A stretch of DNA of 58,710 nt from a virus. The position numbers and the translations under genes are program-made. The stretch spans positions 1-58,710 of IMG/VR virus record IMGVR_UViG_3300030118_002829. The stretch is one strand, 5' to 3'. The notes beneath the pieces were generated by a model. That model ran no database searches, had not been told where the DNA came from, and saw nothing but the letters and a program-made list of their open reading frames with translations. Position 1 is the first letter of the stretch. Every line of letters begins with the position of its first letter. Below are positions 1 through 58,710 of the stretch, in pieces.

Positions 1-51
1 TGGGCTATGATAGACGGGCAACTTACTCCATTAGTCCCAAAGGAGGAATAG
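1..51 (+). CDS. 3' end of an unidentified upstream gene (partial)
   Basis: Reading frame 1 is open from the window edge and ends in TAG at 49-51; the visible C-terminus is WAMIDGQLTPLVPKEE. The stop lies one base before the MazG start, and the MazG ribosome-binding site (AAGGAGG) sits inside these last codons, so the two genes are one transcription unit. Since the PolB gene just downstream lacks its N-terminal half, this could be the end of that half, but sixteen residues are too few to tell. Confidence 0.55.
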   Translation, partial: WAMIDGQLTPLVPKEE

Positions 52-52
52 A

Positions 53-370
53 ATGAAATTAAACGATTATCAGAATGAAGCAAGAAAGACTGCAATATAT
101 CCTATTGATGATGGGCTTACCTATACTGCATTAGGATTATGCGGTGAAGCGGGAGAAGTCGCTGAAAAGATTAAGAAGTTTATCAGAGGAGATAATAGTA
201 TTTCTCTTAAAGAAGATTTACTATATGAGTTAGGAGATGTTCTATGGTATCTTTCTAATCTAGCATTTGAATGTGGTTATACTCTACAAGAAGTTGCAGA
301 AGTTAATCTGAATAAACTGGGAGCAAGAATGCTAAGTGATACTATCAAAGGTAATGGTGATAGAAGATGA
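53..370 (+). CDS. MazG-like nucleoside triphosphate pyrophosphohydrolase
   Basis: A 105-residue all-alpha NTP-PPase of the MazG/dUTPase-2 superfamily. The metal-binding pattern is visible: GEAGEVAEKIKK (an ExxE helix near residues 31-42) followed by ELGDVLWYLS (an ExxD helix near 60-69). Such enzymes hydrolyse (d)NTPs to monophosphates and pyrophosphate; phages use them to clean nucleotide pools or to alter host alarmone and nucleotide levels. Length is normal for a stand-alone single-domain MazG. A strong Shine-Dalgarno (AAGGAGGAATAG) precedes the ATG. The stop overlaps the start of the PolB fragment in an ATGA junction, so translation is coupled. The substrate cannot be read from the sequence. 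Confidence 0.9.
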   Translation: MKLNDYQNEARKTAIYPIDDGLTYTALGLCGEAGEVAEKIKKFIRGDNSISLKEDLLYELGDVLWYLSNLAFECGYTLQEVAEVNLNKLGARMLSDTIKGNGDRR

Positions 371-1296
371 AAATAGTTTATGCACATACTGATTCTCTTT
401 ATGTTCCTGTTCCCTCTATTGAGAAGGCTTTAGAGGTTAGAGAGATATTGAATGAACACATTCAAGAAAATGTATTTCCTAACATCATGGGTTTAGAAAA
501 TCATCCTATGGATTTAGAGTTTGAAAAATATTATTCGGTTCTAGGAGTAGGAGCAACAAAGAATAGAAATGCAGGTTTTATTTCTTGGAAAGATGGTGTG
601 CATTTACATCAACCAGAATTTTTCGCTACTGGCTTTTCATTGAAAAGAATCGCTGAATCTAAGATAGCGAAAGATACTCAAAAAGAAGTTATAGAAATGT
701 GGGTTAAACAGAAGACAGAAGAAGAAATAACCAAAAGAGTTAGAGATATTTACACTGATGTTTTAGAAGGTAGAGTTGAAAAACTAGACCTAGTTAAAAG
801 AAGTAGATACAAAGATGAAAGAAGAAAACTAAAATGTAGATGTAAAAGAAAATACGATGTAGAATATGTCAGAAAGTTACTTCGTATTGTCCCCGATGCT
901 TTGTGTGAAAATGACAATTGTAATGCTAAACTAACTGACCTCACAACCTTAGAAGGTAAAAGACCTTCTTTTGGTGGAGGTTTCGCAGGGGTATTATATT
1001 ACAATGAACATGTAAAACCCCAAGATAAAATTGATGATTCATTTTATCATATGAAATGTAAATTCAATGGTTTGGTTCAGCCAAATACCTTCACCAACAT
1101 AAAAGGTGAAATGAAACCTGCGGGATATATCGCAGTAAAAAATCTAAATGAACTAGAAAACTATGAACCCGATTGGCCATCGTTAGCCGAGTCGGAAGTT
1201 CTGAAAAAGGCCAAGCCCATCTATGATGCAATGGGTTGGGACATTAACGATATAAGAAAAGATGGAAAACAAAGAGAATTGGATGAGTGGTTTTGA
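367..1296 (+). CDS. Family B DNA polymerase, C-terminal (motif C/thumb) part, split gene
   Basis: 309 residues that begin at polymerase motif C: the protein starts MKIVYAHTDSLYV, the counterpart of the usual YGDTDS palm hairpin. The invariant second Asp is D9; the first acidic residue is His (H7). TKNRNAGF (about 64-71) sits where the KKRY motif lies, and the helix after GFSLKRIAES fits the thumb. There is no exonuclease domain, motif A or motif B, so those must be encoded upstream of the window or separately. A Cys-containing insert (C157, C159, C180, C185) may bind zinc. The last eight residues, QRELDEWF, form a PIP box for the sliding clamp. No in-frame extension exists: stops lie at 337-339 and 76-78. 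ATG overlaps the MazG stop (ATGA). Splitting PolB between motifs B and C is known in Methanothermobacter. Confidence 0.88.
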   Translation: MKIVYAHTDSLYVPVPSIEKALEVREILNEHIQENVFPNIMGLENHPMDLEFEKYYSVLGVGATKNRNAGFISWKDGVHLHQPEFFATGFSLKRIAESKIAKDTQKEVIEMWVKQKTEEEITKRVRDIYTDVLEGRVEKLDLVKRSRYKDERRKLKCRCKRKYDVEYVRKLLRIVPDALCENDNCNAKLTDLTTLEGKRPSFGGGFAGVLYYNEHVKPQDKIDDSFYHMKCKFNGLVQPNTFTNIKGEMKPAGYIAVKNLNELENYEPDWPSLAESEVLKKAKPIYDAMGWDINDIRKDGKQRELDEWF

Positions 1297-2174
1297 TGAC
1301 AGAATATACATATCAATGGAATGCTGAATGGATGGATGACCCTACTATGCCTTTATTGAAGGTTACAAAATCTTCACTGAATACTTTTGAGTTTTGTAAA
1401 AAGCAATATGAGTTTCAGTATATCGAAGGTAGAAAGTCAGAACCAAATGCGGCAATGGCTAGAGGTTCAATTGTTCACAATGCTTACGAGGATTTCTATA
1501 ATGAGTTTGAGTTAAAGAAAGCAGAGGGATTAGATGAGAATCTTTTGTATGAATATTGTATTGGTCTTTTCCCAATAGATGATTATGGTGAAGTGTATCA
1601 GAAAATGTCAGCATTTGAAACGGAGAGATTCCTCAAATCAAAATCAGCAAACACTTTGCCTACATATCTACCTGTTGGTAATGAAATTAAATGCAATGCT
1701 CAACTAGAGATTAGCAGTTATGTAGCCGCAGTAACGGCTTCGGGCAAACCTGCAAAGAGAGGCTTCCATCTTCAAAGAGATTATACTGTTCATATTCAAG
1801 GTATTATAGATAGAGTATTCCAAGAAGGAGAAGGTTACATACCCGTTGAATTGAAGACGGGAGTTTGGAAAGATAGGAAAGAATCGCATATGAGAAATGA
1901 AATGGCTTTCTACAAAGTATTGATGGATGCTGACCCCGATGTTACTATGAATCCTATTACTCATTGGGCGTGGTATTACCCCGATTCTAATTACTTCCAA
2001 TTGGAACCAGTTAGGGCATCCAATGAGAATAATATCCCAAAGAGGATTGCTAAACTCATTAAAGCATATGAGGACAACAGATTCCCTGCTTCGTATTTTC
2101 CTAATAAATGTCAGCATTGTTCATTTATAGGACTGTGCGATTCGGCTCAACAAGCGGAGTTATGGGATTGGTAA
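1296..2174 (+). CDS. Cas4/RecB-like PD-(D/E)XK nuclease with Fe-S cysteines
   Basis: 292 residues. It shows the RecB-family order: an N-terminal Cys in SLNTFEFCKKQYEF (C34), GSIVH (H61), GIIDRVF (D172), the core VELKTG (E185, K187), then a C-terminal cluster CQHCSFIGLC (C272, C275, C281). One upstream plus three downstream cysteines is the pattern that ligates a 4Fe-4S cluster in Cas4/AddB-type exonucleases. A role in processing DNA ends during replication or recombination is inferred. I chose ATG 1296, which shares TGATG with the polymerase stop; an ATG at 1287 would add three residues. Placement between polymerase and primase supports a replication role. Confidence 0.85.
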   Translation: MTEYTYQWNAEWMDDPTMPLLKVTKSSLNTFEFCKKQYEFQYIEGRKSEPNAAMARGSIVHNAYEDFYNEFELKKAEGLDENLLYEYCIGLFPIDDYGEVYQKMSAFETERFLKSKSANTLPTYLPVGNEIKCNAQLEISSYVAAVTASGKPAKRGFHLQRDYTVHIQGIIDRVFQEGEGYIPVELKTGVWKDRKESHMRNEMAFYKVLMDADPDVTMNPITHWAWYYPDSNYFQLEPVRASNENNIPKRIAKLIKAYEDNRFPASYFPNKCQHCSFIGLCDSAQQAELWDW

Positions 2175-2176
2175 TT

Positions 2177-2413
2177 ATGAAAGATAGAGCGCAAAAAATT
2201 TGGTTATTAACAGTGGATGCTCTAACGATTATTGTATTGTTAGTTTGGAATGTCAGTATTATAGTAGTGTTGGGAGTGGCTTTGATTCCCGCACTAATAT
2301 GGAGATTCCTATTTGGAACCAAGAGAGAGATTACTAGATACACAAAGGAGGGATTGAAAATTGAAGGACAAGATACAAGCGAAGATAAACAAGAAGAATT
2401 GGAAGTTTCATGA
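2177..2413 (+). CDS. Small two-segment membrane protein
   Basis: 78 residues, MKDRAQKIW... . Two hydrophobic stretches (roughly residues 7-26 and 28-46, ending LIPALIWRFLF) are followed by a basic segment (GTKREITRYTKEG) and a Glu/Asp-rich tail, suggesting an inner-membrane hairpin with a charged cytoplasmic end. The start was set two bases after the nuclease stop; the frame is open upstream but would overlap the nuclease gene by 67 bases. No family recognised. The 3' end overlaps the next gene by about 50 bases. Confidence 0.6.
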   Translation: MKDRAQKIWLLTVDALTIIVLLVWNVSIIVVLGVALIPALIWRFLFGTKREITRYTKEGLKIEGQDTSEDKQEELEVS

Positions 2414-2876
2414 GTTATTGAAATTGAAAGATGTTGCAAAAAGCGTAGCAGACGAACTTTATCATGAGTTAAACTTGAAAGACCAACTTGAACTTGTATG
2501 GGAAGTCCAATTAGATAAGACAACTACATTCGGTTCTTTGTTTAAATCATTAGTAACCGAGAAACTAGAAGAACAAGTAATGATTGCCTTTCAAGATAAA
2601 TTTGAATCAGCAACAGTAAACTTTAGTGATGAAATATCTGATACCCCTTTAGTTCCAGTGGAGAAACCCGCATCATTAGCGGATAAGTATGGTTCTCTAC
2701 AAACAGATGTGAAAGAGGCGGCATTAGGTAAAGATTTAATGGAAGATTTAGTAAAAGGAAAAGATGTAGATATGCAAATCAAAAACAAATCACCATCATT
2801 AAAAGAAAAAGATGGTCAGGTGCAAACAAGACTAGGTAATGTGAAAGTAAAGAGAGTTGGTGGGAATGGTCTTTGA
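2361..2876 (+). CDS. Conserved-looking hypothetical protein, TTG start
   Basis: 171 residues beginning at a TTG with a strong AAGGAGGG ribosome-binding site 8-9 bases upstream, so the rare start is well supported. The N-terminal third is rich in Lys and Leu and probably helical; the middle has DKYGSLQTDVKEAALG; the C-terminal 40 residues are Lys-rich (KEKDGQ, KVKRVGGNGL). No catalytic motif is visible and I do not recognise the family. Location inside the replication operon suggests an accessory role, which is inference only. Confidence 0.6.
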   Translation: MKDKIQAKINKKNWKFHELLKLKDVAKSVADELYHELNLKDQLELVWEVQLDKTTTFGSLFKSLVTEKLEEQVMIAFQDKFESATVNFSDEISDTPLVPVEKPASLADKYGSLQTDVKEAALGKDLMEDLVKGKDVDMQIKNKSPSLKEKDGQVQTRLGNVKVKRVGGNGL

Positions 2877-3021
2877 TGAAATGTTAGAAGGACAAAAGAA
2901 ATTAACAGAAACAATGGAGGAGATTCATGCTACTCTAAAGTTTAGTAATAGAATAATTATGATGGTTAATGTCGTTAATATTCTTACCATTATCGTAGTC
3001 GGTTTGGTGTTATTCCAATGA
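2866..3021 (+). CDS. 51-residue single-pass membrane protein
   Basis: A short frame, MVFDEMLEGQKKL..., with a Glu-rich amphipathic N-terminal helix and a C-terminal hydrophobic segment (MMVNVVNILTIIVVGLVLF, residues 32-50). The TGA overlaps the ATG of the primase gene (ATGA), and the start overlaps the preceding gene's end, which fits the tightly packed operon. An alternative start is the ATG at 2881. No family recognised; small C-tail-anchored proteins are common in viral early operons. Confidence 0.55.
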   Translation: MVFDEMLEGQKKLTETMEEIHATLKFSNRIIMMVNVVNILTIIVVGLVLFQ

Positions 3022-4127
3022 AGTTTCCTAGAGAAGTATGGCCAAGTGCTAACAAACAAACTAATACTTTTGCTAGTAAGAGAAAGTTGGTTCATAGTCA
3101 AGATGAGTTTAACAAATGGGTTAAGACTCATAATGGAAAGATGAATTGTTATACCTCAGTTTATGATTATGCTCAATACACTAACAAACAAGCCGTAACA
3201 GATACGGTTATTCTAGATAGAGTATTTCTTGACTTTGATGCACATCATGGTGAAGTGGATAATAGGACAGGAGCGCAAATAATTAGTGAATCTCAGATTC
3301 AATTATGCTTGGATGATTTGCTACAAGTTTCAGATTATTTAGAGAGACACGACTATCTGTATGATATTTCATTTTCGGGGAGAGGTTTTCATGTCTATGT
3401 ATATGGAACAACCATACCTGTTAGAGACATTCGTAGATTGACTGCTTTCTTTAATCAGATGAAAGCCCTTACTTCTAATGGGACTCTAGATAGTTCAGCG
3501 ATTTCTCCTAGAAGACTAAGGCGTATTCGTAATACTATGAATATGAAAGCGTCTTATGGAGATGGATGTTATTATTCAGTGCCTCTTACTAGAGAAGATA
3601 TTACTAGTAAATCAGTGAGTGAAATACTCACTTATTCTAAATACCCTAACCCGATGGGGAGTATTATGCATGGTTCGGTTCTTGTTGATTGGCCCGAAGT
3701 GCCACAAGTAGAAGAATCAGAAATTGAAGCAGAAGTTATCAATGCAGGTAACTTACCACTTCCCCCATGTATGTATAGTTCTATCATGGTTGAAAATCCA
3801 ACAGATGAAGCAAGAGCATATCTTGTTAGTTGGTATAAGGACCTATTACTATGGTCAGATTTTAATGTCGGCTTTACCGATACACAAGTTACTCCAAACA
3901 TGTCTACAAGATTGAATATGATTAATCAAATTACTGCTGAGATAAAACATTTACATGAAACTCATAACATATGGTTAGATTTTGATGAAGCAATAACAAA
4001 ATATAGGGTTGGTTTTGTAGTGAATGGAAATTATAACTTCCCCAACTGTGATAAACTAATTGCTAATGGTTATTGCGTTGGGACATGTTGGAGACTAAAA
4101 GATTACACAAAGGAGATGAAAAGATGA
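3018..4127 (+). CDS. Archaeal-type DNA primase, PriS catalytic domain with PriL-like Fe-S C-terminus
   Basis: 369 residues combining two parts that are separate subunits in cellular archaea. The N-terminal part is an archaeo-eukaryotic primase: metal-binding FLDFDAH (D72, D74), nucleotide-binding FSGRGFH (S120-H125) and RRLRRIRNTMN (about 165-175). The C-terminal part starts at LPLPPCM and has C251, C344, C353 and C357 in the order PPCM ... CDKL ... GYC ... GTC, matching the four cluster ligands of PriL. It would make primers at viral forks. Gene neighbours are polymerase, ATPase and nuclease. Start ATG overlaps the previous stop; the stop overlaps the next small ORF. Missing between the parts is most of the N-terminal PriL domain. 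Confidence 0.88.
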   Translation: MKFPREVWPSANKQTNTFASKRKLVHSQDEFNKWVKTHNGKMNCYTSVYDYAQYTNKQAVTDTVILDRVFLDFDAHHGEVDNRTGAQIISESQIQLCLDDLLQVSDYLERHDYLYDISFSGRGFHVYVYGTTIPVRDIRRLTAFFNQMKALTSNGTLDSSAISPRRLRRIRNTMNMKASYGDGCYYSVPLTREDITSKSVSEILTYSKYPNPMGSIMHGSVLVDWPEVPQVEESEIEAEVINAGNLPLPPCMYSSIMVENPTDEARAYLVSWYKDLLLWSDFNVGFTDTQVTPNMSTRLNMINQITAEIKHLHETHNIWLDFDEAITKYRVGFVVNGNYNFPNCDKLIANGYCVGTCWRLKDYTKEMKR

Positions 4128-4210
4128 AACAAACTACACTGTTTGAATTTGGATTAAGAATAGAAGGACAAACTACATTAGAAGATTTTGGATTAGTATT
4201 TGAGGAATAG
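4124..4210 (+). CDS. 28-residue peptide with two tandem PIP boxes (candidate PCNA binder)
   Basis: The ATG overlaps the primase stop (ATGA) and has an excellent ribosome-binding site (AAGGAGATGAAAAG), the same kind that precedes the capsid gene. After Met-Lys the peptide is two 13-residue repeats: first QTTLFEFGLRIEG, then QTTLEDFGLVFEE. Each begins with a PIP-box core, Q-x-x-L-x-x-F, as used by archaeal replication proteins to bind the sliding clamp. Nothing else is encoded. I infer a mini-protein that binds two clamp subunits or blocks host partners. Its position between primase and XPF nuclease fits. It is too short for standard gene callers; coding status rests on RBS, overlap and repeat structure. 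Confidence 0.7.
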   Translation: MKQTTLFEFGLRIEGQTTLEDFGLVFEE

Positions 4211-4212
4211 AC

Positions 4213-4908
4213 ATGAAGTTAATTATTGATAGTAGAGAAACTTCGGGTCTTACCAAAGAAGTAGAATCAAAAGCCGCTAAACTTAATTTGATTACCGAAA
4301 AGAAGTGGCTAGAGGTAGGAGATTATGTATTTGGAGATGTATGCTTTGAAGCAAAATCCACACATGATTTCTTATCATCTGTTATCAGTAAGAGACTTTG
4401 GACTCAATTAGACAACATGGATAGATGTTACAAGACTAATGTAGTAATTATTTACGGGACATTGAGAGATGCATTAAGTTATACTAGTTATTCTGCTAAG
4501 TATAACAACATGCCAAGACAAAGAAAGATGCAATTACTTACAAACAAATTCTATGGGGCAATAGGAAGAATTATTCTTGATTCTGATATTAAACCAATAT
4601 GGGTAATAGATGAATATGCGGCCTCGTCTATTATTTGTAGCGTTGCTAAAATGCAACCAGTAGAAAGGTCGCCAATTAAACCTCATCTGTTTAAGAGATT
4701 TACATCAGATGATATTAGAATAAACATGTTAGCATCAATAAAAGGTGTTAGCGAAAAGAAAGCAAAAATGTTGCTCAAGAAATATGGCTCTCTTATGGAG
4801 ATAGGAGATTGCGATAAAAGAGAGTTATGCTCTCTAGATGGTATTGGAGATACCACTGCTGATAGGATATTATCGGCTTTTAACTCAAATAAGGAGGTTA
4901 GACAATGA
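4213..4908 (+). CDS. XPF/ERCC4-type structure-specific nuclease with C-terminal HhH
   Basis: 231 residues. Residues 1-130 form an ERCC4 nuclease: IIDSRE at 4-9, GDYVFGDVCFEAKSTHD at 36-52, which corresponds to GDxnERKx3D with Ala in place of the central Arg of ERK. The C-terminal 65 residues hold two helix-hairpin-helix units (SIKGVSEKKAKMLLKKYG and SLDGIGDTTADRIL). This is the layout of archaeal Hef/XPF nuclease halves, which cut branched DNA at replication and recombination forks. No helicase half is present. The stop overlaps the next start (ATGA); a GAGG ribosome-binding site precedes the ATG. Confidence 0.88.
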   Translation: MKLIIDSRETSGLTKEVESKAAKLNLITEKKWLEVGDYVFGDVCFEAKSTHDFLSSVISKRLWTQLDNMDRCYKTNVVIIYGTLRDALSYTSYSAKYNNMPRQRKMQLLTNKFYGAIGRIILDSDIKPIWVIDEYAASSIICSVAKMQPVERSPIKPHLFKRFTSDDIRINMLASIKGVSEKKAKMLLKKYGSLMEIGDCDKRELCSLDGIGDTTADRILSAFNSNKEVRQ

Positions 4909-6482
4909 ATGAATATGGATATGATGATGAAACTTTAGATGCTGAACAACAACAAGTTAGAGAAATAGATTTACCTGCGGTAGTTAGGAATTGGGAAAAG
5001 ACTGCAATTAGTTATTCAAGGCACAATAATATTCCTTCAATCATAGGATTCTATTCGATTTTAGGAGATTTGGTAAAGAGGTTCATTGAGATACCTTATG
5101 GTCAAACTACTACTGATACTCGCATTCATTATGTTTGGATTCAAACTGCTAGGTCGGGTAAGACTACATTGGTTATGTATGTCCTTACTCCCGTTGCTAA
5201 GAAAATCTTTGAGGAGTTAGAGAATGACCCCTATGTTGAATCAGCAGTTTTGAACCTTGCAGATTATACTACTGCGTCTTTAGTTGGCGACCATATCTTT
5301 AATGAAAATTTCAAGGAAGATGCAGGAGATATTCTTGAAAAAGAACTGAGAGCGATTGAAGGCGACCCAATGAACGGCATTGCTCCAACTAGAAATTTCA
5401 ACAATGATGATGAAAGAATACAGGCAGTAAACGAGGCATACGAAACCTATGAAATGTCGAAAGAAAGATGGATTATTGATTATGGACCTCTACACGGAGA
5501 AGGCATTTGGTTTGCTGATGAGTTTGAAGGAAGTGGAGTTTTCAAAGATAAGGCTCACAAAGAGAATATGAATATTTTATTCCAAACACTGATGAACAAT
5601 TTCCACAGTGGAGCAAATCAATATCCTAAAGCATTGAAAGGTAAACCCACTATTCATTTAGATTCAAAGCATACTATGATTGCTCTTACATTTCCTCCCG
5701 AACATCTATTGAAGACAGTAGCAGACAAGGGTATTCTCCAAAGATTCTTACCATTTATTTGGGATGTTCCCGATGATATTCTAACTGCTATGAGAAAAGA
5801 AGTCATTGGAGGTTTTGGGACTAGAGTAGAAAGGAGAGGACCTCCGCTACATTTAGCAAAGGGATTATTAGAAATCTACAAGGCAACTAAGGCTCAATTT
5901 GAAGCCAATGGAAAAGACCCTTTCAATACTATTACCTATCATCCATCGGCTAAAGATGCGTTAGATATGGCTCACGATTCTATCTTGAAATACATTAATG
6001 ATGTTCATCCTAAAATTCGTAATGTGGTTCGTTTGTTTGAAATGAATCTATTAGAATACATAGGTAAGTTAGCAGTTTTGAATACTTTGGCTATGGCTAA
6101 AAATATTACAGATGTAAATAAGAGGTTCGTGGTCTATCCACAAAATGTTAGACAGGGGGCATATATTGTTAGAAAGTGTTATGTTACTTTGGTTGAGTGG
6201 TTAGAAAATGCTATCAAGGCAGATAGAAGAACTATTATTACAAAAAGCAACTGGAAAGAGTTCCAACATGCTTATCAAGTGGCAACTGATAGGGCTAAAC
6301 CACAGGAAGTATTAGAAGGGGGTTTTGTTTGGAAAAAGTTAGTCTTGAATGAAGCGGCTAAAATTATCGGACAATCACCAAAGACAATCAATGATAAATT
6401 CAACAAGTTAAGTGAAATGTTTGAGGAAAAGAAAGTAGGAGTTAAACCTTATATCAGACCGAAAAAACAACAGGAGGAATAG
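4905..6482 (+). CDS. P-loop ATPase, probable replicative helicase/initiator-like
   Basis: 525 residues. Walker A is TARSGKTT (81-88) and a Walker B candidate is IWFADEFEG (201-209). HTMIALTFPPEHLL may hold sensor 1, and RFLPFIWDVPDDI follows. The C-terminal 50 residues (NEAAKIIGQSPKTINDKFNKL) look like a winged helix-turn-helix. The architecture resembles DUF3987-like or SF3/AAA+ ATPases encoded beside primases. Adjacent primase and XPF nuclease genes support a helicase role, but the exact family is not certain. Strong AAGGAGG ribosome-binding site; the start overlaps the previous stop. Confidence 0.7.
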   Translation: MNEYGYDDETLDAEQQQVREIDLPAVVRNWEKTAISYSRHNNIPSIIGFYSILGDLVKRFIEIPYGQTTTDTRIHYVWIQTARSGKTTLVMYVLTPVAKKIFEELENDPYVESAVLNLADYTTASLVGDHIFNENFKEDAGDILEKELRAIEGDPMNGIAPTRNFNNDDERIQAVNEAYETYEMSKERWIIDYGPLHGEGIWFADEFEGSGVFKDKAHKENMNILFQTLMNNFHSGANQYPKALKGKPTIHLDSKHTMIALTFPPEHLLKTVADKGILQRFLPFIWDVPDDILTAMRKEVIGGFGTRVERRGPPLHLAKGLLEIYKATKAQFEANGKDPFNTITYHPSAKDALDMAHDSILKYINDVHPKIRNVVRLFEMNLLEYIGKLAVLNTLAMAKNITDVNKRFVVYPQNVRQGAYIVRKCYVTLVEWLENAIKADRRTIITKSNWKEFQHAYQVATDRAKPQEVLEGGFVWKKLVLNEAAKIIGQSPKTINDKFNKLSEMFEEKKVGVKPYIRPKKQQEE

Positions 6483-6486
6483 AGAA

Positions 6487-6720
6487 ATGAAAGCAACATG
6501 GGAAAATAAGTATGTGGTTTTTGATGTTAATGATGGGCCTAAAACTATGATTGACGCACTGAACCTAGAGGGAGCAGAAGGATGGGAAGTAGCATCAATT
6601 GTTAGCGTAGCAGGTAACAAATTGTGTGCTTTCCTAAAGAGAGGTGACTACATTGTAGAGCCTTCCCCCGAACAGGAAAAGAGAGATGAAGTGCTGAAAT
6701 TGTGGGGCGGAAAAGAATGA
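6487..6720 (+). CDS. DUF4177-like small protein
   Basis: 77 residues. The pattern KYVVFDV ... ALNLEGAEGWEVASIVSVAGNKLCAFLKR matches the short DUF4177-type beta fold with its hallmark Leu-Asn ... Gly-Trp-Glu and closing Leu-Lys-Arg. Function is unknown in the family. RBS AGGAGGAATAGAGAA precedes the ATG. The stop overlaps the exonuclease start (ATGA). Confidence 0.7.
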   Translation: MKATWENKYVVFDVNDGPKTMIDALNLEGAEGWEVASIVSVAGNKLCAFLKRGDYIVEPSPEQEKRDEVLKLWGGKE

Positions 6721-7316
6721 ATAATGTCCTAGCAATTGACCTAGAAACCAAAAATCTCTCCACAGACATAGGAGGGTGGGGTAATACCCATATGTTTCTT
6801 GTATCCACAGTAACTACTTGGAATGGAGATACTGGGACTGTCTATGTAGATGAACCAGTTTCGGATAACTTTTCTAAATCTGGAATACAGACTAAACCGA
6901 TTAGAGAATTAAAATTCGACTTAGATGAACATTTTAAGAAAGGCGGTGTTCTATTAGGACATAACATTGTAGCCTTTGATTTACCAGTCTTAAGGGATGC
7001 ACTCGACATTTACTGTATTCGTAAATACATGAGTAACAAACAATATATTGATACAAGTCAATACTTTGTAACGAATCATGGTGAAAGATATTCGCTAAAC
7101 AATCTAGTAGACCATACTTTAGGAAAACAAAAGACCCTAGATAGTATGGATGCTCCTAGACTTTGGAAAGCAGGTGAATACGATATAGTAGTAGATTATT
7201 GTTTGAAGGATTCACAATTAGTTTATGACTTGTGGAAACACGGTCAAAAGGAAGGAGTGGTAAAGGCATTCAATATTAACGAAGAAAAAGAAATAACAAT
7301 GGAGGTGGAATGGTAA
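6717..7316 (+). CDS. DEDDy 3'-5' exonuclease (RNase H fold)
   Basis: 199 residues from ATG 6717, which overlaps the preceding TGA. Exo I is AIDLETKN (D8, E10), Exo II is LLGHNIVAFDLPVLRD (N83, D88) and Exo III is YCLKDSQLVYDLW (Y161, D165), all in order. It resembles PolB-type and DnaQ-type proofreading nucleases. Because the polymerase fragment in this operon has no exonuclease domain, it may act in trans as proofreader; that is inference, since the polymerase N-terminal half lies outside the window. An upstream ATG at 6702 would add five residues. Confidence 0.85.
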   Translation: MNNVLAIDLETKNLSTDIGGWGNTHMFLVSTVTTWNGDTGTVYVDEPVSDNFSKSGIQTKPIRELKFDLDEHFKKGGVLLGHNIVAFDLPVLRDALDIYCIRKYMSNKQYIDTSQYFVTNHGERYSLNNLVDHTLGKQKTLDSMDAPRLWKAGEYDIVVDYCLKDSQLVYDLWKHGQKEGVVKAFNINEEKEITMEVEW

Positions 7317-7474
7317 TGCAAACTGGTGAAGTATTCGGTTGGCTACTATTCTTTATTTTTATTAGCGTTCTTTTCTTTGCGGCTTTTGGAGGAGCATCTG
7401 TAACAGAGGACACTGTTGAAGAATATATCCAAAATCTAATGCAAGAAGAAGCGGCTAATAAGGGTAGAAGATAA
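7316..7474 (+). CDS. 52-residue membrane protein
   Basis: Frame MQTGEVFGWLLFF...: one hydrophobic helix (residues 9-24) and an acidic/polar C-terminal helix (TEDTVEEYIQNLMQEEAANK). The ATG overlaps the exonuclease stop (TAATG) and its stop overlaps the next ATG (TAATG), so it sits in a coupled chain of genes. No family recognised. Confidence 0.6.
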   Translation: MQTGEVFGWLLFFIFISVLFFAAFGGASVTEDTVEEYIQNLMQEEAANKGRR

Positions 7475-7605
7475 TGGCATTAAAATATAGATGTAAAGAA
7501 TGTTCTAAGTATATCGTGCCTAGACGCATTAAAGGACACTATATTGGCGATAACGAAGTTATCAAAATATGGGAATGTCCTGCATGTTTAGCCCTTTGGA
7601 GATAG
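7474..7605 (+). CDS. 43-residue zinc-ribbon protein
   Basis: MALKYRCKECSKY... with CxxC at C7/C10 and CxxC at C35/C38, a minimal zinc ribbon with about 24 residues between knuckles. It starts in a TAATG overlap with the previous stop. Mini zinc ribbons of this type bind nucleic acid or act as protein adaptors; the target is unknown. It is the last gene of the coupled + strand chain. Confidence 0.65.
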   Translation: MALKYRCKECSKYIVPRRIKGHYIGDNEVIKIWECPACLALWR

Positions 7606-7616
7606 AAAAAAATAAG
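7605..7616 (+). promoter_or_regulatory. Possible archaeal promoter (BRE/TATA-like)
   Basis: The A/T-rich run GAAAAAAATAAG lies about 25-36 bases upstream of the ATG at 7641, the spacing expected for a TATA box driving a leaderless transcript. The next gene has no ribosome-binding site, which supports leaderless expression. AT-rich background makes this weak. Confidence 0.3.
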
Positions 7617-7640
7617 TAGTTTACTTTCTACACTTTTACT

Positions 7641-7844
7641 ATGGTCAGCATAGTAGGCATAACAGTAGTCAGTGGCATTATTATTCTAGTAGGACTAGGA
7701 TGGTATGTAGAGAGACAATTATCAAAATCATTTGATATAGAAATATTTGAAGATGAAGCGGAATTGATTAATATGTTCAAGGACGGATTAAGAAATTCCT
7801 GTTGGGAAGATTCAATCTACAAAGAAGATAATGCTTCACGATAA
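7641..7844 (+). CDS. Small N-terminally anchored membrane protein
   Basis: 67 residues. An N-terminal hydrophobic helix (IVGITVVSGIIILVGLGWYV, residues 4-23) is followed by an acidic soluble tail containing one Cys. No Shine-Dalgarno is seen and a TATA-like run lies upstream. Its 3' end overlaps the convergent CBS gene by 28 bases, so one of the two frames could be overcalled; the TM pattern favours a real gene. No family recognised. Confidence 0.5.
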   Translation: MVSIVGITVVSGIIILVGLGWYVERQLSKSFDIEIFEDEAELINMFKDGLRNSCWEDSIYKEDNASR

Positions 7845-8194
7845 TCGTTTGGACTAAAATATCCAATAAAGGTATCTGAGTCATCTACTACCATTACCGA
7901 AGAAGGTTTCTTAGAGCGCATCTCTAATGAAATACTCTTTACATTATTTGTTGGACTCACAGAAATGAAATTAGAATCTAAATGATTACGACATATTTCA
8001 TTTCTACAATCAAGAGATTTAGAAAGTGCCAATAGAATATGGCTATCGGTTAGGATTCCTAGTGGGCTTCCATTTTCCAACACCACTAGGACTCCTCTCC
8101 CTAATTCTAGTATTTCTTTTGCCGCTACATCTAGAGTAGTATCGGGCGATATTGTTTTATGTTCATCATTGATTTGTAAATCAGATACCTGCAT
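7817..8194 (-). CDS. Tandem CBS-domain protein
   Basis: 125 residues forming one CBS pair: ISPDTTLDVAAKEILELGRGVLVVLENGSPLGILTDSHIL, then ISVSPTNNVKSISLEMRSKKPSSVMVVDDSDTFIGYFSPND. Each half has the family's V-V-D/E ... G-x-L/F-T/S-x-x-D ending. CBS pairs bind adenine nucleotides and regulate partner proteins. Here it stands alone, on the - strand beyond the structural operon and convergent with the replication operon. It may be a host-derived sensor; the partner is unknown. Confidence 0.85.
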   Translation of the reverse strand: MQVSDLQINDEHKTISPDTTLDVAAKEILELGRGVLVVLENGSPLGILTDSHILLALSKSLDCRNEICRNHLDSNFISVSPTNNVKSISLEMRSKKPSSVMVVDDSDTFIGYFSPNDYREALSSL

Positions 8195-8212
8195 AGATAA
8201 TCGTAGAGGTTT

Positions 8213-8224
8213 TCATTTATTTAG
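8213..8224 (-). promoter_or_regulatory. Possible TATA box for the CBS gene
   Basis: On the - strand the run CTAAATAAATG lies about 20-30 bases upstream of the ATG at 8194, and there is no ribosome-binding site at that ATG, consistent with a leaderless transcript. The assignment is by spacing and composition only. Confidence 0.3.
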
Positions 8225-8303
8225 GTTGCTAGAAATTTGAGATTTGAAAAAAATTGAGCCAAGGGTTCTAACTTATTTCATTCAAGCGTGAAAAATGTGA
8301 AAA

Positions 8304-8374
8304 TGGGAGGGCGAAATCTCGCCTATCCCATAAAATTTTTTTTAAAAATTAAAGTGGGTGAGATTATTCTCGCC
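8304..8374 (-). terminator. Two related hairpins in the 250-bp noncoding gap, candidate terminator
   Basis: The stretch 8195-8445 has no gene. It holds two hairpins: 8304-8330 (inner stem GGCGA/TCGCC around AATC, outer arms TGGGA/TCCCA) and 8357-8374 (GGTGAG/CTCGCC with one G-T pair). Both share CTCGCCTAT. Read on the - strand each is followed by T-rich sequence (ACTTTAATTTTT and ATTTTCACATTTTT). They lie just past the last structural gene, so they are good candidates to end the long - strand transcript. They could instead be protein-binding sites. Confidence 0.5.
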
Positions 8375-8445
8375 TATTTTATCTTCATTTAAATATTATT
8401 AACGCACTACTGAAACATATTTCGCCACTGATTTGAGATTAATTT

Positions 8446-8622
8446 CTAAAAAACCTTAATCCCAAGGTGTTCGGCCACTTTTTTCAACCAAGTATAGATA
8501 ATTGGCAACCACGCTATAATCATAGTTAATGCGATTACTGATAAACAAGCCAATGCGAGAGAATCTACTATTGAATGTGAAGATGAAATAATAACTTCGC
8601 TTTCATTCATAGGTATCATCAT
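8446..8622 (-). CDS. 58-residue membrane protein at the end of the structural operon (holin-like?)
   Basis: Frame MMIPMNESEV...: an acidic N-terminus, a long hydrophobic stretch (LALACLSVIALTMIIAWLPI, residues 22-41) and a basic C-terminal end (TWLKKVAEHLGIKVF). The ATG overlaps the stop of the fibre gene. Alternative starts are the second or third Met. Small size, one long or two short membrane segments, charged tail and position after the tail genes fit a holin-like role, but no lysis gene is recognised beside it, so this is a guess. Confidence 0.55.
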   Translation of the reverse strand: MMIPMNESEVIISSSHSIVDSLALACLSVIALTMIIAWLPIIYTWLKKVAEHLGIKVF

Positions 8623-9308
8623 GTTATTGTTATAGTAGAAGTAGCATTATTTGATAATCCGTTTGAATTCGTAACAGTTAAATTAAATCGTAATAGGGTG
8701 CCGCTAGCGATATGATTCGCATTAAAACCTCCCGCAGTAGAAATTCCCGCAGTTGTTTGCGCTCTATTTTGAAAGTTAAAATAAAATACATTTTGTGCGC
8801 TACCTGCACCACTGGCCGCAGTATTACTGGCTACAACATCAATTGTCGTATTAGGATTAGTAATACCAGCATAAACAACATCATTACCCGCAACTCCAAT
8901 CAAAAGTTGAAGAATATCAGAATTTCCCATCCATCCTAATGCATCACGACCACTTCTAAAAATAACCGCATTGGCGGCAGCATTTGGATTTGCTGCAAAT
9001 TCTAAATTACCTAAACCTGCATGAGCCTCCTCAATTGTCAAAAAGGCACTTGTGATTGTTCCACTACCCGCAGAAAAAGTAGTATTTACTTGAACTGTAT
9101 GTTCACCCTGCCCCGACCCGATAGTGAAACCTTGCGGAACAGAATCCACAGTAGGTTGCCCCGCACCAACTCCAAAAGAAGGAGATATAGACAAAGCATC
9201 TCCTAAGTTTGTAGCCGCAATACCAACAGTAGGAGGAGAAGCACCACCTCCACCAGTAGAGGCTTGTTGTTGAACTACTCCATAAGTCCAATGAAAACCA
9301 GTAGTCAC
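8619..9308 (-). CDS. Putative tail fibre/appendage protein
   Basis: 229 residues, rich in Gly, Ala, Ser, Thr and Asn with almost no Lys, typical of beta-rich virion appendage proteins. The N-terminus has a Gln/Gly hinge (VVQQQASTGGGG). The C-terminal 70 residues (LRFNLTVTNSNGLSNNATSTITIT) look like an Ig-like strand pattern. Start is GTG with a good GGGTGATTAA ribosome-binding site. It is downstream of another fibre-like gene. No specific family recognised. Confidence 0.55.
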   Translation of the reverse strand: MTTGFHWTYGVVQQQASTGGGGASPPTVGIAATNLGDALSISPSFGVGAGQPTVDSVPQGFTIGSGQGEHTVQVNTTFSAGSGTITSAFLTIEEAHAGLGNLEFAANPNAAANAVIFRSGRDALGWMGNSDILQLLIGVAGNDVVYAGITNPNTTIDVVASNTAASGAGSAQNVFYFNFQNRAQTTAGISTAGGFNANHIASGTLLRFNLTVTNSNGLSNNATSTITIT

Positions 9309-9312
9309 TTAA

Positions 9313-11406
9313 TCACCCAATTACTTGCCAATTGTCTGCGGCCCAACAAATAAATGTTTTAGCCTTATCATCTTCAATATCTTGTGCGGCATAAGAACCT
9401 GCACCGTTGAATCTAGTATTTGTGGTATCAGCAGATACAATCTTTCCAGTAAGCGTTCCTCCCGAATTATTGATAATAGTGAATTGAACTCCTATTTCTG
9501 TTGCGGATACATCAGGTAGAGTAACAATAGATGAGGCATTAGTCATTATGATAACTGTTCCCGAATCGGCAATTGTTGGTGAATAAGTGACTGCTCCTAC
9601 TGTAGCAACTGCGGCTCTTGAAAATGCTCCTGCATAAACAGTGGCAGTTCCCGCAGTAGGATAACCTATCCTAGATAAAGTAGTAGAAGGTTGGTCATCA
9701 GCAGTTCCAGCAAGAGTTATTCCCATTTTGATTTCTCCACCTTTAGCGGTTGTTGAATGGGCTTCTGTTGCATAAGCGGCTATAAACGCAGATGCTTCAG
9801 TAATACTGCTTGGGACATTACCATCAGTAGAATCGAATCCTATTCCTCCTAGTATTTCACCTGCGGCAGTGTTAGAATCTTCTCTAACTACTTGGATACC
9901 ATCAAAAGAATCTCCACCTGTTACATTTATTTGTAATATATTTTGAGGAGCAGAAGTGTTTATTCCTATTCTGTCATCTCCTGCATCTATTTGTAACAAA
10001 TAATCTATATTATCACCATCTACTCTAAAGTTAATATCTTGATTAGATGCATTAAATATGGTCTGGTCAGTTTCTAACTGTATATTATTCATATAAGTTC
10101 CCGCACTTCTAGTTCTAAATAACATTCTACCTTTTTCTGAACCATTAGTAACAATATGAGCATCAGCAAAGATATGTGCATATTCAAAATCATTACCTGC
10201 CCCATCTTGACCTACGAATCTAATTGTGCCTATATCGTCACTATTAACTCCTACCCCACTACCTCCACTTCCTTGACTTCGATAAAGTTGTAATTCGGGA
10301 GCCTCATCTGAACTTGCTTGAGTAGATTCAATAGTAACTAAAGGCCCTGCCGTTGCTCCCTTAACATGTAATACAGGAGCAGTAGAAGCATCTGTTGAGC
10401 CATTAGTTGAATCACTTTCAACTTTTAGAGTTGTAGCATTTACGGCTGAAGCATGGTCATTTTTAATATACACTACATTTCTTGTTGAAGTAGAACTTGA
10501 ATCAGAAATAATGTTTAATGCCGAACCAGTAGTTAATCCATCAGCAGTAATATCAATTACTTTAGCAGTGGTAACTCCATCAGCAGTAATATCAAAAACA
10601 TCAGTAGTAGTAGCGGCAGAGGTAAGAGAGAGTAAACTTCCATCGAAGGTTAGATTGGCTTCACCATTAATTCCACCTGCACCAGTAGCAGTGGTTATTC
10701 TGTTATTACCATCGTTTGCTAAAGATGCTCCACCTGCTAATGCTACAATACTAGAAACGGTTACTGATTTAATTACATCAGAACTTCCAGTATCTTGAAT
10801 TAGAACTTTATCATCAGTAGCAACACTAGCGGTTCCAATACCAGTAATGAATAATCCACTTGATGTTCCCGAAATAGAACCTGCTTCCGTATAAGTATTA
10901 GAATTCTCATAACCAATTGATAATTTATTTTCTGTTTTACTAGTAGTAAATGTTTGGAAAGCAACAGTAGAATGAGTATCAGTGGATTGCACTTTAATTA
11001 GAGATATGGGCGTTAAAGTAACCGTTAAATCTGGAACAACACCATCACTTGAACCCATGATTACACTAATAGTTCCTGTTCCATCACCATCATCAGCAAA
11101 GGCAACCCAATGATACAAAGCACCCGAAGATGGTTTGTTAATTGTAGTAGCCGAAAGAGCATCAACGGCAATATATTGACCGTTAGAAAACCCTTTACCT
11201 GCGGTCAATGCTACTTGGATATTCGCACCGCTAGTTGTAAATGTGTGAGCAAATCCTAATGTCGCCCCATCTTTCAGAGCATAATTGCCTTGAGCCATTG
11301 AATGTAATCCTTTGAATAATCCCGAATGAGGAGAATCTATTTTGTCTATTAATTGGCTTGTAGGTGTTGCCGATAAACTGCTAAGTATTCCACTATTTGC
11401 TACCAT
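9313..11406 (-). CDS. Tail fibre-like protein with repetitive beta-strand region
   Basis: 697 residues. The N-terminal 60 residues are polar/helical; the middle consists of short strand-turn units of the kind LTFDGSLLSLTSAAT, FDITADGVTTAKVIDITADG and LQINVTG, common in marine phage fibres. The C-terminus (TLPDVSATEIGVQFTIINNSGGTLTG) resembles the closing beta domain of such fibres. Likely part of the host-recognition apparatus. GGAGGTAGAATAGA ribosome-binding site. Short internal repeats (ITADGVTTAKV and ITADGLTTGSA) are visible around residue 280. Confidence 0.65.
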   Translation of the reverse strand: MVANSGILSSLSATPTSQLIDKIDSPHSGLFKGLHSMAQGNYALKDGATLGFAHTFTTSGANIQVALTAGKGFSNGQYIAVDALSATTINKPSSGALYHWVAFADDGDGTGTISVIMGSSDGVVPDLTVTLTPISLIKVQSTDTHSTVAFQTFTTSKTENKLSIGYENSNTYTEAGSISGTSSGLFITGIGTASVATDDKVLIQDTGSSDVIKSVTVSSIVALAGGASLANDGNNRITTATGAGGINGEANLTFDGSLLSLTSAATTTDVFDITADGVTTAKVIDITADGLTTGSALNIISDSSSTSTRNVVYIKNDHASAVNATTLKVESDSTNGSTDASTAPVLHVKGATAGPLVTIESTQASSDEAPELQLYRSQGSGGSGVGVNSDDIGTIRFVGQDGAGNDFEYAHIFADAHIVTNGSEKGRMLFRTRSAGTYMNNIQLETDQTIFNASNQDINFRVDGDNIDYLLQIDAGDDRIGINTSAPQNILQINVTGGDSFDGIQVVREDSNTAAGEILGGIGFDSTDGNVPSSITEASAFIAAYATEAHSTTAKGGEIKMGITLAGTADDQPSTTLSRIGYPTAGTATVYAGAFSRAAVATVGAVTYSPTIADSGTVIIMTNASSIVTLPDVSATEIGVQFTIINNSGGTLTGKIVSADTTNTRFNGAGSYAAQDIEDDKAKTFICWAADNWQVIG

Positions 11407-11407
11407 T

Positions 11408-11833
11408 CTATTCTACCTCCAATGTATATATCACTTCAATCGTATCGGTTGTTGAAAAATTACCAATTGCGTCAAAATTAATTCTTGAGAGCATAATATT
11501 CTCTGTTGTATATTCAGGATTGCTAGTATTATTAGTATTCACTACTTCATCTATTTGGTCATCTTTGTAAATGTCTCCAAAGAATCCTACCTCTCTAATT
11601 GTATATCCTTGAAGTTCTGTTCCAGTAAATGTTCCTCTAAATTCTACGACCTTATCATCCGAAGAACTAGATGTTGTAGTTGCATCAGTTGATGCGGGTA
11701 ATGGAACATCGAGTGTAGTAGAGGTAGGATTTGTTCCGCCTCCTCCTGTTCCTAATTTCGTTTTTGAAGATGATGCTCCAAAAAAATCTCTCAATAGTAA
11801 TGCTACTTTCTTTTTTGTTGTATCTGTTATCAT
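11408..11833 (-). CDS. Small tail-fibre-associated/baseplate protein
   Basis: 141 residues. After a helical N-terminus and a Ser/Thr/Gly-rich linker, the segment GYTIREVGFFG ... TTENIMLSRINFDAI ... DTIEVIYTLEVE resembles the module at the N-terminus of many phage tail fibres, where REVGLF-type strands end in I-x-Y-T-L. Its ATG overlaps the stop of the giant upstream gene (ATGA). Probably links fibre to baseplate; inferred. Confidence 0.5.
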   Translation of the reverse strand: MITDTTKKKVALLLRDFFGASSSKTKLGTGGGGTNPTSTTLDVPLPASTDATTTSSSSDDKVVEFRGTFTGTELQGYTIREVGFFGDIYKDDQIDEVVNTNNTSNPEYTTENIMLSRINFDAIGNFSTTDTIEVIYTLEVE

Positions 11834-14800
11834 GTCAAATCCTCCTCTCTAATTATCTCTGTTATTGTTTCTTGTGGCCCCATAGTTGCACCGAAATCTA
11901 ATTTTCTTGAAGTTGAAGTTTGGAACCCTAGTGTGAACGCATTGGTATCCGCTAAACCTATCCTTCTGATGACTAAACTTAATTCTTTCAGTTTTACAGA
12001 GTCAAAGAAATCTAATGGAGCAGTAGTAGCGGTAAACTGACTACCTCTTATTGAGGCCGCATTCGATTTGTTTAACATAGATAATTCAGCAAATCTATTG
12101 GCTAAATCTTTACGATAAGTTCCTACTTCTAATTCTATAAGTCCTTTCAATTCCCTCCTAATTTCATAGACTTTGTATGTATTCTTAGGAACTCCTTCAG
12201 ATGGGAAATCAAGAGTAACAATATCTCCCGCCTTGATGAATTCAATTCCTGTAACTGACATTCTTACAGTGAATCTATCATCACCTTCGGAGTGTGCCTT
12301 TAGTAACTTTTTTGCCTTTTCATCCACATCATCTTGTGAAATAAGTTCCATATTCACTTCTTCTAGCGTTTTCTTACCAAACTTGTCAATACTCTTGCGA
12401 TTTCTTTTAATTGATTTTACTCCATTACCATATACAATAACTTCATTGTAAAGGTCAAATGTAGATTTATTTCTCGTTACACTAATTATTTTCAAATCTT
12501 TATTTTCATAAGAGAGAGTAATATCTCTAAAGTCCAAATCATTACTTTGTCTAATTAATGATATTCCTTTTTCATCAATCCTTATTTCTTTTTGCTTATA
12601 TTTAGCAGCAAAATTAGAAGCATTAAACAAATCAACTCCTTGGAAATTAGGAGAAATATAATATGGATATTCTCGATTATCTGAAATATCATATGATATA
12701 CCTTCATCTGATAGAATATTATTTACTATATCCTCTACTTCACTACCAATCACTAATGTAGAACCTATTCTAGCAGAAGTTATATCTGATAGATTAACTG
12801 GAACATTACTTTTAATTGTAAAAATTTCACCAAAGGAGACTAGGCCCAAAAATGGATTTTCAATACTACCTATTGACAGTTTACATAAAGAAGATTCATC
12901 GTAATAATTTGTATTGACTCCCATAGATATTTTTTGTCTATTTATTCCGTCTGTTAAAAGCATATTATATGATGAACCATCCTTGAAAGTGTTACGATTA
13001 CCACTAGGATTAAACAAATGAGAATAGTTTCTTAAAACAGTATAGGTATTGTTACACACATAGGCAGTTTCATTTGTAAGATTACCTCCTCTATATTGTC
13101 CTGCTATGGTTAAACTATTTACACTCTCTATTGATTTAACGAAATACTTACTATGTTTTAATTTGATAACATCTCCTTCTTGTATTTTATCCGAAGTAAA
13201 TAGTCCACTACTAGTAACCGTAGAAGATTTATCATTAATATTAATGGCTCCGAGTGTTTGATATTGTGAATGTCTAGCATCCATATCTACGGCCAAATAC
13301 ATAGACATTGGAGGTTCATTATCACCCATAAATCCAGCAAAGTCACTTAAAATCTGTTCTTCATCAGGACCAGTAAAATTATTGTTAGAACTAATATTAG
13401 TAATACTTGGAACATAACCATACATTAATTCCGACTGCGGTTGTTTAGTTGTTGAACCTGACAATTTCCCAATAGATATTTCATTAGGAGAATTAGGCCA
13501 TAAACAGGTTTCAGCAGGGCGCATCACTCTATAATTATTGAAGAACTGAGCCTCCCCATTTTTATTGTATGGAATATTATCTATCAGTAATTCATGTGCT
13601 ACTTCTTTTCCTGTAACATTTCTTCTATGCTCATGAACATAAATAATATGGTCGGGGTCTACCATACAATTGTCTAAACCTGTTACGCCTCCTCCCGAAC
13701 CAATAAATCCTAAAGTGTTACTTCCAGCACTACCATCTGGTAATACAGGCCCCGCATTAGGAGTATGACTGAGCGTAAATTGAGTTGCGGAATCTACTGA
13801 ATTAATTACTACACCGCCAGCAACCATACCATACCCTTTAACTATCATTCCTGCTCTCAATATATTCCTAATATCTTCTTCTCCTGTATAGGTAACTATT
13901 GCATTACTAGTAGAGTATGAACAATTAGACAAAAAGAATTCTTCTTCAATAACTCTAGTTTTAGTAGAACGCTCGCCATCAGTGCCGAAAACGGGAGAAA
14001 CTAAAGCGGCAGGAATATCATAGGCTTCTATCGGCTGAACTTGCCCGTATGTATTTACAGTTAATTCTCCGCTAAATGGTGCGAAGTTTCTCCTTGTTGT
14101 TTTTTGTCCTTCTTCCGTTCCGAAATTAGCCACTAAATACATTCCAGTTAAATCTACAAAGTTAAGCCAAGAATTTTTATCATTATGGTTGAAATTTCTA
14201 GAAGCACCTGTTTCATTAGGAGAAATAGAACTTAATATTCTTAATACCCCTAAATCGGGTTTTAAATCAGTTATTGAGTTTCTACTCTGTTGGTTTATTG
14301 AATGAAAAGCAAAAAGTCCCTTATCGTTTTCTGCTTCGGATTGTGTCCCCGATGCCGCACCTAATGATACCTTTTCCATTCCTCCTAAAAATAATTCAGG
14401 ATGAAAAACTCCAAAAACCCCATTAGCAACATATCCTGTCCCTTGTCCCACATAACTAAATGAATTAGCATTTTGAGTTAAATCAGAATTAGAATTAGCA
14501 AAACCCGATTTAAAATTGCCTAAAGTCGTTAAGAAGTTAAACTCATTACTTTTGTTTGAGAAAGGAGTTTGAGTATTTAATTTGCCTGTGCCATCTCCAT
14601 AAATGGCTTCTGACCTGTCAGAATCACTACTAGCAGGAGAAGTTAATTTAGGTCTTGAATGACCAAAGTTTTTGGTTATCTTTTGTTGTAAATTTCTAAT
14701 GAATGTTCTTGCACCTACGGGTAAATTAGTTGGTAAAGAATCTTCAACGGTATATGAGGCTAAACTAATGACAGAACATCCCGCATAAGGATTACCACCA

Positions 14801-17800
14801 TGTTGTATAAATTCTAATACATTAGAGGGATGACAGTATTCAGTATCTATCGTATTATCCTCGGTGAAATGAAGTTCATCATTATTATCTAAATCCTTAG
14901 CGTTCCTTGAAAACAATGTAATTTGAGTAGCAGTAACGGCTTTAACTTTTCCTACGGGGTTATTAGAAGGGTCATAAACAACTGAATTAACTGGGAATTT
15001 AGTGGTGGCAAGTGAGTCTCCTCCCGAACCATCATCTACTGTTATTGTGAATTGACTTCCTGCGCTAAAGTCGCTTTCATTAACGAATACTCCACTGTTG
15101 ATGGGAGTTCTTGCCTTAGTTACTAAATATTTTTTCTCTTGCATATTGTTAATCGTTAAACCAGTAGAGATACGACTTGCAGAAGTAGCGTAAAAAGTTC
15201 TAAATGCAGGAGGTAGAGCGATTATAGGATTATATCTTGTAGTGGCTAAGTTAGTAAGATAATTTGTATCTCCCGTTGATGTATCAGTAGCATTACTAAC
15301 AGGGTCAATTATCGCTTGAGGACCCATTGCTTGAATAAAGTTTCTCGTGAAACTGCTAAGAAATTTTGGTGATGGGTCATCATTTGAAGGCTCACTAATA
15401 TTAACATCTATATCGGTATTATCTGGTCCTGCATCTGACTTTTGATAAGCATCATCGTTTACTGCTAATCCTATTGGATTATTTGTTGCCAAAGGACCAT
15501 GCGAATCATCATCTGCTTGTTCTACTACACCGTAAGGTATTTGGAAAAAGAAGTATGGTTTTACCCCATTAACAGGATGATAAGTATGGGGAATCAAATC
15601 ATATGTGGTATCTTGACTTGATGCATCATGAGATGCAGCATTCCACATTTGTTGAAGCATATGAGTTTCTACACTCTCCGTTGGAACAGTAAAAGTATTT
15701 TTTCCGCCTTTACCTTTAGTATGGAATCTAAAGAAAGAATCCCAATAGTCTTGTTCGGCTAAAGTAGAGGTTCCATCACTTACGATGTAAAGATAACCAT
15801 CGTATAATCCAGCACTGCCATCTGATTTTATTATTTTACGACTAGCCCCTTCAAGTTCTATATGATGCTCAAAAATTAAACTAACATTTGAAGTAGTGGA
15901 ACCTGTATAATTAGAACTGATTTCAAATGAAGTAACATTGGTTCCCTCTGTTCCAGTATTAATACTAGTAACAGAAACTTGACCGCTAGGCCATCCTGAT
16001 AACGAACCCGATGGCCTTACTTCCATTCCAACAAATACATTTGCGGAAGCATCACAGGTAATAGTAGCATCACCATTGGTAACATCACAAGTGGAATCAG
16101 TTACCGCATTAGCAGTTCTTTTTACTTTACCAATATAATGACCAGTATTGGTGAATAGTTGGTCGCCTTTTTGCAACAAAGAATTCGGATTGCCTGTTAA
16201 ATTGATAATAGTATTATTATCACCGTAAAAAGCAGGGAATAATTCACTTCCAGTTGTTCTTAAATGTATTTTTTTAAGACCTTGATACCTAGTGTATTCA
16301 AAATTAGGTGTAGTCATTTGTGTTATATCAGAAGGCAATCTTTCGGGGTCAATGAGATTAAAATGCCAATCATAAGTGCAATCAATTAGTCTCATTAAAC
16401 CAAATCTTTTCATTTGAGAGGGAGCAATAGAAGAATCACTAATAGGAACAGTTATGTAATTATCATCTATTTCTTCTTCGTTTTGTAAAGAACCCTCATA
16501 ATATTCATGCGGAGTATTACTATTTGAGAAAGAACTTTTAGATTTTAAAAGTAAACTATAATCAGAAAACCTTCTACTAATGGCAGTTTCGCTACTAGAG
16601 TCATAATTAACAATGCCTGAATATCCAATATGGTGTTTTCTTGACATGGAATCGGGATACATGTCAGCAGGAGAAAAAATAAACCATCTTAATGCTTTAG
16701 GGTCGGGTAATTCCCAATGGTCCTTTGCTCTAGTAATTCCATCAAATTTAGGACCAATAAAAGGGGAATGTAAAATAGTTATTTCCTCGAAACCTGTGGA
16801 GTTTTGCGCTGACCCCCCAACCGCACCTGTATCAGTATGAGTTCCTATCTTGGTAAATGGAGGCTTAGTTACATCCAATGTAAATTTACCAGAAACATCA
16901 GCACCCAACGCAGATAATTTAAATGTTCTATTATTATTTTTATCATTTTGACCACCAATTTTAACCCATTGACTATCCAAACTTTGTGTAATAGTATCAC
17001 TATTTCCAGCATTAGGGTCAATGTATGTAGGATTACCTGTTCCTGCATAATCAATATCATAATCAAAATCATTAGAATCCGTAGATAATGCTTTCCACTT
17101 TCTATACTTTAGAATCGTATGAGGAATTGTGCTATTTTCAGGAGCATCCAAATCTTCTTGCCAGTCACCTCCTCTGTGATTATCATGTAATCTAGCCATA
17201 AATCTAGGATAAATACCTACTCTATATCGTGGATGGTCAGGAGTTATTATAGCCGTTCCATATTTGTCAAAATCAGCAAAATTACTACCCATTACTGGTC
17301 TAAAATCTCTAGATTCGGGAGAGAGATATTCAAGGAAAGAAAGATTATGTTTTATTCCATTTGTAAATTCAGCAGTATAATAATCACTGGTTCCTAAACT
17401 CGTATCTGAGGAGGAAGTGTAAGTTGTTCTAAATACTCCCCAAGCAAAATCATTATTATGATAACCATAAGGAAATTTCATTAATTTATTTTTTCCATAT
17501 TTAGCATCAGATATTCTATATGCAGTAGCATAACCATTTACTTTACCTTTTTCTAAAGAATAAGTGGTTTTAATTTTACCATCTTTCAATCTTCTATTAA
17601 TATATGAAAGATATTTTCCTTTTTGTAATCCAAAGTATCTCCATTTAGTGTTACCATATCTATCAATCATATCAGAAAATATAGTAGGAGCAGATGCATT
17701 AGGATTATAGATTCCACCACTTGCATGTGCTAAACTAGTATCAGTAATATGATGATATAGACTTGAGGCCCATTTAATAGGTTTACAATTATTATCGGCT

Positions 17801-20800
17801 TCATTTGGACTAGATAATATAGGATTAGTTAAAGTTAAAACTCCTCCTTGACTTAATCCCTGTGTATTTAAGAAATATAATCCTTGAGTAAAATAATCAG
17901 TTAAAACTGTTATTCTAACTGTTTGGCCACTAGTATCATCTCTAAATGAACCTTGACTTTGAGTGGTTTTTTTACCGTTAGGATGTTTTCTAGTAAAGAG
18001 TATAACTTCAGAATCATTAGTATCATCTTCAAACACATGGGCTACGGAAAATATACCAATATTATCAAGTGTATTAGTGGGTCCTTCAATTTTAATTCTC
18101 ATACCTGCCTCTAAACTTTGTAAAAATGTCTGTGTAGCAGAATCACTGCTAAACAATCTAGCCACGGACCATCCTTGAGTTGAACCAAAAGAAGTCCCTG
18201 CAACAGAATTACCATCAAACTTTATTGTAGTTCCCGAAAAATATTGTGCGGGAGAAGCATTACCATAGTATTTCATAATTTTTTCAGTCGCAGATATTGT
18301 TTTAAATAGCGGTCTATCTAAAGTAAATGCTACTCTATCATTCAAAATTCCATCACTGGAACCTAAACTAATATCTATAATTTTACCAAAGAGTTCCCCG
18401 TTTTCATCAAAGATGAAATCCCCTTGTTTCAATTCTTCCATCCAACTAGCCTGAGCAATTTGAAATACTCCATTATATCCTAATATTTCTGAACTAGTAA
18501 ATGCTCCTATTTGTAATAAGTATTTATCTCTAGAATCTATGGGATTATTATCTACTCTAGCCAAAACTGCGGGACAAATAGGAGCCATTTCAATAACAGT
18601 CTCTCTTTCGTTAGATGATAAATTAATTACATCATATTCGGTCAATGAATTAACAGTATGTAAATTAACATAATTAACACCGTATTTATTACTAATTTCA
18701 TCTGCTACATTACAATAAAACGGGAAATCGAAATCTATACCTTCGGGACTATTGATACTATAACCCTTAGCCAAAGGATTAGAACTACTAGATGTTCCTA
18801 CTAAATTTGACCCGTCTTTAAATGGAGCATTATCGTCAGTTAGAGATAAAGATTTACCTCCTGTAAAAATAATGCCTTTATCTTTAGCCCCTAATAGAGA
18901 ATTAACTCTAGTGGTAGTATAGGGGTTAGAGGAAAGAGATTTAGCCAAACTAATTGTATTACCTCTAATAGGAATTCTAGTAGTAGATACTGTTGATGAA
19001 ACATCTAATTGGTCACTACTACTAAAATCAAATGTCTCAGTAGGAGTTTCATAAAAACTACACATGATGGCCTCGCCATCTTTTAATCTTGTAGGAATAC
19101 CTTCTTCAAATAAAATAACGGCAGGGGTAAAATTACCATCACCTGCAACATCAGTAATTTTATGCACTCTACCTAAAAATATGCCTTGAGAAGTGTATAA
19201 TAAATCGCCTTTTTGTATAGTAGGATTATCGGAAGAAGATGTGATACCACTGATTTGTATTTCAGTAGTTCCAACGGGGTAAACTCCATCATCAGTATAA
19301 GTTATACCGTGTGTAGCATGGTCAGTAACGGTAGTATCAACTTTAGTCACTCTAGCCATCCTCTCAACAGGACCAACAGTAGAGTAAACTATATCTTCTG
19401 TAAACTTAAAATCTTTATTTATAACGGGGCCTAGTAATTCAGAGGCAGTATTTCTACCTCTAATTTTTAATTTAAACATCCCATCTTCAATAACTTGTTC
19501 TACACTTTCAACTGTCCCTTTGAATACCGTCTTTTCAATATCAATAGTTCCAGAGAAATAATCTAAATAACTTAAAATCCCTCTTGCGTAAAAACGAGTA
19601 GATGTATTAGACCTAGCCAAATCGTAACGGGGATTTCCGTCAGCATCATTACCCGAATTTACTGGATAACTATACAAGGAGGTATGTGTTGTTTTCAAAC
19701 CCGAATAAAGACCAACTAAATCATCGGTTTTATTGAAATTCTCTAAGAGTCTTTCATCTTTAAGATGGGTTTGTAATTTAAGGAAACTGTTATGTTTATC
19801 TCCATACTCTACTTTGATACGATGCCCAGTTACCTGTCCTCCTTTTAGGACTAAATGAATATCATTATTTCTTGATTGAGATGCCCTTTCTAATTGCACT
19901 TCTCCTACATTTAAAGAAGGTCTAGTATTAGCCCCCGTTCCTGTAAGATTATCATTTATAGGATTAAGAGTCTGAGTTAATCTTTCAAAATTGGTGACAT
20001 TTCTATTCCACCCATCAGCATTTGAACTAAAGGCCCCAGTCAAAATATAATTATTTATTTTAGTGTCTATCGGTATGTTTGTAAGTAAGTTATCTGCTAA
20101 AAAAGAATATTTTCTTCTAAAAGCAGTAGCGTTAAAAGTTGGAACATTTGTCATAGGAGAAGCACTAGTTAGTGCATATTCTGTATCCGTAGCCTTTCTC
20201 CAACTACGAACTTTCATAAATTGCATAGTTCCATTTTGATTGGAATTAGATTTATTAAAAATAGTATCTATATTAAAATGATAAAGAGTCCCATCTACAT
20301 TTGTAGTAATAGTATCATAAAGCGGGTCATATCTACTAGTTGTTGAAGTGCTACTGTTAAGAATAACAGAGGATAAAAAGAATCTCATATCTTTTTCGTT
20401 TCCTAGATTGATAGCCTCTAATGTGTTCACTCCCGAACTAGCAGAAAAAGAGCCAGTGTTTCTGTCAATTTCAGCAATGGGAAAAGTTCTTTCTTTACCT
20501 ACAATTTCACTTTCAACAATTTGATTAATTAAGAGGGAATCCCCTTCTTTTATTTTCTTAGCAAGAATCTTTTGAGTATCAGCAAATACAATATCTACAT
20601 ATCCGCCAGTAGAGGTTACTGATTCATACTCTATCATTTCCATAGCGTTAGGAATAATAGTATTTGTTAATGGAGAATCACAATAATGCATGTATCTTGA
20701 GTATCCTGTTTTGGTAGAATAGAGCGCATCATCCGTTGTTCTATTAGCCATTCTAAATGAATTCTTTAAATGGTTTGAAGAATCAACAGGACAATACATT

Positions 20801-22359
20801 TTGTTATGGTCTAAATCAACAGAACATGAAAGCACATCTATTATCAAGAAAACTGCATCTAAAGCAGGGTCCGTTGAAGCCGCTTGGTCAGCCGCTAAAT
20901 CTCCTACATCTAAAGTCATAGTTGTTGCAGTAACATCAGTGGCACTATCAATACAATATGTATCATTATTAGAACCATTAGTGGCATTTCTTATTACTAT
21001 TCTAGTATCTCTTAAGATGCCATTTAGACCCCAAGCAGTCCTATCACCATCTAATGTTTCAGTTCCATTATTAGTAATAGTTGCCCCCGAAGCCCCTTGA
21101 AATGCTTCTCCGTTTACTGCGGCTAATGTGATGGTATCAGCACTACTTCCATTTTCATTTAATGCTATACCATTATCGGCAAATACAATATAATCCATTG
21201 CCGCAGGGTCATCTGCTTTATACATCATATCTACCAAAGTAGCCTCCATAGTAAATGGGCCATAATCTACAATGTGCGCTTCATGTTCTTGGTCAGTAAC
21301 GAAAGTAGAATAAGTGTAAGTATGGCTGGAACCATTCCATGATGAACTTCTAAGAATATATCTTGTAGCAGGTTCTAATCTATCCTTTCCGTTTAAGAAA
21401 AAGAAAAACGGTCTAGATACATGGGTGTTAATATGATGCCGTATGCTAGAATCAGAAGCCTGTAAACCATAAGCGCAAGCAACTAATGTTTGATTATCTG
21501 AATCTATTTTAGGTAAACTGGAATTTAAAGATGAGAAGATAGCAAATTTAGTATCTTTAGGAATATCTACGCCCAATGAAGGGCTAAATTCTATTTTATC
21601 TCCAAATATATCATCTTGTAATATCTCTGTTATTTTAGCAAAATGATGTTGATTAGCATCGTCAGAATAAACCAAGACCCATAAATGGTCAATATTATCT
21701 ATTTCATAAACTTGAGATTCATCAGCATGACTAGTAATAATAGAATTATTATGTCCTCTGATTACTTGTAATGTAGAACCAACTACTCTCATAACGAACA
21801 TCTGCTCATTTTCAATAATTATAACATCACCTGCGGCAATACTAGCGGTAGAATCAACCACTACTTGAGTAGTTGAATCGTCTATTGCGCCATTTAATGT
21901 AGTTCTTATATTAACAAATGATTGTCCTGTTAAAGTTAAATAATCAAATATTTTTAGTTGATTGCCTCTAGTTGATTCTAGATTAGATAGATGGTCACTA
22001 ATAGTAGTAGAATTAGGATACACTCGATTTACTGCCGAGTATGTCTGTGTTGAACTGTTTGATTGATTGATACCATTTACTGAATTAGTTAATACAGTAT
22101 TATCGGCCTTATGAATTTCATAACTATTTATTGTAGCATCAGCAGTAGCAGCAGTAAAATCATCAAAATTTTCTGTTACTGTTCCTCTTGTTAGTAGAGG
22201 ATTAAGTGGAGTTTTGTAAATTGCTTGTTGTAAAAAATTATTAGCGTAATTAGTATTTGAAGTAGGAGCAGTAGATATTTTAACTTGACCGCTAGTGCTT
22301 TCGGTAATTCCTTTACCCATAGCAAAGACACCAGTAAAATTACCCATGCCTTTGGTCAT
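11830..22359 (-). CDS. Giant 3509-residue tail/baseplate hub-fibre protein
   Basis: The largest gene, about 18% of the window. The N-terminal 250 residues include a module MFVMRVVGSTLQVIRGHNN shared with the 826-residue neighbour. Repeated units of the form K-G-D-x-L-x(7)-G-K-V occur several times (KGDLLYTSQGIFLGRVHKI; QGDFIFDENGELFGKIIDI; KGDQLFTNTGHYIGKV; SVVYDPSNNPVGKVKAV). The last 350 residues (IRIDEKGISLIRQSNDLDF, LYNEVIVYGNG, KAGDIVTLDFPS, NTYKVYEIRREL) resemble the phage tail hub (gpD/gp27-like) fold. I infer a hub fused to long surface modules. Both ends overlap neighbours by ATGA. No protease or hydrolase motif was recognised. Confidence 0.65.
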   Translation of the reverse strand: MTKGMGNFTGVFAMGKGITESTSGQVKISTAPTSNTNYANNFLQQAIYKTPLNPLLTRGTVTENFDDFTAATADATINSYEIHKADNTVLTNSVNGINQSNSSTQTYSAVNRVYPNSTTISDHLSNLESTRGNQLKIFDYLTLTGQSFVNIRTTLNGAIDDSTTQVVVDSTASIAAGDVIIIENEQMFVMRVVGSTLQVIRGHNNSIITSHADESQVYEIDNIDHLWVLVYSDDANQHHFAKITEILQDDIFGDKIEFSPSLGVDIPKDTKFAIFSSLNSSLPKIDSDNQTLVACAYGLQASDSSIRHHINTHVSRPFFFFLNGKDRLEPATRYILRSSSWNGSSHTYTYSTFVTDQEHEAHIVDYGPFTMEATLVDMMYKADDPAAMDYIVFADNGIALNENGSSADTITLAAVNGEAFQGASGATITNNGTETLDGDRTAWGLNGILRDTRIVIRNATNGSNNDTYCIDSATDVTATTMTLDVGDLAADQAASTDPALDAVFLIIDVLSCSVDLDHNKMYCPVDSSNHLKNSFRMANRTTDDALYSTKTGYSRYMHYCDSPLTNTIIPNAMEMIEYESVTSTGGYVDIVFADTQKILAKKIKEGDSLLINQIVESEIVGKERTFPIAEIDRNTGSFSASSGVNTLEAINLGNEKDMRFFLSSVILNSSTSTTSRYDPLYDTITTNVDGTLYHFNIDTIFNKSNSNQNGTMQFMKVRSWRKATDTEYALTSASPMTNVPTFNATAFRRKYSFLADNLLTNIPIDTKINNYILTGAFSSNADGWNRNVTNFERLTQTLNPINDNLTGTGANTRPSLNVGEVQLERASQSRNNDIHLVLKGGQVTGHRIKVEYGDKHNSFLKLQTHLKDERLLENFNKTDDLVGLYSGLKTTHTSLYSYPVNSGNDADGNPRYDLARSNTSTRFYARGILSYLDYFSGTIDIEKTVFKGTVESVEQVIEDGMFKLKIRGRNTASELLGPVINKDFKFTEDIVYSTVGPVERMARVTKVDTTVTDHATHGITYTDDGVYPVGTTEIQISGITSSSDNPTIQKGDLLYTSQGIFLGRVHKITDVAGDGNFTPAVILFEEGIPTRLKDGEAIMCSFYETPTETFDFSSSDQLDVSSTVSTTRIPIRGNTISLAKSLSSNPYTTTRVNSLLGAKDKGIIFTGGKSLSLTDDNAPFKDGSNLVGTSSSSNPLAKGYSINSPEGIDFDFPFYCNVADEISNKYGVNYVNLHTVNSLTEYDVINLSSNERETVIEMAPICPAVLARVDNNPIDSRDKYLLQIGAFTSSEILGYNGVFQIAQASWMEELKQGDFIFDENGELFGKIIDISLGSSDGILNDRVAFTLDRPLFKTISATEKIMKYYGNASPAQYFSGTTIKFDGNSVAGTSFGSTQGWSVARLFSSDSATQTFLQSLEAGMRIKIEGPTNTLDNIGIFSVAHVFEDDTNDSEVILFTRKHPNGKKTTQSQGSFRDDTSGQTVRITVLTDYFTQGLYFLNTQGLSQGGVLTLTNPILSSPNEADNNCKPIKWASSLYHHITDTSLAHASGGIYNPNASAPTIFSDMIDRYGNTKWRYFGLQKGKYLSYINRRLKDGKIKTTYSLEKGKVNGYATAYRISDAKYGKNKLMKFPYGYHNNDFAWGVFRTTYTSSSDTSLGTSDYYTAEFTNGIKHNLSFLEYLSPESRDFRPVMGSNFADFDKYGTAIITPDHPRYRVGIYPRFMARLHDNHRGGDWQEDLDAPENSTIPHTILKYRKWKALSTDSNDFDYDIDYAGTGNPTYIDPNAGNSDTITQSLDSQWVKIGGQNDKNNNRTFKLSALGADVSGKFTLDVTKPPFTKIGTHTDTGAVGGSAQNSTGFEEITILHSPFIGPKFDGITRAKDHWELPDPKALRWFIFSPADMYPDSMSRKHHIGYSGIVNYDSSSETAISRRFSDYSLLLKSKSSFSNSNTPHEYYEGSLQNEEEIDDNYITVPISDSSIAPSQMKRFGLMRLIDCTYDWHFNLIDPERLPSDITQMTTPNFEYTRYQGLKKIHLRTTGSELFPAFYGDNNTIINLTGNPNSLLQKGDQLFTNTGHYIGKVKRTANAVTDSTCDVTNGDATITCDASANVFVGMEVRPSGSLSGWPSGQVSVTSINTGTEGTNVTSFEISSNYTGSTTSNVSLIFEHHIELEGASRKIIKSDGSAGLYDGYLYIVSDGTSTLAEQDYWDSFFRFHTKGKGGKNTFTVPTESVETHMLQQMWNAASHDASSQDTTYDLIPHTYHPVNGVKPYFFFQIPYGVVEQADDDSHGPLATNNPIGLAVNDDAYQKSDAGPDNTDIDVNISEPSNDDPSPKFLSSFTRNFIQAMGPQAIIDPVSNATDTSTGDTNYLTNLATTRYNPIIALPPAFRTFYATSASRISTGLTINNMQEKKYLVTKARTPINSGVFVNESDFSAGSQFTITVDDGSGGDSLATTKFPVNSVVYDPSNNPVGKVKAVTATQITLFSRNAKDLDNNDELHFTEDNTIDTEYCHPSNVLEFIQHGGNPYAGCSVISLASYTVEDSLPTNLPVGARTFIRNLQQKITKNFGHSRPKLTSPASSDSDRSEAIYGDGTGKLNTQTPFSNKSNEFNFLTTLGNFKSGFANSNSDLTQNANSFSYVGQGTGYVANGVFGVFHPELFLGGMEKVSLGAASGTQSEAENDKGLFAFHSINQQSRNSITDLKPDLGVLRILSSISPNETGASRNFNHNDKNSWLNFVDLTGMYLVANFGTEEGQKTTRRNFAPFSGELTVNTYGQVQPIEAYDIPAALVSPVFGTDGERSTKTRVIEEEFFLSNCSYSTSNAIVTYTGEEDIRNILRAGMIVKGYGMVAGGVVINSVDSATQFTLSHTPNAGPVLPDGSAGSNTLGFIGSGGGVTGLDNCMVDPDHIIYVHEHRRNVTGKEVAHELLIDNIPYNKNGEAQFFNNYRVMRPAETCLWPNSPNEISIGKLSGSTTKQPQSELMYGYVPSITNISSNNNFTGPDEEQILSDFAGFMGDNEPPMSMYLAVDMDARHSQYQTLGAININDKSSTVTSSGLFTSDKIQEGDVIKLKHSKYFVKSIESVNSLTIAGQYRGGNLTNETAYVCNNTYTVLRNYSHLFNPSGNRNTFKDGSSYNMLLTDGINRQKISMGVNTNYYDESSLCKLSIGSIENPFLGLVSFGEIFTIKSNVPVNLSDITSARIGSTLVIGSEVEDIVNNILSDEGISYDISDNREYPYYISPNFQGVDLFNASNFAAKYKQKEIRIDEKGISLIRQSNDLDFRDITLSYENKDLKIISVTRNKSTFDLYNEVIVYGNGVKSIKRNRKSIDKFGKKTLEEVNMELISQDDVDEKAKKLLKAHSEGDDRFTVRMSVTGIEFIKAGDIVTLDFPSEGVPKNTYKVYEIRRELKGLIELEVGTYRKDLANRFAELSMLNKSNAASIRGSQFTATTAPLDFFDSVKLKELSLVIRRIGLADTNAFTLGFQTSTSRKLDFGATMGPQETITEIIREEDLT

Positions 22360-24836
22360 GACTTATCCCCCTCAAATCTAAAGTAGACTAGAGTATTTCT
22401 AAAGTTAGGAACAAGAGTATCAATACTGTTGAACCTATCTTTGTATCCTCTAGTAATAGCAAATTCATGCATTTCTCCCATAAACTGTGAACCTCTCCTA
22501 GTCTCTAAAGAGTCGTTACCGTTAGAACCTAAGAAACAATCGGTAGCACTTAATTCAAATTCAGAAAAGTTTACTGTTGTTCTAATTGTAACATCAGTTA
22601 AAGTTCCATTACTAGTATTGAAAGAAGAACCTCCATTGACCGCAGATATACAATCAATCAAGAAAGAGTTTCCAGTTACCTCTAATACTTTCCAAACACC
22701 ATCTAAGTTAGTAATACCTGTTCCTTCTAATTTAACGAAATCATTTACCGCTAAATTAGGATTATCATGAGTGCTGACGGTTACATCTTCTCCTCCATCT
22801 CCTTGAATTGAAGCAATCCTAATTTTACCTTCACTAAATATTTCAGTATCTAATTCCTTACCATCTAAGAATAAACTAATACGATTAGCATTATTATCAT
22901 AAGCCATAGCAAGATGGAATGGTCTTAAAACATACGATGCTTCTTTCCATGTATCTCCTAATAGATGTGCGCCATATTCATCTGAATCTGCTAAACTATT
23001 ACCGCTACCATCTACTATCTTTAGACCATTAGTAAATCCAGTATCGGGTAGGGAACAATATAATGTTCTAGAAAAATCAAATTCTTCATTTGGTGAAATA
23101 AGATAATTAGTGCTAGTAGCACCTGTTAATCCGTATGAATTGAGAGCAGTGGTTCTAGCAGCAGTGCCATTTGACCCTCTAAAAACAAGTAATTTATTTC
23201 CTTCTATTCTTCTAATTTCCATTTGTTCAGTAATATTCCAGAGCATTCCTCCAACACTTAACTTACTAGCATCATCAACATAAATGGTAGTTTCAGTAGT
23301 TGTTCTTATTGGTTTAGTTAATTTACATTTAGCCACATAAGCAATATCACTTTTATTGGATGAACTATTTACATTGATATTAGCAATATATCCTAGATAT
23401 GTAGGCTGTTTTCCATGCTCCAAAGAAGTAGAATGAACACCAGTAGAACTAACTTGAGCATATAGATTACATCCTTTCCAAATATGCGGAGACATATCTA
23501 GATTAGAAGTATCAACACTTGTCGAATCATATTGATAATATGCACCTGCACCATCATTAAATGATAATCCATAATGGTTATTCTGATAATGAATCGCTAC
23601 TGTATTACTACTAGCATCTACAACTTCAGCAGTAAATAGATTAACACCAGAAGTAAAAGGTTCTAATTCTATCTCAGTAGTGCTTGTTTTTGTCTTAACT
23701 TTATAGTGTCCGTCATTTTTAGTCGAACCTATTACTTTAATGTAATCTCCTGTTCTTAATCCACTCGCAAATGTAGTATTCTGTAAAGCAATTTTATTAC
23801 CATCCCCGCCCGATAAATCTCCAAATACTACCTTTTGTCCTCCACCACTAGCAACAATGATTGGATTATCATAAAATCTCTCGGCATATATCTGACTAGA
23901 ACTTGTATTGATTTTCTTATGATACCTAACTATATCTTCTATTCCAAAGTAAACAGGTCTACCAAATACCTCATCTACTGATTCACTTTGTTCTACGGTC
24001 TTTCCAAAATATTCTTCATTAGCAGTAATAACAGGAACAGTGCTTTGGACTGTAACTGTTCTAATATGGCCATATCTATCTTTACCCTTAATTACACAAC
24101 CCAACTTATATTCAGCAGGTTGATTCATTGTTGTTCTTGTCATATTCTTTAGATAGAATTGGCATGTCTCATTATGGAATATTGTCATTTTATGATTAAT
24201 ACGATTATCACCATAAACTTCAGCATCAACAGAATGACTAGTAGCAGTGGTCCCGTTTTCTCCTCTAGCAACTACAATAGTATTAGTTGTTGATATACTT
24301 ACAACTCGCATCTGTTCATTACCTATTCTAATATTCGTTCCACCAATTATGTTTTCTATATTAGATAATGTTAAAGTTGTAGCAGAATTATTTATTGCTA
24401 CCGCTAGATAAGCAATATGCTCATGAGAAAAATATGCTGATGTTCTAGAACTACTATTGGTTTCTAATTGTCCTCTAGGAGAATAAAATTTATTCAAAGG
24501 TAATTCTAGAGAATCACTTCGATATTTAGTAGCAAGAGTAGGCGTTCCTCCTCCTGAGATATAATGTGCCGTTAGACGATGACCAAATCCATTTACATCA
24601 AAGGGAGTTATGATTCCTTCCATTGTAAAAGAATCAGCCAATGACCAAAGACCATATTTTGCATCGTCATCATCAGCAGTTTCATCAATCTCAATACCAT
24701 GAGTTGATTCACTATAAGATGCACCATCAGGTCCTTTAGGAATATGCTTACTGTAATCTAGATGAACATAGCCATCTCCCATAATAGGAAAGACCAATGC
24801 TTTCTTGTTACCTGCATATATTCTATAATTTGACAT
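22356..24836 (-). CDS. Tail protein with C-terminal LamG/ConA-like lectin domain
   Basis: 826 residues from ATG 24836; a GTG at 24845 is likely an artefact of the GTGATT translation signal. Two modules, MRVVSISTTNTIVVARGENGT (N-terminal third) and MEIRRIEGNKLLVFRGSNGT (middle), belong to the E-x-M ... R-G-x-N-G-T tail module also found in the giant protein. The last 180 residues fit a LamG-type jelly roll: WKEASYVLRPFHLAMAYD, NRISLFLDGKEL, then DCFLGSNG and FMGEMHEFAITRG. A glycan-binding role in adsorption is inferred. The stop overlaps the giant gene's start. Confidence 0.65.
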   Translation of the reverse strand: MSNYRIYAGNKKALVFPIMGDGYVHLDYSKHIPKGPDGASYSESTHGIEIDETADDDDAKYGLWSLADSFTMEGIITPFDVNGFGHRLTAHYISGGGTPTLATKYRSDSLELPLNKFYSPRGQLETNSSSRTSAYFSHEHIAYLAVAINNSATTLTLSNIENIIGGTNIRIGNEQMRVVSISTTNTIVVARGENGTTATSHSVDAEVYGDNRINHKMTIFHNETCQFYLKNMTRTTMNQPAEYKLGCVIKGKDRYGHIRTVTVQSTVPVITANEEYFGKTVEQSESVDEVFGRPVYFGIEDIVRYHKKINTSSSQIYAERFYDNPIIVASGGGQKVVFGDLSGGDGNKIALQNTTFASGLRTGDYIKVIGSTKNDGHYKVKTKTSTTEIELEPFTSGVNLFTAEVVDASSNTVAIHYQNNHYGLSFNDGAGAYYQYDSTSVDTSNLDMSPHIWKGCNLYAQVSSTGVHSTSLEHGKQPTYLGYIANINVNSSSNKSDIAYVAKCKLTKPIRTTTETTIYVDDASKLSVGGMLWNITEQMEIRRIEGNKLLVFRGSNGTAARTTALNSYGLTGATSTNYLISPNEEFDFSRTLYCSLPDTGFTNGLKIVDGSGNSLADSDEYGAHLLGDTWKEASYVLRPFHLAMAYDNNANRISLFLDGKELDTEIFSEGKIRIASIQGDGGEDVTVSTHDNPNLAVNDFVKLEGTGITNLDGVWKVLEVTGNSFLIDCISAVNGGSSFNTSNGTLTDVTIRTTVNFSEFELSATDCFLGSNGNDSLETRRGSQFMGEMHEFAITRGYKDRFNSIDTLVPNFRNTLVYFRFEGDKS

Positions 24837-24841
24837 CTTAA

Positions 24842-25636
24842 TCACAAACTTGCAAAGGCTACTTCAAACTGCATATTAAATTCAACAAACGGTTGGCCTC
24901 CTACAAGTGTAGTATCAAAAGACCTAACGAATCCAGCAACTCCTTCTGTAATATTTACTGAGGTATTGATTGGCTTAGGAAATCTAGAAATTGGTAAACT
25001 AAATTTAGCATCTAGTTCTGATGCTCCTTTATCTCTAACTCCATAATTAAATGGCACTAAGGGAGCATCTTCTACGGAAGTCTTAGAACCAACAGTAAGT
25101 GATTCACCCGAAGCACTTTCATCATGATAGGTCCAATTAGGACCAACTCTAGAGGGAATTAGAATGTTTAATTTATTTAGATTCTGATTGGGTTGCATGA
25201 ATGATGAATCAACATAAGAGTGTATTAGTTGAGCAACTTCTTGTGCAGTCATAAAAACAGTGCATCTCTTTCCATCGGCATCTGTATATGTATTATTAGA
25301 ATCAGTTGGGTCTACTTCACTTTCGGGTAAATCGTTTGGAGAAAATTGTTTTGTGATATTCTGTTCAGTTATGATTCCACTAAGAGAAATTGATTTTGTT
25401 GCCATACCTAAATCAAGACCTAGAGATACTGATTCACCAGTAGCAATACCAACGGCAGGTGTAGGAAAAGACATAATATTCTTAGCAGTGGATATAGATA
25501 CATTATCACATTTAAGAGCAATACGATTTGAAGAAAACGATTCCTGTGTAGAAGAATTAGCATCATCACTAAATGAACTTCTAGAACTCAAATCAAGGAA
25601 AACATAGTGCGTATTATCGGGCGATTGAGTTACCAT
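24842..25636 (-). CDS. Hypothetical baseplate/distal-tail structural protein
   Basis: 264 residues, mixed beta content, no hydrophobic segment or catalytic motif. Segments such as ATKSISLSGIITEQN, RCTVFMTAQEVAQLIHSYVD and FVRSFDTTLVGGQPFVEFNMQFEVAF suggest a folded tail component. Its place right after the tape measure gene is where distal tail/baseplate genes lie in siphoviruses. Function is inferred from position only. Confidence 0.5.
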   Translation of the reverse strand: MVTQSPDNTHYVFLDLSSRSSFSDDANSSTQESFSSNRIALKCDNVSISTAKNIMSFPTPAVGIATGESVSLGLDLGMATKSISLSGIITEQNITKQFSPNDLPESEVDPTDSNNTYTDADGKRCTVFMTAQEVAQLIHSYVDSSFMQPNQNLNKLNILIPSRVGPNWTYHDESASGESLTVGSKTSVEDAPLVPFNYGVRDKGASELDAKFSLPISRFPKPINTSVNITEGVAGFVRSFDTTLVGGQPFVEFNMQFEVAFASL

Positions 25637-25638
25637 AT

Positions 25639-27621
25639 CTAGAACCTCACATTAGTAGACGAAGAAGTGGTTCTATTTATTTCGGTGCTAACCATTCTAC
25701 CTATCTTCTTTGCAATATCTCTTAATTCAGTATCAGATGCGCCTAACCTTCCATTGACATTAACGCTAATATTGTTAGTAACATGACCTCCCATCATTGT
25801 TTTTGTAGTATCATTTGAATGCACACTCGTTCCTTTTGGAAGATTAATTAGTTCGGGTCCTCTTTCACCAACCATTGTCATTCCTCCTTGAGCAATACCT
25901 CCTGTTTGCATTCCAAAGAAACCTTTTATTTTGCCACCTATACTCTTTAATCTCTTTGAAGGACTTAAGGCGTTTTTGAGTGATTGAATTTTATCACTGA
26001 AATATTCTTTGACTGTTCCCCAAAAATCTTTAATTTTGTTAAACATAGCAGTTACCGCCATTCCTAGGTAATCTGGTATTTTTTTAATAAAACCTAATAC
26101 AGTGTCTTTCCAAAAACTAGGGTCAGTAACTTTGTCTATGATAGCAAGATAAATTTCAAACATCATAGAAAAGTAAGCAACTATTAAATTAACCGCTAAT
26201 TTAACTGCACCTTTGAGAACACTAAAGATTATTTTACCTAAGCCTTTATACAATCCTAATATTCCCTTAAACAGTTTTTCAAATCTTTCTTTGAGGGTTC
26301 CTCCACCAAAGAATGCTTCAAAGATTAGAATAGCCCCGCCAAACATTTCTTTAATTCCTTCAAATACTCCACTTAGCGTTTCCATAATTACAGACAATAC
26401 TTCTGCTTTCTCAAATATCTTTTTAATAAAGACAAAGGCGAGTAATGCTCCTACTAGGAATAAGACAAAATACATTGAATAGAGCATAGCCATTTTTGCT
26501 ACTTTACCCACAATGGAGAAAATAGGACCTACTCCTTTCCATATTGTTGCAATAAAACCGCCATTATTTCTAATAGTCGTTCTTAAATTTTTTAATTTAT
26601 TCGATAGATTCCCAAGTGCTTTTTTAGGGTTTTTTACAAATCTAATCACTCCTCTTGCTACTGCAACAAAGGGTTTCAAAGGCATAGTAAAGAACTTAGT
26701 TGCTAATTTTACCATAGGAAATATAGGTTTAAATGTCTGAGATAATGATTTTCCTATATCTGATTTTGCACCGCCTAAGTCCCCTTTAATTAATTTAGCA
26801 AGTCCCGTTAGTGTTCCTCTTTCTTGTTCCTTTAACTTATCAGCCATGCCTCCGCCTACTGATTTAGAGAATTGTCCCATTCTTCCTCTAGCACTTCTTT
26901 CCTCTTTTGTAGCCCTATCTAAAACGCTTTTGTCTACCTTGCCTTTAGCCTCCATTTTTCTTAATTTACGAACTAAAGATATTGCTCTTTTTTGGTCTTT
27001 AGCCAATTTTTTGTATTTAGCCATATCAGCCTTATCTCTTATTTTCTTTTCTGCTGCTAATGATTTTTGTAATTCTTTACCTTCAACTACTAAATTTCCC
27101 TTTAGTTTTTTAAGAGTCATATCATAAGCATTACGAGTCCTTGCTAATGCTAATTCTCTTGCCTCGGCTTCCTTTTTAGCGGCTTCTACCGCAGTATCCT
27201 TTGCACTTGCAGTAGCGGCTTTTAAGGCATCAAAAGTAATCTTATATTCTAAGTTAGATTCTATTAGTTCCTTATGAGTTCCCGCCTGTTTTAATAGTTT
27301 TAATTGACTTTCTACTTCATCTATATTATTGGTCAATTCTCCCATTGCTTTTGCTTGTTCATTAGCGGCCTTTGTTGCTTCTTCAGTTTTAGAATAATAA
27401 AAGTCCATTGCCTGTCCTACTGACCTAAGATAGTTCTGTAATCTCCATAGAGAACTTCCCGATAATACACGACTAAACATAGTCCATGCTTTACTGTATT
27501 TTCCTACACCGTTTGAGGCTTCAGCAAAACTTCTACGAAGGCTTTTGTTCGTGGTATTAACTGCTTCTTGTGCCTTAGCCAAAGAATACATATCAACAGT
27601 TAATTCCTTTGTTTTACTCAT
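25639..27621 (-). CDS. Tape measure protein
   Basis: 660 residues. Long Lys/Ala/Glu-rich helical N-terminal region (about 1-260), central hydrophobic segments (for example MAMLYSMYFVLFLVGALLAF and LKGAVKLAVNLIVAYF), and a C-terminus with the signature GGIAQGGMTMVGERGPE, then INLPKGTSVHS and a polar tail. That GERGPE signature marks tape measure proteins. It sets tail length, roughly 0.1 micrometre at 0.15 nm per residue, and may enter the host membrane. It follows the tail chaperone genes by four bases, as in other tailed viruses. RBS AGAGGTAATCAA. Confidence 0.88.
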   Translation of the reverse strand: MSKTKELTVDMYSLAKAQEAVNTTNKSLRRSFAEASNGVGKYSKAWTMFSRVLSGSSLWRLQNYLRSVGQAMDFYYSKTEEATKAANEQAKAMGELTNNIDEVESQLKLLKQAGTHKELIESNLEYKITFDALKAATASAKDTAVEAAKKEAEARELALARTRNAYDMTLKKLKGNLVVEGKELQKSLAAEKKIRDKADMAKYKKLAKDQKRAISLVRKLRKMEAKGKVDKSVLDRATKEERSARGRMGQFSKSVGGGMADKLKEQERGTLTGLAKLIKGDLGGAKSDIGKSLSQTFKPIFPMVKLATKFFTMPLKPFVAVARGVIRFVKNPKKALGNLSNKLKNLRTTIRNNGGFIATIWKGVGPIFSIVGKVAKMAMLYSMYFVLFLVGALLAFVFIKKIFEKAEVLSVIMETLSGVFEGIKEMFGGAILIFEAFFGGGTLKERFEKLFKGILGLYKGLGKIIFSVLKGAVKLAVNLIVAYFSMMFEIYLAIIDKVTDPSFWKDTVLGFIKKIPDYLGMAVTAMFNKIKDFWGTVKEYFSDKIQSLKNALSPSKRLKSIGGKIKGFFGMQTGGIAQGGMTMVGERGPELINLPKGTSVHSNDTTKTMMGGHVTNNISVNVNGRLGASDTELRDIAKKIGRMVSTEINRTTSSSTNVRF

Positions 27622-27625
27622 TTGA

Positions 27626-28206
27626 TTACCTCTTAACCTTCTTCATTTCCTTGTCTAATTCTTCGGCCTTATACGCTTCCACTTCAGCATGAACCATTAA
27701 CATATCTCTAACCAGCGAGGCTGGCATTTGATATACATCTAATGGACTTATTGCTAATGCTTTTGAAAGGCTATAAACGGTAATTAGAGATACCATTCGG
27801 GGGTCTGATGACTTCCCTCTTACTGCATCTCTGATTCTGCGTTTTTTGTATCATCCCCTGTTAATTCTTGAAGGGGATTAGGTAGAATATCTTTTAACTG
27901 AGAACCAAGATAAGGACTTAATCTAATTAAGTCTACTTTACCCAAAGGAGGCTCAGTCTTTTCTACAAAGTTATCAATCATATAATGATACAGATTATTT
28001 AAATCAATATCCATATCACCTGTCTTTGGATTAACAGTCATAACAGAAGCCAATGCCGCTTCTACTTGTAACCATGTAGGTTCTTTAACCCATATCTTTA
28101 GGTATTCATTACTATTCTCAGCAATCTTGAGATAGTATTCTTTCGGTTCATTTGCTGCAAAGAGCAAACTCTTATCACTAACTATTTTCTTATTTTCTTC
28201 TAACAT
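27626..28206 (-). CDS. Tail assembly chaperone, long -1 frameshift product (GT-like)
   Basis: The short chaperone frame (28206 to 27820) meets a second open frame that has no good start of its own, runs in -1 and ends at TAA 27628-27626. They join at the slippery heptamer A-AAA-AAC (27847-27841). The product is about 193 residues: 122 codons of the short protein plus 71 from the -1 frame. The extension contains DPRMVSLITVYSLSKALAIS and a charged C-terminal helix. Lambda G/GT-type proteins coat the tape measure during tail assembly and are made in this way immediately upstream of the tape measure gene, exactly as here. Confidence 0.85.
27820..28206 (-). CDS. Tail assembly chaperone, short product (G-like)
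   Basis: 128 residues from ATG 28206 with an AAGGTGGATAAG ribosome-binding site; a TTG 24 bases upstream opens the same frame but has no good signal. The protein is helical and acidic: LFAANEPKEYYLKIAENSNEYLKIWVKEPTWLQVEAAL, then PTWLQVE-like and IDNFVEKTEPPLGKVDLIRLSP, the look of phage tail chaperones that scaffold the tape measure. The frame ends in TAA 18 codons after the slippery site, so most ribosomes make this short form. Confidence 0.78.
   Translation of the reverse strand: MLEENKKIVSDKSLLFAANEPKEYYLKIAENSNEYLKIWVKEPTWLQVEAALASVMTVNPKTGDMDIDLNNLYHYMIDNFVEKTEPPLGKVDLIRLSPYLGSQLKDILPNPLQELTGDDTKNAESEMQ
27841..27847 (-). other. -1 programmed ribosomal frameshift site A-AAA-AAC
   Basis: On the - strand the chaperone codons ACA AAA AAC contain the canonical X-XXY-YYZ heptamer AAAAAAC in the correct phase. 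After slipping back one base the ribosome reads CGC AGA ATC and continues for 71 codons to 27626. The zero-frame stop follows shortly. A G-rich then C-rich pair (AGAGGG ... GACCCCC) 20-45 bases downstream could form a stimulatory stem, but I could not test it. Confidence 0.85.
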
Positions 28207-28222
28207 CTTATCCACCTTTTTT

Positions 28223-28249
28223 ACCAACAAACATACAAACGGTGTTGGT
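28223..28249 (-). promoter_or_regulatory. Hairpin upstream of the tail chaperone start
   Basis: A perfect 7-bp stem (ACCAACA/TGTTGGT) with a 13-base loop lies in the 54-base gap before ATG 28206, immediately upstream of AAAAAAGGTGG. It is not followed by a T-run on the - strand, so a terminator is unlikely; it may tune translation or protect an mRNA end. Confidence 0.35.
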
Positions 28250-28260
28250 GGAATCTAATA

Positions 28261-28500
28261 TCATTCGGAAGTTTCTGAACTTTCTTCTTCCTCCAATGTT
28301 TCTTGGGCTTCAACTTCAGCCTTTCTTTGTTCTTTAGCGGCTTGTCTTTCGGCTTCTTCAGCCTTAGCCTTTTCTTCTGCCGCTTTAGCCTTGGCTTTAG
28401 CCGCTTTTTCTTGAGCCTTTTTCTCGGCTCTTGTTCTCTTAGCCTGTTCTTCTTCGGCTATTCTTTGAGCGTATAGTCTTCTTTTCTCATACTTATCCAT
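28261..28500 (-). CDS. Small coiled-coil Lys/Glu/Ala protein
   Basis: 79 residues from ATG 28500 with GGGTGATTAGA as ribosome-binding site; the GTG at 28509 is part of that signal. Composition is almost entirely Ala, Glu, Lys, Arg and Gln (AEKKAQEKAAKAKAKAAEE), predicting one long helix, and it ends in an acidic Ser/Glu tail. Located between tail tube and tail chaperones; a minor tail or assembly factor is possible. Low complexity prevents family assignment. Confidence 0.55.
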   Translation of the reverse strand: MDKYEKRRLYAQRIAEEEQAKRTRAEKKAQEKAAKAKAKAAEEKAKAEEAERQAAKEQRKAEVEAQETLEEEESSETSE

Positions 28501-28505
28501 TCTAA

Positions 28506-30137
28506 TCACCCTTGTAGAACCCAGTGTGTTTTGACTTCACACTTACTCATTGTTCTTGGCATAACAGTCCCTTCAATTGTAATTGGTCCTTTATCATCGG
28601 GAACAGTAAGAGTAGCCGCACTTAGGAAATAGTCTTGGAAGTTTAGTAAGATTTGCTCTCCACTGTCTTTATCGAATTGTAGAACAATCTCATTTGTTGA
28701 ACCCAAATCTTCAGCATTATTCAACAATTCTTGGAATAACTTATCGTCAGTAACTAGAGCAGTAAAGGCGATTTCATATGTCCTTTGAGCAGGAATAGCA
28801 TTCTTGATTGCTTTGCTAGAAATACCAACATATCTCTTATCTTGTAGATTATTATTAATCGTTAAGGTTAGATTGGTAATCTTTAGGAAAGTTTGACCAA
28901 AGCAACTAAACAATCCACTAGAGAAAAAGAATGGTTCTAATCCACCATTTGCTCCTGTTCCTGATGGATAATTAAGTAGAGTTGTATCTACCCCTACATT
29001 GTTTCTAGGAGTGTAGACTTCAGTAGTGGTTAAATCATTGACATAATCAACTGTTCTAGTGTTAAGGTCTAATGTCATCTTAACTTCTTCATTCTCATTA
29101 GCAGTTAGAGTAAAGGTGTTTACTCGATTGCCTCTAGCAATTCTAACAAGAGTTTCTGTTTCAGTAGCAGTTCCTTGAGTAGCAGTTACATTTGATGTTT
29201 TAGCGATACTGTGTTCTAAAGTAAAAGAGGGTAAGTCGGTCCCGTTAGCCTCTGAAAATTCATAGGTAATTGGGTTTTGAATTACACCTGCCGCAGTAAA
29301 AGTAGGAACAGTCAATTTATTCAGATTTGCAGGAGTATCTACACTAATAACAACTGGGGGCATTAATTGAGTATCTTCTCTAGTCCTGTAAAAGATTGGT
29401 CCTTGGTCAAGATGAGCAGTTTCAAACGAACCATCGTGAGCAGTTGAAGCAGTATCTCCTGTATCAATGTAAATTTGTTGATTAGTTGCTGCTTGCGCTA
29501 AGAAATTAGATTGAGGAACGGTAGAACCCGAAGCAGAAGTGTATTTTGCACCAGTGCATTTACCTAATGCGTAATACAACCATGTTCCTTGATTAGCAAC
29601 CAATCCAATGTTACCTCCACTTGCAGTTTCAATTCCTTTGTATTGATAACTAAAGTTTCTACTTCCGCCAAGTGCAAGATTCATTTGCTTCATCTCTACT
29701 TCCGTATTAGGGAAAGTAGCAGTTTCTACAAGACCCATCCAGTTATCAGCGTTTAACTTCAAAGAGTTTGCACCTATTCTCGGAGCAGGACAAGGAGTTC
29801 CATAAGGGTGTATATGAAAAAAGTCAAGGTCAGAAGAATCAAATGTTCCGCTAGATGCTGATAGAGCAGGTGGTGGTGAAACTGTAAAAGTAGTAGTAGT
29901 GTTAGAGGTGATAGTGTGTAAGGAAGAACTATTACTATCAGAAGCATCAAAGATTTCTACTGTGCATCCTTTATACAAATTAGGAACCAATTCCATTGTT
30001 GTAAAAGGAGACAACGGAGCAATTATACCCGTTGCTTCTGTTGATGCGCTTTCGTCTATAAATCCACTTAGCAATAGTTCTGGAACAAATGCTAAGTTTG
30101 CTTGGCTTCCTACAAATATGTCTTCATTTACTGTCAT
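28506..30137 (-). CDS. Major tail (tube) protein
   Basis: 543 residues. The order portal-capsid-connector-terminator-tail tube-chaperone-tape measure puts this gene at the tube position. The sequence is beta-rich: NWMGLVETATFPNTEVEMKQ, GGSRNFSYQYKG, and a C-terminal VTDDKLFQELLNNAEDLGSTN, ILLNFQDYFLSAATLTVPDD, ITIEGTVMPRTM, a strand pattern seen in siphovirus tube proteins. It is longer than minimal tube proteins, with inserts that may project from the tail surface. Stop overlaps the next gene's GTG. Confidence 0.7.
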   Translation of the reverse strand: MTVNEDIFVGSQANLAFVPELLLSGFIDESASTEATGIIAPLSPFTTMELVPNLYKGCTVEIFDASDSNSSSLHTITSNTTTTFTVSPPPALSASSGTFDSSDLDFFHIHPYGTPCPAPRIGANSLKLNADNWMGLVETATFPNTEVEMKQMNLALGGSRNFSYQYKGIETASGGNIGLVANQGTWLYYALGKCTGAKYTSASGSTVPQSNFLAQAATNQQIYIDTGDTASTAHDGSFETAHLDQGPIFYRTREDTQLMPPVVISVDTPANLNKLTVPTFTAAGVIQNPITYEFSEANGTDLPSFTLEHSIAKTSNVTATQGTATETETLVRIARGNRVNTFTLTANENEEVKMTLDLNTRTVDYVNDLTTTEVYTPRNNVGVDTTLLNYPSGTGANGGLEPFFFSSGLFSCFGQTFLKITNLTLTINNNLQDKRYVGISSKAIKNAIPAQRTYEIAFTALVTDDKLFQELLNNAEDLGSTNEIVLQFDKDSGEQILLNFQDYFLSAATLTVPDDKGPITIEGTVMPRTMSKCEVKTHWVLQG

Positions 30138-30166
30138 TTTTCTTTCACCTTTACCTACTTACTTAC

Positions 30167-30754
30167 TTATATGGCTACTGCGAATTTTTTCATTGTTACA
30201 TTTACTTTATACCCAAATAATCTCTTTGCTTTGTTATTGGATTCTGTTCTTCCTCCTAGTATAATATGATTCATTTTTAGTGAGTCTCCGTTAATTGTAA
30301 CTGTTGCTCCTTTCCTCTTTGATTCTAAGGTGTGCCTAAGCGACTTATAAAGTGATTCCAACCTATCATGTGCAAAGATATTATCTGCCGCCCTAGTGTC
30401 TCCTCCGCTAACAGTCCGTATATGACAAGTTATATTATATATTTCATTACGAACATCCCAAGAAATAGTAGGATATTCTATATCTTGTCCGTCTTCAAAT
30501 ACCACGATAAGGTCTGAAGAAGTAGCACCACCTATTGCGGGACTAGTTTGATTCAATAAACTGTATTGTCGAGCCTGTCCTCTACTTACTTTACCCGATG
30601 TTCCATCGGTTGAACCGCCCGAAGATAAATTACGAATATCTAGAATTGTAGGTTTAACTCTATGACTACTGGATATACCTAGTGTATTCTGCATAACAGA
30701 AGCCGAAGGCCAATTGTCTCTTAGCAGTTGAACTAGGTATGTTACTTCGTCCAT
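30167..30754 (-). CDS. Putative tail terminator/completion protein
   Basis: 195 residues. The N-terminus (VTYLVQLLRDNWP) and the middle (ISWDVRNEIYNITCHIRT, then FAHDRLESLYKSLRHTLESKR) resemble the small alpha/beta tail-terminator fold in which a helix after a strand pair packs on the tube end. It lies between connector and tube genes, the expected site. No diagnostic residue is available, so the call is positional. Confidence 0.5.
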   Translation of the reverse strand: MDEVTYLVQLLRDNWPSASVMQNTLGISSSHRVKPTILDIRNLSSGGSTDGTSGKVSRGQARQYSLLNQTSPAIGGATSSDLIVVFEDGQDIEYPTISWDVRNEIYNITCHIRTVSGGDTRAADNIFAHDRLESLYKSLRHTLESKRKGATVTINGDSLKMNHIILGGRTESNNKAKRLFGYKVNVTMKKFAVAI

Positions 30755-30942
30755 TACAAGCCACTATCCTTAACTGCTTTTTCTAATCTTACAGATATTT
30801 CCTTTTCTATCGCTTCCGCCATATACTTTTCAATTTCTGCATCCGAATAAATATAATCTCCTAAGCCGCTTTCCTCAAACAATTTATTCCTTTCTTCATA
30901 CATTCTCTGTATTTGTTTAACCAATTTCATTACATCACTCAA
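30754..30942 (-). CDS. 62-residue helical hypothetical protein
   Basis: MSDVMKLVKQIQRMYEERNK...: highly charged and helical (DAEIEKYMAEAIEKEISVRLEKA), no Cys, no membrane segment. It overlaps the connector stop by eight bases and touches the terminator start, so it belongs to the head-tail joining cluster. Function unknown; might correspond to a short neck protein. Confidence 0.5.
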   Translation of the reverse strand: MSDVMKLVKQIQRMYEERNKLFEESGLGDYIYSDAEIEKYMAEAIEKEISVRLEKAVKDSGL

Positions 30943-32053
30943 TTAAGAACACCCCTTCTTTCTTTCCATCCACCATTGCCATTGCTTCTTTTCTCAGAAT
31001 ATCGTATTTCTCTTTTACAGATATTTGATTATCTGATTCTGTAATAAGAACAGTAGCATCATCAGAACGAAGAATTTCACATGCTACAAGTTTAGTAGCG
31101 GCATCGGTTATTTGAGCAGGAACAGTTCCACTACCCGCATAATAAGTGGCTCTTACAGAATTAAGATGAATATATGGGAATTTGTCTCTAAAGAAAATTC
31201 TACCTTCTCTATTTATTTTCCACCAATCATCCATTCTACCTGTGTCTTGTTTATCGGTAAATCCACTAACACTTATCCCGTGTTCATTTGTGGTAGCAGA
31301 ATTACCATTCAAGTAAATAGCACATTCAGCCCCATCATCACTAGGAAGTAGAGAAGAAATGAGAACCTTACTAGAGTCCTCTGAATCTAGACAAGCATAA
31401 AAGAAATCAGAAACTTGTTTTGCTCCCGTAGAATCTGTTTGCCCTTTTGCTTGAGTAGCACCTGTTAATGCCGCAGTTTTAGAAGGATATTTTTCATTGA
31501 TTAATGAAACAAGTTCCTCCGCAGCCGTTTTGTTCCCATAGGTAGTATCGAATCTCGAATTGGTAGTGCCAGCAAGTAAATTGAATACTAAACCATTATT
31601 CGGTAAACGAAGATTAATTGTAGTTGTTCCACTAATCATTGATGTATAATCATTCATCGTTACTGAGGCTTCAGCACCACAAATGTTAGTCCATTTGTTA
31701 CCCTCCCAAATATCTAAACGAATCATCTTTGAGATACTATGCCTGTCTAATTGAACAAATCCAATATAGTCACGGTATCTTCCAATAGCATAATGACCTA
31801 CGCCAAAAGTAAAATTATGATATTCCTTTTCATAAAGTAATCTTCTCCAAGATGTTTTGGTTTTACTATCAATAAAATCTTCTATTCTTTTGATAAATTC
31901 CCCTACCTCAGAATGCATGGGTGTAGTGCTGGCTGAAAATGGGGGAATCTGTAATAGTTCTGCTACCTTATCAGCAGTGGTATAATATCCTCTACCTACC
32001 GAATAATCGGGATTAATAGTAGTGGTATCAGAAGGCGATTTATACTGAGACAT
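30935..32053 (-). CDS. Head-tail connector/adaptor protein
   Basis: 372 residues from the ATG at 32053, which sits seven bases after GGAGG; an ATG at 32059 overlaps the upstream stop. The N-terminal part (DKVAELLQIPPFSASTTP, then GEFIKRIEDFIDSKTKTSWR) resembles the helical connector family (HK97 gp6-like), with a long beta-rich extension. It would form the ring beneath the portal. Larger than typical 100-residue gp6 proteins, so the extension may serve as a neck decoration. Confidence 0.55.
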   Translation of the reverse strand: MSQYKSPSDTTTINPDYSVGRGYYTTADKVAELLQIPPFSASTTPMHSEVGEFIKRIEDFIDSKTKTSWRRLLYEKEYHNFTFGVGHYAIGRYRDYIGFVQLDRHSISKMIRLDIWEGNKWTNICGAEASVTMNDYTSMISGTTTINLRLPNNGLVFNLLAGTTNSRFDTTYGNKTAAEELVSLINEKYPSKTAALTGATQAKGQTDSTGAKQVSDFFYACLDSEDSSKVLISSLLPSDDGAECAIYLNGNSATTNEHGISVSGFTDKQDTGRMDDWWKINREGRIFFRDKFPYIHLNSVRATYYAGSGTVPAQITDAATKLVACEILRSDDATVLITESDNQISVKEKYDILRKEAMAMVDGKKEGVFLIE

Positions 32054-32055
32054 AA

Positions 32056-33312
32056 TCATGCCTCCGTAGCAGTTGGAATGTTTGAAATAGCATCTTCTAG
32101 TTTTTCTAATCTAGCCTTTATTAGATTAAGATAATACTTACGGGCCATATTGATTTTTTCTCCTCTAAATTCTCCTGCTCTACCCGCAGTCATTCCACCA
32201 CGACCCAAACCACGAATCCTTTCAGTTTGGCCACCAGTAGCAGACATTGTAGTTTTAGGTTTTAGAGTAGCCGTAGCAGTGGTTCTAAATCTCGTTTTAA
32301 TTTCAACTAGATTATCTAACTCATCTCCTTCAAATTTAGGAACTTTTTCATCGTCTTCATCCAACAAAAACTCTCCATAATTAGGATTAACCTGTTTTTC
32401 TCCATCCACCATTATTTCCCTTCTATTGTCTCTTTCATACAATTTGTTTTCGGGGATTTGTCTAAGACGAATAGTAAGTTCCATAGTAAAATCATAAAGA
32501 GTGTTACTGTCTAGCAATTTGTTAGGCATATTGCTTAATATAATTCTTTCAAAATCATTTCGATTATCAAAAAGACCGTCAATCAATGCTTTTTCAAAAT
32601 CCGTAGTATCTCCCTCTTTAGGTCTTAATGCTAAAACTCCTTTTAATTCATCAGAAATTGATATTATACTAGATTTACTTTCCATTGGGTCCCTATCATC
32701 TTCGGGTTTATGTAAAGCGACTTCTATTCCTAACGATTCATACCATCCTATTTTTCCATTTCTTTCTTCGGGAGTTTCTGATGGCATATCAAATTTAAGA
32801 ATTATTTTATCTTCGGGACTATCATCATCGAATCTAATAAAATCCGCTAAATCTTCTTTACTATTTATTGAATCTCTAAGTCTTTTTTCTAAATCGCTAA
32901 CAGTATAATTCTTTTCTAATGCTCCTTTTGTTTCAAAGGGAGTAATTAACTGCTCTGTTCTAGGAGTATTCCTTACATCTTTTATTTTGTAGTCATCGGG
33001 AAATTCATTTAGATTAATAGCCTTTAGATTACCTAAAGGAATATCTTTCACTAATTCTTTGAATGAAGCACTTTTGATTTTATCAAGTGTTTGCTTACTT
33101 TTAGTTTTTAGATATTCTTCTGTCTCTTTAGTATAAGTTTGACCTCTTTCTTCTAGTAACTCATCCTGTTCATCTAGAATCTCATCTTCTAATTCATCAA
33201 GATTATTTTTTCTATCGGCATCATATGGTATAAGCAGATAATCCTTAAAGGATTGATAGAATCTATTATCTTTGACCTCTTGGAGAGTGCCATCATACCA
33301 TACTAGTCTCAT
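32056..33312 (-). CDS. Acidic hypothetical virion-cluster protein
   Basis: 418 residues, unusually acidic and Asp/Glu-rich over most of its length (DELEDEILDEQDELLEE; DDRDPMESKSSI), with a basic Gly/Arg/Thr-rich C-terminal 90 residues (RTTATATLKPKTTMSATG; RIRGLGRGGMTAGRAG). Acidic body with basic tail suggests binding to DNA or to a partner protein. Located between the 227-residue protein and the connector. I do not recognise the family. Confidence 0.5.
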   Translation of the reverse strand: MRLVWYDGTLQEVKDNRFYQSFKDYLLIPYDADRKNNLDELEDEILDEQDELLEERGQTYTKETEEYLKTKSKQTLDKIKSASFKELVKDIPLGNLKAINLNEFPDDYKIKDVRNTPRTEQLITPFETKGALEKNYTVSDLEKRLRDSINSKEDLADFIRFDDDSPEDKIILKFDMPSETPEERNGKIGWYESLGIEVALHKPEDDRDPMESKSSIISISDELKGVLALRPKEGDTTDFEKALIDGLFDNRNDFERIILSNMPNKLLDSNTLYDFTMELTIRLRQIPENKLYERDNRREIMVDGEKQVNPNYGEFLLDEDDEKVPKFEGDELDNLVEIKTRFRTTATATLKPKTTMSATGGQTERIRGLGRGGMTAGRAGEFRGEKINMARKYYLNLIKARLEKLEDAISNIPTATEA

Positions 33313-33317
33313 TTAAA

Positions 33318-34001
33318 TCACGCAAGCCACTTAGCCCAAGCCGCACCTTTCTGAACTAATTTACTTAATCCTAATCCACTGTTAGGAGGAGTATAGGTCG
33401 CTTGACCAGTAGCGGGGTCAATCCAGTATGGGTTATTGTAATTATCATAACCACTTGGAGGAACAGGATAACCACTTTGGTTAGTCATAGCCCCTTGTCC
33501 CATAGCCATGTTTTGATTCATACCACCTGTTATTGGCGCACCTTGGATATTAGCAGGAACATTATTTTGCATTTGAGGTTGTCCTCCTGCTTGACCATCT
33601 CCAAATCCTTGAGCCTCCAAGTATTGATTCTTTGCCATTTGTCTTTGATATACGACTTCTTGATTGATTGACGATGCTAATATTTGTTGAATATCCAATT
33701 GAATATTTTCTTCTGTAATTCTCTCATACTCAGCAAGGCATCCCTTTTCTAGAGTAATATCTCCTTGAGTTGCTTCTAATTTAAAATGTAATTTAGTTAG
33801 CATTCTACTCATTACTCTTTCAATAACATCTTCCAATAATTTCTCATAAGAAGTAAAGAATGCTTCGCCATGATACAATAAAAATTCTTCAACATGGTTA
33901 TCTTGTAGAGTCAAAAGATTGTTCATAGCCTTGAAATTTTTATCGCTATTTTGATTCATTTGGCTTGCCAAAGCACTATTACTTGTCCCTAGTAATCCCA
34001 T
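33318..34001 (-). CDS. Hypothetical protein with helical N-domain and Gln/Gly/Pro-rich tail
   Basis: 227 residues. Residues 1-125 are helical with a long amphipathic region (LLEDVIERVMSRMLTKLHFKLEA). Residues 130-205 are Gln/Asn/Gly/Pro-rich and disordered (GQPQMQNNVPANIQG; MNQNMAMGQGAM). The last 15 residues return to a short helix (LSKLVQKGAAWAKWLA) that could dock to a partner. No family recognised; the stop is followed five bases later by the next gene. Confidence 0.5.
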   Translation of the reverse strand: MGLLGTSNSALASQMNQNSDKNFKAMNNLLTLQDNHVEEFLLYHGEAFFTSYEKLLEDVIERVMSRMLTKLHFKLEATQGDITLEKGCLAEYERITEENIQLDIQQILASSINQEVVYQRQMAKNQYLEAQGFGDGQAGGQPQMQNNVPANIQGAPITGGMNQNMAMGQGAMTNQSGYPVPPSGYDNYNNPYWIDPATGQATYTPPNSGLGLSKLVQKGAAWAKWLA

Positions 34002-34624
34002 TATTCATCACCTATTAGTTCATCAATTTGTCCTATTTTACCTTTCAAATCCATTAGTAGTATCATCAGTTTTTCTTCTGCCGTTGTAGTATCCGCCTTC
34101 GGGGGTTGTATTTCCCATCCCTTAGAGGTTAATGAAATTATATCCTTCTCAGTTAAACTAGTTATTGGTCCCCTACTTATTACATTCGGTATTCTAGCCT
34201 TTGGGATATACTTTTTGAACTCTAATCCATGCTTTTCAGCAATCAATTGTTGCTCTAACATTTCCATTTGTTTAAACATAGAAGAATGTTTAGGACAGTA
34301 AGTTCCTCTTAACGGTCTACCTTTATGCACATAAGATAATGGAATAGGTGGTCTAAGAGTATCACCTGCTTCCCAAATGTGATGAACTCCACAAACTACA
34401 CATCTATCTTTAATGTTAAACTTGTAACCGTATTTTAATCCCAAAAGGCTTTTCTTTTCGGGCAATAATACCTTTGTTATCTCTTTCATTTGTTTCTTAG
34501 TATCAAGAGATTTGTATTCAAAATTAATTATAGGACCTGCGGCTCTCGCAGTGTTTTTTATTCTTAATGGGTTAATCATTGTATTATCATTACCAATTAT
34601 GTTTGGTGTATATATTGCGCTCAT
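34001..34624 (-). CDS. Hypothetical zinc-binding protein
   Basis: 207 residues with a single probable zinc site: DRCVVCGVHH (C75, C78) and TYCPKH (C110, H113) about 35 residues apart. The C-terminal third is helical and ends in an acidic segment. A clear RBS (GGAGTATTGATAAA) precedes the ATG and overlaps the GTPase stop, so translation is coupled to the GTPase gene. A structural zinc finger in a neck or head protein is possible; no enzyme motif is visible. Confidence 0.55.
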   Translation of the reverse strand: MSAIYTPNIIGNDNTMINPLRIKNTARAAGPIINFEYKSLDTKKQMKEITKVLLPEKKSLLGLKYGYKFNIKDRCVVCGVHHIWEAGDTLRPPIPLSYVHKGRPLRGTYCPKHSSMFKQMEMLEQQLIAEKHGLEFKKYIPKARIPNVISRGPITSLTEKDIISLTSKGWEIQPPKADTTTAEEKLMILLMDLKGKIGQIDELIGDE

Positions 34625-34628
34625 TTTA

Positions 34629-35306
34629 TCAATACTCCTTTATCATTGTCATTATTCCTCGGTAGACCATTTCTGGGTCCGATTTGGCAGATACGATGTA
34701 TTTGAAACATGGTATGCCTCTATCCTGTAATCGTTGCATACCGAGTCTGAACGGTTCAAAAATTGGATGTTTCTCAATAGCCCCGTTGTGTTCATACTTA
34801 TCCTTCCACAAATCATACTTGTTGGCCCATATGCCTACTGCGATTGGGAAATCCTTGTCTTTCTTCTTTTTAGTTTTACCCTTTCCTAAACGCCAAAAGT
34901 TATCACAAATTGTATCAACTAAAAACTGCCAAGATAATTGATGTTCTAGATTGTATGCTTCTGATAAATGACGGTCATCTATCATGAATATGATGTATTT
35001 TACTTTCCTTTTCATCATATCTTTTTTCCATGCATCCCAGTAATATGATTGTCCTCCCACATCAGCAGTTTTGATGGTTCGACTATCCTTATCTATTTTT
35101 ACTGTTTTTCTACTTGCACGATGTAATCCCTTTGTTCTCTCTTTAACTACTGGGACTTCACCTCTAGTTCTCAATTGACGATGTAAAGTAGTTTTACCTG
35201 CTTTACTAGCACCATATACTCCAAAGTTTAACGCATGTATTCTTTGATACGCTTTAGCCATTGCTTCAGCCGCTAATATAGAGAAGCCCGTCAATAGTGT
35301 GGCCAT
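34629..35306 (-). CDS. Arf/Ras-like small GTPase
   Basis: 225 residues with the full set of small-GTPase motifs: G1 GASKAGKT (32-39), G3 DVGGQ (82-86), G4 NKYD (162-165) and G5 SAK (206-208). The DVGGQ form is typical of Arf/SRPRB-like GTPases. The N-terminal 25 residues are Ala/Leu-rich and amphipathic, which could anchor it to a membrane. A Lys-rich insert (KGKTKKKKDKD) precedes G4. It is encoded within the virion gene block, between small membrane proteins and a zinc protein. I know no standard role for such a GTPase in tailed viruses. Confidence 0.88.
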   Translation of the reverse strand: MATLLTGFSILAAEAMAKAYQRIHALNFGVYGASKAGKTTLHRQLRTRGEVPVVKERTKGLHRASRKTVKIDKDSRTIKTADVGGQSYYWDAWKKDMMKRKVKYIIFMIDDRHLSEAYNLEHQLSWQFLVDTICDNFWRLGKGKTKKKKDKDFPIAVGIWANKYDLWKDKYEHNGAIEKHPIFEPFRLGMQRLQDRGIPCFKYIVSAKSDPEMVYRGIMTMIKEY

Positions 35307-35309
35307 ACA

Positions 35310-35528
35310 TCAGTCCCACCCTACTAACTCCTTTAAATTATCAATGGCCATTCCAATCAAATCTACGCCCATTGCACCCATTATGTTACCAATCAAAAAG
35401 AAAAATACAGTTGAGGTAATACCCCAAATCCAGTATCTAACCTTCAAAAAGAATATATCAGCAGAATGCGCCCTAGACAAATCATACGCTAAAGACTGTT
35501 CATCTACTCCTAAGAGTCTATCTAACAA
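35310..35528 (-). CDS. Small membrane protein
   Basis: 72 residues. A hydrophobic stretch WGITSTVFFFLIGNIMGAMG (about 34-53) follows a soluble N-terminus with an amphipathic helix; a second short hydrophobic helix (VDLIGMAIDNLKELV) ends the protein. It is three bases upstream of the GTPase gene, so the two may form a membrane-associated unit. No family recognised. Confidence 0.55.
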   Translation of the reverse strand: MLDRLLGVDEQSLAYDLSRAHSADIFFLKVRYWIWGITSTVFFFLIGNIMGAMGVDLIGMAIDNLKELVGWD

Positions 35529-35540
35529 AAAGCATCACCT

Positions 35541-35921
35541 TCATTCTAATGCTTGAAGGAATGTTTCAGATACCTCATCATAGGATTGTTGTGGGCCACC
35601 GTAATAGTTTAGATTTCTACCTTTCATAGATTCTCTAATCTTTTGCTTTTGGTTTTCATCCCTTTGTTTCTTTTCCCAATACATGTCTATCTTTCTATTC
35701 AATAACCACATTTCAAATCTATCATTAATTGCTAAATCAAAAAGTGCTTTCTGTAACATGATTACACCTACTGTAATCAAGCCAAACAATACTGCGTGTG
35801 TAACTGCCGTAAATGGTAATTGACTACCATAGTTGGAATAGAAATAAACATTCATTCCACACATTGCACCTACATACATTATCGTCATTATCAGCCTAGT
35901 ATCTTTATTTATAGCCGCCAT
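35541..35921 (-). CDS. Membrane protein with two transmembrane helices
   Basis: 126 residues from ATG 35921, which has a GAGGGATATA ribosome-binding site; an upstream ATG at 35945 lacks one and overlaps the previous gene. Two hydrophobic segments (LIMTIMYVGAMCGMNVYFY and AVTHAVLFGLITVGVIMLQ) form a hairpin, followed by a charged helical tail (DMYWEKKQRDENQKQKIRE). It precedes another membrane protein and the GTPase. Membrane proteins in a head-gene block are unusual. Confidence 0.6.
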   Translation of the reverse strand: MAAINKDTRLIMTIMYVGAMCGMNVYFYSNYGSQLPFTAVTHAVLFGLITVGVIMLQKALFDLAINDRFEMWLLNRKIDMYWEKKQRDENQKQKIRESMKGRNLNYYGGPQQSYDEVSETFLQALE

Positions 35922-35931
35922 TATATCCCTC

Positions 35932-36243
35932 TCAAATAAATTCAACGGTGAATGTAGCGGCTGAACCCGATGCCACAGTCACATCAGCATACAGTCCATT
36001 TTTGAAAAGAACTCCGTGCATATCTGCTTCTGCGTAAGGAAGAAGCCCAAAATCAACTACAAGTTGGCCAATCAATGTATCATTACTTGCACCTGCTGAT
36101 GAAGTAGCGTCATATACTTTGATATTAGTTAGGCCAGCCACTGTTGCCAATCCATGAATACTTGTTAGTTTACCTTGTCCTGTAACAATTTGAGTGTCAG
36201 CAGTTATGCCACCACTACTTCTACAACCACCTATTCCAGTCAT
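35932..36243 (-). CDS. Small beta-rich virion protein (decoration-like)
   Basis: 103 residues from the ATG at 36243 (GAGGGAATGCAG precedes it). Composition is Gly/Ala/Thr/Val-rich with alternating strands: KLTSIHGLATVAGLTNIKVYDAT, LLPYAEADMHGVLFKNGLYADVTVASGS. This strand order is common in small capsid-decorating or cap proteins of marine phages. It follows the capsid and two other small head genes. A TATTTA run about 25 bases upstream could be a weak promoter. Confidence 0.5.
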   Translation of the reverse strand: MTGIGGCRSSGGITADTQIVTGQGKLTSIHGLATVAGLTNIKVYDATSSAGASNDTLIGQLVVDFGLLPYAEADMHGVLFKNGLYADVTVASGSAATFTVEFI

Positions 36244-36289
36244 CTGCATTCCCTCGTTAAGAGATGCTAAATACTTTCAGCGTATAAGG

Positions 36290-36697
36290 TTACTCATCAG
36301 TAGAAGTTTCTTCTGATGTTTCCTCAACAGGGGTTTCAGTAGCAGGTTTAGAGGAAGTTAAAGTGGATTTAACTGCCGCTACTGTTTTCTTAGGAACCTC
36401 TGCCGCTTTCTTTGCTACTGTCTTTTTAGGTAACAAAGCAGTCTTTACGGCTTTAGGTTCAACGCTAAGTTTTTCTCCCATTTCAGTCAGCAATTCTTCG
36501 GGTAGTTCCTTGAAATCTGCATCAGTAAATTCGACTATAAAGTTAGGGTCTTTCATATACATAACTGCAACTTGCGAATTAACTTCTTGGGTTACTCCTG
36601 CTATGAACTCAATATTCTGAAAGATAAAGGAAGAAACACAAAGTCTTTCATCCTGTTCATGCCTAGGCAATAAAGTTACTTTAGCCAAAGGTATCAC
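36290..36697 (-). CDS. Small head-region protein with Lys/Ala-rich disordered tail
   Basis: 135 residues. Residues 1-85 are folded (SFIFQNIEFIAGVTQEVNSQ, FTDADFKELPEELLTEMG). Residues 88-120 are Lys/Ala/Pro/Thr-rich (KKTVAKKAAEVPKKTVAAVK), resembling nucleic-acid-binding tails, and the end is Glu/Thr-rich. Located just downstream of the capsid gene pair. No family recognised. Confidence 0.5.
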   Translation of the reverse strand: MIPLAKVTLLPRHEQDERLCVSSFIFQNIEFIAGVTQEVNSQVAVMYMKDPNFIVEFTDADFKELPEELLTEMGEKLSVEPKAVKTALLPKKTVAKKAAEVPKKTVAAVKSTLTSSKPATETPVEETSEETSTDE

Positions 36698-36699
36698 CC

Positions 36700-37038
36700 T
36701 CAGATAAGACCGTATGCTCTCACTCTAACAGTTCCTTCATTTGAAGTTCCAGATTGTTCAGAACTACCAACATTTAGAAGAATAGCAAAGGTGGAGGAAG
36801 AAGCGTATGCTCCTGTTTCAGCAGTTACTACTGCTCTAGCGGAATGAGTTTCTTCCTCAACACCTGTTACTATTACACAATTAACTGTGGATAAACCTAA
36901 ATCAGAAGCGGAAATAACTTCACCGTTTTGAGTATATGCAGTAATATCAATTGCTGCATCCACAAAGTATTCATCACCCGAAACTCTAGGGGCAGTTGCT
37001 CCCTTATGGTCTGCGATTATAGTTATACTGTGAGTCAC
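36700..37038 (-). CDS. Small beta-rich protein next to the capsid gene (decoration-like)
   Basis: 112 residues with alternating polar and hydrophobic strands (SITIIADHKGATAPRVSG, VNCVIVTGVEEETHSARAVV, GTVRVRAYGLI). Ten bases after the capsid gene, the usual spot for capsid decoration proteins. No specific match recognised. Confidence 0.5.
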   Translation of the reverse strand: MTHSITIIADHKGATAPRVSGDEYFVDAAIDITAYTQNGEVISASDLGLSTVNCVIVTGVEEETHSARAVVTAETGAYASSSTFAILLNVGSSEQSGTSNEGTVRVRAYGLI

Positions 37039-37048
37039 TTAAATCACC

Positions 37049-38401
37049 TCACTTCAAGTTGGTGATTTTACCTTGTCCTCTGAAGAAGGTGCAACCAGTC
37101 TCTCCCATTGTTCTGTAAAGTCCTCTGTTACCTAGAACACCTACACCGAATGGGTTTCCATGAGAAATACCATCCTCAAAGTATTGGGTAGGCTTCATTG
37201 TAGCAAACCATAGATGGTCAGTGTCTAGCAATAGCATGTCGGATAGACCGCTTGTTGCCGCACCTGTCTTTGGCATGTCTTTACAAGGAATTAGTGGAAT
37301 ATCGTAGTATGTTGCGACTCTGAATCCGACTTCTTGACCTTTAACACCCTTTACACCGTTATGGGTTGGGATAACTTCTTTAGCATCCATGAATCTTTCT
37401 TGGCTTTGTAGCAAGTCAGACAATGCTTGGATGGTATCATATCCAGTTAGGATAACCTTTGGAGTTCCGCCATTCAATCTTAGATTCTGGATAACATCGT
37501 TAATGATGCTTAGTGTTAGAACACGACCCGCAGTAGCATAAGAAGCACCGTAGTTTACGACTGAATCCATGAAAGATGCGCCACTTGCTCTTGAGTTGTT
37601 ACCGTAAAGAGTTGTTACATCAGCGTCTAGGTCAGCAATAGCACTAGAAACACTTGAAAGTCTATCTAGTTCACCACCTGTATCTGACAACTCATCGTTA
37701 CTGCTAACAATCTTCAATAGAGAAGTATAGTTTTCACGAATTCTACCAGTTGAGGTATCATTACCTAGTGTGTCATAGTTTTCAAGAGGCATTACTAGCA
37801 TAACCGATTGAGATTCTGCGTGGAATTTACCCATATCTTCACGAATGAGTTTACGAATGTCTCCAACACCATCATCAATCTTAGCCATTTCAGCCGCAAG
37901 TTCTGAGTAATCGAACATATGAGCAACAATCTTTGGATTCATGTGTAGAGTTGTGTATTCGGGAGCAAGGGCTTTCAACTGTGTGCTATCCAATGCTTCG
38001 TTTTCTCCAACACCACCGAGCAAATCTCCATCGGGAGTTGCTGAACCTTGTGCGCCAGTTCCAGTAGTTGCGCCAACTGCGAAAGCAGCAGCACTACCAC
38101 CTTGAGGTCTGTTAATCATAACTCTCCAACCGCTAGAGGTATATGGCCTCTTAGGTAGAATAGATAGTGGATTAATTTCTTGGTTAATCATTGACCAAAC
38201 TTTTTGGCCGTAAACCATATTGTAAAGTGCGGTTAGGTTTGAACCTGCACTTCCGTTAAGAGTTAGTGCAGTATCAGACGAACCAGTAAAACCACTGTTG
38301 ATAGAACCAACAATACCAGCCGACTTCAATAGGTTGTTTCCACCCATGTTACCATAGGTTGCTCTTTCCAAATCTTGAATTGTGTTAATATATTTTGTCA
38401 T
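37049..38401 (-). CDS. Major capsid protein (HK97 fold)
   Basis: 450 residues from ATG 38401, the second of two ATGs, because AAGGAG abuts the first. The helical N-terminus, E-loop-like region with glycine repeats (AFAVGATTGTGAQGSATP), spine/P-domain region and C-terminal A-domain (VILTGYDTIQALSDLLQSQ, then YYDIPLIPCKDMP, MLLLDTDHLWFATMKP) are typical of HK97-type capsid proteins in marine tailed viruses. It follows the protease/scaffold gene. The strong ribosome-binding site agrees with high expression. Confidence 0.85.
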   Translation of the reverse strand: MTKYINTIQDLERATYGNMGGNNLLKSAGIVGSINSGFTGSSDTALTLNGSAGSNLTALYNMVYGQKVWSMINQEINPLSILPKRPYTSSGWRVMINRPQGGSAAAFAVGATTGTGAQGSATPDGDLLGGVGENEALDSTQLKALAPEYTTLHMNPKIVAHMFDYSELAAEMAKIDDGVGDIRKLIREDMGKFHAESQSVMLVMPLENYDTLGNDTSTGRIRENYTSLLKIVSSNDELSDTGGELDRLSSVSSAIADLDADVTTLYGNNSRASGASFMDSVVNYGASYATAGRVLTLSIINDVIQNLRLNGGTPKVILTGYDTIQALSDLLQSQERFMDAKEVIPTHNGVKGVKGQEVGFRVATYYDIPLIPCKDMPKTGAATSGLSDMLLLDTDHLWFATMKPTQYFEDGISHGNPFGVGVLGNRGLYRTMGETGCTFFRGQGKITNLK

Positions 38402-38434
38402 CTTCTTCATCTCCTTGTTATTTCTCTAATGGGT

Positions 38435-39967
38435 TTAGAGTTGTCCCTCCAATCTTTCAACTAGAGCGTTAATGTCACTCCAATCCATCTTTGCGATTTC
38501 ATCACCATTAGGAATGTTTAGTTCTGCAACTGCTTCTTCTTGCTTACGAATTACAGTTTCTTCTTCTGCCTTTAGGTTAGTAAGAAGGTCAGTAAATTGC
38601 TTTCTTAGTTCAGCGACTTCTGCTTTAGCATCATAGTTTGCTTTCTCGATTTCCTCAGTCTTAGCAACCATTTCAGCATCAAATCTTGCTTGGAATCCAG
38701 ACTTTACTTTCTCAAAAGCCATCTTCTCAAGTTGTTCTGCTTTAAATTCAGCGTAAGCCTTCTCCAAGTTTTCGGGAGATAGGTCAAGAGTAGATTGGTC
38801 TTCAAACTTAGCCATGTATTTACCATCCAATTGAGGATGAGGGTCATCTACATATTCACCTGCGTTACCTGCTTCTACTTGACCAGTAGCCAAATCTGGT
38901 CTTGACTTCTGTTCCATGTCATCAGCCATTTCCATGTCATCTTTCTTGTCACCAGTATCCATGTATTCTCCACCCATTCCTTTTTCTTCGGGGTGCATTC
39001 CTTTTTCATGCATACCTTTCTCATCTTCTTCCTTATCCATGTAAGTCTTTTCTTCTTCTTCTTTAGCGACCATTTCTGTTCCCTCGGATATTTTGTCATT
39101 TTTCTCTATGTTCTTTATAGTGTTTTCCGTAGATTTGTTCATTTGATTCATTCTATCACGATTAAACCTATCTACCATTCTTTGTAGTTCAGCCCTTTCA
39201 ATTATACCTCTACCTAATGCCTGTTCATACGGACCCATTGACACTTCGCCAGTGGTATTTTCCATATCGTCTTTCATAGCATCTATTACCTCTTTCTTTG
39301 TGTAATTCTTTCCGCTAGTCAATACTTCTAGGTATTGCATCTTTACTACGCTTTCATTATTGTATGCGGCATTTGCTTCATCCAATGTCTTGTTCAGTTC
39401 TTCTAGTGCTTTGCTTATTGCATCCATTTTATCACCTTTTTCCATTTTTAGTATGTCAAATTTGGCTTCGGGGTTAATTCCCTTTTCACAAATCGTTACT
39501 TCATGGAGTTCTAATTTGGAGATTTCATTATATTCTCCGTATTCTTTGTGGGTCTTCTTTCTCTTTTCTAAGGCTTGACCCCCAATACTAAATGAGCGTA
39601 GAGAACCATCTCTAATTTCTCTACCAACCTCTTTTGCTTTTTCTATGTCTTCTCTCATCTTAATGACAACAAAGAATCCAACATCATCTACTTCGGTCTT
39701 GTATAGTTTACCTGTTTTATCTCTATAACTAGGAATAACCTCTCCAACTTGAACATTAGAATGATTAGTCATTACATTTCTAAACTTGGTAATCTTCATG
39801 TATTTCTCTACTGCTTCTTGTAGAGCATCAAGGGTAATAAGGTCGTTCTGCTTATCTACCATTTCAATAGAAGCATATCCTCCAATGACTAAATTATTGG
39901 ATTTAAGAATAGTAAACGGGTCATTTCTAATTGCATTAATAGAAGGACTGGCAACTAAAGAACCCAT
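38435..39967 (-). CDS. Prohead protease fused to scaffold domain
   Basis: 510 residues. The N-terminal 165 fit the HK97-family serine protease: VIGGYASIEMVDKQNDL, NVMTNHSNVQVGEV (His) and GSLRSFSIGGQA (Ser), then LHEVTICEKGINPEA. Residues 175-510 are helical and charged, as in scaffolds fused to proteases, with a Met/Glu/Lys/Asp-rich stretch. The C-terminal end, DEIAKMDWSDINALVERL, is nearly repeated in the 78-residue protein at 42695-42931. The scaffold part shapes the prohead and is expected to be cleaved by the protease. It lies immediately upstream of the capsid gene. Confidence 0.85.
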   Translation of the reverse strand: MGSLVASPSINAIRNDPFTILKSNNLVIGGYASIEMVDKQNDLITLDALQEAVEKYMKITKFRNVMTNHSNVQVGEVIPSYRDKTGKLYKTEVDDVGFFVVIKMREDIEKAKEVGREIRDGSLRSFSIGGQALEKRKKTHKEYGEYNEISKLELHEVTICEKGINPEAKFDILKMEKGDKMDAISKALEELNKTLDEANAAYNNESVVKMQYLEVLTSGKNYTKKEVIDAMKDDMENTTGEVSMGPYEQALGRGIIERAELQRMVDRFNRDRMNQMNKSTENTIKNIEKNDKISEGTEMVAKEEEEKTYMDKEEDEKGMHEKGMHPEEKGMGGEYMDTGDKKDDMEMADDMEQKSRPDLATGQVEAGNAGEYVDDPHPQLDGKYMAKFEDQSTLDLSPENLEKAYAEFKAEQLEKMAFEKVKSGFQARFDAEMVAKTEEIEKANYDAKAEVAELRKQFTDLLTNLKAEEETVIRKQEEAVAELNIPNGDEIAKMDWSDINALVERLEGQL

Positions 39968-40004
39968 AACTATTCTTTTTTTACAATTTCTATATTACCT
40001 TTTC
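39968..40004 (-). promoter_or_regulatory. Possible promoter for the protease/capsid genes
   Basis: A 37-base AT-rich gap. On the - strand GGTAATATAG lies about 23-30 bases before ATG 39967, where no ribosome-binding site is seen, so a TATA-driven leaderless transcript is possible. This rests on spacing alone in AT-rich DNA. Confidence 0.25.
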
Positions 40005-42488
40005 CTAAATTTTTAATTTAAAATCCTTATCTTCTCTAATGTCCCAAAGGCCATCGTCTGTTTCGGGGTCTACGGGTTTTTGTTCTATACCAGTCCAAGC
40101 GAGCCACCTATCCTTTCCTTCTACTGGTATAACTCTAACATGAAACTTAGTATCAAATTTATTTCCAGTTAATATGTATTCATGATAACCATGTCTCTGA
40201 ACTCCTAATTCTACTTTACCAGAATCTATGAGTTTACCAACTTCTATTTTCCTTACAACTTGTGCAGGGTATTTACCCGATTTACCAAATAGAGTAAAAA
40301 TATCATCTTCATTTTCTATTGCTATGTCCCAACCAATAGTTTCGTCTGATAATTTGAATAAGATAGAAAGATTACCATCGTCTTTATAATAAATTTTGAA
40401 ATCACCATTGCGATATTTATCGGGAGTTTTGTATTTAGATTTTAGAACATCCTTTTCTAGAATATCGGGTTCAGCAAAAAATAAATTCTTTTCTTTATCA
40501 TAACCAATATCTTCTAGATTTTTTAGATAATTCATTAATGCTTTAGGTTTACTATCAAAGATATTATTGTAAGGTTTCTTCTGTTTTTCATTGACAAAAT
40601 CTTCTATTTTAGAAAATGGAGATTCACCGTTCTCTAAAAGATAATTCCTAATTGATACTCTGAATGCTCCCTTTTCTCTTTTTATCAATTCTTCTATTTC
40701 TGTCTTCCAAACATCAATATCTAGTAAAGCATTCTTAGCCATCAGATTATTTTCTTCAAATCCATAAAATGTAAATCCATCTAAATCTGATTTGATAATG
40801 GCAGTAGCATTACCGTGAATAGTATCACTTATGCGAAATCCCTTCTCTAATGCTTCTATATCATAGTTGAGTGATTTCTTAGTATCTTGAGATAATAGGT
40901 CTAATGTAATCAGTTTTTCGGGAAGTTCGACTTCGGGTATTTCTATAACTTTAGCGGAAAATAAAGTATAGCCTTCATCATTTTTCTTTACTTCATCTAT
41001 CTTAACACGAATAATAGTTCCAACTTCAACATCTATTTTTGTGTTCAATGCTTTACCAACATTAAGATATTCTCTATCATTAATTGTCTTAGTATTAGAG
41101 TAAGTATCCTTATCTGTTAATGGACCTGCCCCTAGAGTATAGGTAAACATATTTGATTTAGTGGTTTTCTTATCTAAAACCATCATATCCAAATCTACAA
41201 ACTTTTTCCACTTAACCCATTTAGGATTTTTCTTAGTTCCTATAAAGTAAGTAGAAGTTACATCTTTTATCACTACTCCTTCAGCAGTAGGAATTTTCAT
41301 AATTTCTTTTGAGTATTCTTCGACTTCTTTCACAGAATCAGCATAGCGAGTATCTTTCTTAGAAGGGAACGCTAACTTCTCATGAGAATGGGTAGAATAA
41401 TTATTGAATAAAATAGTCATTCTTTCTATGAGTTCTTTCTCATGTAATTCTTCACTTTCATGTCTCATTATGTCGAATACATGCGCTCTCAATTCCGTAT
41501 CTGATTCTTTGTCTTTGAAGATTCTAGCAACTACCTCTGCTCGATGTAATGCTTCTTTACCCTTGAATAGTAAAAGTTCAGCATCTAAAATACAATCTCC
41601 GAAATGTTTGGCTTTCATTACCTTAACTTGTTCGGGACATTTCTTTGTAATGTCTTTGCCATTAAACGAGAATATCTTAACTTGGTTATCTATCTTATGA
41701 ATCTGAATTCGCATCCCATCGTATTTTTCTTGGACTACCCACTTTCCAGTGAATCCTCTTAATTGTTCTAAATCATCAATCTCAAATATTCGATACATTG
41801 GTTTGTTAGGAACCAAAAAATGTTCTTCGGCTTTCATAGCCTTTTCCAAACTAACAGTCTTATCCCAATTTTTACGACTGTGATGATTAACAAATACTTC
41901 CTCTAATAATTTTCTAGCACCTAGATATTTACCTTTGATTCTTTTTGTATCTTTATCATCACCATAATGCTCAACAATAAAATCTAAAATATCTTTTTCA
42001 GCAAGATTTAATCCCTTGAATCCTTCTGTAATATCATCGGGTTTCAAATCGTTTTTTTCCCATGCTTCATCACTAAGGGATTTGTCATGGTTTCTCATAG
42101 CCCAGTGTATAAACTTAGCAAACAAAGATTCGTTTTCCAACAACTCATCTAATACATCTTCTCCATATTTTACAGAGAACGGGTCCTTTACTATACCCGA
42201 TGAATATCTTAATTCCTTAACTTGAGAATATATCTTTCTAGCACTATCACTTTCTACATCTTCGGCTTCATCAGAAAATAATTCTTTTTCATTGATTATC
42301 TGTTTAATCTCTTTGCTAAATTCATCAATGTCATCCCATTGTTCTCTAAGAGTTTTAACTTCACTCGCCCATTTACTACCATATCTTTTCTTATCAGAAA
42401 GAGCAGATAAGTAAGACATTCTCATTTTTTCAAAGAATTGAATTACTCTAACAGTTAGAGGGTCATCTTTGATAACTGAGACAGGCAC
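40005..42488 (-). CDS. ATP-dependent DNA ligase with long N- and C-terminal extensions
   Basis: 827 residues; ordinary archaeal ligases have about 560-600. The nucleotidyltransferase core runs from about 225 to 430: motif I EKYDGMR (catalytic K255), DAELLLFKG, HVFDIMRHE, TAEGVVIKD and WVKWKKF. An OB-fold region follows to about 545. Residues 1-220 are helical and charged. The last 270 residues (VLKSKYKTPDKYRNGDFKIYY, VELGVQRHGYHEYILTGNKF, HVRVIPVEGKDRWLAWTG) form an added domain I do not recognise. It seals nicks in DNA. It sits among head genes, not replication genes, which suggests a role in packaging or inside the virion. Confidence 0.88.
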   Translation of the reverse strand: MPVSVIKDDPLTVRVIQFFEKMRMSYLSALSDKKRYGSKWASEVKTLREQWDDIDEFSKEIKQIINEKELFSDEAEDVESDSARKIYSQVKELRYSSGIVKDPFSVKYGEDVLDELLENESLFAKFIHWAMRNHDKSLSDEAWEKNDLKPDDITEGFKGLNLAEKDILDFIVEHYGDDKDTKRIKGKYLGARKLLEEVFVNHHSRKNWDKTVSLEKAMKAEEHFLVPNKPMYRIFEIDDLEQLRGFTGKWVVQEKYDGMRIQIHKIDNQVKIFSFNGKDITKKCPEQVKVMKAKHFGDCILDAELLLFKGKEALHRAEVVARIFKDKESDTELRAHVFDIMRHESEELHEKELIERMTILFNNYSTHSHEKLAFPSKKDTRYADSVKEVEEYSKEIMKIPTAEGVVIKDVTSTYFIGTKKNPKWVKWKKFVDLDMMVLDKKTTKSNMFTYTLGAGPLTDKDTYSNTKTINDREYLNVGKALNTKIDVEVGTIIRVKIDEVKKNDEGYTLFSAKVIEIPEVELPEKLITLDLLSQDTKKSLNYDIEALEKGFRISDTIHGNATAIIKSDLDGFTFYGFEENNLMAKNALLDIDVWKTEIEELIKREKGAFRVSIRNYLLENGESPFSKIEDFVNEKQKKPYNNIFDSKPKALMNYLKNLEDIGYDKEKNLFFAEPDILEKDVLKSKYKTPDKYRNGDFKIYYKDDGNLSILFKLSDETIGWDIAIENEDDIFTLFGKSGKYPAQVVRKIEVGKLIDSGKVELGVQRHGYHEYILTGNKFDTKFHVRVIPVEGKDRWLAWTGIEQKPVDPETDDGLWDIREDKDFKLKI

Positions 42489-42498
42489 ACATAATCAC

Positions 42499-42693
42499 CT
42501 ATTTCTTTTTGTTAGCACTAGCATAAACTCTTTCGCCAGCCTTTACATCTTGTCCTTTTGCTTCTTCAGCAAGATGACCAACTCCAAGTTCTTTGGTTAC
42601 TACCTTTTCGCCTTTTGTTCTTTTTAGTTTGACTTCTTCACCAACAACAAATTTCAGCAATTCATCCATGTATTCTTGTGTATATTTACTCAT
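42499..42693 (-). CDS. 64-residue hypothetical protein
   Basis: MSKYTQEYMDELLKFVVGEEVKLKR...: an N-terminal amphipathic helix and a Lys-rich C-terminal end. Lies one base after the stop of the 78-residue protein and before the ligase. No family recognised. Confidence 0.5.
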   Translation of the reverse strand: MSKYTQEYMDELLKFVVGEEVKLKRTKGEKVVTKELGVGHLAEEAKGQDVKAGERVYASANKKK

Positions 42694-42694
42694 T

Positions 42695-42931
42695 TCATTC
42701 TCCTCCTAGTCTATCTACTAAATCGTTAATCTCATCCCAACTCATCTTAGCAATTGTATCCGAATCAGGAACATCACTATGAGGTCTGATTGCGGGAGTT
42801 GGAGAATCAACAGTGACAATACCCGACTTCATTAGGATATTGTCGTTACTGTAAACCGTGTTTTCTATTTTCTTTATTCTACTTACTAACTCTTTTAGCA
42901 AGTCTACCATTTCATTATTTTCTTCTGTCAT
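42695..42931 (-). CDS. 78-residue protein sharing the scaffold's C-terminal motif
   Basis: The first 30 residues are a charged helix (MVDLLKELVSRIKKIEN). The C-terminal DTIAKMSWDEINDLVDRLGG closely matches the end of the protease/scaffold protein (DEIAKMDWSDINALVERLEG). A shared C-terminus suggests both bind the same partner, perhaps the capsid protein, as scaffold C-termini do in other tailed viruses. ATG overlaps the previous stop. No known family. Confidence 0.6.
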   Translation of the reverse strand: MTEENNEMVDLLKELVSRIKKIENTVYSNDNILMKSGIVTVDSPTPAIRPHSDVPDSDTIAKMSWDEINDLVDRLGGE

Positions 42932-43272
42932 TATTCATCATCCCTTAAACTTCTAGCACTTTTTGGATATACAACTTTTCTTACTTGGCGATACAACTGT
43001 TCGTATTGCTTACGAAGTTTGCTCGCAGTAGCGACCATATCAATATTCTGTTCGCTAATTGACTTTACTTTCTTTTTCATTTTAGAATCATCTTTGACCA
43101 AATCTAATTCACTCATCATGTCAATGAGTTCTCCTAACTTGGTAAAATCTTGACCGAAATATTCTGTGGGTTCAGCCGCTTGAAGTGTCTTTTTGAGTTG
43201 TTTCTTCTTTTTAGAATCAAGAGCATTGAGGATTTTACTTTCCTCTTTAATCAGCATATCTTCCCATGTCAT
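42931..43272 (-). CDS. Tagged small protein (MTWEDMLIK), helical
   Basis: 113 residues from ATG 43272 with GGTGAATAAT as ribosome-binding site; the GTG at 43281 is inside that signal. Begins MTWEDMLIKEE, a member of the repeated N-terminal motif. The rest is charged and helical, with many Lys (SKKKKQLKKTLQAAEP). Contains TEYFGQDFTKLGELIDMMSELDL and a C-terminal YRQVRKVVYPKSARSL. Function unknown; tag family suggests virion association. Confidence 0.6.
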   Translation of the reverse strand: MTWEDMLIKEESKILNALDSKKKKQLKKTLQAAEPTEYFGQDFTKLGELIDMMSELDLVKDDSKMKKKVKSISEQNIDMVATASKLRKQYEQLYRQVRKVVYPKSARSLRDDE

Positions 43273-43283
43273 ATTATTCACCT
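43259..43283 (-). repeat. Leader cassette copy 1 (25 bp)
   Basis: Contains GGTGAATAATATG, then codons for Met-Thr-Trp-Glu. It is identical over 25 bp to 52118-52142, although the two genes' remaining sequences are unrelated. Confidence 0.75.
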
Positions 43284-43284
43284 A

Positions 43285-43653
43285 TTAATACATAAAATCA
43301 GAAGCATCTTCTATTGTTATACTAGGACCCGTTTGTGAAGTAGAGTCTGTGACCTTAATTGAAACATCCTTTTCTAGTAGTTGTTTTACAGATTGCATGA
43401 CTTGGTTTGGGTCATTTTCTCCCAATAAATCTTTACCTAAAACTAATACCTTATTATCATAAATAGTGCTTTTAGATGGGTCTGCCAATATTATAAAATT
43501 ACCACCTTGTCTAATGTCTCTCATGCCTTGAGCCATACCCTTTTTGAAAATCTTCAGAGCGTTTCTAGATTCTTTAGGTAATCGCATAGTTCTAAACACA
43601 TCCATTATGCCCTTTTCAATAGTATCTAATTTTAATACATCTTCCCATGTCAT
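43285..43653 (-). CDS. Tagged small protein (MTWEDVLKL)
   Basis: 122 residues starting MTWEDVLKLDTIEKGIMDVF. RBS AGGAGATGATAAG. Mixed helix and strand (GNFIILADPSKSTIYDNKVLVLGKDLL, then KDVSIKVTDSTSQTGPSITIED). No catalytic motif seen. Neighbour of another tagged gene downstream and the 357-residue protein upstream. Confidence 0.6.
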   Translation of the reverse strand: MTWEDVLKLDTIEKGIMDVFRTMRLPKESRNALKIFKKGMAQGMRDIRQGGNFIILADPSKSTIYDNKVLVLGKDLLGENDPNQVMQSVKQLLEKDVSIKVTDSTSQTGPSITIEDASDFMY

Positions 43654-43657
43654 CTTA

Positions 43658-44731
43658 TCATCTCCTAACAGTTCTTCCTGCTCTCAAATCAGCCATCATC
43701 TCATCCACTCTTTCAGCCTCGGCTTCTCTTTCTTCAAAGGTTGGACCTTCTTCTTGTCTTGTAGGTCTTTCCGCTTCTCTTGCCTCAATAGCCCTTCTCA
43801 TAGCAGCATCTTCATCTGTTGCTAAACTCATCAATACATCCCTTCCATATGCATTAACCATATCCCAAATTTGATTTCTAGCATTTAGGATTTCTTTTTG
43901 TTGTTTAAGGTCGGCTAAAGTAACACCAGTGTTTTGTGAATATGCATAAAGTAAAGCATCAATAAAAGGTTCCTTGATTCTACCTTTTGTATGATGGTTG
44001 AATTCAGTAGGTTCATTGAGAAGATTGTAAACTTTTTCTCTTAATCTCTTAATATCAGACTGTTGCATTTCAGCAGTTTTCTCAGCATATTGAGTTCCTG
44101 CTAATCTTCTAAGTTGTGCAATATCGTATTTGTCTTTCATTACCCTTGATAAATTTATTTCAAAGTTATCATCGTGAATATAATCCCCATCAAAGTCTAA
44201 CTTAGCATCTTCAAGTGATTCTTTTAATCTAGTCAAAAGACCAATACCTTCCTTGAGTTGTTTATCCTCTTGGACTCTAGAAAAGGTAGTAGTTCCTCTT
44301 GGTTGAGTAGTCTTTTGTCTAGGTGTTTTCTGAGAAGCCATAATGTCTGTAAGTAAATCTTGGAGTCCAGTCATAATTGGTTTCATAATTGTAGGCTCGA
44401 TTTCACTACCTTTGATAGCGTTGATTAAAGCCCGAACATTTGTCTCTCTTACACTTCTAAGATAAGGGTCATCACTTTGTTTACCATCGGCAAATCCTAA
44501 CATCAAACTCTTTGGCGAACCTAGTTTATTCATATCAGTTTCACTATCTAATAGGTTTTGAATAGCAGTAAATAACTGATTAGACATTTTAGGCTGATTA
44601 GTCCTTTGCATACTTTCAAGAAGTTCTTTCCAAGTAGCACCATCTTGTTTTAGAATATCTTCTAAATAACACTTTAACATAATGAACGGGTCATTAGTTT
44701 TCAAAAGTTTTGCTTTTAGAAGTGTTCCCAT
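43658..44731 (-). CDS. Hypothetical helical head-cluster protein
   Basis: 357 residues. The N-terminus LLKTNDPFIMLKCYLEDILKQDGATWKELLESMQ includes an LEDILK and a W-K-E-L-L segment that resemble the tag motif in disguised form, and NDPF..LK also seen in the protease N-terminus. The body is helical; the last 60 residues are Glu/Arg-rich (REAERPTRQEEGPTFEEREAEA). No family recognised. Probably a virion-internal or assembly protein, by position. Confidence 0.55.
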   Translation of the reverse strand: MGTLLKAKLLKTNDPFIMLKCYLEDILKQDGATWKELLESMQRTNQPKMSNQLFTAIQNLLDSETDMNKLGSPKSLMLGFADGKQSDDPYLRSVRETNVRALINAIKGSEIEPTIMKPIMTGLQDLLTDIMASQKTPRQKTTQPRGTTTFSRVQEDKQLKEGIGLLTRLKESLEDAKLDFDGDYIHDDNFEINLSRVMKDKYDIAQLRRLAGTQYAEKTAEMQQSDIKRLREKVYNLLNEPTEFNHHTKGRIKEPFIDALLYAYSQNTGVTLADLKQQKEILNARNQIWDMVNAYGRDVLMSLATDEDAAMRRAIEAREAERPTRQEEGPTFEEREAEAERVDEMMADLRAGRTVRR

Positions 44732-44740
44732 GTTATCGCC

Positions 44741-44962
44741 TCAAAAGAATGGAATGTTTTCTTTCTTTAGTTTCTTTCTTTTAGGATTATGAATAACATT
44801 AGGAACATCAGCAGTTTTAGGTTCGGGCCTATCCTTTTCCTTCTTTAGTTGCATAGGAGTTAAAATAGGTCTTGACTCTCTTGCTTTTTCTTTCTGTGCT
44901 AGAATCCTTTCGGCCCTAACAAGTTCTTTTCTCATTTTATTTGTTTCTTCTCTTGTTACCAT
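44741..44962 (-). CDS. Small basic protein
   Basis: 73 residues from ATG 44962, which overlaps the portal stop's neighbourhood; upstream in-frame TTG at 44971 is not favoured. Strongly Lys/Arg-rich (MRKELVRAERILAQKEKARE; NPKRKKLKKENIPFF), helical N-terminal half and extended C-terminal half. Likely DNA- or protein-binding; no family recognised. Confidence 0.5.
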   Translation of the reverse strand: MVTREETNKMRKELVRAERILAQKEKARESRPILTPMQLKKEKDRPEPKTADVPNVIHNPKRKKLKKENIPFF

Positions 44963-44963
44963 A

Positions 44964-46622
44964 TTAACCAACTCTCCTTTCTGTTCTTCTATCTACATTA
45001 TTATTAGCCGCTTCTTTGGGTAAACCTGTCGCCCGATTAGGAGGGCCTACGCTCATCCTAGGTTTAGGAGTTGCGCCTTTCACTTTAGCAGGTTGTCCTG
45101 CTTGTTCCATTGTAGGTTTAGTGCCAGCCTCCATCATTTGACCTAATTGTGATTGGTCAATATCAGTTCCCGCATAAGGGTCAGACTCAAACTTTTCATC
45201 CTCAGTTTCTTCTCCACCTTCTCCTTCGGGTTTAGGTTCGGGTTTGGAATAAATGAATTTGCCATTTTCATCCATATCAACCTCAAATCCTAAATTTTTA
45301 ATTTGACCAGCAATATTAACTTCAATCTCTCTCTTTCTCATTTTAGCGATTTCATCTTCTTCTTCAGATGGTGGTAGAATAATATCCCAATCAGTAATAC
45401 CAAATTGCCTAACTACAAATGGGAATACATATTTATTCCAAACATTTTGAGCCATTTCTACTGCTCTATTCGTAACAAGTATTTGCATACCCTCATTGTT
45501 TAATCCACCACTAGTAGAATTATCAGCCATGAAAATTTTACTTACACCATAGAAAGCAGCAACTCTGTCTCTCAAATCTTCCTTAACAGAAATGTAATCC
45601 ATTTCCTTTAGACTATCCATGAATTTAACCCACTCAACAGAACCTCTACCATTCTCAGCCTCTATTCCCATAACTGGAATAAAGTGAGCATCCTGTTCCA
45701 TCTTTTCTTTTACTCCTCTCCAAAAAGTTTTCATTGAATCTATATTTCTTGTTTGAACTGCTAATAGACCTCTAGGCATTCTAGCCTTCGTATATGCTTG
45801 ATTGATATAATTCTCCATAGCAATCAAAGTCGTTAGATGATTAAACATTGTAATGATAGGACTTGTTCCATAAAGTCTACTTGGTTTGTATTTACTAAAG
45901 TGTAAAACTTCTCCCTTGATAAAATTCTGAACATCTCCATGTCCTCTATTTACATAATGAACAGGATACAAGTCTCCACCACATTCACCACATTTCTCAT
46001 GAGGATTATCTGCAACTACATGTCTATGATGCAAACAGGTAAAGGATGAGGAACCTTTGTTACCATCATCGTCACAAACAATAGCCATAGTAACTGGGTC
46101 GCCACGATACATTTCTTTGATTCTATGCGCTCTAATATTGCCATTTCCATCAATGAAATATTCTTTGACCAATACTAGATATGCATCGTCCATAATATTA
46201 AGGTCATCTTCTAATTCTTTTAGAACATCAATAAACATCTGTTCAGATTGGTTAGCATAACTACTTCCCATGAATTTATCAGCATACATTTTTTGTTTTG
46301 CGTCAGGTTTTCTTAAATCGGTAGATTCACAATCTGCACATTGCATTGTTGTTTCTTCATGTTCCTTACCACAAGCATTACATTTTACCGCAAATCTAGG
46401 GGTCCACTGATAACCCCTTCTGAAGATTTCATTCTTCAATTGAGTAATACAGGTTCTAAGAATAACTGAACTATCAGCAATATGATAGATAATAGGACCA
46501 GTCATCTGTAATGGATGATGCCTCTCTTGTATTCCCATCTGGTAAACTTCTCTATCTTTGGGAACAGGAGTTGTTCTTCTAAAGAAATTAGTAATAGAAA
46601 ATCTTCTTCTTTCCTCCGTCAT
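44964..46622 (-). CDS. Portal protein with two inserted zinc-binding loops
   Basis: 552 residues. The portal core is shown by EVLHFSKYKPSRLYGTSPI, AMENYINQAYTKARMPRGLL, GVSKIFMADNSTSGGLNNEG and the helical end region. Two cysteine-rich loops are unusual: C81-C84-C95-C98 (two CxxC knuckles) and C196, H198/H199/H201, C211, C214. The C-terminal 90 residues are disordered and charged. It forms the dodecameric ring for DNA passage; the zinc sites may bind TerL or stabilise the clip. ATG overlaps the homing endonuclease stop. Confidence 0.85.
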   Translation of the reverse strand: MTEERRRFSITNFFRRTTPVPKDREVYQMGIQERHHPLQMTGPIIYHIADSSVILRTCITQLKNEIFRRGYQWTPRFAVKCNACGKEHEETTMQCADCESTDLRKPDAKQKMYADKFMGSSYANQSEQMFIDVLKELEDDLNIMDDAYLVLVKEYFIDGNGNIRAHRIKEMYRGDPVTMAIVCDDDGNKGSSSFTCLHHRHVVADNPHEKCGECGGDLYPVHYVNRGHGDVQNFIKGEVLHFSKYKPSRLYGTSPIITMFNHLTTLIAMENYINQAYTKARMPRGLLAVQTRNIDSMKTFWRGVKEKMEQDAHFIPVMGIEAENGRGSVEWVKFMDSLKEMDYISVKEDLRDRVAAFYGVSKIFMADNSTSGGLNNEGMQILVTNRAVEMAQNVWNKYVFPFVVRQFGITDWDIILPPSEEEDEIAKMRKREIEVNIAGQIKNLGFEVDMDENGKFIYSKPEPKPEGEGGEETEDEKFESDPYAGTDIDQSQLGQMMEAGTKPTMEQAGQPAKVKGATPKPRMSVGPPNRATGLPKEAANNNVDRRTERRVG

Positions 46623-48106
46623 TCTTCCTCACTCCCTTGTGGCCCTTGATGTTCAAATAAATAATCACTGGCATCATCAAGGCTATCCCATTCATCATCA
46701 CTTAATTGATAAGATTCTACTATACCTTCTAGTTCATCTATTGCATCATCTACATCTGATTTAACAATATTTTCTAATTCATCCATAACACTCATTTTAT
46801 TATTCTCCTTATACTTCGCAATATTCTCTACATCAATATTGTCTTTTGTGAAATCATAATTTACATGGTCTGCATGATTAGCCCATTTCATCAACTTGAA
46901 CAATTCAGCCATTCTTTCTTTAGCCCACGGTTCCTTTTTATGATTCTTTTTGATTCTAATTAATTCAGTTAGAATATCAGCATTCTCACCTTTCATTCTA
47001 AAATAAGGGCGACACTTACTCAACAATTTAGTAATATCATCTTGTGAATAAAAATTTAATCTTTGAACGGCTCTAGTTGCTTGTGGAGATTTTTGGTCTA
47101 GATGTAGTTTACCACAACCTAATTCCTTGTGAAGTTCAGTAACGAATGCTTTACCTCTATTACCAGTAGCAATAATTCCAATTCTAGGATTATAATTTCT
47201 ATCCATTGTAATATATCCATCCGAATCAATAAATGCCGCAGTATAGGCATGAAGGTCTTTGATAATAGCATTAGGTAATTTATACAATTCACCATCAATA
47301 TTTGTTATTCCTAACTTTTGCGCTCTCTTAGCAATAATTTGAGGAGAAGCCCTACGATGTAATTTAGTAGGCAACTTATCATAAATTAATCTAGAAGAAA
47401 TACTCGGATTATCACAGACTTGTTTTAGGATATTATCATCCAATTGTTTAGAAATATTATACTTGATAACTTGACTTGGAATCTCAGTGACTATTTTCCT
47501 AAACTCTTTCTTTGCATTAGTCATTGTTTTCGTCAAAGACGAATATTCAGAATCATAAGTATTTCCTCTATGTAAATCGGCTTCCCAGTATTTACAAAGA
47601 ACATCTATAACTTCTCTCCTAGTATCTACATCTTTAATTGAATGAAGTTTCTTTAAGTCGTTTTCAGTATATCTCATATTTCTTAGTGGTATTTCATATG
47701 GAGATAACCAGTAAATAGATTTAATACAATTACTTAGATGATTACCATATTGAACAATTAAATTATCAATACCTTTTGTGAAACTTATTTTTTCTTCACC
47801 TTTCAAAGTTCTTCTATGTTTCTTTAACTGCTTAACAATATCAGGAATAGTCTTATTTTCAATCATGTATTGTTTTGGAAAAACATCTAACTTTGCTTTA
47901 GCCTCAGTAATATTAAGATTATATTTCTTTGATACGCTCATAGCCGCATCATAATCACTCATAATTGGGAGAGTGGATACCCATTTTTGCGCTTCCATTT
48001 GTTCTTTGATAGATTGTTTACGGTCTTCTAATTCGGCTAACTCCTCATGTTGTCTTGCCTTTTCTCGGAGTTTATCTCCTTCTTCACTTTTAGAAATTAA
48101 GCCCAA
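46619..48106 (-). CDS. LAGLIDADG-type homing endonuclease
   Basis: About 495 residues from a TTG at 48106 that follows GGAGGTGGAATG; the frame opens to 48238 but that part lies out of phase inside TerL. A winged-helix-like region (SKQLDDNILKQVCDN ... IIAKRAQKLGITN) precedes one LAGLIDADG motif, LHAYTAAFIDSDGYITM, and the usual follow-up GCGKLHLDQ, ... LLSKCRPYFRMKGENA, LTELIRIKK. The C-terminal 60 residues (MSVMDELENIVKSDVDDAIDEL) are acidic and unrelated to endonucleases. Terminase and portal are both intact, so it is inserted between them, possibly into an older small gene whose ends remain. Confidence 0.75.
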   Translation of the reverse strand: MGLISKSEEGDKLREKARQHEELAELEDRKQSIKEQMEAQKWVSTLPIMSDYDAAMSVSKKYNLNITEAKAKLDVFPKQYMIENKTIPDIVKQLKKHRRTLKGEEKISFTKGIDNLIVQYGNHLSNCIKSIYWLSPYEIPLRNMRYTENDLKKLHSIKDVDTRREVIDVLCKYWEADLHRGNTYDSEYSSLTKTMTNAKKEFRKIVTEIPSQVIKYNISKQLDDNILKQVCDNPSISSRLIYDKLPTKLHRRASPQIIAKRAQKLGITNIDGELYKLPNAIIKDLHAYTAAFIDSDGYITMDRNYNPRIGIIATGNRGKAFVTELHKELGCGKLHLDQKSPQATRAVQRLNFYSQDDITKLLSKCRPYFRMKGENADILTELIRIKKNHKKEPWAKERMAELFKLMKWANHADHVNYDFTKDNIDVENIAKYKENNKMSVMDELENIVKSDVDDAIDELEGIVESYQLSDDEWDSLDDASDYLFEHQGPQGSEEE

Positions 48107-49538
48107 ACATTCCACCTCCCATAAATTGCGCCTGTGGTTGCTCGTTATCAAATATTTCCATGTCATCCAATAATACGAATGATTCAAGCATATCATGAGT
48201 CGCAGAATTAGCAAGAGCAAGTCCCATGACCAAATCATCGTGTGCGCCTACACCTTCAAATTTGCCTTTATCAGTAATACTAAACATAGATAATTCTTCA
48301 ATAATATTATCCGTCACCTTTCTTGATTCATCATTTCCTCTAGGGAAAATAATCTTCGTATTTTCAATGTTCATTTGTAGGTTCAAGATAATTTCTTCTT
48401 TCTTTCTACGGGTCATAGTAACATCTTTGATATTCAAATCTGTTTCATTCCTTAGTTCTTGAGTAAATGATTTAGCAAAGGTATTTGTTTCAAAGTAAAT
48501 AGCATCGGGGTCAAACAATTTACCTATCATTTTTATTTTATTGATATTATCTCTAAATTCAACATTCTTTTGTCTATCAACATAAATGATTGATTTGTTT
48601 CTATTTTCATCAACTTCTAAAACAATAATTACATTGAAATCTCCATCGGTAGAAATAGCAGGGTCCACTCCTACATAGTAGGTATAGCCCGAATCCTTTC
48701 TATGTCTTAATCTAAGAATAGAATCCTTTCCTAACTTTTTACATGCTTCGATATGCTCTTGGCCAAAGAGAGCAGTTCCAGTTGAAATTGGAATACAAAG
48801 ATATTCTCTTGTAAATTTTAGTGAACCTACTTCCTTCTTTCTTTGCATTAGTGAATCGTAATCCCAACGGCTAGGCCATAATGGTTCATTGTTTTGATTG
48901 AGGCAAGGATAATTTCTAACTGTATAAACTTCTGAATATTCATCACTTGCTAACAAGGCAAAAATGTCAGTGTAGGTAAATGGAGTGCCAATCATTCTCA
49001 ATGTAGCAGTATGATGAAGTGTAGGAATCATATCTCCAAAGAACCAATCAGTTACTTTTTTGATAGCAGTCAAACTGAATTCCTTTAATGGGTCATCAAT
49101 AATAATTTCTTGAGGATGTAAACCACGAATCTGAGAACCAACTGAACGCTCAAGAATTGAATTACCATTGGTAAGAGTAATATTTCCTACCGCCCATCCT
49201 CTTGACGGTCTAAAATGAGCAATAGTGGGATTATTGAATATCTTATCTATTTCTCTCATGTGAACCATTGTCTGTTTATGGTTAGATGAAATGTAAAGCA
49301 TTTGATAGGGAGGAGGTTGAAAACATAATTGCCATACGGCCCATGAATGCATAAATACAGATTTACCGTGGTCCCTACTACAAATGATAACTGTTCTATC
49401 AGTTCCTTGCATAAGGTCTAGCCATTCTTGATGAAAAGAAGTAAATTCAAAACCTAAAACTTCAGTGAAGAAATATGGAAAGGAAGTTTTGGATAACTCC
49501 AAATCCATTTGCTTACTAAAGTCCAAATCATCTAACAT
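48090..49538 (-). CDS. Terminase large subunit (TerL)
   Basis: 482 residues from ATG 49538 (the GTG at 49541 is discounted). ATPase: CSRDHGKS (about 53-60), EIIIDDP (Walker B, 145-150) and a coupling-type MIGTPFTYTD. Nuclease (RNase H fold): VGVDPA (D292), AIYFETN (E350) and GAHDDLVMGLAL (D434/D435). It cuts and pumps genome DNA into the prohead. A TerS-like gene lies at 57749-58411, several kb upstream. The last 17 bases overlap the endonuclease frame. Confidence 0.95.
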   Translation of the reverse strand: MLDDLDFSKQMDLELSKTSFPYFFTEVLGFEFTSFHQEWLDLMQGTDRTVIICSRDHGKSVFMHSWAVWQLCFQPPPYQMLYISSNHKQTMVHMREIDKIFNNPTIAHFRPSRGWAVGNITLTNGNSILERSVGSQIRGLHPQEIIIDDPLKEFSLTAIKKVTDWFFGDMIPTLHHTATLRMIGTPFTYTDIFALLASDEYSEVYTVRNYPCLNQNNEPLWPSRWDYDSLMQRKKEVGSLKFTREYLCIPISTGTALFGQEHIEACKKLGKDSILRLRHRKDSGYTYYVGVDPAISTDGDFNVIIVLEVDENRNKSIIYVDRQKNVEFRDNINKIKMIGKLFDPDAIYFETNTFAKSFTQELRNETDLNIKDVTMTRRKKEEIILNLQMNIENTKIIFPRGNDESRKVTDNIIEELSMFSITDKGKFEGVGAHDDLVMGLALANSATHDMLESFVLLDDMEIFDNEQPQAQFMGGGMFGLNF

Positions 49539-50152
49539 CACAAATCACACTTATGCACATACTTAGCCCAAATATAGGCAAACGATTTTTTCATCTCCCC
49601 ACTATCTCTATAATAAATAGGATACTTAGCCGATTTTAATTTCTGCTTAACAGGTTCGGGAAGATTTGCTTTTTCTTCATCGTAAGGGACAAATCCTAAA
49701 CCTCTCCATTGTGGTATTAGACTCTTATTTGCTATACTAAGAATCATAGGTTTATCCGTATATTTTCCTATGACCTCTTGATAAATTTCTGACCATCCAC
49801 GATTCACCTTTATTCCGTCTACTTCTCTTGTTGGGGCAACATCTCTAGAAAATAAGGATGGATTAGCGATTGACCTTGCTCCGCCACCTGCATAAAAATC
49901 TCCGTAATCCGTAACCGCTTGAACTGCTACTGGCTTATCACCTTCACCAGTTTTACTTGAACGAATATTTACATGAAAGTCAGTATTACCTGCCCCAAAC
50001 AATCTAAAGAAGGTAGTATTCCTATTTGCCCTTGTTGGAAATATATCACTAGGACTTGGTTTCTTCTCAAATAATTCTTCAAATGATTCAGACCAAGCAT
50101 CAAAAAATAATTTTTGAACCGCCTGTTCATTTGTCATTACTTGAATAGCCAA
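49538..50152 (-). CDS. Hypothetical protein with possible GNAT-like end
   Basis: 204 residues. TTG at 50152 has GGTGATGTAA just upstream; the next start is ATG 50137. The middle has GEGDKPVAVQAVTDYGDFYA; the C-terminal third KPMILSIANKSLIPQWRGLGFVP is faintly reminiscent of acetyltransferase ends, too weak to call. Directly upstream of terminase and overlapping its start region by one base. Function unknown. Confidence 0.5.
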   Translation of the reverse strand: MAIQVMTNEQAVQKLFFDAWSESFEELFEKKPSPSDIFPTRANRNTTFFRLFGAGNTDFHVNIRSSKTGEGDKPVAVQAVTDYGDFYAGGGARSIANPSLFSRDVAPTREVDGIKVNRGWSEIYQEVIGKYTDKPMILSIANKSLIPQWRGLGFVPYDEEKANLPEPVKQKLKSAKYPIYYRDSGEMKKSFAYIWAKYVHKCDL

Positions 50153-50157
50153 TTACA

Positions 50158-50445
50158 TCACCATAGTTTCTTACAGGCTAAACATTTAGGTGTAGTAATT
50201 CTCCCTTTGCATTGGTCGCAATTGTGTCTTGCTCTAAAGTTGGCTCTCCTTTTAGGATTCTTATGTGTGCCACCTCCACGATTTTTACCCTTGCGTTTGT
50301 AATTACCATATCCCTTAGCACCCGCATGAATCTTTTTACCCTCATGCGTTAGCATCATAATTTTCTTGCCAGCCCTATCACTAGGATATACACGACCTAC
50401 ACGCATATCCTTCTTATCTTTCTTTAGGACTTCTTCCCAACTCAT
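50158..50445 (-). CDS. Tagged small zinc protein (MSWEEVLKK)
   Basis: 95 residues from ATG 50445; the GTG at 50454 belongs to the GTGATT signal. After MSWEEVLKKDKKD it is strongly basic (YGNYKRKGKNRGGGTHKNPK) and ends in a zinc ribbon CDQCKGRITTPKCLACKKLW with two CxxC pairs. The fold suggests nucleic-acid binding. Tag family member. Confidence 0.65.
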   Translation of the reverse strand: MSWEEVLKKDKKDMRVGRVYPSDRAGKKIMMLTHEGKKIHAGAKGYGNYKRKGKNRGGGTHKNPKRRANFRARHNCDQCKGRITTPKCLACKKLW

Positions 50446-50450
50446 GCAAA

Positions 50451-50804
50451 TCACTTTCTTGGTTTATGAGTATAAATATCTCCATCACTGTGCATGAAAA
50501 TTACTTTCTTTCTTTTCATAGCATCTAAGACTCTTTTCAAATCTTTAGGAGGGCAAATTGCTTTTAGGTTCTTCATACCTAATGCACCTCCTTCTTTTTT
50601 GATTTCAGCAAGGATTTCCTTTTCAATGTCAGAATCGCTCTTTACTGCTTTCTTTTCATCTCTAAGCATCTTGAAATCCTTTCCGCTTATTTTTCCGTCA
50701 CCATCAGCATCAATTCTTTTTTGATTACCAGTTAGTGTCTTTTCTTCATCATCTGTCTTTTCATGCGTTCCACAATGTATTTTCAATATATCTTGCCATG
50801 TCAT
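50451..50804 (-). CDS. Tagged protein (MTWQDILKI) with an EF-hand loop
   Basis: 117 residues. N-terminal tag, then DADGDGKISGKD (about 33-44), a 12-residue EF-hand loop with Asp at positions 1, 3, 5 and 12, so calcium binding is likely. The C-terminal half (IEKEILAEIKKEGG ... LKRVLDAMKRKKVIFMHSDGDIY) resembles a winged helix. Good GGTGAACAATA ribosome-binding site. No known family as a whole. Confidence 0.65.
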   Translation of the reverse strand: MTWQDILKIHCGTHEKTDDEEKTLTGNQKRIDADGDGKISGKDFKMLRDEKKAVKSDSDIEKEILAEIKKEGGALGMKNLKAICPPKDLKRVLDAMKRKKVIFMHSDGDIYTHKPRK

Positions 50805-51205
50805 TATTGTTCACCTCTTTGTTGGTTTTCCTTCGACCTTTTATCGTCTGTTATTGGGCCACCCTTAGCCCAAGTATAACAAGTTCTCGCTGAATGACAT
50901 TTGAAATGATGCATCCAACAATAACCTAAACGACCATCATCATCTAATTCTAGGGGCATACATTTTTCCATTCTAGGAGAAATGTCGAATGCTACACAAT
51001 TACTACAATTAGATTTCTTTGCTACTTCAGGAGTGGTATTCCATCTATCAGCATACCTTTTCCAATAATCTTCATCACTTAAGTTAAGGGGACCATATTG
51101 AATATGTTCGGCTTTAACCGCACTGTCTCTATTTTTAGTGTTTAACTCTAAATCCTGCGTTGCTCTAGGACAAGCCATTTCTTTTAGGATAATTTGCCAA
51201 CTCAT
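50804..51205 (-). CDS. Tagged Cys-rich protein (MSWQIILKE)
   Basis: 133 residues. After the tag come eight or more Cys/His: SNCSNC (C67, C70), KCMPL (C82), GYCWMHHFKC (C96, H99/H100, C103) and RTCYTW (C109). The spacing suggests a metal or Fe-S domain. The downstream stop meets the next tagged gene. Similar Cys domains occur in other marine virus proteins, but I cannot name the family. Confidence 0.6.
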   Translation of the reverse strand: MSWQIILKEMACPRATQDLELNTKNRDSAVKAEHIQYGPLNLSDEDYWKRYADRWNTTPEVAKKSNCSNCVAFDISPRMEKCMPLELDDDGRLGYCWMHHFKCHSARTCYTWAKGGPITDDKRSKENQQRGEQ

Positions 51206-51657
51206 GTTTTCATCCTCTGTGTTTTCCTCTTACTGGCTTCCTTTCTAGATAACGCATAAGCATGTGCCGCTTTCAGTCTTTTCTTCGCTTCGGGGTCTTT
51301 AGCCCTGTCTGCCGCAACTCTCGCTCGTTGTTCCACTAAATTAATTATTTGAGATTGTCTCTTATGAGATTTTGATTTAAAGGAAGCACTTGAAAAGGTT
51401 TCTTGCACATCTTTTCTTGTTCTAAATTTAACAGGAACAGTATCTTTTGGATTTTCATCAGTGTATAATCTTCTAGTAGAATCCTTTGGTTTTTTTCCTG
51501 TTCCTTTTCTTGGTTCCTTTTTTAGAATATCTTGCCAACCCTTCTTTACATAACCACTAGCATAAGCCGCTTGAGCGACTTGTTGTGCTTTTTTCTTAGT
51601 CTTGAAAGGACCTCTGGAACCCCAGTAGTAACCATCCTTTCTTTTTGTTATTGGCAT
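51202..51657 (-). CDS. Protein with internal tag motif (GWQDILKKE)
   Basis: 151 residues from ATG 51657; GTG 51666 is part of the translation signal. The N-terminal 35 residues are a small domain (GYYWGSRGPFKTKKKAQQ) and then KKGWQDILKKEPRKG, the tag motif now internal, at about 38-50. The rest is basic and helical (RVAADRAKDPEAKKRLKAAH). A fusion of a domain onto the tag shows the motif works as a portable module. Confidence 0.6.
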   Translation of the reverse strand: MPITKRKDGYYWGSRGPFKTKKKAQQVAQAAYASGYVKKGWQDILKKEPRKGTGKKPKDSTRRLYTDENPKDTVPVKFRTRKDVQETFSSASFKSKSHKRQSQIINLVEQRARVAADRAKDPEAKKRLKAAHAYALSRKEASKRKTQRMKT

Positions 51658-51662
51658 AATAA

Positions 51663-51935
51663 TCACTTTTGACTAAACTTCTTTCCAGTCTTTACATGTT
51701 GAATGCCTTTCTTTCGACCTTTCTTTTTCTTCCTATCTTGATAATCCAATCGAGATTTAGGAGTCCTTTGATAAGTTGCTTTAGGCATATATCTTCCTTT
51801 AGTTTTAGATTTAGGAGTTTTTCCCTTTGCTTTCGCTCGATGTTGTTCTTGGCTACCCCACTCCTCATCAGTCCAAGTGGATAAGTCCTGTTGCCTTTTC
51901 GTTTTGGCTTTTAGAACATTCCACCATCTAGTCAC
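51663..51935 (-). CDS. Basic protein with degenerate tag (MTRWWNVLKA)
   Basis: 90 residues from GTG 51935, set by AGGTGG upstream and by the match of MTRWWNVLKAKTKR to the tag; the frame is open upstream without a signal. Very Lys/Arg-rich (RMPKATYQRTPKSRLDYQ region), likely DNA-binding. Overlaps the upstream tagged gene's last codons. Confidence 0.5.
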   Translation of the reverse strand: MTRWWNVLKAKTKRQQDLSTWTDEEWGSQEQHRAKAKGKTPKSKTKGRYMPKATYQRTPKSRLDYQDRKKKKGRKKGIQHVKTGKKFSQK

Positions 51936-52131
51936 GATAGCCGCCACCTGCTTTCTTATATCTTTGAGCAAGCATTTGTGCTTTTCTAGCAGACCATTGA
52001 CCTGCCGCACCGCCTTTTGTTCCTCTTTTTATTTCATTGAATAACCTTCTACGAAGTTTAGGTTTCGTATAGTTACCTGCTTGGTTTACAGTAGACTTTC
52101 TTTTCTTTTTTAGTATTTCTTCCCATGTCAT
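51928..52131 (-). CDS. Tagged basic protein (MTWEEILKK)
   Basis: 67 residues from ATG 52131, preceded by GGTGAATAAT. After MTWEEILKKKRKST it is basic with a helical C-terminal half (RRLFNEIKRGTKGG; RKAQMLAQRYKKAGGG). The leader DNA is identical to that of the 43272 gene. Confidence 0.6.
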   Translation of the reverse strand: MTWEEILKKKRKSTVNQAGNYTKPKLRRRLFNEIKRGTKGGAAGQWSARKAQMLAQRYKKAGGGYRD

Positions 52132-52142
52132 ATTATTCACCT
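52118..52142 (-). repeat. Leader cassette copy 2 (25 bp)
   Basis: Identical to 43259-43283 over 25 bp: ribosome-binding site, stop of the previous gene, ATG and first tag codons. Confidence 0.75.
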
Positions 52143-52303
52143 TTTTTACGACCTTTCATTTCATGCTCATGAAGATAGCCCATTTCTTTCATTCTTAAAT
52201 GGTCAGCCATCTCATTGGCCATAAAGCCCTTACCTGTTTTTGGGTCAAACATCATATGTGGTTTGAACTCTTTATCTTTCTTTATTATATTTCTCCAACT
52301 CAT
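52133..52303 (-). CDS. Tagged 56-residue protein (MSWRNIIKK)
   Basis: Short frame MSWRNIIKKDKEFKPH... with GGTGATTAAA right before the ATG. Rich in Met and Lys, with paired helices (MANEMADHLRMKEMGYLHEH) and a basic end. Stop TAA overlaps the ribosome-binding site of the next tagged gene. Recognised only because of the tag; no family known. Confidence 0.65.
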   Translation of the reverse strand: MSWRNIIKKDKEFKPHMMFDPKTGKGFMANEMADHLRMKEMGYLHEHEMKGRKKGE

Positions 52304-52308
52304 TTTAA

Positions 52309-54864
52309 TCACCTAAATAATGCTTTAATCGTATAAACCGTATCTTCATTTATTCCATAATCTCTAGAAATAGATTGATAGGATGCTACGGCCTTTACTA
52401 TCCTATCAATTTCAGTAGCAGTAATATCTGTTCTTTGCTCAGTATGGATTTTATTGATTACTAAATCCATATGTTCGATAGAGTCTAATGATAATCTAGC
52501 ATAAGTAATTGGCTTATCCTTCATCTTTCTAATAGTATCATGAGCCTCTAGTAAAGAAGCATTTATTTTATCCATCTTGTGAAAGGTATCAAACTCTTGG
52601 TCTAATTCTCTTACTGCATCTACTAAAGCAGGGTCGGTATATCTTACCGTTTTCGTTTCAAAATCTGGATTGTCTTTTATTCCAATCCATGCCTTAAACT
52701 CAGGAGTGTTAAGAGCATACCTTAGCATAGTAATTGGATATTTGTCTTTATCTGACTCTTTGTATCTATCATGAAGTTCTCTCAAATTAGACCAATAAGG
52801 CGTAGATAAATCTCCAACATTTTCAACATTTAATTTTCTAGCCATATCATAAATGATAAAACCGATTGATTCCTTATTTTTAGAATTGTAATCTTTACCA
52901 AATAGCCTATTTAATGCCGTAACTGCTTTTTTACCTGTTCTAAATATCTCTTTGGTAAATGACCTAGCACCCGTTCTTCTAGCCTCTCTGATGAAGGCAG
53001 TTATATCTTTTAGATTCTTAGGGGATACTAAATGAATAGAATCAGTAACCATTCTATCTAACATTGCACCAATAGCATTTTCTTTGGCATTTTTAATTGA
53101 AAGAACCATTGCTGAATTACCTGTGGCCCAAGTTGGTTTCTCCTTTGCTTGCACAAAGTTTCTTCCTTGTAGTGGAACAAGATAATATTCGTTAATGGCC
53201 TTTAGTAAATCATTCCAAGGCTTATCCACCATTGCAGGAATGTCTCTTTCTTTTCCTTTTTCTCCCGCCCAAACAGTCTCAATCGCTGAACCAACTTCTT
53301 CTTTGTCGGCACCTGCTCCCCTTTTTGGCTGATAAGTAGATAGGCTTGTTTTGTATGCTTCGGCTATTTTAGCAATATTATCTAGGAATCTAGTAGTGTC
53401 ATCTGTAATCTTATCATAATTGGTTTCCCCCATCTTTTGATATTTCTCAACAAATTTAGAAAGAGGAAGATGGAAAATCTTGTTATCTTGAATATCATCA
53501 ATATTAGCCTCAAACTTATTGAACCAATCATCAAATTCATTCAATGCCTGTCTATCCAAAATAAATTCTTCACCTTGTCTTTTACCCATAAATCTGTATT
53601 TTAGACCTATGGTAGAAGGTATAACTCTAACTTCTCCGCCTTCTTCTATTGGTTGAAGTGTCCTTTCTCTAACACCATTGATGATACCTTTGATTTGATT
53701 CAGTTGTCTTTTAGGGATTCTTATCTTTGAGAAATCATCACTGAATTTATACCAAAAGATAGGGTCTACATTCATTAGATTCTTACTTGTAACAACTTGT
53801 GGTTCTTTTGCCCTTCCCGACATATCGGGCAATGAAGCATCGTAAGTTGTTTTTGCCCCAACATCTGTCATATAGTCTTCTTCTAATGCTTCTCTACCCG
53901 TTGCTCCTGCCGCACCTTCTGAAACTTCATCATCACTTACTCTTGTTTGCATACCCATATCTGCTTCGGATTCTCCCTTTTGTGGTATTGCTCCTCTTAA
54001 ATCATTAAAAGCATCCATAATATATAGAGCGTTATTGAATGCATTATCCACTGGTAATTCAAACGGTGGCAGTTTCAAAATGTAATTAGGAATACCTGCT
54101 TTGTAATCCGCAATAAAATTATTAGATGCATCAATAAAAGGTTTTAGATATTTTTTTCGTTCCTCGCCTTCCATAGTTTCTTTCATTATGAATTTTAAAC
54201 TAACAAGTAATTCATAAAAATCTTCTGCGGCTTTTACTACATCCTTATGTTTAGCATCAATGCCTTTCCAATAATCATAAACTCTTTCTCTAGAAGATAA
54301 TTTACCTAATTGTAAATCCCCAATGTCTTCCGCCCAAGCAACATCAATTCTAGTTTTCTTGGTCGGTTGTTTTGTTTCAGCCTGTTCAGTTCTACGATGA
54401 TATTGAATCAATTTGTTTACATTATTGATTACTGTCTCATCATTTGTTTTCTTAGCAAATTCGCCTAATTGAGTTAGTATTTGTCCTATATCGCTAGGCG
54501 CAGATGCTCTTTGGAACCTTAGTGATTCAACATTTATTGGGCCTTCTTCTAATTTAGAATAAGTCAAAGGTCTTGCTTGATACCTAAATGATGCCCTTAA
54601 TTGAGTGTTAAACTTTTTTGATTCAGATATTTCTTCTTGAGTTTCTGATTCTCTCATCTCTTGACCTTCAGGCATAGCACTTATGCCTCTTAGCATCCTA
54701 ACGGCATTGGAAATAGCGGAGGATTTAGAAGATGGGAATTGTTCTTTGAGTTTATCTTTCAATTCATTTCTTATCTGAGAATAAGTATTATCTTCTGCGG
54801 CTTGTCTAGCCATCTGTTTTATTTCATCACTAATCATGTTCATTGTTATTTTATCAACCATCAT
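52309..54864 (-). CDS. Large hypothetical helical protein
   Basis: 851 residues, soluble, mostly helical, neutral to acidic. An acidic N-terminal region (MRESETQEEISESKKFNTQL), a Glu/Gly/Ala stretch with Asp-Asp-Glu segments near 310, and many Lys-rich helices. C-terminal HTH-like RDYGINEDTVYTIKALFR. No nuclease or ATPase motifs found. It lies between tagged genes, so it may be an internal virion protein. Overlaps the next large gene by 11 bases. Confidence 0.5.
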   Translation of the reverse strand: MMVDKITMNMISDEIKQMARQAAEDNTYSQIRNELKDKLKEQFPSSKSSAISNAVRMLRGISAMPEGQEMRESETQEEISESKKFNTQLRASFRYQARPLTYSKLEEGPINVESLRFQRASAPSDIGQILTQLGEFAKKTNDETVINNVNKLIQYHRRTEQAETKQPTKKTRIDVAWAEDIGDLQLGKLSSRERVYDYWKGIDAKHKDVVKAAEDFYELLVSLKFIMKETMEGEERKKYLKPFIDASNNFIADYKAGIPNYILKLPPFELPVDNAFNNALYIMDAFNDLRGAIPQKGESEADMGMQTRVSDDEVSEGAAGATGREALEEDYMTDVGAKTTYDASLPDMSGRAKEPQVVTSKNLMNVDPIFWYKFSDDFSKIRIPKRQLNQIKGIINGVRERTLQPIEEGGEVRVIPSTIGLKYRFMGKRQGEEFILDRQALNEFDDWFNKFEANIDDIQDNKIFHLPLSKFVEKYQKMGETNYDKITDDTTRFLDNIAKIAEAYKTSLSTYQPKRGAGADKEEVGSAIETVWAGEKGKERDIPAMVDKPWNDLLKAINEYYLVPLQGRNFVQAKEKPTWATGNSAMVLSIKNAKENAIGAMLDRMVTDSIHLVSPKNLKDITAFIREARRTGARSFTKEIFRTGKKAVTALNRLFGKDYNSKNKESIGFIIYDMARKLNVENVGDLSTPYWSNLRELHDRYKESDKDKYPITMLRYALNTPEFKAWIGIKDNPDFETKTVRYTDPALVDAVRELDQEFDTFHKMDKINASLLEAHDTIRKMKDKPITYARLSLDSIEHMDLVINKIHTEQRTDITATEIDRIVKAVASYQSISRDYGINEDTVYTIKALFR

Positions 54865-57124
54865 TTTCCACCGCCCGTATTATTCCTTGGTTTTCTAAAG
54901 TTTTGAGGAAATTTCTCTTTGAAGTTTTTGCTCTCCTTTTTTGGTATGTTAGCGACTCAGAAACAATTTCTTCTATTTTGCTCTTAATATCTTCAGTAAT
55001 CGCTTGTCTTAGTTTAGGTATCATCTCTTTGATAATCTTTGCTAATTCTTTAATGTCTTCAGCGAAGGGTGATTCTTGGAAATTTAAATCTTCACTGGGT
55101 TGTATCTTTTTAGCCAAAGAATCTAATTTCTGTTGTTCACTAGAAAAATATATTCTACCTGCACCAATAATGACATTGTATAAATTATCTAAATCATCTA
55201 TTTGGTCTTTAACAACATTACCCGATAGAACTTCATCTAAACCATGTCCCGATGCTAATCCTTTGTAGGTTATTTCGGCAATATCTTGTTCATGACCTTC
55301 TGAGAACTTAGATTCGTCAAATTCTATTTCAAATATTTTTCCATATACCTGTAACACTCTATCAAATTCTTCTATTTCTTCTTGATTGTCATCTTTCAAA
55401 TCATCTGAAGCAAATTTAAGTTCCGTTCCTTCGGGTTCGATACTTGCTAAATACAGTAGTTTTGTAATCTTTTCAAAAACAGATTTGATAGCAACAACAA
55501 ATACTGTAATTTTCTTATCACCATAATCTAATTCTTTTTCTCTTATACCTAATTCTTTATCTCTAAGGTCTTGTATAATATCTAAAATTTCTTTTTGATT
55601 AGTAGAGCGTTCTGATTCCTTGTCGGGAATATCCTGTAAGAACTCCTCAGAATCTTCTCCTAGTAAATTATCAATAAATTCTTTTTGAGAGGGACTAATA
55701 GATTTTTCAAGAAATTTCAAATTAGATTGTAATCTATTTTTTTCTTTATCGTAAGAATCCTTCAAAGAACCCCTACCCTTTAACTGGCTAATAATTTCCT
55801 TTTTGTATTTATCAAAATCAGGATTAGTGTCATCTCTCATTCGATTTTCTAATGCAGATGAATAAAATTCACTTTCTGTTTTACCTTTAACAGATGCATC
55901 AAAAACTGTTCTAGCGTAATAATTCAAACGGTATTTTTCATTAGCAAACTTCATTGTTTGCATATTTAGAATAAAATTATCAGCCATAGTTCCATCTTCT
56001 AAAGCAGATTCATATTTACCATCTAATATTTTTAACAGACTCCTATGAATGAAATCGCTTCTTTGTCTAATTGCATCTAATTTTTTTGTAGAGAGTTTTT
56101 TGAACTCGCTATCAACCATGACCTTTTCTAAAAAATATTGAGCCTTTTCTGAAGTGAAAGGTTCTACTACCTCATATTTTGTAAAAATCATACCTTTGGT
56201 GTCCTCTTTTGAATATTCAACTAAATCTAATTGGCCAAATAACTGATAAACGGGTTTTGCTCTAAATTTAGGTCTTTTACCCGATAACTCAACTACTTCT
56301 TTTACAAGTTCTTTTCTATCACCAGTGAATGATTCAATGATTTGATATTGTCCTTTCCTCTTAAAGCCTAAACTTGACAAATCCTCTTTAGCATCAGTAA
56401 CAGTTACTCTCAAGTCTCTGTTCCATCCCCATTGATTTAGTAACGGTATCATTTTTCTACCATACTTTTGAGTAAAATATGGTTTCAATTTAGTAATTTT
56501 ATTAGTATCTTTGAATAGTAATCTATCAAGATTATTCAAATATCTTTTTTGTTGGTCTTCATTCCAAGTATCAAAATTTTCTTGTAGAACTGAATCAATT
56601 TTCTCCTTGGTAACATCCCGCATTTCTACATTAATACGGGCTAATCCTGATGCAGTAGCCCCCGATTGTTTACCTGTTTTCTTTTTACCTTCTAAGAATG
56701 GTAACAATTCATTAACGACCTTTGTAACTCTATTCGTAATTTTGGTTCCAGAGATTCTATCGGGTTTAGGTCTTAGAGTTAAATCATCAATAGCATCTAT
56801 TTTTTCCCATCCTTGAAAATTATCCTGTTGATAAAATCGTAATCGGTCAATAGTTGCTATCATTCCCTCTGTAACGAAAGGTAAATTTTTAATTTGCTCT
56901 ATAAATTCTTCAGTAGCAATATCACTCTCAAATATTTCAGCCCACTCATTGTCTATCTGATTTGCTCTTTTAAAATCGGGATGATGTGGTAATTTTCTTT
57001 TTCCTTGTTTAAACTTATTTACTGCTTTCTCAATCGTTTCTGATGAAGCATAAGTTACACCTTCATGAATTATAACCTTCTTAGATTTCCTAAGAGATAA
57101 TATCCATGCGGGTGCTTGACTCAT
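54854..57124 (-). CDS. Large hypothetical protein
   Basis: 756 residues beginning MSQAPAWILSLRKSKK with a good GAGGAATTACA signal. Mostly helical, highly charged, no Cys cluster and no membrane segment. Long Glu/Lys helices (PDKESERSTNQKEILDIIQD). No enzyme motifs seen. It shares its leader DNA style with the tagged genes but has no clear tag. Confidence 0.5.
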   Translation of the reverse strand: MSQAPAWILSLRKSKKVIIHEGVTYASSETIEKAVNKFKQGKRKLPHHPDFKRANQIDNEWAEIFESDIATEEFIEQIKNLPFVTEGMIATIDRLRFYQQDNFQGWEKIDAIDDLTLRPKPDRISGTKITNRVTKVVNELLPFLEGKKKTGKQSGATASGLARINVEMRDVTKEKIDSVLQENFDTWNEDQQKRYLNNLDRLLFKDTNKITKLKPYFTQKYGRKMIPLLNQWGWNRDLRVTVTDAKEDLSSLGFKRKGQYQIIESFTGDRKELVKEVVELSGKRPKFRAKPVYQLFGQLDLVEYSKEDTKGMIFTKYEVVEPFTSEKAQYFLEKVMVDSEFKKLSTKKLDAIRQRSDFIHRSLLKILDGKYESALEDGTMADNFILNMQTMKFANEKYRLNYYARTVFDASVKGKTESEFYSSALENRMRDDTNPDFDKYKKEIISQLKGRGSLKDSYDKEKNRLQSNLKFLEKSISPSQKEFIDNLLGEDSEEFLQDIPDKESERSTNQKEILDIIQDLRDKELGIREKELDYGDKKITVFVVAIKSVFEKITKLLYLASIEPEGTELKFASDDLKDDNQEEIEEFDRVLQVYGKIFEIEFDESKFSEGHEQDIAEITYKGLASGHGLDEVLSGNVVKDQIDDLDNLYNVIIGAGRIYFSSEQQKLDSLAKKIQPSEDLNFQESPFAEDIKELAKIIKEMIPKLRQAITEDIKSKIEEIVSESLTYQKRRAKTSKRNFLKTLENQGIIRAVENDG

Positions 57125-57162
57125 TGTAATTCCTCTTGTATTTTCTTTTAATCACCTTTTGG

Positions 57163-57462
57163 CTACAGTCTTGAAACTTCTAATCCCATCTTTTCTGCTC
57201 TTTCCATTTCATCCATTGACATTTCGGAAGGGTCTTTTAATCCATCAAACCACTTTTTTAATTTTTCAGGCATAGGTATTTCTCCTGATACTAACTCTTG
57301 ATTATCATTATTATAATCCCTAGATAAGTAAGCAAAACCATGTTCATACGGTTGTCTTACATAATATTCTAAATAGGTATTATGTTCTTGAATTCTAATT
57401 ATGTCTTTTTCCTCAAAGTGTTCTTCATAATCATAATATTTTAGTATATCTTGCCAACTCAT
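57163..57462 (-). CDS. Tagged small protein (MSWQDILKY)
   Basis: 99 residues; tag MSWQDILKYYDYEEHF, then an acidic, aromatic-rich domain (YLEYYVRQPYEHGFAYLSRDYNN region) and a C-terminal helix (SMDEMERAEKMGLEVSRL). AGGAGGAATTGCA ribosome-binding site. No family known. Confidence 0.65.
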   Translation of the reverse strand: MSWQDILKYYDYEEHFEEKDIIRIQEHNTYLEYYVRQPYEHGFAYLSRDYNNDNQELVSGEIPMPEKLKKWFDGLKDPSEMSMDEMERAEKMGLEVSRL

Positions 57463-57752
57463 TGCAATTCCTCCTGTCTGTATTTATCTAAAGCATCAGT
57501 TTCTTGATACTCTTGTAAAAATTCCATAACTGCTTGAACACAATGATAAGTTAGCATATATTCTGCACCTTCTAATTCTTCTTCTTCTGTTACTTTTATA
57601 ATATCTTCAATTTCTCTCATTACAGGAGAAAGAACTGCTTTCACTTTGGCTAGCCCTTCTTTAGAAGTAGGTGTTGATGTAAGAGCCTGTCCTTTTAATG
57701 GTAGTAAAAAGGAACTTGGACTCAAGTTCTTTAAAATATCTCCCCAACTCAT
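57459..57752 (-). CDS. Tagged small protein (MSWGDILKN)
   Basis: 97 residues: tag, then Pro/Ser-rich linker (LSPSSFLLPLKGQALTS) and helical acidic body (MREIEDIIKVTEEEELEGAEY). GGAGAAATTACA signal and ATGA overlap with the TerS-like stop. Function unknown. Confidence 0.65.
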   Translation of the reverse strand: MSWGDILKNLSPSSFLLPLKGQALTSTPTSKEGLAKVKAVLSPVMREIEDIIKVTEEEELEGAEYMLTYHCVQAVMEFLQEYQETDALDKYRQEELQ

Positions 57753-58411
57753 TGTAATTTCTCCTGCATTTGTTTCTTAATATCTAACCAAACTTGAGGA
57801 TGTTGTTGAGCCAACACCTCTTGGACTACTTGCATCTGATGAACAATAATCGTATCTTGTCTCTTGTGAACCAGTTGTCCTTTGAACTCCAACATATACT
57901 TCAATGATTCACGAATCTCTTTTGCAAGTTTCGTTAAACTATCAATGTATTTTGGATTAAGGTCATCTTCAGCAAACAATAACTCAATCTTTTCTTCTAG
58001 ACGATGAATGTTTACTGACAACAAATCAATTTCATTCAAATCTCTTTTCATGATTTCCATTGCCGCAGATTGTTGAACAAGTGGTTTCAAGTGTTTATTC
58101 ATGTGTTTCATGACTTGCTGACGACTAATCCCTAAATCAGCCGCAACTGTTGAAGGTGAAATCTCTCCTTCATGGATAGCCATCTCTAGAACTTTTCTTT
58201 CGGGACTAACACATAATGCACATTTAGGATTTGATTGGTCAGTATAATCAGTATCCATGTGATTTCTCAAATGTCTAGCAGAAACTCCACTAGTCCATCC
58301 CATTTCTTCATCTAGTTCATCGGGCGTAACTTGTTTTGAAGAAAGCCTTTCCTCTAATTGGTCCCTATCGGGATGCTGACAGAGTTTACAGTGCTTTCTT
58401 GTTTTAGCCAT
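57749..58411 (-). CDS. TerS-like DNA-binding protein with duplicated zinc/HTH unit
   Basis: 220 residues. The N-terminal half has two copies of a unit: CKLCQHPDRDQLEERL ... SARHLRNHM and CALCVSPERKVLEMAI ... SRQQVMKHMNKHL, each with CxxC and a trailing His pair around an HTH (ISPSTVAADLGISRQQV). The C-terminal half is a long helix bundle fit for oligomerisation. This is the architecture expected of small terminase subunits, which recognise packaging sites. Upstream of TerL by about 8 kb, an unusual separation. Confidence 0.65.
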   Translation of the reverse strand: MAKTRKHCKLCQHPDRDQLEERLSSKQVTPDELDEEMGWTSGVSARHLRNHMDTDYTDQSNPKCALCVSPERKVLEMAIHEGEISPSTVAADLGISRQQVMKHMNKHLKPLVQQSAAMEIMKRDLNEIDLLSVNIHRLEEKIELLFAEDDLNPKYIDSLTKLAKEIRESLKYMLEFKGQLVHKRQDTIIVHQMQVVQEVLAQQHPQVWLDIKKQMQEKLQ

Positions 58412-58415
58412 TTAA

Positions 58416-58710
58416 TCACCTAATTCTTTTATCATCAATAAATTCCATTCTATCTTCAAAAGTTCCATCTCTCTTTAATTGGGCATAAATAGATTCTATT
58501 GTATATGGGCCTCTCCCACTACTATATTCATCACTTACCCAAGCCATTAGTTTCTTATCACTTAGAAAATGAATTCTAACTGGTTCCTTTTTTACTATTT
58601 TTTGGCCCCACAAACCATCTGACCAACTTTTCTTAATTTTTGAATTAGCCACTGCCTGTTCATACGCTGACGACCAAGGAAAACCCGTAACCTTTCTTCC
58701 ACCACCTGCT
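58416..58710 (-). CDS. Hypothetical protein, 5' part beyond the window (partial)
   Basis: The frame reads from the window edge without a stop: visible residues include GGRKVTGFPWSSAYEQAV and then ANSKIKKSWSDGLWGQKIV. A GTG at 58652 is therefore probably not the real start. KKSWSDGLWGQKIVKKE is a loose relative of the tag. Ends TAA/TAG-region five bases before the TerS-like start. Contains YTIESIYAQLKRDGTFEDR, an HTH-like helix pair. Function unknown. Confidence 0.6.
   Translation of the reverse strand, partial: AGGGRKVTGFPWSSAYEQAVANSKIKKSWSDGLWGQKIVKKEPVRIHFLSDKKLMAWVSDEYSSGRGPYTIESIYAQLKRDGTFEDRMEFIDDKRIR

Follow-up and report, generated by a model that had tools for sequence, protein, structure and literature searches.

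On the evidence of gene content and linkage across many loci, the small GTPase encoded at positions 34629 to 35306 of this DNA is a core and virus-specific gene of magroviruses, found wherever their structural module occurs. Conserved gene order and co-inheritance further mark it as one of four genes that are inherited together as a core unit of magroviruses, the others encoding two small membrane proteins (TM134 and TM72) and a zinc protein (Zn207). We propose, with about an even chance of being right, that the unit encodes a membrane-docked GTPase switch that acts late, during head assembly at the membrane or during egress. The finding is stronger than an earlier reading of the letters alone (the sequence-only reading) could know, as its core status and its restriction to these viruses show.

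The virion module and the four-gene unit

The window is the whole stretch of DNA that was analyzed, 58,710 nucleotides of IMG/VR record IMGVR_UViG_3300030118_002829. The full record (94,290 bp) encodes PolB in NTD and CTD parts, ATP ligase, a clamp loader, a chaperonin, an HMGL-like gene, an HK97 major capsid protein (MCP), and terminase, arranged in two opposed gene blocks. The Magrovirales profile describes tailed viruses of Poseidoniales with genomes of 90 to 110 kb and matching gene content (PMC10768690, PMC12999244), and by these features the window belongs to a magrovirus, one of the tailed viruses that infect the abundant marine archaea of the Poseidoniales. The two PolB parts (window positions 367 to 1296 and L028:14293-15960, both on the plus strand) are separated by nearly the full length of the linear record, at its two ends, as if the record were circularly permuted. 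PolB-NTD and PolB-CTD are labeled separately in Aoguangviridae as well (PMC10768690).

The following genes of the virion operon are referred to below.

44964 to 46622, minus strand: portal protein (Phage_portal, 2.6e-11; hhalign 99.9% to the HCTV-1 portal)
38435 to 39967, minus strand: head maturation protease (Pfam/PHROG and HCTV-1 profile alignment)
37049 to 38410, minus strand: MCP, HK97/SU10-like (SU10_MCP, 4.9e-8; PHROG major head protein, 1.8e-24; hhalign 99.6% to HCTV-1 gp112)
35541 to 35921, minus strand: TM134, two-TM hairpin protein of ~126 aa from the conserved ATG (alignment)
35310 to 35528, minus strand: TM72, single-TM protein of 72 aa (TM prediction, alignment)
34629 to 35306, minus strand: small GTPase of 225 aa (G motifs, Foldseek, dN/dS, distribution)
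34001 to 34624, minus strand: Zn207, CCCH zinc protein (C75, C78, C110, and H113 invariant)
33318 to 34001, minus strand: g227, the gene that follows in the block, also conserved (locus comparison)
30935 to 32059, minus strand: head-tail adaptor (hhalign 98.3% to HCTV-1 gp117, E 2e-14; we take gp117 to be an adaptor on our own assignment)
28506 to 30137, minus strand: tail tube protein (Phage_tube_2, 1.2e-10; hhalign 98.7% to HCTV-1 gp121)

The GTPase unit thus sits between the MCP and head-tail adaptor genes. Two small membrane proteins had been noticed beside the GTPase from the sequence alone, and they are indeed encoded directly upstream and tightly spaced, with the TM72 stop codon ending 3 nt ahead of the GTPase ATG. 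TM72 carries a RAHSAD motif just before its single TM segment that is conserved in all aligned members, and the two-TM hairpin of TM134 is followed by a long, charged C-terminal tail. The stretch from 34629 to 35921, previously taken as a three-gene unit, is conserved without exception. The Zn207 gene directly downstream of the GTPase was missed at that time and is a fourth partner. The order TM134, TM72, GTPase, Zn207, g227 was identical in 195/195 loci that contain all five genes.

TM72 and TM134 matched no PHROG, Pfam, or PADLOC family, and neither they nor their relatives matched a holin in Pfam or PHROG. A weak PHROG match of TM134 to a tail terminator (0.0026) was obtained with the window protein only and with none of its relatives, and this assignment was rejected. 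An ArfGAP-like identity for Zn207 was likewise rejected, as neither fold nor profile matched; no structural match of any other kind was found for Zn207. PADLOC was negative, and a role as a defense-system gene was set aside.

Several other features of the module were recorded. An 827-aa protein with an ATP-dependent DNA/RNA ligase domain is encoded beside the head protease (40005 to 42488, minus strand) and is conserved in magrovirus loci that extend that far; a second, full DNA ligase lies in the replication block (L028:6033-7562). At about the position of the 827-aa protein, druskaviruses encode a giant protein with a zeta-toxin domain. The tail region contains an ORF of 3509 aa (11830 to 22359, minus strand), much larger than its neighbors. 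In the record of locus L370, the magrovirus MCP frame (G013:C1:17575-18930) contains one in-frame TAG, which may be an assembly error, a broken gene, or recoding.

Sequence motifs, fold, and family of the GTPase

The GTPase ORF begins with an ATG at 35306 and runs to 34629 on the minus strand; the same interval of the plus strand is stop-rich. Six elements of the protein were located.

35238 to 35303, minus strand: N-terminal hydrophobic/amphipathic helix, residues 2 to 23 (AF2 helix prediction)
35187 to 35213, minus strand: G1/P-loop GASKAGKTT, residues 32 to 40 (intact in 216/216 loci)
35049 to 35063, minus strand: G3 DVGGQ, residues 82 to 86 (most relatives have E at the catalytic position, this protein Q)
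34848 to 34886, minus strand: Lys-rich insert before the G4 strand (mean 5.1 K/R, minimum 4)
34812 to 34823, minus strand: G4 NKYD, residues 162 to 165 (ANKxD in 213/216 loci)
34683 to 34691, minus strand: G5 SAK, residues 206 to 208 (213/216 loci)

Motif counts refer to 216 fetched loci, equivalent to 153 distinct proteins, with some contigs fetched twice. The G motifs that the sequence-only reading reported as intact (GASKAGKT, DVGGQ, NKYD, SAK) are all present and are kept in at least 213 of these loci. DxGG[QE] is kept in all 216, as DxGGE in 138 and DxGGQ in 78. As the Q61E substitution in Ras is not known to abolish hydrolysis, the change from Gln to Glu at the catalytic position is no sign of a dead enzyme. 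The switch I Thr58 and W93, at position Q+7, are invariant in the family alignment, and a long switch I (RTRGEVP) and a C-terminal EMVYRG helix are also conserved.

The Lys-rich insert was rightly recognized from the single sequence: it is conserved, with four or more K/R in every protein measured (146 distinct GTPases). The claim of an amphipathic N terminus held in part. The helix is strongly hydrophobic, and its family consensus has a hydrophobic face of M4, F7, A8, I11, L15, L18, Y19, and L22, but the amphipathic pattern itself is moderate (mean muH 0.29 to 0.32, roughly 1 SD higher than in shuffled versions of the helix). Residue 2 of aligned members is Ala, Ser, or Asp, and the Gly2 needed for Arf-type myristoylation is absent.

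An AF2 model of the GTPase, built from our own alignment of 32 sequences, was mediocre overall (pLDDT 74.6, pTM 0.75), and the P-loop/switch I region (residues 36 to 61) was poorly resolved. Searched against the PDB with Foldseek, the model gave 863 matches at E<=0.001, and each of the 50 listed was a Ras, Rab, Arf, or G-alpha protein or a complex that contains one. The absence of a GTPase fold would have spoken against the earlier interpretation, and the listed matches of the model are all small GTPases. Among the matches listed, the top target TM-scores belonged to Arl8/Arl10B (1zd9, 0.68) and Asgard ArfR1 (8oum, 0.65). The 50 BFVD matches listed were giant-virus proteins, mostly Ras/Rab GTPases, and included no tailed virus. 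The small_GTP profile was matched by 31/32 members. Motifs and predicted fold together identify the protein as a genuine Ras-superfamily small GTPase (TRAFAC class), with a predicted cycle of hydrolysis and exchange.

The label "Arf-like" is partly supported. The Foldseek TM-scores favor it, as does DxGGQ with the invariant Trp at Q+7, which recalls Arf and G-alpha proteins. The Pfam Arf match of the window protein also points this way but is borderline (7.5e-5; 22.7 bits against a cutoff of 22.3), and generic GTPase models scored nearly as well. Across the 32 members, Pfam Arf was matched by 20, MMR_HSR1 by 28, Roc by 24, and SRPRB by 18; MMR_HSR1 and Roc thus match as often as Arf or more often, and sequence profiles give no confident assignment to the Arf family. 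A scan of the record itself with PF00025 at E<=0.01 gave no match, in agreement with the borderline Arf score. An hmmsearch of the PDB with the GTPase family profile, which is narrow, returned no match, and a tblastn search of the INPHARED phage collection led nowhere. We infer a virus-specific family that would work like the Arf/ArvA membrane switches.

Distribution, selection, and co-inheritance

A profile scan of IMG/VR found GTPase relatives in at least 322 contigs; the gene is therefore not unique to this genome, whereas uniqueness would have counted against the earlier interpretation. Fetching loci by other genes gave a consistent picture. Of 77 MCP-anchored loci, 55 reached far enough downstream, and all 55 encode the GTPase. 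Zn207-anchored fetching added 79 new loci, with the GTPase in 78/78 that could be assessed and the remaining locus cut by the contig end. Among PolB-anchored contigs of at least 80 kb, GTPase and MCP were both found in 9/9. The 26 PolB-anchored contigs overall comprised 11 with both genes, 14 with neither, and 1 with the GTPase alone, so that the two were jointly present or absent in 25/26; in the exception, the GTPase lies 1 kb from the contig end.

The unit was not found beyond magroviruses. In 84 loci with distant MCPs (from haloarchaeal, methanogen, and other viruses), 40 of which extend at least 3.5 kb downstream of the MCP, no homolog of the GTPase, TM72, TM134, or the Zn protein was detected, except in L320, which is itself a magrovirus contig. 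The suggestion that switch GTPases are alien to standard tailed-virus assembly is thus borne out in the related tailed viruses examined. The profile scan of genome contigs gave only two GTPase matches (L094 and L095), both in a "Maricaulis" MAG (NZMJ01). As both contigs carry the magrovirus MCP and protease, they are best read as mis-binned virus, and recent capture from a host, or an auxiliary gene, was rejected for want of a cellular relative. Contamination of this public MAG could mislead host assignment.

The GTPase is under strong purifying selection (median dN/dS 0.048; NG86, 52 pairs), and a chance ORF was ruled out by this value and by its conservation. Retention of the motifs, including the switch I Thr and G4/G5, at a dN/dS of about 0.05 suggests that nucleotide binding matters and that the protein is no decaying remnant. 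Identity to the window copy in divergent loci was 64% for the GTPase, compared with 58% for the MCP, and the GTPase was the more conserved of the two in 156/171 such loci; over 97 loci, mean distances were 0.32 and 0.34, respectively. The GTPase distance matrix correlated with those of the MCP, the adaptor, and the partners, including the Zn protein (r 0.82 to 0.91), which points to vertical inheritance with the virion module. Correlations were high for nonpartner genes too, and they therefore indicate shared descent, not physical contact.

Although magroviruses rank with the most abundant viruses of the sea, none has been isolated. The ICTV Magrovirales profiles do not mention the GTPase (PMC10768690, PMC12999244). 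None of the papers searched pairs "magrovirus" with "GTPase", and the magrovirus papers among them are silent on such a protein; the gene may be annotated in the supplements of other magrovirus studies. The GTPase appears to mark a step that every magrovirus needs and that related haloarchaeal tailed viruses can dispense with. Together with the zinc protein, it also provides a clean marker of magrovirus virion modules.

Possible functions and comparison with known systems

The constant company of the GTPase, two membrane proteins, and a zinc protein among particle-building genes suggests a GTP-driven membrane step. In the switch model that we favor, the GTPase would cycle between GDP- and GTP-bound states and would be docked on the host membrane by its N-terminal hydrophobic helix, the Lys-rich insert, and the cytosolic faces of TM72 and TM134. 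Zn207 could serve as a regulator or effector, either GAP-like or as a scaffold. The switch would then time or place a late step, which may be a membrane-bound stage in the initiation or maturation of proheads, or else an exit-related remodeling of the membrane. We infer each of these elements (membrane docking, nucleotide cycling, Zn207 regulation, and the assembly-or-exit step) from the motifs, the selection, the strict linkage, the invariant order, and the placement in the virion module, and ArvA of Haloferax offers a precedent by analogy (PMC10927574). The moderate amphipathicity, the mediocre AF2 model, the lack of a structural match for Zn207, and the Glu in place of the catalytic Gln in most loci all weigh against the model. 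Of the roles suggested earlier, membrane-associated assembly or egress fits this anatomy, whereas host membrane traffic received no direct support.

If the unit acts on membranes, it would represent a step of tailed-virus morphogenesis or egress that is driven by a GTPase, and an expressible four-gene system for studying archaeal membrane remodeling by small GTPases, alongside euryarchaeal ArvA and the Arf of Asgard archaea. A bolder extension, possible but falling somewhat short of probable, is that a whole order of abundant tailed viruses builds or releases particles with a machine that is docked on the membrane and switched by GTP, made up of the GTPase, both TM proteins, and the zinc protein as regulator, in analogy to vesiculation by Arf/ArvA. 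Such a mode of tailed-virus morphogenesis or egress would be previously undescribed.

The GTPase could instead be a structural part of the virion (neck, portal vertex, or capsid associated) that binds GTP or GDP as a folding cofactor, with the TM proteins incidental or interacting with membranes from the virion. Its position among head and neck genes, its co-inheritance with the MCP, and its conservation at or above the MCP level are in line with such a role. However, the related druskaviruses share the portal, protease, MCP, adaptor, and tube and have no counterpart, the full conservation of DxGG, G5, and the switch I Thr points to cycling over a static cofactor, and the strict linkage to two membrane proteins would be left unexplained. 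We consider a structural role unlikely.

An egress or lysis cassette is a similarly improbable reading, in which the TM proteins would disrupt or remodel the host membrane in a holin- or budding-like manner and the GTPase and zinc protein would time the event. Two small conserved TM proteins do accompany a GTPase, magroviruses are predicted to be lytic (PMC10768690), and ArvA exemplifies GTPase-driven membrane budding in Euryarchaeota (PMC10927574). Against this, the TM proteins lack any holin, PHROG, Pfam, or PADLOC family match, and a head-neck block is an unusual place for lysis genes.

It is very unlikely that the GTPase is a captured cellular protein that rewires host membranes or signaling and merely happens to lie in a late operon. 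Small GTPases are classic host regulators, and Ras/Rab homologs occur in giant viruses, but auxiliary genes tend to be gained and lost, whereas neither the place nor the content of this one varies, and the only two genome-contig matches are the magrovirus contigs of the "Maricaulis" MAG, leaving no cellular relative. That a P-loop NTPase of another kind was misread as a GTPase is hardly credible, since the weak AAA and kinase profile matches in a few of the 32 members are set against conserved NKxD and SAK guanine-specificity motifs, the nearly universal small_GTP match, and Foldseek matches that, as listed, are all GTPases.

The switch model can be placed beside several known systems. T4 gp40, from another tailed virus, is a membrane protein that helps prohead initiation and so favors the assembly of heads at the membrane; the likeness would be one of function, and gp40 involves no GTPase. 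The Druskaviridae (HCTV-1, HVTV-1) have a homologous portal, protease, MCP, adaptor, and tube, together with a probable match for gp119, in an order shared with the magrovirus, whereas their MCP-adaptor interval holds gp113 to gp116, which are unrelated to the magrovirus GTPase, TM, or Zn genes. Homology of the unit to the druskavirus genes in this slot was rejected by profile comparison. HCTV-1 gp116 (L096:16203-16532) is a small single-TM protein in this interval, without detectable kinship to TM72 or TM134. A membrane protein in the druskavirus interval as well could possibly reflect a general membrane step in these viruses.

The Ras/Rab/Ran GTPases of giant viruses (NCLDV) in BFVD are likewise virus-encoded small GTPases, but, judged from the matches listed, they are sporadic and host derived and are not core virion-module genes. 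With the Arf/Arl/Sar proteins of eukaryotes and Asgard archaea, the magrovirus GTPase would share DxGGQ with Trp at Q+7 (in the minority of loci that have the Gln) and a putative N-terminal membrane helix of moderate amphipathicity, and these proteins gave the highest listed TM-scores. It differs from them in its low identity (~18%), the frequent replacement of Gln by Glu, the Lys-rich insert, the long RTRGEVP switch I, the EMVYRG helix, and the absence of Gly2, and generic GTPase models fit most magrovirus members equally.

The closest parallel in logic is with ArvA (OapA, HVO_3014), the archaeal vesiculating small GTPase of Haloferax, whose partners are ArvB and ArvC (PMC10927574). Deletion of arvA abolishes vesicles and overexpression raises their numbers; its N-terminal helix is predicted to interact with the membrane, and the Zn-ribbon neighbor ArvC has been proposed as a GAP (PMC10927574). 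Like ArvA, the magrovirus GTPase is smaller than 250 aa, has Arf as its closest Pfam family (by a narrow margin, for the window protein), carries a predicted membrane-interacting N-terminal helix, and is encoded with a zinc partner in an operon and in a euryarchaeal setting. Unlike ArvA, it is virus encoded within a virion operon, where it is accompanied by two TM proteins and a CCCH protein that match neither DUF2073 (ArvB) nor DUF2072 (ArvC). Likened on the basis of the published description of ArvA, the magrovirus unit thus resembles the ArvA system in its logic, with unrelated partners.
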